Shown here: piece by piece, positions 1 through 37,388 of the stretch | Layout: every line of letters starts with the position of its first letter | Numbering within the stretch: the first letter of the stretch is position 1 | Virus record (IMG/VR): IMGVR_UViG_3300017679_000010 | Coordinates: 1 to 37,388 of that record | Length of the DNA: 37,388 bases | Origin: a virus | Direction: 5' to 3' (one strand) | Notes under the pieces: generated by a model | What the model saw: only the letters and a program-made list of their open reading frames with translations | What the model was told of the DNA's origin: nothing | Databases searched by the model: none | Translations under genes and position numbers: made by a program

Positions 1-65
1 ATGCATGACGTCCAGTTAGCGGCGCTAGTTTCCGGGGACCCGGTCCGTGAGCGAACAAGTACTGG

Positions 66-138
66 TGCCCCGGAGAGCATTCGAACCTCCGACCAACGGC
101 TTAGAAGGCCGCTGCTCTGTCCGCTGAGCTACCGGGGC
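66..138 (-). tRNA. tRNA-Arg (anticodon TCT), with an unusual G53xG61 T-stem mismatch
   Basis: A full 73-nt cloverleaf can be folded on the minus strand. It has a perfect 7-bp acceptor stem (GCCCCGG/CCGGGGC) with discriminator A, a D-stem GCTC/GAGC, and an anticodon stem GCGGC/GCCGT closing the loop CTTCTAA. The anticodon is TCT, reading AGA/AGG. The variable loop has 5 nt and the T-loop is TTCGAAT. CCA is not encoded. The T-stem is GGAGG/GCTCT, so the normally invariant G53-C61 pair is replaced by G-G. The gene begins 6 bp after the stop of the last late gene, so it probably rides on the late transcript. Phages often carry tRNA-Arg(UCU) to decode rare AGA/AGG codons. It could also be a decayed or attachment-site copy. 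The phage genes lie on its 5' side, which is not the usual side for integration into a tRNA 3' end. Confidence 0.88.
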
Positions 139-144
139 TCACAG

Positions 145-1251
145 TTAGCCAAGCCAGATTTCGGGCGGGCGACCAGTCTGGGTGATCGTTCGGTAGTCGC
201 CGGGATTCACGATCTCGGGCTGCACAGTGAGATCGCTGATCTCGACCGCGCCACCATTGAGTGATGCGCCTGGCCAGATCATGATCGGGTTCGTCGCCAC
301 ACTCAGAATCTTCCCGCGCACCATCGAGACTTCATAGTTCCCACCCAAGAAGCTGCGGATCGTGCCGCCACCGGTGGTGACCGTAAAGCTGAAAGTGCCT
401 AGCGTATTTGCGTTGGCAGTTCCTCGCCCGCCCATCCGGCCGAACATGTCGTAGACCGCAATCTGGACGGTCGCATTGGCACCGATCGCGCGCGCGCACC
501 AGAGAGCGAGGTTGCCACCTCGGCCATTGATGAGCCCCACCGGGCCTCCAACCGCCCGTTCGATGTCGATGATGGAGACGCCGAGGAGCACTGTCCCTGC
601 AGAGAGGGCGAAGTTGTATGCGCCCTGGTCGTTCGGGTGGGTGTTGTCACTTGTTTGCCGATCATCCTGCGGCCACGAGCTGATTGTGTATGTGGGAGCC
701 ATCACCGTTCGTCGCAGAGGGCCATCTTTGAGGGCCTCGTCGGCAATGGCTAGGTGAAGCCCGACCATCTGAGCTTCCTGGTTCGTGTCGAACGCTCCAT
801 TCTGGAGGTTCTTCCCCATGACAATCAGGGGGCCGTAGTAGTCATTCGCTCGGAGCACCCGGAAGTACTCATTGAACATCGCACGGGCAATCGCGGAGTC
901 GCCTGGCGTGTTGTAGTTCCCCTGCAGGATGACAATGGAGGGCTCTCCTTGCTCTGCGCGGATCTGCGCGAGCTTGGCCGGAATCTCGGCCGCAAGCTGA
1001 TCCGGGGTGGCCCCTCCGGTCGAGTCACGCTCATTGTCCCTGGCCACCTGGTTATCGATGCCAGTGGCAGCCGGGTTCTGGGTGCCCACAAGGTCGATCT
1101 CGTAACCGTAGACAGCGCAGATGCGCTTGAGGAACGTGCCGAAGAAGGTGCCCGAGCTTCCAGCGGTACTGTCGCCATGAATCCAGATGCGATCGGTGCG
1201 GTCGCGGCGAAGAAAGCCAGTACCCATGGTGCTGAGGACCGAGGTGGTCAT
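145..1251 (-). CDS. SGNH/GDSL-family hydrolase, probable virion-associated esterase
   Basis: The protein has 368 aa and no signal peptide. Near the N-terminus is the SGNH block I motif GDST with nucleophile Ser28. A GNYN segment at 111-114 resembles block III, and the catalytic Asp/His pair sits in SDNTHPND (Asp202, His205). The remaining third (about 225-368) is predicted beta-rich by eye. SGNH enzymes usually remove acetyl or other esters from glycans. As the last gene of the tail-tip cluster, the product is likely a virion component that trims the host surface polysaccharide during adsorption; this role is inferred. The ATG is preceded by an AGAGG-like site and lies 25 bp after the upstream gene. 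Block III is atypical (no GxND), so activity needs testing. Confidence 0.75.
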   Translation of the reverse strand: MTTSVLSTMGTGFLRRDRTDRIWIHGDSTAGSSGTFFGTFLKRICAVYGYEIDLVGTQNPAATGIDNQVARDNERDSTGGATPDQLAAEIPAKLAQIRAEQGEPSIVILQGNYNTPGDSAIARAMFNEYFRVLRANDYYGPLIVMGKNLQNGAFDTNQEAQMVGLHLAIADEALKDGPLRRTVMAPTYTISSWPQDDRQTSDNTHPNDQGAYNFALSAGTVLLGVSIIDIERAVGGPVGLINGRGGNLALWCARAIGANATVQIAVYDMFGRMGGRGTANANTLGTFSFTVTTGGGTIRSFLGGNYEVSMVRGKILSVATNPIMIWPGASLNGGAVEISDLTVQPEIVNPGDYRTITQTGRPPEIWLG

Positions 1252-1276
1252 GCCCGCCTCTGCCCCCAGCCATTTG

Positions 1277-2020
1277 CTATGTCAACCGCACCCAGGCCGA
1301 GCCGATGCTCTGGATGATGACCGTCTGATTGTCCGTGCCGATGGCCAGCGTGCCGACCCCGTCGATGGTGTCAGCACCATCCGCCACTACGTTGACCCCG
1401 TTGCCACCTTGGCGCTTGATATTCAGCACTCGCCCGTTCCCGTCGCTCGCCGGCGGAAGCGAGATCGTCCTCAGCGCGGCCGCCGAATTGACAATCAGCG
1501 TGTAGTCATCTGGCGCAACCGTGATGTCCGCTGAGACCGTGCGCGCAGGCAGCCTTACCGAGCCCCGCAGCCCAATGCTGCGAGTCAGGAGATCAATGGC
1601 CACGACGTCTCCGCCCAGCGACCAGGAGCGCAGTGAATCCCACCGCGCCAGGTCCACCCGTCCAGCATCAGTCACGCTCACGATGGCACCCGCCGATGTC
1701 GAAACCCAGCCGAGGCACACCGCCGTGCCCCCGACATCCGTGCTGGTTGCGGTGAATGTCACCAGCCCTTCTTCATCGATCCAGACATATCGAATCGCAT
1801 TGTCAGGAGCAGTGGCCGTTCGTGCGTCGAGTGCGACAAGCCCACTCGCCCAGAGAGTGCCAGCAGCAATGTTCAGTGTCAGGCCGCTACCGGCGCTAAG
1901 GCCAAGGCCGGAAAGCACTCCACGGCCAGCCACACGCGCCAGGAGCGTCTCGAGGGCGTCCATCAGGCCATTCCACGTGGCCACCGAGAATGAAGCCGGT
2001 GTGATCCGCGGGAGGCTCAC
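1277..2020 (-). CDS. Putative tail tip/fibre structural protein
   Basis: The protein has 247 aa with no recognisable enzyme motif. The N-terminal third is rich in Gly, Ala and Ser with alternating hydrophobics, as in phage appendage proteins. The C-terminal 80 residues contain a segment (ISLPPASDGNGR, then VADGADTIDG) of a kind often seen at the ends of phage fibre and baseplate proteins. The ATG overlaps the stop of the preceding 1107-aa tail protein in an ATGA junction, so translation is coupled. The place in the order, between the large tip protein and the SGNH hydrolase, fits an accessory distal tail protein. I do not recognise a specific family. Confidence 0.6.
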   Translation of the reverse strand: MSLPRITPASFSVATWNGLMDALETLLARVAGRGVLSGLGLSAGSGLTLNIAAGTLWASGLVALDARTATAPDNAIRYVWIDEEGLVTFTATSTDVGGTAVCLGWVSTSAGAIVSVTDAGRVDLARWDSLRSWSLGGDVVAIDLLTRSIGLRGSVRLPARTVSADITVAPDDYTLIVNSAAALRTISLPPASDGNGRVLNIKRQGGNGVNVVADGADTIDGVGTLAIGTDNQTVIIQSIGSAWVRLT

Positions 2021-5000
2021 GACACTTCCACCCAGCTTTCGCCCAAGGTCGTGCTCTCGAAGCGTCGCACACCATCGATCACAAAGACCAGGGTTTCGTG
2101 CGCATCGCCGGCGAACTCCAGTCCGCCGCGCACTTCATCTGTGGTGACAATGACACCGAGGTCCTCAAGCGTTCCCCCCTTGGTCATCCGCCGATAAGCT
2201 CGGAAGTCGCCCGATGACCACACCAAGGTGATCTCCACGCCCGAAGAAGGATGAGTGGCAATCGCCACCGCGGTGCCGCCCATCATTACGCTTGGCTCAC
2301 CCCAAGAGCGGCCATGGTCACCGGAGTAGTGCTCTTGAACGACGCCATCCAGGCACAGAACCACCCTGAGCGCTCCGCATGGGTGCCAGGCAACTTGCGC
2401 ATCAGTGACGCCCTCAGCGTCAACCACAATTGCTTCATACGAGGTGCCCTTGGCGTCGAACACCCAGGACGTCACCTGAGTCTCGCGCACAAAGACCGCG
2501 CACACCTGGCCGAGAGGCATCCTGCACAGATGGACGCCCCCGCCAACCTCCGCCGCGATCTCTTCGAGCTGTGAGTAGAAGCCATGCCACGGTCGGCCAC
2601 TGGCCCAGCTGCGCGCCCCGGTCTTCAGCCGCCAGGCCAAGGTCTCTGATCCATCCACAGGCTCGGAGTGCTCTGTGAGGAACCAGCCGGCCGGAGCTAC
2701 CGCATCCGCTGTCACTTTGATGCCGATAGAGTTGTGCAGGTCGAGCTTGGCGCCGCTGGAGATGTACCGGCGTGGCTCTTGCACCCAGCTGATGACCTCC
2801 ATGCCGTAGGTGCCGGTCTCTGCGAAGGTCGAAAGGTTGCGCGTCTTAGCCGGGAACGTCGGCACCGGGGGCACTTCCGCGAGGGTGTTCACCAAGGCCA
2901 CCGGGAGCGTTCTGGCAGTGACAGGGGGCAAGGGGAAGGCAATCGTGCCGCGGTCAATGGCGCCCACGCTCTGCCCTTCCTGAGCATCGAACCGGGCCAC
3001 CAGCTCTGCGGCCTCGCCATCGTTGTAGAACAGCCCCTCTGCCATCATCCGCATGGTGCGCATGGCGTCAATGATCGTGCTCTTGTAGCCCAGCGCGCGC
3101 ACGTCCGGGTGGAAGATCGTGCCTGATACCGGGTCGTGCCAGTCGAGGTTGGCCCACCGAGGGCCAGGGCCATCCGCATAGAGCCATGCAGCGTGCGCAG
3201 CGGTGTTCCAGACCAGCTCCGGCACCTCTGGCGAAGTGAGGAGCCTGATATGGGGCAGGAGCACCGGGTCTTCATCATCGATGATGTCGAACTCGCAGCG
3301 GAGGCGCCTTGGAGTTCGGCCGGTGAGGAGCGAGAATAGCGTGGCTCGCTCCGGATCGCCCATCATGAAGGTGGAGATACCAGTTGGTTGAAGATCCGCG
3401 CCCTGGTCGCTGATGTAGAGCGCGCCGTGATCTTGAGCCCAATCGCCGGCGTACTTCGCCTGTGGGCCGATGGGGAGCCGGTAATCCTCGCCCTCGGTCG
3501 TGAATCCATCGCCCGGCACCAACTCGATGAGCTGACGTTCGCCGTCCCGCCCCACGGTGTACCAGCGGGCCGCAGATACGTTGGTGGTGGTCCACCTCGC
3601 TTCGATGCGATCGGCAAAGGCCGCCAGCAGATAGGGGAAGTGATCAAAGTCCGCAACGTTGAGCTCGAAAGCAATCGTCGTGGCGTCCGCATCTGGCGTG
3701 AGTTCAATCCCCGTCGGGCCTACGTCAATGGTGCAATTCTCACCCACGCCGTAGAGCGTTTCGGAGCGTTCATCGAAGGTGATCTCTTCGGGGAGCACGG
3801 ACTCTCGCACTTGGAACCGTGAGACGCCAACCCAGTCGAGGCCGTCACGGTCACGCCCGGTGCCCGCTTTGAAGAAGGCATCCAGGAACGGCGTGTGGCC
3901 ACTCTCTTCCAGGGGGCACGAGATGAAATGGTTCTTGGTCTGGGCGTCTTCTTCTTCGGGCAAGTCCTCATGCGTAAGGTGCTGCATCCGCACGAGCCGG
4001 TGGTAGTCCTCATAAGGCGCCGGCCCGCCATCAATCAGCCAGTCGAACCGCGCGTAAGCCAGCGACCAGAACGGCGATGCGATGTAGTTCACATAGCGCA
4101 CCAAGGGCTCAAGGTGGTGGATGTAGCCCGCCATCTGCGGGTTCTGCGTCAGGTTCTGAACTGTGTGGGGGAAGTAGACGCCGATGCTCTCCACATCGCT
4201 ATCGGTGTAGGCCGGGTCATCGTTACAAGCCGTTGCAGGGCTCGACGAGATGCCCCGCGCCCGAGTGGCCACCATCGGTGCATAGACCGGCGTGGACCAA
4301 GGGTCTTCGATGATGTTCGAGCCCGAGCGCACCACCGAGAGCATCTGAGTGAAGCTTGGGTGGACTTCCTCAATCACTTCCTCATTGCCGCCTGGCTTGG
4401 GGAGCACGTTCGGGCCGAGAGCCCACACCCGCTCAGACCTGGCCTCTGTCTTCGGGAAACCGAAGCGAAGCCACATGGCCGCATAGTCATCGGGAATTAG
4501 CCGCCGCACCGCCCGCGAGAGGTCAGGCACCAGCATCACGCGCCCGTTGCAGGAAATGCCCTCAAGCTCAGCCGGAGCCGCTGCGGAGCCCGGAGGGATC
4601 GGACACCCGGCCCGAAGAGAAGCCGCGCTGGAATCGAGGTTCAGCAGATCGCCCCATGTGCGGGTGGCCACCACAATGCCGGCCGTCGAAAGACCAAAGG
4701 GAGCCGTACCCACAATCGGCTCGGTGATCGTGGGAAGAGTGACCGGGAGGTCTTCCCAGCCACTCCCCTCATCGAACCGCCAGCCGCCCCGGACTTCATG
4801 CGTCATGGTCGCTGTATGGTTGTAGTCACCAGGAACGCCGCCCGCGCCCGCGAGCGCGTTTCCGAATACGTCAGCCGGGATGCCGCAGACCGGAATCCAT
4901 GAAGGGCCGAGGCCGGTGCCGTTGAAGGTCGCGCCCCCCAGCGAGGCCTGGAAAGAGCCGTTCGTCCAGATCTCGATGTCATCCACCGTCATGCGCCAGG

Positions 5001-5340
5001 TCGCGGCCACCGAAGGGTCGAGGGCGTAGAGACGCACGCCTATGAAGCGCACTGCAATCGAGAGAAGCCAGCCCCCTGCGCCTACGGCCCCCGATTGGCT
5101 CCATCCGCCGAAGGGAGCATTGGGTCCGCTGTAGAACAGTTCATAAACCCCGGTGCTCGTGCCCGCTTGAATGGAGAGATAGACGCCCGCGTCCACAACT
5201 AGTTGGTTGGGCGTAGCTCCTGTCAACAGGGTGGCCGTGCTGCTTGCGTTGGCCGTTGAGCCGGTGAGGGTGCAGGACACATCGCTCGTGATGCCGAACT
5301 CGAGCTTCGGCCAATGTTTGATCTTTCCCGCGATCGGCAA
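2017..5340 (-). CDS. Large tail tip protein with C-terminal Asp-box (BNR-like) segment
   Basis: This is a 1107-aa product. The start is TTG, directly following the TGA of the preceding gene and in the same reading frame, with GAGG 6 nt upstream of the TTG. The next in-frame ATG is more than 100 codons later. No export signal is seen. Near the C-terminus the motif SGDHGRSW (S-x-D-x-G-x-x-W) matches an Asp-box, and a second imperfect copy (TTLGESW) ends the protein, suggesting a sialidase/BNR-like propeller that could bind or cut glycans. A PNQLV-containing segment near the N-terminus resembles one in the 877-aa neighbour. Large size and position after tape measure and hub genes indicate a central tip or receptor-binding component. 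The specific role is inferred. Confidence 0.7.
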   Translation of the reverse strand: MPIAGKIKHWPKLEFGITSDVSCTLTGSTANASSTATLLTGATPNQLVVDAGVYLSIQAGTSTGVYELFYSGPNAPFGGWSQSGAVGAGGWLLSIAVRFIGVRLYALDPSVAATWRMTVDDIEIWTNGSFQASLGGATFNGTGLGPSWIPVCGIPADVFGNALAGAGGVPGDYNHTATMTHEVRGGWRFDEGSGWEDLPVTLPTITEPIVGTAPFGLSTAGIVVATRTWGDLLNLDSSAASLRAGCPIPPGSAAAPAELEGISCNGRVMLVPDLSRAVRRLIPDDYAAMWLRFGFPKTEARSERVWALGPNVLPKPGGNEEVIEEVHPSFTQMLSVVRSGSNIIEDPWSTPVYAPMVATRARGISSSPATACNDDPAYTDSDVESIGVYFPHTVQNLTQNPQMAGYIHHLEPLVRYVNYIASPFWSLAYARFDWLIDGGPAPYEDYHRLVRMQHLTHEDLPEEEDAQTKNHFISCPLEESGHTPFLDAFFKAGTGRDRDGLDWVGVSRFQVRESVLPEEITFDERSETLYGVGENCTIDVGPTGIELTPDADATTIAFELNVADFDHFPYLLAAFADRIEARWTTTNVSAARWYTVGRDGERQLIELVPGDGFTTEGEDYRLPIGPQAKYAGDWAQDHGALYISDQGADLQPTGISTFMMGDPERATLFSLLTGRTPRRLRCEFDIIDDEDPVLLPHIRLLTSPEVPELVWNTAAHAAWLYADGPGPRWANLDWHDPVSGTIFHPDVRALGYKSTIIDAMRTMRMMAEGLFYNDGEAAELVARFDAQEGQSVGAIDRGTIAFPLPPVTARTLPVALVNTLAEVPPVPTFPAKTRNLSTFAETGTYGMEVISWVQEPRRYISSGAKLDLHNSIGIKVTADAVAPAGWFLTEHSEPVDGSETLAWRLKTGARSWASGRPWHGFYSQLEEIAAEVGGGVHLCRMPLGQVCAVFVRETQVTSWVFDAKGTSYEAIVVDAEGVTDAQVAWHPCGALRVVLCLDGVVQEHYSGDHGRSWGEPSVMMGGTAVAIATHPSSGVEITLVWSSGDFRAYRRMTKGGTLEDLGVIVTTDEVRGGLEFAGDAHETLVFVIDGVRRFESTTLGESWVEVS

Positions 5341-5607
5341 TCAGGGCCTCACAACGTCCGGACCGCCGACACGACTGTATCCCGGGGTGAACCAGAACTT
5401 CCCGACATCTTCTGCAAGAATGTTCACCCCGTCCACATCGCTCTCGAGCACGCGCAGCTGCACTGACTCCCTGGTTGCGAGCTGAGAGGCATCCACTGAG
5501 CCCGCAACCCGCTGGCGAGAGAGCACGCCATAAGGGCTGAAGTGCATCCGGGCAAAGCGCTGGCCAGCCCGCTGATACTCTCTCATTTGCCGCTGCTCTG
5601 GCGTCAT
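5341..5607 (-). CDS. Small tail-tip cluster protein, 88 aa
   Basis: The ATG is set by an ATGA overlap with the stop of the 877-aa hub gene; a longer in-frame form starting at 5640 is possible but would overlap that gene by more. The sequence is basic at the N-terminus (TPEQRQMREYQRAGQRF) and moderately acidic in the middle (ESDVDGVNILAEDVG). There is no recognised domain. It ends in TGA immediately before, and in the same frame as, the TTG start of the 1107-aa tip protein. It could therefore be a separate coupled protein or the N-terminus of a larger protein made by stop-codon readthrough. Confidence 0.6.
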   Translation of the reverse strand: MTPEQRQMREYQRAGQRFARMHFSPYGVLSRQRVAGSVDASQLATRESVQLRVLESDVDGVNILAEDVGKFWFTPGYSRVGGPDVVRP

Positions 5608-8237
5608 TGCGCCTCCGGCAAGAACTCTTCGTCCGTCCACATCGGGGCGTTCTCGAAATCGGTCGGACCGACGTACTCCAGCGTGTAGAGAGCCGACCAG
5701 GTGAAATCACGCCGCTCCATCTTGCTGAGGTCATCGGCACCGGGGGTCTCGAGGTTATCGTGCTCGAGCTCTGGTGGGCAAGAAACGATACGCCAGGCTC
5801 CGTAAGACACGGCCTCGCCGACTTCAATGCCACGTTCCAAGTCGTCAGCCGGAGCTGGGCCGATGACGGCCACCAGATCATCCGGCCACACGTCCGGCCC
5901 CCATTCGCCTTCCATGGCGACCGAGATCCGCATTCGGCCCTCAGCATCGTAAAACCGCCGCGTGTAACGCGCAAGGCCATCCAGCGTGCTCGCCATCGCT
6001 GTATCGCTGGCCGTGGTGCGCCTCAGGCTAGTCCGTACGTGATGTGCGGGGTGCTCAGGGTCCCAGGCTCGAGGGTCCGGGGCAATGAATGCCGCGATGG
6101 CATCAGCGCCATCACCCGTGCGCGTGCTCGAATAGCAAGCGAGGGCATTGAAGGAGCCCCGCTCGATGACGGGCTCCATCTGATCGAAGAGGCGGTACCG
6201 CGACTCTGCCCACCGTTCCTCATCTGTAGCGAGTTCCGGGGGCTCAGTCAGGCCGTCCAGGTGGAAGATGTGATCCAGATCCTCAACCGAGGTGTAGAGC
6301 TTCGAGAACCTACAGACCCACATTCCGTCTTGGCGCATGACGTGGAGGTGGGGCTGTCCCTGGCGGCCGTAGTTCGAGCGCAGAGCCCGGAAGAGGTCCC
6401 CCACGGTCGCATCATCGTTTACGAGCTTCCAGTCATCACCTCCTGTCGCGGAAACCCCATCAACCGTCACAGCATCGAGGTCCGGATCAATGCTCAGCTC
6501 GGATTCAGGGAAACCTGCCCGCTTGAACCCTTCCCGCAGAATCGCGCCGATCGTGCGGCGGCTCAGGGATTCGATGCCGGCCGCGCTCGTGTCATCCAGC
6601 TCGTGCCAGAGATCTTCAATGAGAAGGTCATCACTCACCAAGAGCGATCGGCGAGGGGAGCGCACCATCATCTCATCCTCTTGCACCTCCACCCCGCCCT
6701 CGAGCACTGGGCGTCGCCGGCGAACAGTGCCCTCAAAGACCACCGTCTCATCCACCTCCAGCTTAATGGTGCCGCCCATCGTCAGCAGCCGCTTGTAATC
6801 GGCATTCATCGCCGGAGGTGAAGTGGCCGTATCCAGAGGCTGGAGACTGATCAGGGCCTCGAGCACTGACCCCGCCATGTCACTCGTGGCCTGCCAAGAC
6901 AGCTTGCGGACATGTGGGGATAGATCGGTTTGCTCTGTCTCGGGCGTCACGATCCAGGGCGGCACCTCAAACTGCAGCGCGTAGAGTTCCGGCGTGTAGA
7001 TTCCCGTTTGGCTCGGCCGCAGCCATGTGCGCAGCGAGACCTGGCGGTTCGTCGCCGAGTTCCATGAGATCTCCGTCGTCGCTGGCGCTCCCAACTCCGA
7101 GGTGTATCCCGCGCCCGGAGTCGTCAGAGCCGCACTCTTGCACAAAGTGGCCGGCAGGCCAACGCCCTCCGTTTGGCCGACAATGCCAAATGCAGTGGCT
7201 TTCGGGGCCAGCGGGCCAACGGCATGGCTCATCACCTCGGGAAGCGGCTCAGGGAGCGTTCGGACGCCAGAGGCCACATAGCGCACCTGGGCCAACCCAA
7301 AGAGAATCTGATACTCCGTCCTTCGAACACCGATGAAAACCGCTGCGCCTTCGGTTTTGCGAGTCACCCCGATCGTAGGATCAAAGGGGCAAGCGATCCC
7401 CCAGCGACGACACTCGATGAGGAACGCCGAGCGCACACCGGAATCAGTGTTGCTGGCCGTCGTTTCACCGCCACCACCTGCCTGGCTGAAGACGATGCTC
7501 AGATGGTCAGGCCCCCAGGGCAACACCGTCAGCTGAAAGGGCTGGCCATGGTCGATGCCACCAGCCGCGAACTCAAGCCGCTGCACGTGCGACCATTCGG
7601 TGGCCGAACGACGTGTCCAGAGCCATGCGTACCCGGAGGCATGGAGGCTCAGGAAGAAGCGGCCGCCAAATGCGATGCCCATGTACACATCGGCTCGGTC
7701 GCTCATGGTGCCGAGTGGCTGGATGAGGAGTGAGAAGCCCTCATTCGGTCGCATTGTTCGACCTGTCTTTGCAACCCATGACAGATCGAATTCACTCTCG
7801 GCGTTCAGCCCTGAAAGCCAACTGTCCACGTGAGGGAGCGAAGCAATGTCTCCCAGCGGATCTGGGCGCAGGGTGGCCCACAGGATCGGCGAGGCGCCGA
7901 GGTCGTCACGCACCTGCTCCGCCAAGGCGCCGGCCGCGATCACCAACTGGTTGGGGCGCGCGCCAGATCCGAACCAATCTTCACCCCAATACGGGTCTTC
8001 CATGAAGGTCGACCAGAGCGGGCCTGGCTGCAGCATGATGACGCCCGTGTTGGGCTCAAGCCACAATCCATTGTCGACCGCATTACCTGAGAGGTCCATC
8101 GCGAGCGGCCCGGGCTCGAGCTTTGCAGGGCCGGGAGCAGCTCCCCGCAGAGCCTTCGATCGGCGATGAAATGCAAACGCGTTCCGCCTCATAGACGGCC
8201 TGGCGTAGTTCGCGATTAGGGCGACCCGAGGAGCCAT
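5604..8237 (-). CDS. Tail hub/baseplate-like protein, 877 aa
   Basis: The ATG overlaps the tape measure stop (TGATG). The N-terminal half (about 30-420) is beta-rich and Trp-rich, resembling a carbohydrate-binding or jelly-roll type region. From about residue 450 the protein shows tail-hub style segments: a gp27-like strand pattern around VFEGTVRRRRP, then a helical region with ELSIDPDLDA. Such hubs form the ring that joins the tube to the tip and passes the tape measure protein. The gene follows the tape measure directly, as hub genes normally do in siphoviruses. The hub assignment is from position and pattern, not from a firm domain match. Confidence 0.65.
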   Translation of the reverse strand: MAPRVALIANYARPSMRRNAFAFHRRSKALRGAAPGPAKLEPGPLAMDLSGNAVDNGLWLEPNTGVIMLQPGPLWSTFMEDPYWGEDWFGSGARPNQLVIAAGALAEQVRDDLGASPILWATLRPDPLGDIASLPHVDSWLSGLNAESEFDLSWVAKTGRTMRPNEGFSLLIQPLGTMSDRADVYMGIAFGGRFFLSLHASGYAWLWTRRSATEWSHVQRLEFAAGGIDHGQPFQLTVLPWGPDHLSIVFSQAGGGGETTASNTDSGVRSAFLIECRRWGIACPFDPTIGVTRKTEGAAVFIGVRRTEYQILFGLAQVRYVASGVRTLPEPLPEVMSHAVGPLAPKATAFGIVGQTEGVGLPATLCKSAALTTPGAGYTSELGAPATTEISWNSATNRQVSLRTWLRPSQTGIYTPELYALQFEVPPWIVTPETEQTDLSPHVRKLSWQATSDMAGSVLEALISLQPLDTATSPPAMNADYKRLLTMGGTIKLEVDETVVFEGTVRRRRPVLEGGVEVQEDEMMVRSPRRSLLVSDDLLIEDLWHELDDTSAAGIESLSRRTIGAILREGFKRAGFPESELSIDPDLDAVTVDGVSATGGDDWKLVNDDATVGDLFRALRSNYGRQGQPHLHVMRQDGMWVCRFSKLYTSVEDLDHIFHLDGLTEPPELATDEERWAESRYRLFDQMEPVIERGSFNALACYSSTRTGDGADAIAAFIAPDPRAWDPEHPAHHVRTSLRRTTASDTAMASTLDGLARYTRRFYDAEGRMRISVAMEGEWGPDVWPDDLVAVIGPAPADDLERGIEVGEAVSYGAWRIVSCPPELEHDNLETPGADDLSKMERRDFTWSALYTLEYVGPTDFENAPMWTDEEFLPEAQ

Positions 8238-10006
8238 CAGTAAGCCGCTCCGTAGTTCAGGCGGGCTTGTGCCTCGGCGTTCGCTCGGTCGAGGCTGGCA
8301 CGGCGGGGTGACATGCCCCCTCGGCGGCCCTGAGCGTTCCAGTTGCGCTGGCGGTTGCGCTCTTGGCTGTCCTGCCGATCTTGTTCAGCCGCCTGGCGGC
8401 GACCGCGCATTTCTGCACGCTTTGACTCCGTGGCGAAAATCTGATCATCGCCGGTCTCCATGAAGTACTGCGATCGGCTGAGTTTCCGGCCTGTGTACTT
8501 CTCTCTGGCGGCCTTGCGCAGCTCTGCCTCACGGACCGGTCGGAAAGTTCGCTCAGCATCTTGTTCAATCTCTTGCCGAAGCTGTGAGCCGGATTTGAAC
8601 CCCCGACCCGCGAGACCGTTCTCGATCTGGCCAAAGAGCGTGTCATCGTAGTTCAGCCCTGCAAGGCGCCCGACACCTTCCACCACACCGGCAAGCGCGA
8701 GAGCGCCGGCGACGAAGACACCACCAGCACCTGCAGCAGTCCCGAGCGCCCCCATGCCAGCACTCGCGGAGCCCGCTCCAGGCACCCAGCTACCCACTCC
8801 AGCCTGGCCGAGTGTGTCCTTGAAAATCGACGCACCGGCCGTCTTTGGAATCTTCCCTCTCCGCATGCCACCGATCAGGCCGCCGCCTTGGGCCACTGCA
8901 GCTGAGTTGCTTGCTACGGCAAGCCCGGTGAGGGCTTGAGCAGCCCGCAGTGAAGCGATGATCTCGGCCATCTTGGCGGCCTTCATGCCGACCCAGACCG
9001 TGCCGACTCCAACCCCAACGGCCTCCCAGTTCGCGATGAGGAATCGGGTGGCCCCCACGACGCGAGGCATTTCTTTGGCCAGGTCCTTAACTGCCGGCGT
9101 GAACTCCTTGCCCAGGGCCGGCAAGATGTCCTGGGTGATCATGTTCTGCATCTTGGTCAGCGCGACGGAGCCTTGCTCGCTAACCTCGCCAAGCATCTTG
9201 ACTGCCTCGCTGGATTCGCCGAAGCTCAAAAGGGCAGCGTTCACCTCCTCGAAGGTGAGCGGGTTCGTTTGGCTGCCGATGCGATCAGAGAGCCCCGCGT
9301 TCTGCAGCACTCGAACCAGGTTCACACCTTGCTCCTGCATGATGCGAACTTCGTCGCCTTGGAGCTTGCCGTAGTTCGCAATCTGGGTGTACTGCACCAG
9401 CGCGCGCGCCATGCCTTCCGTGTCCGCACCCGTCATAAAGCCAGTTGCGATGAACGCCTTCATGGTGCGCATCAGCATGTCGGGGTCGAGGTTGTTCGAC
9501 AGCTGGCGCAGCGATGTGGAGACTTCCTTCAGCGGCAGGCCCAGGTCGTCAGATAGAGCCCGTGTCTGCTGGAATACGCCCTGCCCATCCGATGCTCCGT
9601 ACCGATATCGGAAAGATCGGGCCAGGCCCTGTTGGCTGTCAAAACCCCGGACCCCGCTCGAGATGAGCGCAGCTCCGCCCGCCACCCCAAGGCCAGCGCC
9701 TGCAGAACGAATGTATCCGCTGACCCCAGCCTGGCTGGACATCGAGGCCATTTCCCGCTTGAGTTCTCGGATGGCCCGCTGCGCATCACGCGCGGCCTTT
9801 TCTTGCTGTTTTGCAGCCGCCTTTGCAGCCTTGCCGGTTAGGTTGTACGACTCGGCGACCGCCTTGTTCCCAGCGGTGATGGTGCGTGTCGAAGACCGGG
9901 ACTCCAGTAAGTTCTGGCGAAACGCAATCCGCATTTCGGCCAGCCGGCGCAGGACATTCTGCGCTTCTGCCAGCCTGGCTCGAATGATGACTGTGTTCTC
10001 GCTCAC
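8237..10006 (-). CDS. Tape measure protein
   Basis: The protein has 589 aa and starts at GTG, overlapping the end of the frameshifted chaperone reading frame (GTGA). It has a helical, Arg/Ala-rich N-terminus (about 5-100). A region follows that matches the phage tape-measure N-terminal domain, including ALVQYTQIANYGKLQGDEV and the nearby QEQGVN segment. Hydrophobic Gly/Ala-rich segments appear at about 335-460, and the C-terminal helix is very Arg/Gln-rich. The tape measure sets tail length and crosses the host membrane at DNA entry. At about 1.5 angstrom per residue a tail near 90 nm would be expected, if the whole protein is used. The order tube, chaperones, tape measure, hub is standard. 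Confidence 0.92.
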   Translation of the reverse strand: MSENTVIIRARLAEAQNVLRRLAEMRIAFRQNLLESRSSTRTITAGNKAVAESYNLTGKAAKAAAKQQEKAARDAQRAIRELKREMASMSSQAGVSGYIRSAGAGLGVAGGAALISSGVRGFDSQQGLARSFRYRYGASDGQGVFQQTRALSDDLGLPLKEVSTSLRQLSNNLDPDMLMRTMKAFIATGFMTGADTEGMARALVQYTQIANYGKLQGDEVRIMQEQGVNLVRVLQNAGLSDRIGSQTNPLTFEEVNAALLSFGESSEAVKMLGEVSEQGSVALTKMQNMITQDILPALGKEFTPAVKDLAKEMPRVVGATRFLIANWEAVGVGVGTVWVGMKAAKMAEIIASLRAAQALTGLAVASNSAAVAQGGGLIGGMRRGKIPKTAGASIFKDTLGQAGVGSWVPGAGSASAGMGALGTAAGAGGVFVAGALALAGVVEGVGRLAGLNYDDTLFGQIENGLAGRGFKSGSQLRQEIEQDAERTFRPVREAELRKAAREKYTGRKLSRSQYFMETGDDQIFATESKRAEMRGRRQAAEQDRQDSQERNRQRNWNAQGRRGGMSPRRASLDRANAEAQARLNYGAAY

Positions 10007-10224
10007 CTTCGCCGCTGGCGATTTAGTCGCTGAGTGTCAGCTTCCATTTCTTTCTCAGCCTTGCGAGCGGCACTGATTTCGGCCAGCTCCTTCTGATAGG
10101 CGACCCAGCACACTTCGAGAACATCAAGAGGGTGCCAGCCCTGCCGAAGCAGGGCCGCTGGGTGTTGATTAGTTGCGGCCAGGCAGAGCCTGATTAGGAG
10201 CCATCGGAGCTGGCCGCGTCGGAG
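10003..10224 (-). CDS. Tail assembly chaperone C-terminal part (T frame), made by -1 frameshift
   Basis: This frame has no need of its own start. It is open from the slippery site to a TGA at 10005-10003, which overlaps the GTG of the tape measure gene. Reading -1 from the G protein at GGGAAAC yields 73 further residues, giving a fusion of 184 + 73 = 257 aa. The segment contains RQGWHPLDVLEVCW and then a charged helix (AARKAEKEMEADTQRLNRQ). This is the classic gpG/gpGT arrangement, where a small fraction of ribosomes make the longer chaperone that binds the tape measure protein. It is listed as the frame after the shift; the full product is the join of 10775-10224 with this segment. Confidence 0.85.
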   Translation of the reverse strand, partial: LRRGQLRWLLIRLCLAATNQHPAALLRQGWHPLDVLEVCWVAYQKELAEISAARKAEKEMEADTQRLNRQRRR

Positions 10225-10775
10225 TTTCCCCGGAGGGCTTCCAGGGTGGGCTCGGTATCAGCTTCAAAGGGCTCAGGCTCCACTCCGCTGGCCGACAATG
10301 CTGCCTTCGCGATCATGGCCGCTTGCTTAATCAAGTCCTTGTCACCGTCCTTCTTGTAGGCCCTGCGAAGGATCGAGTAGGCCTGCGACCAGTCCGAGAG
10401 GCCGCCGACCGTCTTGGCGGGCGTCGTGAGGCCGAGCACGTGGCTTGCTGCAGCATCGAGTTGGCTAAAGGCGCCTGGATGGTTGATGCCCATGCGCACG
10501 ATGTCACTGATGTCCGGCTTCGGGGCATCACCTTCGGGGACATAGGCCTCCAGAATCGCGCGGGCAGACGTCACGATTCCCTCCGGCACTTCGATGCCAA
10601 GCACCGTGGTCAAGTGATCGGCCATCGCTTCATCAGCGAGGGGCTTAGGGAAAAGAATCTCGAACTTCCGCTCGACCGTGACACCCTCGCCGCTGAAACA
10701 GAACTTCTCACCCGCGACTTCAACCTCCACAATCCCGCTGGCCATCTCGGCCACCCTGCGAAACTGATTGCTCAT
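10194..10775 (-). CDS. Tail assembly chaperone (G-type)
   Basis: The protein has 193 aa, and its ATG overlaps the stop of the tail tube gene (ATGA). The N-terminus is beta-rich (GIVEVEVAGEKFCFSGEGV) and the rest helical, ending in an acidic Ser/Asp tail. There is no enzyme motif. Its place between tail tube and tape measure, together with a -1 slippery heptamer 10 codons before its stop and an open overlapping frame, identifies it as the G-type chaperone. G and GT coat the tape measure protein and recruit tube subunits. The family is very diverse in sequence, so assignment rests mainly on gene order and the frameshift signal. Confidence 0.85.
   Translation of the reverse strand: MSNQFRRVAEMASGIVEVEVAGEKFCFSGEGVTVERKFEILFPKPLADEAMADHLTTVLGIEVPEGIVTSARAILEAYVPEGDAPKPDISDIVRMGINHPGAFSQLDAAASHVLGLTTPAKTVGGLSDWSQAYSILRRAYKKDGDKDLIKQAAMIAKAALSASGVEPEPFEADTEPTLEALRGNSDAASSDGS
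10224..10230 (-). promoter_or_regulatory. Programmed -1 ribosomal frameshift site GGGAAAC
   Basis: On the minus strand the zero frame reads G GGA AAC, a canonical X XXY YYZ heptamer; phage lambda uses GGGAAAG for its tail chaperones. It lies 10 codons before the zero-frame TAA. The -1 frame is open across the site and for 73 codons after it. A short GCCA/TGGC stem 14 nt downstream could act as a stimulator, but it is weak. Confidence 0.85.
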
Positions 10776-11233
10776 AGACCTGCCTGGACGATGGTCGGGG
10801 TGACTCCGTAAGCATTGACCTGCAGGTCAATGGTGCCCGGGTTGCCGATGAAGTCAAAGTCCGGGGTTGGCATGATCCCCTTGTGGACCATGGTGAAGTT
10901 CGCGCCGACGTCGTGCTGATTGTTCCCGGTGATCGTCACCTGCACGAGAGGGCCGTGGTCCTGAAGCTCCTTGATCAGCTCGCTGGGAACGCCCATAGGG
11001 GCCGAAATCGACACCGAAGGGTCATCCTTGATGATGCGGTTCAGTGCGACGCGATCTTGAGCGCCGCTGAAATCTCCAAGTTGCTGGCCGCCCGAGAAAC
11101 GCACGGAGTTTGACTTGAACGTCACATCCGGGTTGGACGGCAACGTAGCAGGAAACTTGCCCACATCGGGTCCGCAGAACCTCATGGTAATAACGTACTC
11201 GTGGGAACTCAAGTGAACGGCGGGGATGGACAT
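10772..11233 (-). CDS. Major tail tube protein
   Basis: The protein has 153 aa and an ATG start. The sequence is beta-rich: repeated hydrophobic strands, a region about DRVALNRIIKDDPSVSISAP, and a C-terminal strand pair (NPGTIDLQVNAYGV). There are no Cys-rich or catalytic motifs. It lies between a DUF3168-type tail terminator and the G/GT chaperones, the fixed place of the tube gene in long-tailed siphoviruses. The product would stack as rings to make the tail tube. Family membership is inferred from order, size and secondary structure. Confidence 0.8.
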   Translation of the reverse strand: MSIPAVHLSSHEYVITMRFCGPDVGKFPATLPSNPDVTFKSNSVRFSGGQQLGDFSGAQDRVALNRIIKDDPSVSISAPMGVPSELIKELQDHGPLVQVTITGNNQHDVGANFTMVHKGIMPTPDFDFIGNPGTIDLQVNAYGVTPTIVQAGL

Positions 11234-11235
11234 CT

Positions 11236-11673
11236 TTAGCTCTGGGGCACCGAGAGCATGACTCGGTACTCAGTCACCAGATGCCGGAAGATTCGAGAGC
11301 CGTCAACTGACACCGCTTTCCGCTCTCCCCTTCGCTCGCACGTCAGCGTAAACCCTTCTTTCACGCCCTTGGCCTGGTGAAGCAGCTGCCCCACGCGTTC
11401 GGCCACCCCATAGGGCGGGATTTCCCCGTTCGAGAAGGAATAGACCATCAGCATCGCATCACACATCAGTCGCTGGCCCTGGGCGTTGATGTCGCCCATC
11501 TGCGGGATGTCGAAAGCCACCGCGGGATACTCGGTCTGGGCAGGCGCCAACCGCCCTGCGTAGATCGCGGGATCTGTTCCGTTCGGGATTGTGGCCAGCA
11601 GCGAAACCAGTTGTGCGTCTTCCGAGAGCGTGTCGTAAACCCATCGCTCGATGGCCTGGAGTTCACTTGCCAC
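11236..11673 (-). CDS. Tail terminator/completion protein (DUF3168-like)
   Basis: The protein has 145 aa and starts at GTG with AGAGGG about 9 nt upstream; it overlaps the preceding gene by 11 bp. The pattern of an N-terminal helix with DTLSEDAQLVSLL, then IYAGRLAPAQTEYPAVAF, then VAERVGQLLHQA and a long beta hairpin fits the DUF3168/gpU-like tail terminator family. These proteins cap the growing tail tube and join it to the head-tail connector. Gene order (gp10-like, terminator, tube) agrees. I am fairly sure of the family but the exact role is inferred. Confidence 0.78.
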   Translation of the reverse strand: MASELQAIERWVYDTLSEDAQLVSLLATIPNGTDPAIYAGRLAPAQTEYPAVAFDIPQMGDINAQGQRLMCDAMLMVYSFSNGEIPPYGVAERVGQLLHQAKGVKEGFTLTCERRGERKAVSVDGSRIFRHLVTEYRVMLSVPQS

Positions 11674-12118
11674 GCTTCATTGCCCTCTTGATCGCTCGGT
11701 CCACTTCTTGGGGGAAGATTCGGCCCTCGAGCTGATTGGCGGCCCTTCTCATGTAGAACTGCCCAGGCACATGCAGCGTGCCTCCGTCCTTGAGTTGCCT
11801 GGTGGTGCCGTACTCGACGTGAGTCGCATAATCCGTCCCCGTGGCCGTGATCGCCTCGTAAGGGTCACGCGGCCGCTCGGATGTGACGAAGGTTGCCGTG
11901 GGCCGGAAGGATGCCCCGCCGACGTGCGCTCCGCGTCCGAAGATGATGGTGATGATGCTGCTGCGAAGCAGCCCTGTGTCCACCGGTGCCGCCATCTTGG
12001 CGACGGCCTCTGTTCGAAACGCCGCAATGCGAACTGCATTCTGCAATTCTTCATCAAGGTGCTCGACCAGGCCATCGAGCTCCGGAATCTTCATTTCCAC
12101 GAATAGCTCAGGGATCAC
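11663..12118 (-). CDS. HK97 gp10-like head-tail/minor tail component
   Basis: I place the start at GTG 12118: it forms a GTGA overlap with the upstream stop and has a perfect GGAGG 5 nt before it. This gives 151 aa; a longer form from 12157 would overlap its neighbour more and has no better ribosome site. The segments AAPVDTGLLRSSI, DYATHVEYGT and FYMRRAA are the standard signature of the HK97-gp10-like family. Members lie between the head-closure gene and the tail terminator and help join tail to head. Confidence 0.85.
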   Translation of the reverse strand: MIPELFVEMKIPELDGLVEHLDEELQNAVRIAAFRTEAVAKMAAPVDTGLLRSSIITIIFGRGAHVGGASFRPTATFVTSERPRDPYEAITATGTDYATHVEYGTTRQLKDGGTLHVPGQFYMRRAANQLEGRIFPQEVDRAIKRAMKRGK

Positions 12119-12474
12119 GATAGCCTCCGGATAACCGCTCTGCCCGCTGTTTGCCACTCCTGCGGATCTTCGACGGAATCGACTTCATAAATCAGGCCGT
12201 TCACCTTCACCTGGTCTGCCGGCGTGATCGTGAGCGCCTTGGGGTAGGTGAGCTGGTATCGAGCGCGCGCGATCGGTACTGGCTCGATGTCCGCAACCTC
12301 ATCCCCTTCCCTGTGCATGATCAGGTGGCATGGGTGTGCAGCAGACCAGGTGTCCGTGCTCTGGATGTGCCCCTCTGCCGTGGCACTCGACGTCCGGGTG
12401 AGCAGGCGCAGCTCATCGGGCATGGCCGACTCCTGGGCGGCCGCCATCCAGGCCACATCACTCGCTGATAACAA
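12115..12474 (-). CDS. Head closure/connector protein (putative)
   Basis: The start is TTG at 12474, with CGGAGGAAG giving a strong ribosome site 6 nt upstream; this gives 119 aa. In-frame GTG 12456 and ATG 12447 are downstream alternatives but lack ribosome sites. The C-terminal half is a small beta domain (KVNGLIYEVDSVEDPQEW), typical of gp16/gpFII-like head closure proteins whose role is to plug the connector before tail joining. It lies between the adaptor-like gene and the gp10-like gene, and overlaps the adaptor-like gene by 17 bp. Function is inferred from order and pattern. Confidence 0.65.
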   Translation of the reverse strand: MLSASDVAWMAAAQESAMPDELRLLTRTSSATAEGHIQSTDTWSAAHPCHLIMHREGDEVADIEPVPIARARYQLTYPKALTITPADQVKVNGLIYEVDSVEDPQEWQTAGRAVIRRLS

Positions 12475-12826
12475 CGACTTCCTCCGGCGCGGTCAATTCC
12501 AGTTCCACTCCCGACATGCGCCGCTTCCTCGCCTCATTGGCCATCTTGCGGAACCGCTCAGGCCGGTCCGACAGATCGAACTTCGAGCCATCACGAGAGA
12601 AGGTCACCTGGTTTGAACAGAGAGCAGCCTTGCGTTCATAGATCAAGGCTTCAGCTAGATTGAGGTCCCACGTGGGCACCCAGTCTGTATCAGCAGGTGC
12701 GCGGCCAGCGCTATCCGCCAGCTTGCACTGGCCGAGGAAGGTCTCTACGTTGGCATTCGTGACCACCGGCTCTTGGTCGGCGGCTGTGGCCAGCACAAGG
12801 TAGTCGCGAGCGGCAGCAAGGGTCAC
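12458..12826 (-). CDS. Putative head-tail adaptor, 122 aa
   Basis: A GTG-started protein of 122 aa with no convincing ribosome site. It is helical at both ends: an N-terminal segment of LAAARDYLVLA type, a middle region with WDLNLAEALIYERKAAL, then basic RPERFRKMANEARKRR. Phage gp6/gp15-like adaptors are small helical proteins in this exact place, forming a ring under the portal. I infer an adaptor role but do not recognise a named family. It is the first gene after the AT-rich cargo gene, whose end is 59 bp upstream. Confidence 0.55.
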   Translation of the reverse strand: MTLAAARDYLVLATAADQEPVVTNANVETFLGQCKLADSAGRAPADTDWVPTWDLNLAEALIYERKAALCSNQVTFSRDGSKFDLSDRPERFRKMANEARKRRMSGVELELTAPEEVVVISE

Positions 12827-12885
12827 AGACGCCGATGGAGCAATTCACCCTAAGAGTCAATATCAGCCCGACTTTGCCAACTTCA

Positions 12886-13869
12886 CTACAAGCCCAACTT
12901 GGTTCGAAGCAACTGTGAAGCTAATTCCATGTCCCACCATGGAATCCACCTCGAGTCGTCTGACACCCTACCCTGAGGGTCCGCAGACATGCTGTCAAAG
13001 AAGACCTGCTGGAAAAGCCTCTCTGAAATCTTCACGTCCGCTGGAATTTTAGCATGGGACCGCAAAATACCCTGTTGTTGCAGAACGCTTTGGCAAAACC
13101 TAATCAGATTATTTACATTGTTACCTGGGACATCTACCAACACTCTCTTTCGATCTAACTTGAACAAGCTTCCGCTTATTGCGCCAGTCTCATCCCACTC
13201 GCCAAGCACCCATGTACTCGTTACCAATAGCGTTGACCCATCGACGCATTTGGCCTTGAGATCAACCTCTAAAAATGAAGAATGCCCGCCATGAATACCA
13301 ACAGCTAAAAAGTCGCCCCACGGCACTTCGATGGAGTGTGTCGAAGTGCCATTCGAGAGGACGTCCTGCGGGTTAGAATCGCTTATAATTAAGTCAGATT
13401 CTGCATACTCTTGTGTGACAACCCTTAAAGAACCAGTTACGCATAACCTTTTGGCTACCAGACATGCTGTATGGTTGCTGAAATTTGATATCTCCACCCA
13501 AATCTCTGCAGTTGTTGAGCGCTTGATGACTCGCACACCTACAACGGAGATGTTTTGTAGATTAGAAACAAAAAGCAATTCAGATTGCCGTTGTTGATCA
13601 ACTGAAAGATCAAGTTGATTGTTTGCAATTTCCCCTTGCCGAGCAGCGATGTCGTTACTTGCCTTAGCGAGGACATTTTGCTTGTCCATAAGCGTCACTT
13701 GATCAAGAATTAGCTGCGATTGCCTCTCCATAACCTTTGTTTGCTCTCGCATAACTTGACCTTGTTTATGCATCAAAACGCTCTGAACCACCACGAACAC
13801 CAGCGCCCCAAGCGATCCGACCAATGTCCAAATTTCGATTGTGATTGAAAAGAAATCCAGGACTCTCAT
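12886..13869 (-). CDS. AT-rich cargo (moron-like) membrane protein of unknown function
   Basis: The protein has 327 aa and an ATG start. By eye, it has one N-terminal membrane helix (about 10-33, LVGSLGALVFVVVQSVL). A Gln/Met-rich helical, probably coiled-coil stretch follows (about 34-95, HKQGQVMREQTKVMERQSQ). Next is a beta-rich domain (about 97-240), then a helical C-terminus with paired Trp (WIPWWDMEL). The coding region is strikingly AT-rich beside its neighbours: 13561-13620 holds 19 G+C of 60, against 43 of 60 at 14401-14460. A terminator stands just upstream and a promoter-like pair precedes the ATG, so it is likely an independently expressed, recently acquired gene in the head-tail cluster. 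A cell-surface or exclusion role is possible but not shown. Confidence 0.75.
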   Translation of the reverse strand: MRVLDFFSITIEIWTLVGSLGALVFVVVQSVLMHKQGQVMREQTKVMERQSQLILDQVTLMDKQNVLAKASNDIAARQGEIANNQLDLSVDQQRQSELLFVSNLQNISVVGVRVIKRSTTAEIWVEISNFSNHTACLVAKRLCVTGSLRVVTQEYAESDLIISDSNPQDVLSNGTSTHSIEVPWGDFLAVGIHGGHSSFLEVDLKAKCVDGSTLLVTSTWVLGEWDETGAISGSLFKLDRKRVLVDVPGNNVNNLIRFCQSVLQQQGILRSHAKIPADVKISERLFQQVFFDSMSADPQGRVSDDSRWIPWWDMELASQLLRTKLGL

Positions 13870-13875
13870 TGGTTC

Positions 13876-13904
13876 AATCTACCCAAGTCTTAGCAGATCA
13901 ACAA
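13876..13904 (-). promoter_or_regulatory. Possible promoter of the cargo gene (near-leaderless)
   Basis: On the minus strand TTGTTG (13904-13899) and TAGATT (13881-13876) are separated by 17 bp. Transcription would start about at the A of the ATG at 13869, so the message would be leaderless or nearly so. No ribosome site precedes the ATG, which is consistent. The match to consensus is modest. Confidence 0.35.
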
Positions 13905-13916
13905 GCCTGCGCCACG

Positions 13917-13946
13917 AAAAAGCCTCCCCGGACAAGTGGGGAGGCT
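13917..13946 (-). terminator. Rho-independent terminator after the capsid block
   Basis: A perfect 9-bp stem (AGCCTCCCC/GGGGAGGCT, 13921-13929 with 13938-13946) with an 8-nt loop is followed on the minus strand by TTTTT. It lies between the HeH protein gene and the cargo gene. It would stop or reduce leftward transcription from the capsid genes before the cargo gene. Late tail transcription must read through it or restart. Confidence 0.85.
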
Positions 13947-13975
13947 CTGGAGATGAACACGCGTCGGCTGGGTGG

Positions 13976-14338
13976 TTACGGTTGTGGTGCCCCCTCGCCA
14001 TTCGCCTTGGCGGGATCTGCGTTGTCATTGCTGTCGGCCTGCTTGGCCTTCTCAGCGGTTTTCTTAGCGAGGTCCAGAAGCTGGTCCTTGTTCAGGCCCT
14101 TGAGCTCCTTGCTGTCAATGTTCTTGGACTCGAGGTGTGCGACCAGGTCGGCCTTCGTCATCCCAGCGAACTCGCTCGGAGTTTCCAAAGCGGGGGCAGG
14201 TGACCCCTCGCCCTTCGCTTTGGGTGCTTCAGGGACCTCGTAGTACCCATCCTTCATCAGGATCGCGGCCCGCTTTGCGTCCTGGGGGGAGTCCCCCAGG
14301 ATCACAGTGCGCGTACCTTCTCGGTTCTTCAGCTTCAT
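13976..14338 (-). CDS. HeH/Rho-N-like domain protein next to capsid genes
   Basis: The protein has 120 aa and an ATG start. The N-terminal 40 residues are a small basic-to-neutral segment (TVILGDSPQDAKRAAILM). A Pro/Ala/Glu linker follows, then a three-helix motif at about 58-95 (MTKADLVAHLESKNID, then LNKDQLLDLAKK). This matches the HeH/LEM/Rho-N-type fold common in phage head-region proteins. The tail is Ala/Asp-rich. Such proteins are often found just after the capsid gene, with poorly known roles in head completion or DNA contact. The terminator follows 30 bp after its stop. Confidence 0.65.
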   Translation of the reverse strand: MKLKNREGTRTVILGDSPQDAKRAAILMKDGYYEVPEAPKAKGEGSPAPALETPSEFAGMTKADLVAHLESKNIDSKELKGLNKDQLLDLAKKTAEKAKQADSNDNADPAKANGEGAPQP

Positions 14339-14340
14339 GG

Positions 14341-14721
14341 TTAGTTCACCGGAACGGCATAGACGTCCACCTTGCCCGCAAGCCCAGTGGGCGTGCCAGA
14401 CGGGGTGAAGGTCAGCCAGTGGCCCACCGGCCAGTACACGTAGGCCCTGCCGTTGGCCCCCGCATTCAGCTTGTTGTTAAGCCGACCCGGCGTCGCAAGG
14501 CTCTGCCCGTCCATCAGATTGTCCGCCGAGATCGCAGTGGCTGCGATACCCGCATCGAACGTTTGTCCGGCAACAGCCCCGGTGATGCTGAGCGAGGCCA
14601 CGTCCACCAGCAGCGGCGTGTCGCCATCGTTCTGAATGGCCAGCATCCCGCCAGCGCCGGCCACAGCCTTCAGGGTGAACTGAAGCCGCCCTTCGGCGTA
14701 GTAATGAGCGAGTGCGCTCAT
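14341..14721 (-). CDS. Putative capsid decoration/accessory head protein
   Basis: The start ATG 14721 overlaps the capsid gene stop (TAATG), giving 126 aa; a longer reading to 14799 would lie inside the capsid gene and is rejected. The sequence is beta-rich with many Gly, Ala and Thr residues (VASLSITGAVAGQTF, NNKLNAGANGRAYVYW) and no Cys. It is the first gene after the major capsid gene. Position and composition suggest a capsid-surface or accessory protein, but no family is recognised. Confidence 0.55.
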   Translation of the reverse strand: MSALAHYYAEGRLQFTLKAVAGAGGMLAIQNDGDTPLLVDVASLSITGAVAGQTFDAGIAATAISADNLMDGQSLATPGRLNNKLNAGANGRAYVYWPVGHWLTFTPSGTPTGLAGKVDVYAVPVN

Positions 14722-15677
14722 TAGGCCACCAACACCCCGAAGTGGTAACGGGTCGAAGCGTCCGGGTTCACCAGATTCGTCGGGTTCGGCTCTGCCCACC
14801 CAAGCCGCATGATGACCTGCAGGGCCGCCATGTTCTGCTGAGCGAGGTTGTACAGAATCGAACCGTCAGGTCGCTGAATCGTAGCTTCGGTAAGGACCCG
14901 GAACTCCATGTCCTGACGAATCGAGTAGACAGCATTCTCCCACTCCCCAGCAATCAGCAGTGCAGATGCATCAACCGCACGCAGATTCTTCTGGAAGTAG
15001 TGAGGGACACCGTCGAGCTCGAAGTTCGTTGCTCCCTGGACGCCGCCCTGGCCATTGACGCTCTTGAAGATTGGGTTCCCTTGAGAGTCACGCAGGCCGC
15101 GAAGCTTGCCCTTCATGGTCAGCAGAGACACAGCACCAGTGACGCCGTATCCATTTTCTTCAACCTTGGACCAGACGCCTTCCTCGCCCAAGAGCGCATC
15201 GTAGATGTCCTTGTTCGCAGCCACAAAGGTGCTGAGGTCCACGTCAGTTCCAGCAGCTACCGCCTTGGTAACGATCCCTTCAGGCCAGGTCTCCGGGCGC
15301 TCCGTTCCGTAAAACACGGCTCGGTCCACCTTTTGCATCAGAGCCTGCACAATTGCCGGGCGGGTTTGCCCCCAAATGTCATATTCCGCATCTGCCAGAA
15401 CAGCTCGGGAAATCGGAACGATGACCGCAATCTCTTCGGCTGTAACAAACACGTTCGACCACTGGGTCTTTGTGGTTTGCTGCTGGCCAGTATCAGCCGG
15501 ATTCACAAAGTAGGCCTCCGGGAGGCTACTGAGGACCGGCATGCGCAATTGCGCACTAGTCATGTCCGGTAACCGAGTCGCAAGTTGCATGAAAATGCTG
15601 CTTTCGGTTACGGATTCTGCGATCTGTCTCGATACCTCTTCGGGAATGAGAGACTGGGCGTCGGATCTTGTAATCAT
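14721..15677 (-). CDS. Major capsid protein, HK97 fold
   Basis: The protein has 318 aa and an ATG start. Features typical of HK97-type capsid proteins are the N-terminal segment around SLIPEEVSRQIAESVTESS, the early loop LRMPVLSS, and the spine-helix region WGQTRPAIVQALMQKVDRAVF. The P-domain strand pattern ENAVYSIRQDMEFRVL and the C-terminal strand VIMRLGWAE also fit. There is no long N-terminal delta domain; the separate scaffold gene upstream supplies that function. It assembles the icosahedral head. Upstream in transcription are portal, gp7-like and scaffold genes. Confidence 0.93.
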   Translation of the reverse strand: MITRSDAQSLIPEEVSRQIAESVTESSIFMQLATRLPDMTSAQLRMPVLSSLPEAYFVNPADTGQQQTTKTQWSNVFVTAEEIAVIVPISRAVLADAEYDIWGQTRPAIVQALMQKVDRAVFYGTERPETWPEGIVTKAVAAGTDVDLSTFVAANKDIYDALLGEEGVWSKVEENGYGVTGAVSLLTMKGKLRGLRDSQGNPIFKSVNGQGGVQGATNFELDGVPHYFQKNLRAVDASALLIAGEWENAVYSIRQDMEFRVLTEATIQRPDGSILYNLAQQNMAALQVIMRLGWAEPNPTNLVNPDASTRYHFGVLVA

Positions 15678-15691
15678 GTGATTGAGTTGGG

Positions 15692-16276
15692 TTATTCGAT
15701 CCCTGCAGCCTTTCGGATCATGCTATTCATGTCCCCAGCCGCGGGCGTTTGCTGAGTTCCGCTTCCCGCGTCGCCGCTCCCTCCCGGAGCAGGCTGTTGA
15801 GTGGCAAACAGTTCTGGGAAAGCGCCCTTAATGGCCTCCCAGTTCGGCTTGCCGTTTTGGTCGAAGTGGCCCCCTTCCCGGGCGGCCAAGAATGCAAGGT
15901 GCGAATTGCTACAACCAGCGGCCTGCGCTCCAGCAAGGAACTCCGCGCGCTGATTTGCTTCGCTCAGTTGAGCCAGCAGGCTTCCCACCTGCTTCTCCAT
16001 TTCAGAACCCTTTTCAGCTGCAGCGGCCAGATCCTTGGCCTTCTTTTCGAAGTCCTTTCGCATGGTTCGCTCGCTCTCCGCAGTGGTCTTCAGCCCACGG
16101 ACATGGGCATTGACCAGCTCCTGGTGGGCAGCATCCAACCCCGCGAACCACTGATCGTAAGCCAGCGTGTTCGCAGAGGGGTTCTGAGTGCCGGTGCCAG
16201 CAGCCGGGGCCGGGGGTGTCCCACCACCAGGCGCGCCGTCACTGTTCCGGTAACGTCGATATGCATCTCGCAACAT
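15692..16276 (-). CDS. Scaffold protein
   Basis: I choose ATG 16276, giving 194 aa, because the reading upstream of it lies in the gp7-like gene and looks like an antisense artefact. The sequence has a Pro/Gly/Ala N-terminal region. A long charged coiled coil (about 60-125, MRKDFEKKAKDLAAAAEKG then EMEKQVGSLLAQLSEANQRA) follows. The segment ending in WEAIKGAFPELF is followed by a flexible Gln/Gly/Pro tail. This is the pattern of phage scaffolding proteins encoded just before the capsid gene. It would direct shell assembly and leave the prohead. Confidence 0.85.
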   Translation of the reverse strand: MLRDAYRRYRNSDGAPGGGTPPAPAAGTGTQNPSANTLAYDQWFAGLDAAHQELVNAHVRGLKTTAESERTMRKDFEKKAKDLAAAAEKGSEMEKQVGSLLAQLSEANQRAEFLAGAQAAGCSNSHLAFLAAREGGHFDQNGKPNWEAIKGAFPELFATQQPAPGGSGDAGSGTQQTPAAGDMNSMIRKAAGIE

Positions 16277-16307
16277 CAGAGGCCGGTGGCCTGCCGATGA
16301 GCGTGCG

Positions 16308-17354
16308 TCAACGCAGGGCCAAAGATCGCAGCGAGCGCTCCCGCACGGACGGCCCCCAGCGTGGATCATCGAACTCGGCCACGAGGTCTGGCAGAGAGAC
16401 CTGGCCGCTACTGAACGCCTCGTACTTGCCAGGGCCGAGAATGCGGAGCTGGTCACCCTTGCTCAACCGGTCGAAGCGATCAGGGCCGAGGCCAATCCCG
16501 TCCTCATCTTCCAGCGTGAACACTACCGCAGCGGCGCAACGGCATTGAGGGTGGCGATAGAACGGCTGATTGATCGAGTAGAGCCGACCATGCAGAGCCC
16601 AACACACAGGGCAGGTGCGCACGTCGAGGGCCGAGATACGCCGGTACCCCACAGCCCCGAATGGCTCGGCATTCACCTGGTAGTTGAGCAGAGTCGCGTC
16701 TCGGTGGGCGCTTACGATCTCGGTGCGGGCGATGATATCGCTCTTCTGTTTCAGCTCTCGAGCGGCCATCACTATGTCCTCGCCGATTCCGGGCTCTTCG
16801 ACCGCGGTCCGAATCCTGCGGCGAATCGTAGCCGCCACAGTGCGTGGGTTCTGGCCCTGGCCAACGCCCTGGAGAAGACTGTCCTGAACGGCGTCACGAA
16901 GCACGAGGGGGTAGCGTGCAAAGACCTCAGCCAGCGGGCTCCCGTCGCTCATGCGCCCTACCATGTTCTCGAATGCGGCAACTGGCAACCGGTTCCATTC
17001 GGTAGCCACGCGCAGCCGATCAGGGTGTGCTTCGGATGCGAAGTCGAACGCGGCCGCACTTGCCATTGCAACTGCCTCGGCCTGGGCACCCGTGATCAGG
17101 GCGGTTTGCAGATCCGATACCTCGCCCATCTGAATGGCGACCTGGTCAAGCAGCCGCTGGAGCCGTTCAGATCGAATGAGCCACGAGACCGGAGCGTCAC
17201 CAGCCTCCCTGGCCATGTCATCAAACAGGGCCAGTAGCGCCAGGAGCAGAGCATCCTCGAGGTCTTGGTAAGCAGCCTGCATGCCCGCGAGAGCGACGGC
17301 TTCACGCTCGAGGATTCGCCGGCGATAGTCGGCGGCAACCTGTTGAATCGTCAC
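16308..17354 (-). CDS. SPP1 gp7/Mu gpF-like head morphogenesis protein
   Basis: The protein has 348 aa and starts at GTG in a GTGA overlap with the portal stop. The N-terminal half is helical. The conserved block starts around ARTEIVSAHRDA (about 209-220). It continues with a metal-site-like set: CPVC (248-251), the FYRHPQCRC segment with His268, Cys271 and Cys273. This is the known signature of the phage Mu F/SPP1 gp7 family. These minor head proteins bind the portal and affect DNA ejection. Gene order portal, gp7, scaffold, capsid matches SPP1-like phages. Confidence 0.92.
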   Translation of the reverse strand: MTIQQVAADYRRRILEREAVALAGMQAAYQDLEDALLLALLALFDDMAREAGDAPVSWLIRSERLQRLLDQVAIQMGEVSDLQTALITGAQAEAVAMASAAAFDFASEAHPDRLRVATEWNRLPVAAFENMVGRMSDGSPLAEVFARYPLVLRDAVQDSLLQGVGQGQNPRTVAATIRRRIRTAVEEPGIGEDIVMAARELKQKSDIIARTEIVSAHRDATLLNYQVNAEPFGAVGYRRISALDVRTCPVCWALHGRLYSINQPFYRHPQCRCAAAVVFTLEDEDGIGLGPDRFDRLSKGDQLRILGPGKYEAFSSGQVSLPDLVAEFDDPRWGPSVRERSLRSLALR

Positions 17355-18697
17355 GGAAGCTCAGGTGCGCGGGTCAGACGGGCAAAGGCTCGCTCTTCCC
17401 GCTGAAGGGCAGCCGCCTCGGATTGCTGGGCCAGTTCCTTGGCCGTCTCACCATCCACGCCCAGAGCTCTTTGGAAGACCAGATCCTTGGGCGCACCAAG
17501 GCGATCGAGAACCGCGCCCAGCTCCGCTCGCTCCATCTCTGTGACGGGCGACGTGTCACGCCACACCGCATCCACCACCTGGGTGGTCGCAGCCTCGATG
17601 AGATCTTCCCAGACGTTGCCGAAGAAGACCTGACGGTCTTCCACCTTGGTCTGAAGCGGGCTCTCGGTGACGCGAAGGGCCGCGCCGCTCGGCACCTGCC
17701 CCTTCTCACCAAAGAAGTAGGCAGGCACGGAAGAGACTCTGGCAATCTCCATCCGATTGCTCTCTGCCACCGCCAGATTCCCCTGGAACTCGCCCCCCGG
17801 GAGTTGCCCGAATTTGGCGTCTGGATTTCCGGACAGCCATAGTTTCTTGGCCGCCCAGGAGTTGTCCGCCTTCCCTGTTTCTGGGTTAATCGTCGGCTCG
17901 ATGCCCGTGCCGTACCGCTGGGGGTACGCACTTGCTTCCATGCCGACGACGAGGTCATAGAGGCTCTTGTTCAACAGGTCTTGGAGCGGAATCACCGTCA
18001 TCAGCTCGGAAGAACCGAACTCGCCGAGGCCCACCCCATTCGCCCAGTGGAAGACCGGCACGCGGTTGAACTTGTGCACCTGGATGGCTGGCTCGTTATC
18101 TTGGTCGTAAGGAATGAGCGGCGACTTACCGAGGGTGCTGAGTTCCTCCGCCTTGTTGGTCGTGATGAAGCGCAGAATCCGGTCGGCGTAGTAGATCGTG
18201 ATGCGGCGGCGCTTCTTGTTGCCTGTTCCGACCTGCCACGTTTTGACGGCCGCAATCATCTTTTCGCTGTCGCTGTCGTCGTAGATCGGTGCGATCTGCC
18301 ATGGCCTCTGACGGTAGAGGCGCGGGCCACTTCCATCGTTCCACAGGATTGCATAGGCATCGCCGAACTGAACCGCGTCTCGGTGGATCGCTCTTTGCTT
18401 GGCGTCGAAGCGAGAAGCCTTCAAGAAGTCGCCAACAGCTTTGTCCGCCGGCGTAAACCCGCCCACGATCAGGCGCCCCGAGATCGTATCCACCACCAGC
18501 GGGCAGAGGTTGTCACACAGCCGCTGCAGCGCACCCGCAAACCGCTCCCGGAACTCGGGAGACACGTAGTTCATGGGATGCTCGCCGGCGTAATACCGCT
18601 TCAGCTTGCTATAGGTGGAGAGCCGGGATGCGAGCGCATTGATCCCTTCCACGATCTGCGGCCCATGAAGAAGAGAGGCTAGAGTTTGCGCGGCCAC
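17351..18697 (-). CDS. Portal protein (SPP1 gp6 family)
   Basis: The protein has 448 aa with a GTG start; the ribosome site is weak. The pattern includes LKRYYAGEHP near residue 35 and VVDTISGRLIVGGF at about 68. The clip/wing segment has RDAVQFGDAYAILWNDG, and the C-terminal helix region has EDLIEAATTQVVDAVW. This matches the SPP1-type portal family. The portal is the dodecameric ring at one head vertex through which terminase pumps DNA. The gene lies just after TerL, as expected. Confidence 0.92.
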   Translation of the reverse strand: MAAQTLASLLHGPQIVEGINALASRLSTYSKLKRYYAGEHPMNYVSPEFRERFAGALQRLCDNLCPLVVDTISGRLIVGGFTPADKAVGDFLKASRFDAKQRAIHRDAVQFGDAYAILWNDGSGPRLYRQRPWQIAPIYDDSDSEKMIAAVKTWQVGTGNKKRRRITIYYADRILRFITTNKAEELSTLGKSPLIPYDQDNEPAIQVHKFNRVPVFHWANGVGLGEFGSSELMTVIPLQDLLNKSLYDLVVGMEASAYPQRYGTGIEPTINPETGKADNSWAAKKLWLSGNPDAKFGQLPGGEFQGNLAVAESNRMEIARVSSVPAYFFGEKGQVPSGAALRVTESPLQTKVEDRQVFFGNVWEDLIEAATTQVVDAVWRDTSPVTEMERAELGAVLDRLGAPKDLVFQRALGVDGETAKELAQQSEAAALQREERAFARLTRAPELP

Positions 18698-18727
18698 GCG
18701 GTGATATGGCGGCGAGGCGACAATCCG

Positions 18728-20029
18728 TCAATAGTTGGTGGACGACACACCGACCGCGCGATCCGGGAAGAGGTGAGTGAAGCCCCAGACGTAAGCATCG
18801 AGCCGGTCAGGGCTCTTGAGCCCCTTGCCGGGCTCCCACTCGCAAAGCTGGTCCTCAAGCTCGGCGAACACGCCCATGTGGTGAATCTTCCCCTGCTCCG
18901 ACATGCTGGAGATGGGTTCGGCGCGCGCCTCCTTCGCATGGCTCGCGTGAACTAGGACGACATTAACCGTCGAATCAATGGAGTGGATGGTGTGCTTCAC
19001 CATCGAGCCACCCTGGTTGGACTCAGCAACGATGGCGTTGGCCTTGTACTTGTGGTAGGCCGCAACGGCGGCACTGGCCCACGTTTGCGGGGTGCCTTTG
19101 GTGCTCACGTCATCGAGCAGGATGCCGCGCCCTTTGGTCGTGCGGGCGCAGACCACAATCCCATGCTCGGCCACGTCGTCAGACTTCTTATCGGAGGCGC
19201 CGGGGTCCACTGCCACCACAATGCGGCTGATGGGGTCGTTCGGGAACGGCCTTGTGATCCGTCCGTCATCGATCCACGCACGTTTCCAAAGAGCGCCAGG
19301 ATTGTCGTCGAGTAGCTCTCCTTCAAGCTCTTGCCGCCCAAGGCGAGTGCCCGCAAAGCGTGCCTCGAGGGCATTGATGAACGTGCGTGCCAGATTCGCC
19401 TTGTTGTCGTACGTCGCGCCCCGTGTGATGTGCAGATCCGGAAGCTTCAGCACGTCCTTGAACGTGGGCGTGGGCTTCGGGGTCGTAGCGATGGCAATCT
19501 GTGGATTGTCACCAAGGCGGCAGCCGAACACGAGATTGCTCAAGGCCTCCGGATAGCGCCACGCAGCGACTTCGTCCGCTACTGCCTTGTGACACTGCGG
19601 CCCGCGGAGTTGGTCCGGCTCATCGGCAGAGAAGCAGAGGGCCATGGAGCCGTTGGGCCAGGTCAGCATCATGTCCTTTTCGTTCCACTTCGGGCGAAAC
19701 CACGGAGGCGAGCTGGCGATGATGCCAGCCGGACCTTTCACGATCACCTTTCGGAAGTCCGCTGATGTGCGGCCGACAATGTGAATGATCGTTCCGGGTG
19801 TCTGCGCCCAGAAGATTGTGACCTCAGCGATGGTGCGTGTCTTGCCCCACCCGCGGCCCGCCTGCATGACCCACGCGAACCACTTGCCGCAGGGCAGTTG
19901 TTGGTCCGGTCGCCCCCAGAATGACCAGTCGTACTTGAGGACCTCGAGCTCTTCCTCGGTGAAAGTGCCGAGGATGCGAGCCCGATCAGCCTCCGTCTGA
20001 GAGGCGAGCCATGCGCTCGTGAATTTCAC
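18728..20029 (-). CDS. terL: Terminase large subunit
   Basis: The protein has 433 aa and an ATG start, overlapping TerS by 44 bp. The ATPase domain carries Walker A AGRGWGKT (57-64), a hydrophobic Walker B ending in the Asp152-Glu153 pair (AVADEVAAW) and a coupling segment near IAIATTPKPT. The nuclease domain shows acidic residues at VAVDPGAS (Asp275), IVAESNQGG (Glu336) and DRLDAYVWG (Asp411), fitting the RNase H-like headful or cos cutting centre. It powers DNA packaging and cuts the concatemer. All key residues are present. Confidence 0.95.
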   Translation of the reverse strand: MKFTSAWLASQTEADRARILGTFTEEELEVLKYDWSFWGRPDQQLPCGKWFAWVMQAGRGWGKTRTIAEVTIFWAQTPGTIIHIVGRTSADFRKVIVKGPAGIIASSPPWFRPKWNEKDMMLTWPNGSMALCFSADEPDQLRGPQCHKAVADEVAAWRYPEALSNLVFGCRLGDNPQIAIATTPKPTPTFKDVLKLPDLHITRGATYDNKANLARTFINALEARFAGTRLGRQELEGELLDDNPGALWKRAWIDDGRITRPFPNDPISRIVVAVDPGASDKKSDDVAEHGIVVCARTTKGRGILLDDVSTKGTPQTWASAAVAAYHKYKANAIVAESNQGGSMVKHTIHSIDSTVNVVLVHASHAKEARAEPISSMSEQGKIHHMGVFAELEDQLCEWEPGKGLKSPDRLDAYVWGFTHLFPDRAVGVSSTNY

Positions 20030-20564
20030 TTCTCAGGGCCTCGGCGCGGTTGAGGTTCATTCCTGCGTCGGCTTCAGACAGGCCATAGCTGTCTCGCTCG
20101 ATTCGCACAATTCGCTCAATGGTCGTGGACAAGCTGTTCAAGTGGCCGGTCAGGCTGTCGCCACTGCCGAGCTTCAGGACCACCATCGCTTCTATCCGCT
20201 GTTCTTCGTTGCCGTGCAGGTACAGATGAACCAGATCCAGAACCCGCTCCACCGTCGCGCGGAGTCGCTTCGTAAGGCGCCGGTGGCTGGCAATGACATC
20301 AACTTGCCGCTCTGCAGCGGCTTCCGCCACGGGTCGCCGTACACTGTCCACATCCTGTTCACTTGCGTCCAGTTGTGCGAGCTTCGCATTGCGAAGCCGC
20401 TTTACTTCGCTGGAAGGGTCTTGCGTCCATCCTTCCCGCTTGATGCGTTGGTGGATGGTTGTGTGCTTGACCCCGTGTCGCTCAGCGAGAGCCCGGAGCG
20501 TGTAAGCCCCGGTTTCGTACTCAGCGCGGATGCGGGGCCAATCGAGGTCGGCCCGCCTGCCCAT
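19986..20564 (-). CDS. terS: Terminase small subunit
   Basis: The protein has 192 aa, and its ATG overlaps the preceding stop by one base (TGATG). The N-terminus is a winged/HTH DNA-binding segment: DWPRIRAEYETGAYTLRALA, HGVKHTTIHQRI, KREGW. This is typical of TerS/Terminase_2-like proteins that recognise the packaging site. The rest is helical and charged, suited to oligomerisation. It directly precedes TerL in transcription. The assignment is firm from order and HTH pattern, though the family is diverse. Confidence 0.85.
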   Translation of the reverse strand: MGRRADLDWPRIRAEYETGAYTLRALAERHGVKHTTIHQRIKREGWTQDPSSEVKRLRNAKLAQLDASEQDVDSVRRPVAEAAAERQVDVIASHRRLTKRLRATVERVLDLVHLYLHGNEEQRIEAMVVLKLGSGDSLTGHLNSLSTTIERIVRIERDSYGLSEADAGMNLNRAEALRSEIHERMARLSDGG

Positions 20565-20920
20565 CAGAGCTTGAACTCAATCGAGCCGTGGAAGTGGTTG
20601 CCGCTTCGGAGGTCGGGGACTTGCACCGGCACTGTTACGCTTGCTTCAAGCGGCTGGGTCCACGAGAAGAGAACCGCGTCATCCATGCCATCCGGGTGAA
20701 CAGCGACCCGGGCAACAGGATTCGCCATGTGCTGATTGTCCGTCACGGAAACGAAGATGTCGAACGGGCCAGGGATGCGGAGGTTTCGGCTCAAGCCGAC
20801 GCCCAGCGGGTAGTCAAACACTTGGTCCACGGTGCCCGTCTTGGTGTAGGCGATCTTGAACAGCAGGAGGTTGATGAAGGCTCTAAGCCGATAGTCGCCA
20901 CGAATGCGGATGCTGGGCAT
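20564..20920 (-). CDS. Unrecognised beta-rich protein between lysis and terminase genes
   Basis: The protein has 118 aa and an ATG start, 1 bp after the holin stop (TAACATG). It is a beta-type sequence with a hydrophobic N-terminal stretch (INLLLFKIAY), FDIFVSVTDNQ and PVQVPDLRSGN. There is no membrane anchor clear enough to call and no catalytic motif. It might be a spanin-like or structural accessory, but nothing in the sequence supports one over the other. It is coupled to TerS by a TGATG overlap. Confidence 0.6.
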   Translation of the reverse strand: MPSIRIRGDYRLRAFINLLLFKIAYTKTGTVDQVFDYPLGVGLSRNLRIPGPFDIFVSVTDNQHMANPVARVAVHPDGMDDAVLFSWTQPLEASVTVPVQVPDLRSGNHFHGSIEFKL

Positions 20921-20921
20921 G

Positions 20922-21437
20922 TTACTGATTGCCCGGAAGGGCCTCCGGGGTCAACGCCTTCACTGCCTTGCCTTCCGCCCTCTTCAGCCACTTCCCGAGC
21001 TGGCCGAGTACCGGCAGGTCCATCTGAGCCGAGTTGATGAGCACCGAGCGCGCTTCGTGGAGGATCAGGATGGAGAGCACCGTGAGCATCGCCCCGGCCA
21101 CCCCGTCTCGCTTGAGAGTCGGAGTCAGGGCTGCAGCCTGGCTTACTCCCCAGATCACCGCGTAAACGGCCAGGATCGAGCACGAGTAGCCCACCATCTT
21201 GGCCACAGTCCGCCTGAACAAGATGTTCCCATCGAACTTCCCTGCGTACCAAGCGGCTGCGGCTCCAGTCACCAAGTCGAGGAGGAGAAGGGCAACCATC
21301 ACGATGCCACCCACCACCACACTCTCTGAAGGCATGAGCGATGCCAGGCCACCAAGCGTGATGGCGGCCACAAGTTCAGTCGGACCAGCGATCAGCGCCT
21401 TCTTTGTCGCCGCTAGAACCTGGGGGTAAGTGATCAA
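20922..21437 (-). CDS. Holin (phage_holin_4/toxin-secretion holin-like)
   Basis: The protein has 171 aa and starts at TTG in a TTGA overlap with the endolysin stop. By eye there are three to four membrane segments: about 17-34, 40-62 (VVVGGIVMVALLLLDLVTG), 84-104 and 113-130. The loop after the second, with DLVTG and a nearby KFDGN, followed by RRTVAKM, is the signature of this holin family. The C-terminus is Lys-rich and cytoplasmic. It would form the lesions that release endolysin. Pairing with the adjacent CHAP endolysin supports the call. Confidence 0.85.
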   Translation of the reverse strand: MITYPQVLAATKKALIAGPTELVAAITLGGLASLMPSESVVVGGIVMVALLLLDLVTGAAAAWYAGKFDGNILFRRTVAKMVGYSCSILAVYAVIWGVSQAAALTPTLKRDGVAGAMLTVLSILILHEARSVLINSAQMDLPVLGQLGKWLKRAEGKAVKALTPEALPGNQ

Positions 21438-22030
21438 GCGCCAACCCCCAAGGAATCAGGAATCTCGAGCCATCCAAACCGGGTGAATGCAGCAAGCAAG
21501 GACCAGTTCCGCTTCCTTCGCATGACGAATCGGCCTTCCCTGCTGCCGGCCGCGTTGGTGTTGCCTTCGATGGTCTCGACCGTGAAGGCTCCCAGCACCT
21601 TGGTGACAGCGAAGATGTGCCCTTTCCCGTTGTGACTGTTCCAAAGTGCGAACACGCCACGCTTGATGCCGAGCCATTTCGAGCGCAACAGCTTGTTCTC
21701 CTTGGCCCAGGCCCACCAGAAGTAGGTGCTCGCCGCATTGTCCGGGAGTTTGCTGCGGTCCGCACCTGCTTCCAGAAGTGCCCAGGTGAGGAGAGCTGCG
21801 CACCATGGGGCAGGCTGATTAAGCCCAGCCGCATTGAGGTACTTCTGCACTTCCGGCCCCCAGTTGCTCGGGTTCTCTTCCACACCCACCTGCGAATCGA
21901 GCACCATGAGCGTGCGCTCACTGAGACTGGCCTCGCGCCAGTTCTGCCTTGCCCACGCCTTGAGATACGAGGGGGCAGGCTTTTCACGCCATGTCGTTTG
22001 CGGCATCTCCCTTCGCGTGGGGGCTGGCAT
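21434..22030 (-). CDS. CHAP-domain endolysin
   Basis: I use ATG 22030, giving 198 aa; a second ATG at 22006 is possible. The reading beyond 22030 overlaps the fibre gene and is rejected. The CHAP-like core shows the nucleophile in APWCAALLTW (Cys77), the catalytic His in NGKGHIFAV (His138) and the acidic/polar partner in VETIEGNTN (Glu155/Asn157). These enzymes cut peptidoglycan peptide or amide bonds. No signal peptide or binding domain is seen, so export would depend on the holin. The N-terminal 50 residues are helical and may help targeting. Confidence 0.85.
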   Translation of the reverse strand: MPAPTRREMPQTTWREKPAPSYLKAWARQNWREASLSERTLMVLDSQVGVEENPSNWGPEVQKYLNAAGLNQPAPWCAALLTWALLEAGADRSKLPDNAASTYFWWAWAKENKLLRSKWLGIKRGVFALWNSHNGKGHIFAVTKVLGAFTVETIEGNTNAAGSREGRFVMRRKRNWSLLAAFTRFGWLEIPDSLGVGA

Positions 22031-22044
22031 CGTGGCCGTCAACC

Positions 22045-23052
22045 TTAGAAATCCGTTTCGAGATAGAACCGATAGAAGTCCATCACCACCGCAAGGGCCG
22101 TGCCGCCGTTGTTGGCGTAGGCGTGCCATGCCAGCAGGGTCGTACTTGCGGGCATGTCCGTGGTGATCGTGCCTGTGGCCACCGCCCCCGTTACGAGGTT
22201 GGTGACGCGCCATCCAATGCGGTCGCTGTTGGGGGCCGCGAACAGGTCGAAGTCGTAGATGGCCGTGGTGCTGTTCGCCGGGAACTCTGAACCCAGGTTG
22301 ATCTTCGTGCAGGTGCCCGCGCCGTCGTTGTGCATGACCTGCATGTTCGTGTCCGCAGAGTCGTTGCCGAGCAGAATGCAGTTCGTGAGCGCAGAGGGCT
22401 GTTGCGTGGTCGCGGTGGCACCAGTAGAACTCCATAGCCCCACTGCGGTGCGCTGGTTGGCTACGGCCGTGTTCATGCCCCAACGGGTGCGGGTGAAGAA
22501 TCCACCAAAGCCTGCGAAGTCGCCACGGTAGCACTGGAACGCCGCCACGCGAAGTTCAGAGGCAGAGTTGGCCGTCGCCGCTGATGTGACGATGGCCCGC
22601 CGCACACCTTCCTTGAGGTTGCTTGTTGCCGTGATCGCGGGGTGAGAGACGGTACCGACCGCCGTCGGAGCCACCACGCCAAGAAGGCTAAACGCCGTCG
22701 TAGCAGACGGGGCAATGATCTGAACCCCGTTGGCGAAGATGGCGGGCTGGAGCGGGCTGTCGAGGCCGCTGGTGCCCTGGAAGAACGGGAGCCGACGCCC
22801 GCCGCGTTGCATCGTGAAGAGCTGCAGGCCCGACGAAGGCACTGAGGGCTTCTCGGTTTGGTCCACCAGCGAGAGAACCGGCACCGTGGGCGAGAACTCC
22901 CGGTATCCCAGCGAGTTCCATGCGTCCGTACCGTTCCCGATCTTCATCAGCTCAGTGTCAGTCTCGAAGCCGATCTCACCCGCGCCTAGAACCGGGTTGT
23001 TGGCCGTCCAATTTTCCGCAGTGTCGCGGCGTTGTTGCATCCGAATGGGCAT
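22045..23052 (-). CDS. Tail fibre with Mtd-like N-terminal domain
   Basis: The protein has 335 aa and an ATG start, 1 bp after the collagen-like gene's stop. The N-terminal 48 residues (MPIRMQQRRDTAENWTANN, then EIGFETDTELMKIGNG) are the Mtd/hyaluronidase-type N-terminal domain found at the start of many phage fibres. The rest is beta-rich with conserved Trp and Gly, ending VVMDFYRFYLETDF. It likely forms the receptor-binding fibre tip, with the collagen-like protein as its stalk. No enzyme motif is seen. Confidence 0.82.
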   Translation of the reverse strand: MPIRMQQRRDTAENWTANNPVLGAGEIGFETDTELMKIGNGTDAWNSLGYREFSPTVPVLSLVDQTEKPSVPSSGLQLFTMQRGGRRLPFFQGTSGLDSPLQPAIFANGVQIIAPSATTAFSLLGVVAPTAVGTVSHPAITATSNLKEGVRRAIVTSAATANSASELRVAAFQCYRGDFAGFGGFFTRTRWGMNTAVANQRTAVGLWSSTGATATTQQPSALTNCILLGNDSADTNMQVMHNDGAGTCTKINLGSEFPANSTTAIYDFDLFAAPNSDRIGWRVTNLVTGAVATGTITTDMPASTTLLAWHAYANNGGTALAVVMDFYRFYLETDF

Positions 23053-23053
23053 G

Positions 23054-23653
23054 TTATGAAGTTCCTCCGTCGATCACGTCATCCGGGGTGTAGGCCGACG
23101 ACGCCGTACCCCCGTCGAATTGGCCCACGCTGGCCAAAGAATCAAGCCAATGGGGCTCGGTGCCAACGAAGCCGTTAGCCACCGCCACCTCGTAAGCTGA
23201 GAGCCCTTGCTCGCCCTGCGGCCCTTCGGGGCCTTCTGGGCCTGTTGCACCCGTGGGTCCAGCCGGGCCTGTCGCGCCAGCCGGACCTTGGGGACCTGTC
23301 GCGCCCGTGGGGCCGGGGTCGCCTTGCAAGCCTCGCTCGCCTTGAGGGCCTTGCGGACCAGTGGCCCCTGTTGGACCAGCCGGGCCAGTGGCACCTGTCG
23401 CACCCGTTGCGCCGGTCGCACCCGTGGGGCCCGCGGGGCCAGTATTTCCCTGGGGACCAGGAGGGCCAGCCGGGCCGGTGGCTCCGGTCGGGCCTGCGGG
23501 ACCCGCAGCACCAGCGAGGCCAGTTGCGCCCGTGTCGCCTTTGGGGCCTCTCGGGCCAACCAGGGAGTTCAGTTGCACGTCCCGCGTCGGAATGGTGATT
23601 TCGACGTTGTAAACCGGCGCGTCAGCTGTAAGCTCTACCGTGATCTCGCTCAT
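23054..23653 (-). CDS. Collagen-like tail fibre stalk
   Basis: The protein has 199 aa. A 32-residue beta N-terminus is followed by 39 unbroken Gly-X-Y triplets (Gly33 to Gly150), rich in GPT, GAT and GPA, which would form a trimeric collagen helix about 33 nm long. The C-terminal segment [20 protein letters not shown] is a cap motif seen after collagen repeats in many phage and prophage proteins. The next gene is the Mtd-like fibre. The nucleotide sequence of the repeat is low-complexity on the minus strand, so copy number may vary between strains. Confidence 0.9.
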
Positions 23654-23988
23654 GGTTGATCGCTGTTCACTCCCCGAATCACCGTGAGCTTGCCGGACCC
23701 GATGACGATCTCCGTCTCATCCTCCCAAAGTTCGATCTCGTACTGATACTGCGGGCCGGGAGCGAATCCGCGCGTGGTCGCTACGGGAATCGTGAGCACC
23801 GCAAGGCCCTGGGCGGCGTTCGTGATCTCGAAGCCTGAATCTTCATCCGATGTCTTGATGTGGAAGTCCGGCTCAACATCCGCCGAGAACACCAGCGTCT
23901 TGCCCGTGAGGTTCACGATGTCGCCTTCTTTCGTTTTCACGGCGAATGTCACGGTGAATGTGGTGCCTTGGTGGATGATGAGCGACAT
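23650..23988 (-). CDS. BppU N-terminal-like baseplate/fibre adaptor
   Basis: I choose ATG 23988 because [15 protein letters not shown] is the usual start of this domain, giving 112 aa. A TTG at 24024, in a TTGA overlap with the upstream stop, is an alternative that would add 12 residues. The sequence is a small beta sandwich: [39 protein letters not shown]. Such domains anchor receptor-binding proteins to the phage tail tip. It overlaps the collagen-like gene by 4 bp and belongs with the fibre genes. Confidence 0.65.
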
Positions 23989-24020
23989 CAGAGACACGCT
24001 GGCGGGCGTGCCCCTGATCG

Positions 24021-24350
24021 TCAATTGCCGTTGTTCTGAAGAAGCCAGGCCGCAGCCTTCCAGTCGATCACTGGCTCCGTCTTGGTGGTCTCGATGGTCG
24101 AGCCATCCACCGCCCGGCGCCTGGTCACGGTCACAACGTCGCGTGGCTGAGAGGCCTTCTGTACAGCGGCCAGGCAGCGGAGCCGAAACTCCGCCTCAGC
24201 CCGCTTGCACTTCATCTGGAAGTCTGGGTCTTCCCGAATGAAGGTTGCTACCTCTGCAAAGGGCACCTGTGCGAAGTTCGCCGCATGGATGCGACTCAGC
24301 CCCGCCCTGAGCCCCTGCAGCACCCAATCAATCTGCTCTTCGGTGAGCAA
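24021..24350 (-). CDS. Small helical DNA-packaging-like protein (TerS-like)
   Basis: The protein has 109 aa and starts at TTG 24350 with a perfect AAGGAGG 6 nt upstream. The helical pattern is an HTH-like first half (LRAGLSRIHAANFAQVPFAE) and FQMKCKRAEAEFRLRCLA. A C-terminal WKAAAWLLQNNG, resembling the WRAAAWLLERR tail of some TerS-like and phage proteins, completes it. A bona fide TerS lies elsewhere, so this may be a second DNA-binding helper or a host-range relic. It overlaps the methyltransferase stop by 23 bp. Confidence 0.6.
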   Translation of the reverse strand: MLTEEQIDWVLQGLRAGLSRIHAANFAQVPFAEVATFIREDPDFQMKCKRAEAEFRLRCLAAVQKASQPRDVVTVTRRRAVDGSTIETTKTEPVIDWKAAAWLLQNNGN

Positions 24351-25605
24351 GGATGGCCTCCTTACCAGTCGCCGCTTCCCATCGCCTCAAGGCCACGTCG
24401 ACAAACACGGGCTGCAGTTCCATCGCACGGCACTTCCTCTTAAGGTTCTCCGCTGCCATCAGCTGCGAACCAGATCCACTGAAGAGCTCGAGCACGATGT
24501 CGCCAGGCAAGGTGTGCGTGCGCATCGGGATCATGAAGAGCTCGAGCGGCTTCTGAGTCGGGTGCTCATTGCCGGACACCGTTTTGCGACCGTCATGATC
24601 CACGAGCCACACCGACTTCGGCCTGGTGGCATTCGGATCCGCCATTCTCGGGCGGTTGCCTCGCCGCCACCCATGAATGCACGGCTCGTGCTGGTAGTGA
24701 TAGGTGCAGTAGGTGATCACGGCCACCGGCTTCACCCAGATGATGCACTGGTGGAAGAGGATTTCGAGTTCCTCCCAAAGCCTCTCGATGATCGAGCGCC
24801 GGGTGTCCGCATGCCAGACGTACCACGCTGCGTCGTCATCGGTGTGCGCAATGGCGTTCCTGAACACCTCTCGCATGAAGTCAGGGGCGTCCTTGCTGCT
24901 CAGCTCATTGTAGAGGTGGCTCCAGTCCTTCCCTTCTCCCGGACGATTGTCGCCGCTGTAGTCGACGAAGTACGGCGGGTCGGTGGCGAAGAGCTGTGCC
25001 TTCTCGCCGGCCATCAGTTGGGCCACATCCTCGGCGCTGGCCGAGTCTCCGCACATGATTCGGTGATCACCGCACTCCCAGATGTCGCCGCGTTGAACAC
25101 GCAGATCCGTGATCTCTTCAGGCGCAAGGGGCTCAGCGTCGACAACTTCCGGTTCGACCAGGGGAGACGCACGGAGCATCTCGGCCAGGTCGTCATCGTC
25201 GTAGGCGGTGAACTCCATCAGGTCGGAGATCCGGAGGTCAGCAAGCAGCTTGGCCAAGATCTCATTGTCATTAGAGCCGAGCTCCGATGTGCGGTTGTCC
25301 GCGATGGCAAAGGCCGTGGCCTCTTCCTCGCTCAGGTGGTCGATGGTGATGATCGGGACGAACCAGTCCCCTTCCCTCTCCTGCACGCCGGACGGAGGCT
25401 TCTCTGCCTGCGTCTTGAGCTCCCGGAGGGCCTTGAGCACATGGTTGCCGGCATACACAATTCCACCACGCACCCGCAGGGCGCCGTTGAAGCCAAATCG
25501 GCTTAGAGACGTTGCAATGGCATCCACCGCACCGCGGCGATAGTTGCCGGGCCACTCAGAAAGAGAGGCGAGGGGAACAAGCTGAATATGTTGACTCGTG
25601 TCCAC
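24328..25605 (-). CDS. ParB-like nuclease domain fused to a beta-class N6-adenine/N4-cytosine DNA methyltransferase
   Basis: The protein has 425 aa and starts at GTG. Residues about 5-110 are a ParB/Srx-type domain with GNHVLKAL (53-60) and AIADNRTSE. The methyltransferase follows: motif IV DPPYFVDY at 209-216, the HPTQKPLEL segment at 348-356, then motif I LELFSGSGS at 372-380. The DPPY-before-FxGxG order marks a beta-class enzyme. It would methylate phage DNA, perhaps to evade host restriction or to mark replicated DNA. ParB-MTase fusions are known in phages; the ParB part may read nucleotides or load DNA. No partner restriction gene is present. Confidence 0.9.
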   Translation of the reverse strand: MDTSQHIQLVPLASLSEWPGNYRRGAVDAIATSLSRFGFNGALRVRGGIVYAGNHVLKALRELKTQAEKPPSGVQEREGDWFVPIITIDHLSEEEATAFAIADNRTSELGSNDNEILAKLLADLRISDLMEFTAYDDDDLAEMLRASPLVEPEVVDAEPLAPEEITDLRVQRGDIWECGDHRIMCGDSASAEDVAQLMAGEKAQLFATDPPYFVDYSGDNRPGEGKDWSHLYNELSSKDAPDFMREVFRNAIAHTDDDAAWYVWHADTRRSIIERLWEELEILFHQCIIWVKPVAVITYCTYHYQHEPCIHGWRRGNRPRMADPNATRPKSVWLVDHDGRKTVSGNEHPTQKPLELFMIPMRTHTLPGDIVLELFSGSGSQLMAAENLKRKCRAMELQPVFVDVALRRWEAATGKEAILAHRRAD

Positions 25606-25629
25606 ATACTCTATAAATCGAGCCGCTCC

Positions 25630-26274
25630 TCAAATGTGACCAAGACGCTCCAGTGCGTAGTCCAGCTGCCAGTCCCCTTCTAGCGGACCCACCATTTTCC
25701 GGCCAGCCAGAGCCAACTCCGGGGTGTCCTCGTGGGCCACGCGGATAAGCGCCTGCGCGCTCTTCCAGCCCTTGTTGATGGCCTGCTTCGAGACGCCGCC
25801 AAGATGTGCGGCCGTCGCATGCTCGGTTTCCATCAGCACAACGATAACGCCCCTTCGCTCAGCCTCCTTCAAATATGGCCAGACCTGACGGATGATGTCG
25901 GGGTCCATCGCCTCCGGCTCCGCTGCAGGTGGCTGCACGGTCACCGCCGCTTCAATCAACTCTTCGGCCATGGGCTCAGCCTGGCGGCGACGGGCGGAGT
26001 CCTTCACGTGGCCAAGGTGGCGTGTCACGCAAGTGCGCACGAACGCTTCCACCGAGGAGCCACGATTCGGATCGAACTCCCGGATGGCCACAAGAGCCGC
26101 GATGGTCGCCTCTTGCACGATGTCGCTGTGCTCGAGCCCCGGGATGCGCCACTCCTTGGCGATCCCTTGGAGAACCTTTTGGAGAGCTTCGTCAGCAATG
26201 GCACGTCGCTCCGCGTTCTTGTCGCCACCGGCCGCACGCTCGGCCCATACCCGGAGCATGATGCTCCCAGCCAT
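25630..26274 (-). CDS. Sigma-70-like RNA polymerase sigma factor
   Basis: The start is ATG 26274, overlapping the preceding TGA (TGATG); a TTG one codon upstream is possible. It has 214 aa. Region 2 is clear: LEHSDIVQEATIAALVAIRE, FDPNRGSSVEAFVRTCV, followed by basic DSARRRQAEP. A region-4-like HTH lies at about 150-175 (ATAAHLGGVSKQAINKGWKS). The product would redirect host RNA polymerase, probably to late promoters, since the gene sits at the boundary between replication and structural genes. An anti-sigma-like alternative is not supported. Confidence 0.8.
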   Translation of the reverse strand: MAGSIMLRVWAERAAGGDKNAERRAIADEALQKVLQGIAKEWRIPGLEHSDIVQEATIAALVAIREFDPNRGSSVEAFVRTCVTRHLGHVKDSARRRQAEPMAEELIEAAVTVQPPAAEPEAMDPDIIRQVWPYLKEAERRGVIVVLMETEHATAAHLGGVSKQAINKGWKSAQALIRVAHEDTPELALAGRKMVGPLEGDWQLDYALERLGHI

Positions 26275-26765
26275 CAACCCACCTCACGGTTGGCCGGGTG
26301 AGGAATGCCCAGTTGCTTGATCGAACGCAGCTTCTCGATCTGCTGATCCGTGGCTGTTCGGTCCGGAGCGGGCAGGGCATCTGGCTGGCGAGTAAGCAGC
26401 TGAAGCCTGGCCTCCTCAACCTTGTGCGGGGGGCACTTCACGAAGGTGATCCGACCGGCAGAACCGTTCTCACCTTCATCGAGCACCCTGCTCACGGTCA
26501 CCCAGTTGCGAGCGCGGTTTCTCTCGATCTGCGCCCGGAACTCGCCGGCCGTGGGAAACCAAGGAGAGCCGCTCTGCAGAAAGTGGTTCACGGCTTGCGT
26601 CATCTCGTCAGCACTTAGCGGGTATCGCTCACGGCGAAGTGGCTCGAGAACGATGACCCAGGCATCCACGTACTCGGCTGCGGTCTCCAAAGTGGGGCCG
26701 CCCTTCAGAGAAACCAGACGTCGAATGCATGTGGCGACTGCGCTGCGGAAAGACTTGCTTGCCAT
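26274..26765 (-). CDS. Putative helicase loader/replication accessory
   Basis: The protein has 163 aa and an ATG start in a TGATG overlap with the initiator stop. The middle carries LSADEMTQAVNHFLQSGSPW and FPTAGEFRAQIERN, a helical pattern often seen in small phage replication proteins encoded right after the initiator (lambda P position). There is no Walker motif, so it is not a DnaC-type ATPase. The C-terminus is helical and charged (TDQQIEKLRSIKQL). I infer a loader or accessory role from position only. Confidence 0.5.
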   Translation of the reverse strand: MASKSFRSAVATCIRRLVSLKGGPTLETAAEYVDAWVIVLEPLRRERYPLSADEMTQAVNHFLQSGSPWFPTAGEFRAQIERNRARNWVTVSRVLDEGENGSAGRITFVKCPPHKVEEARLQLLTRQPDALPAPDRTATDQQIEKLRSIKQLGIPHPANREVG

Positions 26766-27745
26766 CAGAAGGCCTCCTTCATCAGCCGCTCATCTTCTTC
26801 CCAGCGAGATCCGCCGACCATCCTTTCGACATCCGCGGCAGGGTCGCCCCAACCACCCTTCTGGGCAGAGCCAGGCTGCCCCCAGCGAGCCTTTTCGGCT
26901 TCCGCCAGAAGCTGTTGGACGTTGCTGAACACAGCCGCATATCCGAGGTCGGTCTTCCACCTGGCGCACCAGATCAGGAGGTTCGTGGCAAGTTCCTCGC
27001 CGCAGAAGTCCACCAGCCGCAGGATCGAGCTGGATCTGCCGATGTATCGCCGGACCATGGGGTCGGTGGGCGGTGGCTGGTTCATGGCTTTGGACAGGGC
27101 TTGCAGCACCCGCTGAACAGTCGGGAACGGGTTGCCGCTAATCACCTCAGCCTCGATGATCTCGGACTCCGGGTCATCAGGATCGCTTGGAAGTTCGTCA
27201 TTCGCGTCACTTGCTTCAGCAAGTGAGTTAATGGCTTGGCTTGGCTTGGTAGTGCGCACGTCGTGCGCTTTCCGTGCGCACAGTTCAATTTCGCCTTCAT
27301 CGGGCAGTTCGTGCGCTTCGCGTGCGCTTTCCGTGCGCACGGGGTGCGCTTTGAACCATTCTTCAATGGGCTCGCGCTCCTTGTTGGAAAGTCGGCTCGT
27401 GCGCGGCGTCGTACCGTCAGCGAAGTACTTGTGCGCACGGGCAAGCGTCAGGTGAACGGAATCGTTACAGTGCTCTGACCAGGCGTGAACGATGAGGCGG
27501 TCATCAACCCGGTCCACGAAGCCCGCTTCCACAATCGCCTCCAGGAGCTCTTGAGCGTCCCCGGTGTACCGGATGCTGCGGGCCATCACCGTGGGCTTCA
27601 TGCCCGTGATCTCGCCATCGGCGTAGTAGGCCGCCACGTGATGCCAAAAGGCTTCCATGATGCCAAGGGCGAAGCAGTCCATGATTCCGAGAGCATCGGC
27701 CAGGTCGAGCGTCTTGGGGTGCTCCAGCGTTTTCGCCTTAGCCAC
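26765..27745 (-). CDS. Replication initiator with embedded iteron origin
   Basis: The protein has 326 aa and starts at GTG with GGAGG 9 nt upstream. The N-terminal about 115 residues look like a winged-helix phage replisome-organiser domain: FALGIMEAFWHHVAAYYADG, MARSIRYTGDAQELLEAIVE, FVDRVDDRLIVHAWSEHC. Residues about 103-165 form a charged linker, and its DNA carries 11-bp-spaced GTGCGC repeats. The C-terminal part (about 200-300) is helical, with RRYIGRSSSILRLVDFC and FSNVQQLLAEAEKARW. Placement of an origin inside the initiator's linker-coding DNA is the lambda O arrangement. The protein would bind the iterons and recruit the helicase. Confidence 0.75.
   Translation of the reverse strand: MAKAKTLEHPKTLDLADALGIMDCFALGIMEAFWHHVAAYYADGEITGMKPTVMARSIRYTGDAQELLEAIVEAGFVDRVDDRLIVHAWSEHCNDSVHLTLARAHKYFADGTTPRTSRLSNKEREPIEEWFKAHPVRTESAREAHELPDEGEIELCARKAHDVRTTKPSQAINSLAEASDANDELPSDPDDPESEIIEAEVISGNPFPTVQRVLQALSKAMNQPPPTDPMVRRYIGRSSSILRLVDFCGEELATNLLIWCARWKTDLGYAAVFSNVQQLLAEAEKARWGQPGSAQKGGWGDPAADVERMVGGSRWEEDERLMKEAF
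27207..27226. repeat. 8-bp inverted repeat beside the iteron array
   Basis: TCACTTGC and GCAAGTGA are perfectly complementary around a TTCA loop, inside the initiator gene and 25 bp from the first iteron. Just after it, GGCTT is repeated three times in tandem (about 27233-27247). Hairpins and short repeats next to iterons are common in origins. Confidence 0.7.
27252..27438. repeat. Putative iteron origin of replication (ori)
   Basis: GTGCGC occurs at 27252, 27263, 27274, then 27311, 27322, 27333 and 27344: two groups with exact 11-bp spacing separated by 37 bp. Further copies stand at 27399 and 27431. Several extend to the palindrome GTGCGCAC, and GTGCGCTTTCC recurs exactly at 27263 and 27322. 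Because 11 is not a multiple of 3, the repeat is not caused by a repeated peptide. It puts sites on one DNA face per turn, as initiator-bound iterons are. The array lies in the linker-coding part of the initiator gene. Confidence 0.75.
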
Positions 27746-27974
27746 CGAACAAGTCCTCCTGCTTCCCTACTGGGCGCCGCTTCACGGCTTGCCTTAGGGC
27801 TTGGAAACCCACCTCCACCCGTGCCTTGAGTCGCTGGCGCTCAATCGGCTCCACGAACTTCTTGTTCGAGACGTCGAGCGCGTCCGATGCCCGGACGTAC
27901 TCCACCGCGGCCATCGCGATTTCGGCAGCATCGGGGAATTGGAGCCGCAGTTCTGCGATTCGATCAGGACTCAT
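27738..27974 (-). CDS. Small early protein, 78 aa, unknown
   Basis: An ATG-started, helical, charged protein with no Cys. An acidic N-terminal half (RIAELRLQFPDAAEIAMAA) is followed by a basic segment (RQRLKARVEVGFQALRQAV, KRRPVGK) and ends in EDLFGG. The ending is reminiscent of a clamp-binding or SSB-like acidic tip, but this is only a resemblance. It overlaps the resolvase by 11 bp and the initiator by 8 bp. No family is recognised. Confidence 0.7.
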   Translation of the reverse strand: MSPDRIAELRLQFPDAAEIAMAAVEYVRASDALDVSNKKFVEPIERQRLKARVEVGFQALRQAVKRRPVGKQEDLFGG

Positions 27975-28410
27975 CTTCCACCACCGGGATGAGCACTAGC
28001 TCCAACCAGCCAGCACCAGTTGAGGCCCGTCCGCAATACTCCACAGGATCGGTCAGGATGTGGTCGCGCGTGTCGCCTGCGATCACCCCCGCGTCTTGCA
28101 GCCCATCAAGCGCCGGCTTTGCAGCCGCACGAATGTTGTCGCGATCAGTTGGTGAGTACGGCTTGTCGTTTGGCGACATAAAGGCACCCATGCTTCGCAA
28201 CCATGCCGTGGAAGGCGCGGAGTACCGGTACACCAAATGGACTCGCTTGTGCATGGGGCGTCCGGGAGCGCAGGCCTTGCCAAGCACCGCCCAGTCGGCC
28301 CTCATTTTCTTGGTTGCTCGTTTGCGGACCCAAGTCGTAGCGACGGCCGGCTTCATACCTTGAGGCGGCAAGGCACCCCGAATCACGATCGGCTCGAGCG
28401 TCTTAGGCAC
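27964..28410 (-). CDS. RusA-like Holliday junction resolvase
   Basis: The protein has 148 aa and starts at GTG with GGAGG 9 nt upstream, inside the small membrane gene that precedes it. The signature block PTDRDNIRAAAKPALDGLQ (87-105) with AGVIAGDTRDHI holds the catalytic acids Asp89/Asp91, Lys98, Asp102 and Asp113/Asp116 in the RusA spacing. RusA dimers cut four-way junctions during phage recombination and clean up packaging substrates. The N-terminal basic half (RKRATKKM) may bind DNA. Confidence 0.82.
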   Translation of the reverse strand: MPKTLEPIVIRGALPPQGMKPAVATTWVRKRATKKMRADWAVLGKACAPGRPMHKRVHLVYRYSAPSTAWLRSMGAFMSPNDKPYSPTDRDNIRAAAKPALDGLQDAGVIAGDTRDHILTDPVEYCGRASTGAGWLELVLIPVVEDES

Positions 28411-28495
28411 GCCCAGGTTCCTCCATCACCCAGCGGTAGATGTAGATCAGCGTGACGATGAGCCACAAAGCGCAGATCACTATGAGCCCCTTCAC
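28403..28495 (-). CDS. 30-aa single-span membrane peptide
   Basis: A GTG-started open frame overlaps the upstream stop in a GTGA junction and the resolvase start by 8 bp. The 30 residues are almost wholly one hydrophobic helix (GLIVICALWLIVTLIYIYRW) with a short charged C-terminus. Coupling at both ends supports expression. Small phage membrane peptides can act as holin-like, superinfection or regulatory factors, but no function can be assigned here. Confidence 0.6.
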   Translation of the reverse strand: MKGLIVICALWLIVTLIYIYRWVMEEPGRA

Positions 28496-28749
28496 TGGAC
28501 CTGCTCCCGCAGCCCTTCGACTGCGATCTCGATTCTGGAGGGATTCACGGGCAACTCATCGGGGAGTGGCTCCCCTTCGTTGCAGAGGAACCACCACTGC
28601 TTGATCTCGAGCGGCCCCTTGGCTCGCTGGTCGACCATGAAGTGGAAGATCTCTTCTGGCTTGCCATCGAGCACCATGGTTTCCTCCGTGCGGAGGACCA
28701 ACCAAAACTCGCCGGAGACCAGCTCAACCAGGCACCAGGCCCGTTTCAA
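28492..28749 (-). CDS. Small early protein, 85 aa, unknown
   Basis: A TTG start in a TTGA overlap with the preceding stop, with GAGG 7 nt upstream. The protein has a hydrophobic beta N-terminal half (CLVELVSGEFWLVLRTEE) and an acidic middle with paired Trp (EIKQWWFLCNEGE). There is no recognised domain. It is coupled to the 30-aa membrane peptide by a GTGA overlap. Confidence 0.7.
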   Translation of the reverse strand: MKRAWCLVELVSGEFWLVLRTEETMVLDGKPEEIFHFMVDQRAKGPLEIKQWWFLCNEGEPLPDELPVNPSRIEIAVEGLREQVQ

Positions 28750-28982
28750 CTCACCACCTCGCCTTTGTCGTTGCGGACCTCGACGCTTTTGAACTTCAGC
28801 CCGGTTTTGGAGTAAGTGCCCTGGTCATCTACAACGACATGAGGTTCAAGCCTCATCGCTGAAGCCAGTGCACAAGCATATTGAACGCCAAATGCGTGTC
28901 GGACCTCAAACCGATTATCTTTCTCCCATTGGTAGACCAAGTGATTTTCTGCGATCTCGCCTACAACCTTGTGCCAGCTCAC
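28746..28982 (-). CDS. Small early protein, 78 aa, unknown
   Basis: GTG 28982 is chosen: it forms a GTGA overlap with the ParB stop and has a perfect AAGGAGG 7 nt before it. The ATG at 29024 would run 46 bp into ParB. The sequence is a mixed alpha/beta with YQWEKDNRFEVRHAFG and KFKSVEVRNDKGEVVS. No catalytic motif is seen. Confidence 0.72.
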   Translation of the reverse strand: MSWHKVVGEIAENHLVYQWEKDNRFEVRHAFGVQYACALASAMRLEPHVVVDDQGTYSKTGLKFKSVEVRNDKGEVVS

Positions 28983-30427
28983 TCCACATCCTCCTTCTTT
29001 CGGTTTCTCGGAAGGTCCTCCCATTCGGCCACAGCCTTCGCTCTCGCATCCTCGTATGTGCAGATACCTAGGGCCTTGTATGCTTCTTGAATGGCCAGGT
29101 CAGGCTTGACCGGATCACCCTGATACGGCCAGTCCTTCTGAGCAAGCTCTTCGTGGCATGCCCGCCAAATGAGGAAGGCCAGGAGCGACTTCCGGGTCTC
29201 GGGCTCTCGCTGGAATCCGGCTTGCTCAATATCTTGCACGCCGGCGAGCTTCATGAAGTCATCCCTCTCCACTCGTCTCGAATCCCGGATCGAGGTCCCC
29301 TTCGGCACCGTCGCTCGGAACATGATGTAGTGCAGGCCATCAAAGGCGTTCTCGACATCGATCTCGCCCAGAGTCGCAACCTGCCGCGCGATGGTCTCGA
29401 GCAACTCTGCCCGAGTGAAGTTCTCCTTCTTGCAGTCGGCTAGGTAAGCGCGCCGAGCTTCGTCCTTCGGATCAGGCTCGCCGTCCGGACTGGCTTGCGG
29501 CAACTTCACGTACCGGATCTCTCCGACCTCACCTGTCCGTGAGCCCGGGCCAACGACGACCTTCGAATAGCCCTGGTGATCCTCTGGCCTGTAGTGCTCC
29601 TCGCGAACCGAGGGCTTGTCCCAGTGGACCTCCATAAGAGGCAGTGATTGCTCCTCAGAGAATCGCTGCGCGAACATCGCGGCCTTCTCATCGAAACACG
29701 TGCGGTTCTGGCACAGAGCGGGCTCATCGGCGCCGAACAGATCAGCCTGCGAGGCCGTGTTGCGAGGGCACCCTGTGCAAGCCGGCCGCTCGCCCATGGG
29801 CACGGTGGTGTCGAACCGAGCTTCCGCCAAGGGCTTTGCTTCTCGCTTGAGGTAGCTCCGGAGCTTTGCCGGTGTGTCGGGTCCTCCCCAGCCCCTGGTC
29901 AATTCGAGCACCCTAACCTGGTCACCGTGCGGCAACCGGCTGGCCAGCTCATACCATCCAAGGGCGAACTCCTTGGCTCGCAGCGACTCCTTCAGCGAAT
30001 CCGAGAGGCCGAGCAGCTTTCGCCGGCGGGACACCCACTCTGCATTGCGGCCGAGCCGCTCGCCGATGGCCTGGTCCGTGTCGTAGAACGCTGAGAGCCC
30101 CTCGATGGCTTCGACTTCTTCGATCGGCTCTACATCCTTGCGCTGGATGTTCTCCGTCAGCGCAGCTTCGATGGCCTCCTGGTCACTCAGCTCCCGGATG
30201 ATGACGGGAATGGTCTCGCATGCGGCGATGATGGCCGCGCGCGTTCGGCGAGATCCGCAGACCACTTCGAACTTGCCATCGACCGGACGGACCAGCACGG
30301 GCTGAAGCAGTCCTTGCCTGCGGATCGAGTCGGCAAGCTCATGCAGACTCTCCTCACTGGTGGTCCGGCGCGGGTTGTACGGCGCGAGATCGAGCAATGC
30401 CGGGTTGAGGTTGGTGATTTTGCTCAC
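28979..30427 (-). CDS. ParB/Spo0J-like protein with Cys cluster
   Basis: GTG 30427 forms a GTGA overlap with the upstream stop and has GAGGAGG 4 nt before it; this gives 482 aa. The ParB N-domain has GSRRTRAA (58-65) and TENIQRKDVEPIEE (91-104), then an HTH about 117-140 (AIGERLGRNAEWVSRRRK). A Cys4 set (CTGC at 217-220, then Cys239 and Cys244) resembles the zinc-type middle of plasmid ParB proteins. No ParA is in the window. ParB may act in plasmid-like maintenance, DNA condensation or transcription; the fusion-type second ParB (methyltransferase) is separate. Confidence 0.85.
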   Translation of the reverse strand: MSKITNLNPALLDLAPYNPRRTTSEESLHELADSIRRQGLLQPVLVRPVDGKFEVVCGSRRTRAAIIAACETIPVIIRELSDQEAIEAALTENIQRKDVEPIEEVEAIEGLSAFYDTDQAIGERLGRNAEWVSRRRKLLGLSDSLKESLRAKEFALGWYELASRLPHGDQVRVLELTRGWGGPDTPAKLRSYLKREAKPLAEARFDTTVPMGERPACTGCPRNTASQADLFGADEPALCQNRTCFDEKAAMFAQRFSEEQSLPLMEVHWDKPSVREEHYRPEDHQGYSKVVVGPGSRTGEVGEIRYVKLPQASPDGEPDPKDEARRAYLADCKKENFTRAELLETIARQVATLGEIDVENAFDGLHYIMFRATVPKGTSIRDSRRVERDDFMKLAGVQDIEQAGFQREPETRKSLLAFLIWRACHEELAQKDWPYQGDPVKPDLAIQEAYKALGICTYEDARAKAVAEWEDLPRNRKKEDVE

Positions 30428-30939
30428 GATGCCTCCTCGCCGGAGAAGAGGCTCTTCTGGCCCGCCCGGCAATCCTCAAGGAAGCTGTGGATGTTGGGCA
30501 TCCAAACACCGAATCTTCGGACCACGGCATTGAACTCCTCGAGGTCGTGGCCAATCAGATGGAAGCGCCAATCGCCTTCAACCAGCTTTGCCCGGAGGTG
30601 GCACAGCTCGTGGAACATGAGCGCGGCCTGCTGGTCGTTATCCAGGGCGAACCATCCAGCCTCATACACCGTGATGATGATCCGCTGCGGGACGGGCTCG
30701 CCTTCGAGGCCATCCATGTCCATGAGGTAGGAACTCAGGCCGGAGAGCACTCGGATGCGGGCGAGGCACGGGCGTCCCTTCTCCTGTTCGGCTTCGGCGA
30801 CGAAGAGCACCGAGGTGCTCTCCTGCAGCTTGTTGTAGAGCTCATCGAACTCGCGGAACCGCTTGAACTGCTCTTCCTGCTCCAGGAGCCTCATGGCCAC
30901 ACGGAGCGGCTCCGGGGCCAGCTTGTAGACCTGGCTCAC
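30424..30939 (-). CDS. Putative phage metallopeptidase
   Basis: GTG 30939 is in a GTGA overlap with the next gene's stop, giving 171 aa; a longer start at 31041 would cover that gene and is rejected. The zinc motif HELCH (110-114, MFHELCHLRA) is a HExxH motif, and HDLEEFNAVV at 131-140 matches the downstream part of the phage metallopeptidase (PF18894-like) family. The N-terminus is helical. Substrate is unknown; a repressor or host protein is possible. Confidence 0.8.
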   Translation of the reverse strand: MSQVYKLAPEPLRVAMRLLEQEEQFKRFREFDELYNKLQESTSVLFVAEAEQEKGRPCLARIRVLSGLSSYLMDMDGLEGEPVPQRIIITVYEAGWFALDNDQQAALMFHELCHLRAKLVEGDWRFHLIGHDLEEFNAVVRRFGVWMPNIHSFLEDCRAGQKSLFSGEEAS

Positions 30940-31169
30940 GCGGCCACCTCGCTCACGATCTTGAGGCCCATGATCTGTCGGATGATCTGTCGGTGAGTCT
31001 TGTAGGCGCGGATGGCCCGATCGCACCGATCCCTGCTCCACTCCTTGTCTTCGCGGAGCTCGGAAATGAGCCCGCCCATCTCATATCGCCCTACTTCAGA
31101 GAGCGGTCGCCAGTTGAGAATGGCGCCCACTAGGATGGCGTCTTCATTCTCGGGGTGATTTGTGTTCAT
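30936..31169 (-). CDS. Small early protein, 77 aa, unknown
   Basis: An ATG start in a TGATG overlap with the HTH protein's stop. An acidic N-terminus with NTNHPENEDAILVGAILNW is followed by a basic helix (RDRCDRAIRAYKTHRQIIRQ). No domain is recognised. It stands between two regulatory-type genes and is translationally coupled to both. Confidence 0.7.
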   Translation of the reverse strand: MNTNHPENEDAILVGAILNWRPLSEVGRYEMGGLISELREDKEWSRDRCDRAIRAYKTHRQIIRQIMGLKIVSEVAA

Positions 31170-31441
31170 CAGCTTTGAGGGGCCGCACTTTCAGCGGCTT
31201 CCGAATTGCCCGGTTCGGCCTCAGGTACCATCAGATCAGCGTGCGCTCCAATTGTCTCTGAGAGGGGTGTCACAACGGCCTGGGGGTGTGCCAACCCACC
31301 GGGCCATTTCTTTAGCCATCGCTCGACGGTTCGCCGGTTCACACCCACGGTCGCAGCGATCTTTGTCTTCGGAACTCCAAGGCCGTGCAGATGCCGCACG
31401 TGCGCTCGAAGCCGTTCATTCAACGATTCAATTTCCGTCAT
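31169..31441 (-). CDS. Small HTH protein, first gene of the leftward operon
   Basis: ATG 31441 is used, giving 90 aa; an upstream in-frame ATG at 31513 would read through the operator region. A helix-turn-helix is evident: LGVPKTKIAATVGVNRRTVE, then RWLKKW. The rest is a Pro/Ala/Glu-rich tail. It could be a Cro-like regulator or a TerS-like HTH. It is the first product of the leftward operon, next to the repressor. Confidence 0.65.
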   Translation of the reverse strand: MTEIESLNERLRAHVRHLHGLGVPKTKIAATVGVNRRTVERWLKKWPGGLAHPQAVVTPLSETIGAHADLMVPEAEPGNSEAAESAAPQS

Positions 31442-31464
31442 TTTTACGGTTGTGCCTGGACGAT

Positions 31465-31492
31465 TTGCCAGGTACGGTAGGCACACTACCAT
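31465..31492 (+). promoter_or_regulatory. Probable repressor promoter
   Basis: TTGCCA (31465-31470) is separated by 16 bp from TACCAT (31487-31492). The predicted start near 31499 lies only 9 nt before the repressor ATG at 31508. The operator below overlaps the -10 element, so autorepression is likely. Confidence 0.5.
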
Positions 31493-31500
31493 TTTTGGTA
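31476..31500. promoter_or_regulatory. Repressor operator, left site (TACCA-N4-TGGTA)
   Basis: TACCA at 31487-31491 and TGGTA at 31496-31500 flank a 4-nt spacer. An overlapping GGTAG-N5-CTACC (31476-31490) makes a second dyad. The same TACCA-N4-TGGTA unit occurs at 33238-33251. This is likely the repressor's own operator and may also control leftward transcription. Confidence 0.65.
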
Positions 31501-31507
31501 CACCGAA

Positions 31508-32188
31508 ATGCAAGGGGCCGTCCTAGAATCAGGCGTGAGCGACGCGGAACGCTTCAAAACAGCCCGAAAACGGATGCGATTGACCCAGCAGGAGGTCGCA
31601 GATAACCTCGGCGTTTCGCGCGAAACGGTGGCCGCCTACGAGGCCGGCCGGGTGAAGGTGCCAGCGAAGGCGTTCAGCTCCCTCATGGCGATGGACACAG
31701 GGGTCAACATGCTCGACCGGCCCCGCATCCCAGTCACCTTCGACCCGCAGCCGATGCGCTACGCTGGTGAGGTGCCGGCGGGAGACTGGGGAGATCCACT
31801 AGCGAGCGAGGATTTCATCGACGTGGACCCGGCCCTGTTCCACGCGAAGCGCTACGCCGCCAAGGTAGTGGGGCCGAGCTGCTACCCTGCGCTCCACCCA
31901 GGGGACCTCGTGATCTGGCACCACGATGAATCCCCACCCTACGGCATGCTGGTGCTGGCACAAAGAAAAGAGGACCATGCCTGTACGGTCAAGGTCCTCG
32001 ATTGGGATGCTGAAACGAATCAGCCAGTACTGCGGCCGGTGAACCCGGACCACGAGCCCGCTGGCTCAGATGGCGGATGGGTGGCCATTGCCCGCCTGGT
32101 CGCTGTGATCAGGAAGATCGATGGGCTGGAGATGCGGTGGTTCTTGCCCGAGGGAATCCGCCCAAGACACTTGACCTCGCATAGCTGA
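31508..32188 (+). CDS. CI/LexA-type repressor with S24 protease domain
   Basis: A plus-strand protein of 226 aa starting at ATG 31508; a GTG at 31535 is an alternative. An HTH lies at about 24-50 (RLTQQEVADNLGVSRETVAA). The C-terminal domain has Ala-Gly pairs at 86-87 and 91-92 (RYAGEVPAG) as possible self-cleavage sites. The catalytic Ser124 is in VVGPSCYPAL, and the Lys162 in ACTVKVLDW is 38 residues later, the LexA/CI spacing. It should hold lysogeny and be cut after DNA damage through RecA. Its gene ends at a terminator and is convergent with the PEP-CTERM hydrolase. Confidence 0.92.
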   Translation: MQGAVLESGVSDAERFKTARKRMRLTQQEVADNLGVSRETVAAYEAGRVKVPAKAFSSLMAMDTGVNMLDRPRIPVTFDPQPMRYAGEVPAGDWGDPLASEDFIDVDPALFHAKRYAAKVVGPSCYPALHPGDLVIWHHDESPPYGMLVLAQRKEDHACTVKVLDWDAETNQPVLRPVNPDHEPAGSDGGWVAIARLVAVIRKIDGLEMRWFLPEGIRPRHLTSHS

Positions 32189-32234
32189 GCCAGCCAATTG
32201 GATTCACGGCTTACCTCCGTCGTATTGGAGGCTC

Positions 32235-32263
32235 GGCTCCCCACGGGGAGCCTTCTTCATTTT
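32235..32263 (+). terminator. Rho-independent terminator of the repressor
   Basis: GGCTCCC/GGGAGCC closes a CACG loop (32235-32252) and is followed by a T-rich tract. It lies between the repressor and the convergent SGNH gene and would keep repressor transcription from entering that gene. Confidence 0.75.
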
Positions 32264-33075
32264 CAAGGGTCGAGTCGGCGGCGGCGCTTTAAGGCGAGCG
32301 CAGCCAAGCCAGCCATTGCGACCATAGACGCAGGCTCTGGAACAGCCTGCAGTGACTGCTCCCACTGCGCAGCGATCTTGCCGTAACCAGTGGGATTCGG
32401 GTGGACGAAATCAGCGATGTCTGTGTCCGGATTCAGCGCATTGAACATGTCCACGTAGTAGATCGAGCGCCCAGCAAGCTGGCGCTCAGACACGATCTGC
32501 GGCACCATCACCGAGATGTTGGTGGCGTGAGCAAGGTGGTGGAGGTAGTTCGCTCCAAAGCTGCTGTTGGCCTTCGGGATCGAAGCCATGTGAACCTGCA
32601 CACTCGGGTCCACCGCGAAAATGGCATCAAGCAACTCGTTGTATCGAGCACGCATTCCAGTCGGGTTGTTCTTGTACTCGGCTGAATCGTTTGTGCCCGC
32701 CATGAGGAGTACGACGTCGGGCTGGTACGTCGTCATCCACTGGGTCACGTTGCCTCGATCAGGCAGCGCAGCCTGCCCAAAAGTGAGCGAAGCGACGTTC
32801 CATCCCGGCTGGCCAGCGTGCGGCCGGTCCGCTGCGACTAGCGAAGTCGCCCCCTGGGTGCGAGGCCCTACCGGTGTGAATGTGAAGTTGTCGGCACGCA
32901 GGGCACTGTACAACTGGCCACGGTAACCACCTACCTGCGGCGTTCCTGTTCCTTCGGTGATCGAATCGCCCAGCGGCATGATCCTACCGAGGTCAACAAC
33001 CGTAGCGCCGGAGATGGCGGCGCAAGCAAAAGCCAGAGTGGCCAACGCGGCTCTCATGCGTGCCAGTCTACTCAT
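32263..33075 (-). CDS. Secreted SGNH hydrolase with PEP-CTERM sorting signal
   Basis: ATG 33075 is used, giving 270 aa; ATG 33057 is an alternative and both keep the signal peptide (ATLAFACAAISGA). The SGNH set is complete: GDS 36-38 (Ser38), the Gly block in QPGW (89-92), GTND 127-130, and DFVHPN with Asp222 and His225. The protein ends in VPEPAS, a hydrophobic stretch and RRRRLDP, a typical PEP-CTERM signal for exosortase. The enzyme would be exported and processed at the surface of the lysogen, probably deacylating surface glycans. Divergent from the rightward operon, it is a likely lysogeny cargo gene. Confidence 0.85.
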   Translation of the reverse strand: MSRLARMRAALATLAFACAAISGATVVDLGRIMPLGDSITEGTGTPQVGGYRGQLYSALRADNFTFTPVGPRTQGATSLVAADRPHAGQPGWNVASLTFGQAALPDRGNVTQWMTTYQPDVVLLMAGTNDSAEYKNNPTGMRARYNELLDAIFAVDPSVQVHMASIPKANSSFGANYLHHLAHATNISVMVPQIVSERQLAGRSIYYVDMFNALNPDTDIADFVHPNPTGYGKIAAQWEQSLQAVPEPASMVAMAGLAALALKRRRRLDP

Positions 33076-33221
33076 TTCCTCGGCCAGAGGAAGGGATGGC
33101 AGGGCAAAGCCAGCAAATGTACGAGACCCTTGGTGGGCCGGGGCGCAGCAGCACGCTTGGCCTCGCAAACGCAACCTGGCGGCAACTCGCCCCGAATGGG
33201 CCATTGGAAACAAATTTATTC

Positions 33222-33262
33222 TGGTATTGACTTGGTATACCAATAATGGTACAGTGTTGGTA
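33222..33262. promoter_or_regulatory. Repressor operator cluster, right site
   Basis: TACCA-ATAA-TGGTA at 33238-33251 matches the left operator. TGGTA half-sites also stand at 33222, 33233 and 33258 (spacings 11, 14, 11). TTGGTATACCAA (33232-33243) is a perfect palindrome. The cluster covers the spacer and -10 of the rightward promoter, so bound repressor would block it. Confidence 0.7.
33227..33255 (+). promoter_or_regulatory. Rightward early promoter
   Basis: TTGACT (33227-33232), a 17-bp spacer and TACAGT (33250-33255) give a sigma-70-like promoter. The start near 33262 precedes the 55-aa membrane gene by about 28 nt. Operator sites overlap it. Confidence 0.7.
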
Positions 33263-33289
33263 TAGCCCTGGCACGGGCTATGGAGACAA

Positions 33290-33457
33290 ATGAACAAGTA
33301 CACGGAAGGATTGCTGAGCGGCCTCGGAGCCGCCTTCTTCCTCGCCTACATGGCCTGGTGTATCAGCACTGGCATCCAGCGCGACCAGGAATACCTGGAA
33401 GCCAACGACGCCCGAATCGAGCGCGAAATCGAACGCCGCGCGGGGTGGAGCAAGTGA
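33290..33457 (+). CDS. 55-aa membrane protein, first gene of the rightward operon
   Basis: ATG 33290 follows GGAG 5 nt upstream; a frame with an earlier ATG is in another reading frame and was rejected. The product has one membrane helix (about 8-25, LLSGLGAAFFLAYMAWCIS) and a charged helical tail (EANDARIEREIERRAGW). It is the first gene under the repressor-controlled promoter and is coupled to the next by a GTGA overlap. Function is unknown. Confidence 0.75.
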   Translation: MNKYTEGLLSGLGAAFFLAYMAWCISTGIQRDQEYLEANDARIEREIERRAGWSK

Positions 33458-33717
33458 GCCGTTGCCCCGAAGGCTGTGGAGTCGAGCTCGTGGAGGAAAC
33501 GGTGGACGTAGTGGACCAAGGATTCCACGCTGGCGACCCGCACGCCCCTACGCATGAAGCGCAATGGCTCCGGTGCCCCTCCTGCGGTTACGAGTGCGAA
33601 GCGGAAGCTTTCCTACAGCCTTTCGAGCCGGACCCTGCGAAGGGGCCTGCCCCGACCGAGGATGAGTGGGCGAAGGCGACGGGCTTCGATGACATCTTTG
33701 CGGAGGTGGGCGCGTGA
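33454..33717 (+). CDS. Small zinc-ribbon-like protein, 87 aa
   Basis: GTG 33454 in a GTGA overlap with the membrane gene; the longer reading from 33280 lies over the membrane gene and was rejected. Two Cys pairs (CPEGC near the start and CPSCGYEC at about 46-53) suggest a zinc ribbon. The rest is acidic. It may bind nucleic acid or protein, but no family is recognised. Confidence 0.75.
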   Translation: MSRCPEGCGVELVEETVDVVDQGFHAGDPHAPTHEAQWLRCPSCGYECEAEAFLQPFEPDPAKGPAPTEDEWAKATGFDDIFAEVGA

Positions 33718-33974
33718 GCGGCCTCCGCGCGCACTTCGCCAGCGCCATGCGGCGTGACCGCAATGAGGTGCTGAACAAGCGGATCGAAGCTGACATCGCC
33801 ACGGTGCTCGCTTCCACTCCGACCAAGAAGGATGAGCTGGACTCGCTCAAGGCTTTGGAGAAGACCCTCCGCGAGGCGTACTTCCGCATCAACGGCTTGG
33901 TCGAGAGCATGGAGACCATGGACGTCGAGCAGATGGACCGGGCTTACGAAACGATCATGGAGGGTGCTCTCTAA
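33714..33974 (+). CDS. Helical early protein with C-terminal QMD-IMEGA segment, 86 aa
   Basis: GTG start in a GTGA overlap with the preceding stop, with GGAGG 8 nt upstream. The protein is mainly helical, possibly coiled coil (DELDSLKALEKTLREAYFRI). Its last 16 residues, VEQMDRAYETIMEGAL, closely match those of the next gene (11 of 16 identical). The TAATG junction couples it to that gene. Function is unknown. Confidence 0.8.
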   Translation: MSGLRAHFASAMRRDRNEVLNKRIEADIATVLASTPTKKDELDSLKALEKTLREAYFRINGLVESMETMDVEQMDRAYETIMEGAL

Positions 33975-34579
33975 TGGGCACCCGCAACCTCACCCTGGTC
34001 CGATTGGGCGGCAAATACAAAGTCGCCCAATACGGGCAATACGACGGGTATCCGGAAGCAGTTGGCGCCGGGATCGTGGAGGTGCTCAAGACGTACCCGC
34101 GGGAGCAAATCGAGACGGCCATCGCCGCTTGCGCTTTCGCAACCCCCGATGACATCGAGACCCGGTGGGCGGCAGCTCACGCCAGGGAGGACCTTTACGT
34201 TTCTAAGTGGCCTTGGCTCAGCCGGTCGTGCGCCGGAGACGACTTGCTCAGGCTCTTGATGGGAGAGACCTTGCGGCAAATGTTTAGCCGCTCGATCTGG
34301 CGAGGGCCGGTTGATGTCATTCGCGACCAGCGCGCGTTTGCCAAGGACGGCCTGTTCTGTGAGTACTGCTACCTGATCGATTTCGACCGCAACGTGTTCG
34401 AGATCTACATTAGTGGGAGCCAGGCCGTAGAGGGCACGGTTCCTCCGGAGTTTGAAGACACCTCCAACGCGGATGGCTATCACCCGGTCAAGCTGGCCGG
34501 TGCCTGGCCGATCGATGAACTTCCTTCGGTCGACCAAATGGACAAAGCCTGCGAGAAGATCATGGAGGGCGCGGCCTGA
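33924..34579 (+). repeat. Shared C-terminal segment in two consecutive genes
   Basis: The ends of the genes at 33924-33974 and 34529-34579 encode the same 16-residue pattern V-[ED]-QMD-[RK]-A-[YC]-E-[TK]-IMEGA. The DNA is partly conserved too (ATCATGGAGGG before each stop), and GGAGGG may serve as the ribosome site for the next gene. The span given runs from the first copy to the second. Confidence 0.7.
33974..34579 (+). CDS. GTRNLTLV-family protein of unknown function, 201 aa
   Basis: The ATG is in a TAATG junction with the preceding stop. The N-terminus GTRNLTLVRLGGKYKVAQYG is followed by QYDGYPEAVG; proteins with this opening are found in several phages and bacteria, without known function. 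A helical middle contains WPWLSRSCAGDD. The end carries the QMD-IMEGA segment shared with the preceding gene. No catalytic motif is seen. Confidence 0.85.
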   Translation: MGTRNLTLVRLGGKYKVAQYGQYDGYPEAVGAGIVEVLKTYPREQIETAIAACAFATPDDIETRWAAAHAREDLYVSKWPWLSRSCAGDDLLRLLMGETLRQMFSRSIWRGPVDVIRDQRAFAKDGLFCEYCYLIDFDRNVFEIYISGSQAVEGTVPPEFEDTSNADGYHPVKLAGAWPIDELPSVDQMDKACEKIMEGAA

Positions 34580-35184
34580 TGCCCGCCCCCATCATCTGGC
34601 CGACCCGGTACGTCGCCATCGACCTCGAAACTTCGGGGTTGAACTCCACTTACGACCAGATCCTCCAGGTGGCGGTGGTGCCAATGGAGTCTGGGCAGAT
34701 CATCGGCGATCCGTACTACACCCGGGTCCTCCCTGGCTCCAAGTTCCGGATCTCGCGTGAAGCTCTGGAAACCCAAGTGGGCGAGACAGACGGTGATGCG
34801 CTCAAGGCTTGGTGGGAGAAGCTGCATAGCGAGGGCCTCGAGAGCCGTGCGGCCATGCAAGGCCTCATCAATTGGGCACGGGACGGCGAGTACCTGAACC
34901 TGCCCGTCGTAGCGCACAACGCCTGCTTTGATTGGGGCTTCTTCAGCCAGTGGGTTTACAACTGGCGAGTGATGTGCGGGCTCCGCTCGCCCTTGGGGCC
35001 GATGTGGCTTTGCACCATGGAGATTGCCCAGGGACACCCCCACTTCAAAGGCGCGAAGTCCTTCTCCCTCGACCTCGTAACGCAGGCACTCGGATTGCCT
35101 CTTCGACCGAAAGGCCATGACGCCATGCAGGACGCAATCCTGGCGGGCCAGGTCTACCACGCCCTCACCGGAGGGTCACTCTAA
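34579..35184 (+). CDS. DEDDh 3'-5' exonuclease (DnaQ-like)
   Basis: The ATG is in a TGATG junction. All exonuclease residues are present: Asp15 and Glu17 (AIDLETSG), Asp118 (VAHNACFDWGF), then His180 and Asp185 (KGHDAMQDAIL). It has 201 aa, the size of a stand-alone exonuclease. Together with the following Gp157/Gam-like and SSB-like genes it suggests recombination or repair of phage ends, or degradation of host nucleic acid. The polymerase it would serve is not in the window. Confidence 0.9.
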   Translation: MPAPIIWPTRYVAIDLETSGLNSTYDQILQVAVVPMESGQIIGDPYYTRVLPGSKFRISREALETQVGETDGDALKAWWEKLHSEGLESRAAMQGLINWARDGEYLNLPVVAHNACFDWGFFSQWVYNWRVMCGLRSPLGPMWLCTMEIAQGHPHFKGAKSFSLDLVTQALGLPLRPKGHDAMQDAILAGQVYHALTGGSL

Positions 35185-35765
35185 TGAACGAACAAGCACT
35201 TCAGCCCGAAGCAACTGCCGTCATCGACGGCCTCATCATCAACATCGAAACCGGCGAGGTCGTCGGCCAAGAACGACCGGAGTTCCAAGTCGCCGACGAA
35301 GCATCTGCTGAGTGGGTGCTCGAGCGAATCATGAACGCCGAAGCCGACGCTGCGCGCGATCGGCTGAAGCTCAAGGCCGTAGCCGAACGCCTTGAAGCGG
35401 CGATCAAAGCGAGCGAGCAGCGAGCAGAGTGGTTCCGCAATCGATACGGCACCGAGCTCGAAGAGTTCGCGAGAGGTCGTTTGGAAGGTGCCAAGACCAA
35501 GACTCTGAAGCTGACGTGGGGGAGCATCAGTTTCCGCACCGTGAAGGGCGGGCTCCGAGTCAGTGACCCTGAAGCCGCACTAGCATGGGCGAAGCAATAT
35601 GCGCCGGAATCAGTGAAGGTCTCCGAGAGCTTCCAGATCACCAAGCTGCCCGATACCTGGCGAGAGAATCTGCTGGCTGGCTCACCGGACGACCTTGCAG
35701 AGCGAGGGTTTACCGTTGCCGCAGACAGCGAATCCGTGAGCATCAAGACGGGGGTGAGCTCCTAA
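35184..35765 (+). CDS. Gp157/Gam-like protein
   Basis: The ATG is in a TAATG junction with the exonuclease stop. It has 193 aa. A charged helical region (about 45-95, RLKLKAVAERLEAAIKASE) leads to YGTELEEFARGRLEGAKTK, then KLTWGSISFRTVKGGLRV, which is the usual signature of Siphovirus Gp157/Mu Gam-like proteins. These protect phage DNA ends from host nucleases or aid recombination. Neighbouring exonuclease and SSB-like genes fit that role. Confidence 0.75.
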   Translation: MNEQALQPEATAVIDGLIINIETGEVVGQERPEFQVADEASAEWVLERIMNAEADAARDRLKLKAVAERLEAAIKASEQRAEWFRNRYGTELEEFARGRLEGAKTKTLKLTWGSISFRTVKGGLRVSDPEAALAWAKQYAPESVKVSESFQITKLPDTWRENLLAGSPDDLAERGFTVAADSESVSIKTGVSS

Positions 35766-36235
35766 TGAGCGAAGCGGAAGTCAAGAACCTTCCCATTGAG
35801 GTGGGCATCCACAAGATCGGCGCGGCCGTCGTAGCCAAGGTGCAGGATAAGGGCGGCAAGGTCGTCCAGTTCACCATCGAAGGCTACAAAGGCACGATCA
35901 AGGTCTGGCGCTCCCAGCTTGGGGAAGGCGGCTTGCTCAAGGTCGAGCAGACCATTCCTGACCTCACCATCGAGTGCAAGGAGGACACCTTCGAAGGCAA
36001 TCCTGTGCTCGAGCGGTGGATGGTGGTGCCGAAGGCATCGAACGCCCAGGCCGGGCGCGGTGGAGGTGGTGGTGGATACCGAACCAACCCGCCGAAGACC
36101 CCGGCCGAGATCCATTCCTCATCGATCAGCGGCATCGTGAAGTCGGCCATCGAATGTGGCGGCAAGGACTGGAAGACGATTGCCACTGCGGCCATCGAGG
36201 TCTATTGCGAAGGCATCAAGAAGGTGGCCGGATGA
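35765..36235 (+). CDS. OB-fold SSB-like protein
   Basis: ATG 35765 is in a TAATG junction, giving 156 aa; earlier in-frame starts would overlap the Gp157 gene. The N-domain is beta-rich (AAVVAKVQDKGGKVVQFTIE, GYKGTIKVWRSQL, LTIECKEDTFEG), suggesting an OB fold. A Gly-rich linker (GRGGGGGGYR) is followed by a helical C-terminus with SISGIVKSAIE. Context favours a single-strand DNA binding protein, which is inferred. Confidence 0.6.
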   Translation: MSEAEVKNLPIEVGIHKIGAAVVAKVQDKGGKVVQFTIEGYKGTIKVWRSQLGEGGLLKVEQTIPDLTIECKEDTFEGNPVLERWMVVPKASNAQAGRGGGGGGYRTNPPKTPAEIHSSSISGIVKSAIECGGKDWKTIATAAIEVYCEGIKKVAG

Positions 36236-36432
36236 ACAGCTGGCCCATGCTGATCCTCTACCTGGAGGAGCGACAAGCATACGGGTGGGCAAAGCGTGAC
36301 GAAGCGGTTGGCCGGGGCGATATTCGCTCCGCCAACGCCTGGGAGCACTACGCCCAGACCATGAAGGTGTTCATCGAGCAAGCCCAGCAGGCGATCATCG
36401 ACCAGCAAGCAGCGAGCGGAGTGGTGGCGTGA
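36232..36432 (+). CDS. Small helical protein, 66 aa
   Basis: ATG 36232 is in an ATGA overlap with the SSB-like stop. The product is helical and Gln/Ala-rich (AWEHYAQTMKVFIEQAQQAI), with a Trp-containing N-terminus (SWPMLILYLEERQAYGW). It is probably a coiled coil; no family is recognised. It is coupled to the next gene by GTGA. Confidence 0.72.
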   Translation: MNSWPMLILYLEERQAYGWAKRDEAVGRGDIRSANAWEHYAQTMKVFIEQAQQAIIDQQAASGVVA

Positions 36433-37016
36433 AAGAACGTCCCATCCTTTTCAGCGGGGAGATGGTGCGGGCCATCCTCGAAGGTCGCAAGACGCAGACG
36501 CGGCGGATCGTGAAGCCGGAGCCGCTGCCTTACACCGAGGTCTGGCATCCGAGGGAGCAAGTGTGTCGGCATACAGACTACTGGTTTGCAAGAGTCGCGG
36601 CGCGGTGCAAATACGGCGTCCCTGGCGACCGCCTTTGGGTGCGCGAGACGTGGGGCGACGGGGAACAAAACAACTGCGAACCGGGCGTTTACTACCGAGC
36701 CACAGACCCCGCATGGGATGAGGAGGAAACCGGGTTCCGCTGGAAGCCTTCCATCCACATGCCCCGCTGGGCCTCGCGCATCACGCTGGAAGTCACGGGC
36801 GTTCGGGTTGAGCGGTTGCAGGACATCAGCGAGGCAGACGCCAGAGATGAAGGCGCAGGGCTGCTTTTGGAAGACCGTGAGTATTGGGATGGCGACCCGG
36901 ACCAATACCGCAAGTGCTTTCGAGTTCTGTGGGAGTCCATCAACGGCCCCGGATCGTGGGCTGAGAACCCGTGGGTCTGGGTCATCGAGTTCAAGCGGAT
37001 TGAGGTGCCTGCATGA
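36429..37016 (+). CDS. ASCH-like (PUA-fold) domain protein
   Basis: GTG start in a GTGA overlap; 195 aa. The N-terminus KERPILFSGEMVRAILEGRK, then TQTRRIVKP, GDRLWVRETW (about 65-75), PSIHMPRWASRI and LEVTGVRVERLQDISEADA form a well-known phage ASCH-type pattern. The ASCH fold resembles RNA-binding PUA domains. It is common in phage early regions and may act on RNA or in regulation. No catalytic residue is established. Confidence 0.8.
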   Translation: MKERPILFSGEMVRAILEGRKTQTRRIVKPEPLPYTEVWHPREQVCRHTDYWFARVAARCKYGVPGDRLWVRETWGDGEQNNCEPGVYYRATDPAWDEEETGFRWKPSIHMPRWASRITLEVTGVRVERLQDISEADARDEGAGLLLEDREYWDGDPDQYRKCFRVLWESINGPGSWAENPWVWVIEFKRIEVPA

Positions 37017-37216
37017 AGCGCCGCAAGCGACTTCTCGACTTCGTGCCGAAGCTGGGCAAGTGCCCGATCGAAGGCAAAGACCGCTATGGCAGTCGCAAGG
37101 ACGCCTCGATCATGAGGCGCAAGCGATTCGGTGATGGCGGCAATGTCTACCACTGCCCGCACTGCCACTCGTGGCACTTCTCCTCCGAGGAACGGAGGGC
37201 CAAAACCAATGACTGA
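37013..37216 (+). CDS. Small Cys-rich protein, 67 aa
   Basis: ATG 37013 is in an ATGA overlap. A basic N-terminus (KRRKRLLDF) is followed by KCPIEGKDRYGSRKDA and by YHCPHCHSWHFSSEE. Cys and His residues could bind zinc. A pattern of this kind recurs in small phage proteins with no known function. Confidence 0.75.
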   Translation: MKRRKRLLDFVPKLGKCPIEGKDRYGSRKDASIMRRKRFGDGGNVYHCPHCHSWHFSSEERRAKTND

Positions 37217-37388
37217 AACCGCTATCGTAATCCAGGCCCGGTTCGTCCGGCAACTTCAACGAGACTTCTACAACGGCGACAAAGGCCTGCTGCAGGAGTG
37301 CAAGATTCAAGAGCGCAAGCTCGACCAAATGCTCGAAGAGCTTGACAGCGGGCAGGGCTCGCTGCTCGAAGAGGAGGTGACCGCGTGA
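37209..37388 (+). CDS. Small helical protein, 59 aa, at the window edge
   Basis: ATG 37209 overlaps the preceding stop by 8 bp, and the frame closes with TGA at the last base of the window, so the gene is complete. It is mostly one charged helix (QARFVRQLQRDFYNGDKG, ECKIQERKLDQMLEELD) ending in acidic LLEEEVTA, likely a coiled coil. Function is unknown. The final GCGTGA may also be a GTGA start for a next gene outside the window. Confidence 0.7.
   Translation: MTETAIVIQARFVRQLQRDFYNGDKGLLQECKIQERKLDQMLEELDSGQGSLLEEEVTA

Follow-up and report, generated by a model that had tools for sequence, protein, structure and literature searches.

The cargo gene, a 327-codon frame on the minus strand between the head and neck genes of a viral genome, is best explained, with a probability of about one half, as a moron that occupies a cargo slot of variable content and whose inner-membrane product would be expressed from the prophage and benefit lysogens. 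The window, that is the whole stretch of DNA analysed, is positions 1-37,388 of the IMG/VR record IMGVR_UViG_3300017679_000010. A single foreign gene would have dropped into a permissive slot at the border between transcription units, with the terminator that ends the head-gene unit on one side and the first of the neck genes on the other. The product would reside in the inner membrane, its helix and beta region being cytoplasmic, would be made at least partly from the prophage and would give lysogens an advantage. The moron reading is favoured because there are empty sites in relatives, the content of the slot varies, relatives lack an orthologue and the composition is foreign; against the full explanation stand the lack of a convincing promoter of the gene's own, of an integrase and of a homologue of known function in the databases searched. 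Morons are a known kind of gene and what is new is a member with an orphan product. The features discussed are listed here in window coordinates.

12458-12826, minus: neck connector (adaptor) gene, downstream of the slot, with a fold match to the phiCD508 neck protein
12867-13916, no strand: inserted segment, approximate, ~1.05 kb, right edge +/- ~25 nt, defined against the empty site of L117 and L118
12886-13869, minus: cargo (moron) gene, 327 aa, 46% G+C
12907-12984, minus: connector-like C-terminal segment of the cargo, aa 296-321, 46% identical to connector aa 37-62
13126-13551, minus: predicted beta-strand region, aa 107-248, low confidence
13552-13770, minus: long Q-rich helix, aa 34-106, following the membrane helix in the AlphaFold model
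13771-13848, minus: predicted transmembrane helix, aa 8-33, KD 2.1, confident helix, N-out/C-in from charges
13876-13904, minus: weak promoter-like pair TTGTTG-17 nt-TAGATT, 7/12 matches, 6 nt before the ATG
13917-13948, minus: intrinsic terminator of the upstream head genes, a strong hairpin with U-run, kept in relatives without the cargo
13976-14338, minus: small head-side gene, 120 aa, upstream of the slot, assigned by synteny, with a weak Pfam Ish1 match below cut-off
14721-15677, minus: HK97-type capsid gene, upstream of the slot
17351-18697, minus: portal gene, upstream of the slot
20922-22534: holin (Phage_holin_4_1) and CHAP-domain genes, far from the cargo

The cargo gene and its slot

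The cargo frame is stop-free for 330 codons, whereas 2000 shuffled versions of the insert gave no run longer than 248, and its G+C differs between codon positions (0.53, 0.37 and 0.49), so it is regarded as a genuine coding frame. Its composition and codon usage are foreign. As the earlier note had it, the gene is AT-rich relative to its neighbours: its G+C of 46% lies 9.5 standard deviations under that of other windows of the same size in the record (61.6%, sd 1.6%; z -9.5), its GC3 is 0.49 against 0.65-0.77 in the neighbouring genes, and its codon-usage fit is the lowest, by a wide margin, among the 33 phage genes scored. The location given in that note, between capsid and connector genes, was also borne out, with capsid-side genes upstream (on the same strand there are also a Mu F-like minor head gene, a scaffold-like gene and two small genes) and the neck connector downstream, followed by head-closure and further neck genes.

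Comparison was made with three related records in which the flanking genes are fully syntenic, one of them also present as partial copies: L117 (IMGVR_UViG_3300003968_000002), L118 (IMGVR_UViG_3300042433_000143) and L004 (IMGVR_UViG_3300034010_000639). L117 and L118 are near-identical at the slot locus, which is empty in both, the head gene being followed by the terminator, ~50 nt and then the connector gene; the cargo of the window is thus located between two genes that adjoin each other there. The slot of L004 is occupied by a 98-aa gene that does not resemble the cargo or belong to a known family, and the genes flanking the slot are 64-85% identical between the window and L004. A search of the whole records of the three relatives (G001-G003) found no cargo orthologue, the sole match being the connector gene, and no terminal repeats suggestive of a transposon or other mobile element were found around the insert. 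On these alignments the cargo gene is very probably an insertion. The proposal of a moron taken over from another genome has good support in the empty sites in two records and the different gene in the third, together with the foreign composition and the lack of an orthologue in any relative's record; orthologues in all relatives with matched G+C and gene order were looked for and the opposite was found. The three states (empty, small gene and membrane-protein gene) at the head/neck terminator make a clean comparison, and the slot is therefore usable for finding accessory genes in this phage group.

The 98-aa orphan gene of L004 (4668-4964) has a G+C of 54% in a locus of 63%, is without an obvious ribosome site; the -10-like TACCTT stands a few bases ahead of its ATG. 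Distant phages are also variable between capsid and connector, and this variation was left out of the slot evidence because it consists largely of decoration-type genes. One such phage, L125, carries three low-G+C genes between capsid and connector (2511-4951), two of which resemble, by eye, a sugar-transfer gene and a methyltransferase-like gene.

Morons have been described as genes of foreign composition inserted between genes that are adjacent in relatives, some of them prophage-expressed (PMC4378225). The cargo is like the lambdoid and Mu-like examples in being a single insertion between the adjacent genes of relatives, with differing composition and no evident recombinase site, and unlike them in that its terminator lies upstream and comes from the head unit of the phage, none being seen downstream, and in that its putative own promoter is weak (PMC4378225).

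No credible relative of the cargo was found in Pfam, PHROGs, NCBIfam, PADLOC, PDB sequences, phages or plasmids, in IMG/VR (searched with the whole protein and with its inner part), in GTDB contigs by a pattern scan, which was also what covered the Gram-negative groups of the likely host, or among the genomes of two phyla, that of the Acidobacteria MAG (297 genomes) and that of the Chloroflexi MAG (301). Known exclusion and defence families gave no match in PADLOC, PHROGs or Pfam, and the lone NCBIfam match (small_EYxxD) was below cut-off. The product is, as judged from these collections, an orphan. A match in one of the 297 Acidobacteria genomes (E 0.003, 25% identity) was taken as chance, as was an IMG/VR match to L003 in which a 20-residue stretch (297-316) shares 'WIPWWDME' with an unrelated region. 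That region of L003 (1-1406) has a reverse transcriptase-like gene with the WIPWWDME-containing sequence before it; it is unrelated to the cargo and is possibly a diversity-generating element.

Terminator and expression signals

The hairpin at 13917-13948 folds at -26.3 kcal/mol over a 61-nt piece (z -3.3) and the terminator is ~90% identical over 49 nt between the window and L004. A search of IMG/VR with the terminator pattern returned only these related records and one partial copy. The strong terminator reported on the 5' side of the gene is therefore real as a hairpin, but it is not part of the cargo, being present in relatives without it, and because of this conservation it is assigned to the head-gene unit.

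The other expression signals proposed in the earlier note were not confirmed. The promoter-like pair has only seven of 12 matches, and a standard, stricter promoter scan of 11500-16000 found no promoter on the minus strand. With 6 nt separating the -10 from the ATG, the geometry fits a leaderless start, but the promoter score is at chance level. The missing ribosome site is not distinctive, as many other genes of the phage are also without an obvious one, and support for independent transcription, by promoter or leaderless start, is not above chance. No minus-strand terminator-like site downstream of the cargo was reported by a scan that also missed the clear upstream hairpin. The cargo could be read simply along with the late operon.

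The predicted product and its connector-like end

The single N-terminal membrane helix described previously agrees with the hydrophobic stretch predicted at aa 8-33. Within 20 residues after this helix there are four K/R and two D/E, and before it one K/R and two D/E; this excess of K/R on the C-terminal side predicts, by the positive-inside rule, a cytoplasmic C-terminal part, and suggests that the bulk of the protein is cytoplasmic and not surface-exposed. An AlphaFold model, which was built without relatives, had a mean pLDDT of 45 and was too poor for a fold search. It is confident only for one long helix, from residue 2 to ~85, and its strands begin after residue 109. Strands are thus predicted where a beta domain had been proposed, but at low confidence only, while the coiled coil of the earlier note was not upheld, the heptad periodicity of the helix being not significant (p ~0.12).

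An AlphaFold model of the downstream connector was built from 22 sequences and matched the phiCD508 neck protein (Foldseek prob 0.99, Z 9.4 over 83 residues), with weaker fold matches to the neck proteins T4 gp13, Sf14 and Bas63. Cargo residues 296-321 (ADPQGRVSDDSRWIPWWDMELASQLL) align with connector residues 37-62 (ADSAGRAPADTDWVPTWDLNLAEALI), 12 of the 26 positions being identical, with an E-value of 1e-6 pairwise and 6.5e-4 genome-wide. Three connector queries were used to rank the segment among 3567 decoy ORFs and 3000 shuffles. The window connector and a three-sequence profile (score 16.3, the best shuffle reaching 7.7) both placed the cargo at the top, and a profile of the closest relatives placed it second, after a frame from another phage that is itself perhaps a distant connector. 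With a broad 23-member connector profile it was the best non-connector (E 0.13). The cargo retains G, R, W, P, D and A where these are conserved in the connector. Only cargo aa 295-321 align, to positions 36-62 of the 122 in the connector profile, and a complete connector domain is absent from the cargo on that alignment. In the connector model the matching part comprises a loop and the initial half of a helix rather than a folding unit. The neck-type fold of T4 gp13 and phiCD508 is thus shared by the downstream gene, and the last ~30 residues of the cargo resemble the loop and helix start of such a connector, the remainder of which it lacks.

As DNA identity in the segment is only 50%, it is not a recent copy of the connector, and most simply the connector-like end would be a recombination relic of a neck gene from a related or another phage. 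An exact 12-nt repeat, CAGACATGCTGT, occurs twice within the cargo gene (12984-12995 and 13459-13470), and one copy sits exactly where the connector-like segment begins, a possible microhomology at a fusion point.

Lifestyle, host and possible functions

The record encodes an S24/HTH repressor, with a 77% identical counterpart in one relative (G001), which suggests that the phage is temperate; no integrase was found in the record, which is possibly incomplete. Prophage morons of this sort have repeatedly proved to be anti-phage factors, and HK97 gp15 is an exclusion protein that blocks DNA injection, as is SieA. In P22, SieA acts in exclusion at the inner membrane (PMC10883804). SieA (PMC10883804) and HK97 gp15 are like the cargo in being prophage-type accessory genes and the cargo product is also predicted to be in the inner membrane, whereas SieA has ~160 aa and three membrane helices and the cargo has 327 aa, one helix and no match to a known family. 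By analogy with membrane morons such as SieA, superinfection exclusion acting at the inner membrane, through a block to DNA entry or to a later step, may tentatively be named as the single likeliest benefit, with other envelope or host-fitness roles taking most of the remaining probability.

A less likely reading, and still a substantial one, is lysogenic conversion apart from phage exclusion, the gene being either a host-benefiting envelope or stress function or a neutral passenger. It draws on the foreign origin of the cargo and on a second candidate conversion gene beside the repressor (a GDSL lipase with a PEP-CTERM motif), but there is no homologue with such a function in the databases searched, and the intact 327-codon frame speaks against a decayed passenger. 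Rather unlikely is a late phage function, in which read-through of the terminator with the late operon would give a membrane-anchored product for lysis or virion release, e.g. a spanin-like or accessory lysis protein. The cargo is on the same strand inside the late gene cluster, is without a strong promoter of its own and has a long helix after its N-terminal membrane helix, all of which would suit such a role; the strong terminator nevertheless stands between it and the head genes, the holin and CHAP-domain genes at 20922-22534 are distant, relatives manage without the cargo, and the charges place its C-terminal part in the cytoplasm, which is wrong for a spanin. That the gene is ancestral and was lost in the relatives is very improbable, for although only three related records bear on this, two of them near-identical at the locus, the foreign composition and codon usage and a slot that may be empty, hold another gene or hold the cargo all argue for gain.

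The connector-like end raises a further reading, which is improbable, namely that the prophage-encoded, membrane-anchored protein is a decoy whose connector piece sequesters a partner of the connector and so blocks virion assembly by competing relatives. Consistent with this are the ranking of the segment, which is the best non-connector match for two connector queries out of three and the second best for the remaining one, its retention of the connector's conserved positions, and the precedent of Tab, a prophage moron that blocks tail assembly (PMC10884400). Tab of phage JBD26 has 83 aa and targets the tape measure protein, and it shows that assembly, too, can be blocked by morons located among virion genes (PMC10884400). 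The cargo resembles Tab as a moron among virion genes and would, as a decoy, likewise act on assembly; the opposite strand, own promoter, tape measure target and dedicated anti-Tab partner of Tab are none of them seen for the cargo. Moreover the segment is just 26 residues of loop and half helix with an E-value of ~6.5e-4 genome-wide and of 0.13 for the broad family profile, a mechanism of self-protection would be required, and a relic accounts for the segment equally well.

Several other genes of the phage were also noted. The GDSL/SGNH lipase gene (32263-33303, minus), whose product has a C-terminal PEP-CTERM sorting motif, has the second most unusual codon usage and is a candidate lysogenic conversion gene; an 83% identical copy in another relative (G002, 33367-34239) has in-frame TGA codons. 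At 22045-23052 (minus) lies the gene for a tail protein whose N-terminus carries an Mtd (major tropism determinant) domain, adjoining a collagen-repeat protein (23054-23653); as no reverse transcriptase was found there is no sign of a diversity-generating element there. The early region (35184-37016, plus) encodes a Mu Gam-like protein and a phrog_874 protein, the closest of the latter's listed matches being from Pseudomonas, Burkholderia and Serratia phages, and the early-gene matches to Pseudomonas and Burkholderia phages make a Gram-negative host likely.

Follow-up and report, generated by a model that had tools for sequence, protein, structure and literature searches.

A phage-encoded, CE3-like esterase that ends in a PEP-CTERM tail, located in an exchangeable slot of the immunity region

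In the PEP-CTERM/exosortase (EpsH) model, a host exosortase recognises the PEP motif of its substrates; Pfam families are matched by fewer than 10% of PEP-CTERM proteins, and phages go unmentioned in the describing text (Haft et al. 2006, PMC1569441). The substrates share with the protein reported here the PEP motif, a transmembrane helix, and a basic cluster, and their N-terminal signal has a putative counterpart in it, whereas the latter protein is phage-encoded without an exosortase and is a recognisable enzyme. SGNH tail-fibre proteins of Klebsiella prophages, in turn, are confirmed esterases, presumably with capsule as the target of deacetylation, and G7C gp63.1 removes acetyl groups from LPS (PMC13123978). 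These receptor-binding proteins resemble the present one in being SGNH esterases of temperate phages that presumably act on surface polysaccharide; they are, however, virion tail fibres, while the protein described below is a 270-aa, apparently secreted product of the immunity region without a tail domain, and by analogy the same deacetylation chemistry would here be displayed by the cell rather than by the virion. In lambda, the lysogenic genes rexAB are located with the repressor between the early operons. Morons of the rexAB type thus offer a likeness in gene arrangement, namely an extra gene accompanying the repressor in a variable slot between two early operators, but the cargo in our case is an enzyme whose delivery to the surface would depend on the sorting machinery of the host.

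The DNA analysed (the window) is a complete, metagenome-derived IMG/VR virus record (IMGVR_UViG_3300017679_000010; 37,388 bases) from a tailed phage, with recognisable genes for portal, terminase, major head protein, tail fibres, and endolysin. On its minus strand (32263..33075), profile search, alignment, AlphaFold, and Foldseek identified a gene for a 270-aa SGNH/CE3-like, presumably secreted esterase with a PEP-CTERM tail. The mechanical open reading frame extends in frame to 33303; the start was set at the methionine of 33075, and the homologue at locus L002 of the related contig G001 (see below) begins at the equivalent methionine. The catalytic domain (aa 31-242; 32350..32985, minus strand), delimited by Pfam and alignment and 90% identical in L002, includes S38, G91, N129, D222, and H225. 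SGNH superfamily blocks I (GDS), II (G), III (GxND), and V (DxxH) are all present, with G36-D37-S38, G91, G127-x-N129-D130, and D222-x-x-H225 being invariant or at least 90% conserved in a 43-sequence alignment, and the protein matches Pfam Lipase_GDSL_2 (PF13472, 5e-16) as well as PF00657 (1.6e-11). The complete SGNH active site claimed in an initial annotation of this DNA was thereby borne out.

The nearest solved structures by sequence are 2vpt from C. thermocellum (E 2e-21) and 5b5s/5b5l from Talaromyces, all of which are CE3 carbohydrate esterases. The same three lead the Foldseek results (2vpt, 5b5l, and 5b5s; TM to target 0.80-0.85) for an AlphaFold model that was computed with the 43-sequence alignment as input and reached a mean pLDDT of 90 and a pTM of 0.83. 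By sequence and modelled fold, the protein is closest to CE3 acetyl esterases, a likeness that denotes proximity to characterised members and not a formal CAZy family assignment. It shares fold and catalytic residues with these enzymes, but is at most 30% identical to them, is encoded by a phage, and adds a putative signal peptide and a PEP-CTERM tail, its activity being predicted. By analogy, it would act as an acetyl esterase on polysaccharide, and the earlier suggestion of a carbohydrate esterase or deacylase gains support from the fact that the nearest solved relatives are CE3 esterases. Bacterial relatives do not exceed about 40% identity (35-40%), and most of them are secreted enzymes of actinobacteria and cyanobacteria; the plasmids searched contained relatives below 60% only. 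On the viral side, all four PHROG matches span only part of much longer profiles, and viral SGNH-fold matches in Foldseek are mostly domains within larger proteins, many of them annotated as tail proteins. A tail or receptor-binding esterase was considered as a reading of the window protein and rejected on account of its single domain, its signal peptide-like N-terminus, and its location in the immunity region instead of the tail module.

The N-terminus, MSRLARMRAALATLAFACAAISGA, has the n, h, and c regions typical of a Sec signal as judged by eye, with an AlphaFold helix at residues 3-21, and this signal-peptide-like segment (aa 1-24, ...AISGA/TVV; 33004..33075, minus strand) is 80% conserved in L002. 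These predicted features are in keeping with the secretion that had been proposed. At the other end, the protein terminates in VPEPASMVAMAGLAALALKRRRRLDP, a PEP-CTERM sorting signal (aa 244-267; 32275..32346, minus strand) laid out as VPEP, a hydrophobic helix, and KRRRR; the AlphaFold model places a membrane-length helix (249-268) C-terminal to the PEP motif. PF07589 matches aa 244-267 just above its cut-off (21.6 vs 20.7 bits), and the match to NCBIfam TIGR02595 reaches 20.4 bits where 16 are required. The tripartite pattern was absent from all 1006 ORFs of 42 viral loci that had been picked without regard to it and was regained in 4 of 50,000 shuffles of the window tail, a rarity which shows that it is no product of chance, so that the exosortase-type VPEP tail of the initial annotation stands. 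The tail of the L002 homologue, VPEPTSMIALGGLVALALRRRAKC, likewise exceeds the TIGR02595 cut-off; it is 65% identical to that of the window and retains the exact PEP motif and the basic cluster, which argues that an exosortase matters to the phage. Among 80 bacterial relatives, just one (L034, from a deltaproteobacterial symbiont) has a comparable tail, consisting of VPAP, a hydrophobic stretch, and basic residues.

The gene belongs to the phage. The 42.6-kb contig G001, which comes from a different metagenome and is syntenic with most of the window (TerL 86% identical at the amino acid level), carries it in matching position and orientation, and the encoded protein is 87% identical, tail included. 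Third codon positions are only 40% identical, which implies strong purifying selection on the protein; it is about as strong as on the terminase. The repressors beside the gene, for comparison, are 29% identical between the two phages. Host DNA joined to the phage, which the initial annotation had itself raised as an objection, or a mis-assembly would be compatible with the bacterial nature of the PEP-CTERM system and with the metagenomic derivation of the record; yet the gene recurs at the equivalent position of an independent phage contig of separate metagenomic origin, where it is bounded on both sides by repressor, terminator, and early operon, and the third positions are saturated, so that this objection falls away and is hardly credible.

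The phage group is temperate, as follows from an integrase with a tRNA-type att site in G001 and a joined attP in a further relative. In G001, a tyrosine-recombinase gene adjoins a 45-bp terminal repeat that resembles the 3'-terminal half of a tRNA with a CCA end, probably tRNA-Pro(GGG). The same integrase and att sequence recur in G1000 (locus L190), where the att is joined in the middle of the contig, which, read from the sequence, is as expected of a free circular genome. The window has a tRNA-Arg(TCT) at its extreme left end (63-138, minus strand), directly adjoined by phage-like sequence; it was rejected as an att site, as it differs from the G001 att and phage sequence aligns to another relative, G002, up to the tRNA. 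The 45-bp core was absent, at up to 3 mismatches, from 933 sampled genomes (398 Pseudomonadota, 294 Planctomycetota, and 241 Verrucomicrobiota), as was a shorter core, at up to 1 mismatch, from the 398 Pseudomonadota genomes. Neither the window phage nor the related phages examined encode an exosortase, hence this enzyme would have to come from the host.

The placement of the gene inside the immunity region, also claimed initially, proved correct. It is flanked by a phage repressor of the CI/LexA type with HTH and S24 peptidase-like domains (31508..32188, plus strand; profile search) and by an early right promoter-like site recognised in the sequence (TTGACT-17-TACAGT; 33227..33255, plus strand). 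A GC-rich, terminator-like hairpin with a T-rich tail (32235..32252), conserved in L002 and G1000, separates the convergent repressor and SGNH genes and forms the left border of the cargo slot. The leftward early operon opens with an HTH protein gene (31169..31513, minus strand; profile search) that is conserved in G001, G002, and G1000. A left operator candidate, TACCATTTTTGGTA, is situated at 31487..31500, and right operator candidates found by palindrome search, TTGGTATACCAA / TACCAATAATGGTA (33232..33251), overlap the early right promoter; the palindrome TACCANNNNTGGTA occurs just twice in the 37 kb of the window. Further along the leftward early operon, a protein with a PhageMetallopep domain (PF18894; 30427-31041, minus strand) is encoded beside a ParB-like protein, which gave no matches when used as a search query.

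While the order of repressor, hairpin, leftward SGNH gene, and early right promoter is common to the window and G001, the contents of the slot are replaced in other close relatives. G1000 (40.7 kb), whose DNA identity to G001 rises to 97-99% in places, combines a repressor of a different kind with the conserved hairpin (66 bp at 97% identity with G001) and, between this hairpin and the early promoter, a leftward gene for a 77-aa protein in place of the SGNH gene. The latter protein (L192 155-388, minus strand) contains two CxxC pairs, begins with a zinc ribbon, has a membrane helix at its C-terminus, and is a candidate envelope or superinfection-exclusion protein without recognised family. G002 (33.4 kb), which aligns with the window at about 76% DNA identity over most of its length, has three other leftward ORFs without recognised family after its repressor; a HicB-like reading of one slot gene was dropped for lack of Pfam or NCBIfam support. 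Its repressor (L174 14308-15017) is 72% identical to that of the window overall, with a nearly identical C-terminal part and a different DNA-binding N-terminus, a difference that reads as a specificity swap. Searches of G002 and G1000 with the SGNH protein gave no match, and this absence, together with the replaced slot contents and the conserved phage sequence on either side, marks the gene as a moron. Anti-phage defence models matched none of the slot cargo proteins. Palindromes are paired at the slot ends in the window, G001, and G1000, each phage having its own sequence: TGTCATGACA and TGACACNNGTGTCA each occur twice in the 16.8 kb searched of G001, and the 12-bp palindrome TTGACATGTCAA occurs twice in the 40.7 kb of G1000. 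The simplest reading would be that these pairs are operators for three different repressors and that repressor and cargo are exchanged as a cassette.

The gene encodes a well-conserved CE3-like esterase with an exosortase tag, belongs to the phage, occupies an exchangeable slot of the immunity region, and is a variant of lysogenic-conversion cargo, the function and timing of which we infer. With a confidence that stops just short of even, we favour the view that a temperate tailed phage carries it as cargo (a moron) and that its product, a secreted CE3-type O-acetyl esterase displayed via an exosortase, would de-esterify surface polysaccharide and protect against superinfection. The phage would provide signal peptide and PEP-CTERM tag, the protein would be exported by Sec, and the exosortase of a Gram-negative host would cut at the PEP motif, so that the enzyme would end up at the cell surface, either set free or anchored, or within the exopolysaccharide matrix. 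At this site, it would most likely strip O-acetyl (or similar ester) groups from surface polysaccharide. The benefit would be the loss of a receptor used by other phages or a change in the matrix, either of which could make the cell, infected or lysogenic, resistant to superinfection. The role we deem most likely is a remodelling of envelope or exopolysaccharide through de-O-acetylation that would serve lysogenic conversion or superinfection exclusion. It is conceivable, though more doubtful, that where bacteria possess an exosortase, their temperate phages exploit it to display lysogenic-conversion enzymes, here a polysaccharide de-O-acetylase in an exchangeable slot travelling together with the repressor/operator cassette. 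Such a scheme would link phage immunity to the exopolysaccharide and biofilm biology of environmental Gram-negatives, and a phage-borne enzyme substrate with easily measured activity would give a handle on exosortase function. Overall, the finding suggests a virus that remodels the coat of the cell it inhabits.

When the gene is expressed bears directly on this proposal. A leftward promoter candidate in L002 (ATGACA-17-GACAAT at 7877-7905) overlaps the right operator, and because of this overlap of the putative cargo promoter, the expression in the lysogen assumed by the initial annotation is doubtful or at least uncertain; the arrangement would allow activation or repression of the SGNH gene by the repressor. 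The main competing explanation, which we rate as unlikely but not negligible, builds on the same overlap and on TTGACA being present in both directions in the G1000 palindrome: an early-lytic enzyme that destroys receptor or matrix, its promoter silenced by the repressor in the lysogen, would fire early after infection or induction, block re-adsorption of siblings, and free progeny from the matrix. An operator overlapping a divergent promoter can, however, also activate, as for lambda PRM, and cargo sitting with the repressor between two early operons occupies the position of lysogenic genes such as rexAB.

Other explanations concern what the enzyme does and where it ends up. A nutritional auxiliary gene, that is, a surface acetyl(xylan) esterase aiding the host in the use of acetylated polysaccharides, would agree with the CE3 esterases as closest solved relatives, one of them cellulosomal (Clostridium thermocellum), with the occurrence of plant-polysaccharide esterases among CE3 members, and with the actinobacterial and cyanobacterial secreted enzymes among its bacterial relatives; the phage, however, has neither a carbohydrate-binding module nor another glycan-use gene, and the other slot cargo is a small, non-metabolic membrane protein, which makes this role improbable. 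We give even less credence to a tail that is a membrane anchor only, in a host without matching exosortase, whereby the enzyme would face the periplasm from the inner membrane and act on nascent polysaccharide or peptidoglycan. That the host exosortase is assumed and that the PF07589 score barely clears its cut-off speak for such an anchor, but a plain anchor has no need of a PEP motif, and it is exactly PEP and the basic cluster that G001 has kept while the remainder of the tail drifted.

Surface lysogenic conversion as such is well known, whereas display of a phage gene product by the exosortase route was not encountered in the literature searched; likewise, no phage-encoded exosortase substrate was found described in the papers retrieved on PEP-CTERM with phage, prophage, or viral contigs. 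The initial annotation had called such substrates unusual in phage genomes and proposed a search of phage databases for PEP-CTERM tails, and its claim holds in part: annotated phages in INPHARED contain zero homologues of this protein, but PEP-CTERM tails are found at 46 other IMG/VR loci (35 and 11 in two scans that used a narrow handful of query peptides), few of them shown to be near phage genes. The majority are PEPSTWAMM-type tails, and a portal gene was present in only 6 of the 26 records tested, so many of these loci may be host flank. L148 combines a GDSL esterase with a PEP-CTERM tail (7158-8126) in an IMG/VR record with a portal gene, as in the window; it differs in belonging to another GDSL family (PF00657) and in its distance of about 28 kb from the portal gene, and may be host flank. 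Phage-located PEP-CTERM genes are not unique to the window phage. Some look genuinely phage-borne, among them L166 (7551-8141), where a gene for a PEP-CTERM protein without other recognised domain lies after those for a phage helicase and a repressor-like protein on a viral contig of 77 kb, and L138, near HNH and endolysin genes. As to further SGNH-like proteins in this phage group, G001 and G1000 encode a GDSL-type protein of 479 aa near the end that corresponds to the left end of the tail module in the window, where a gene on the minus strand (P0002, 148-1251) was rejected as its relative since BLASTP gives no match. P0002 itself has SGNH-like GDS and DNTHPND motifs with no Pfam match and is 89% identical in G002.
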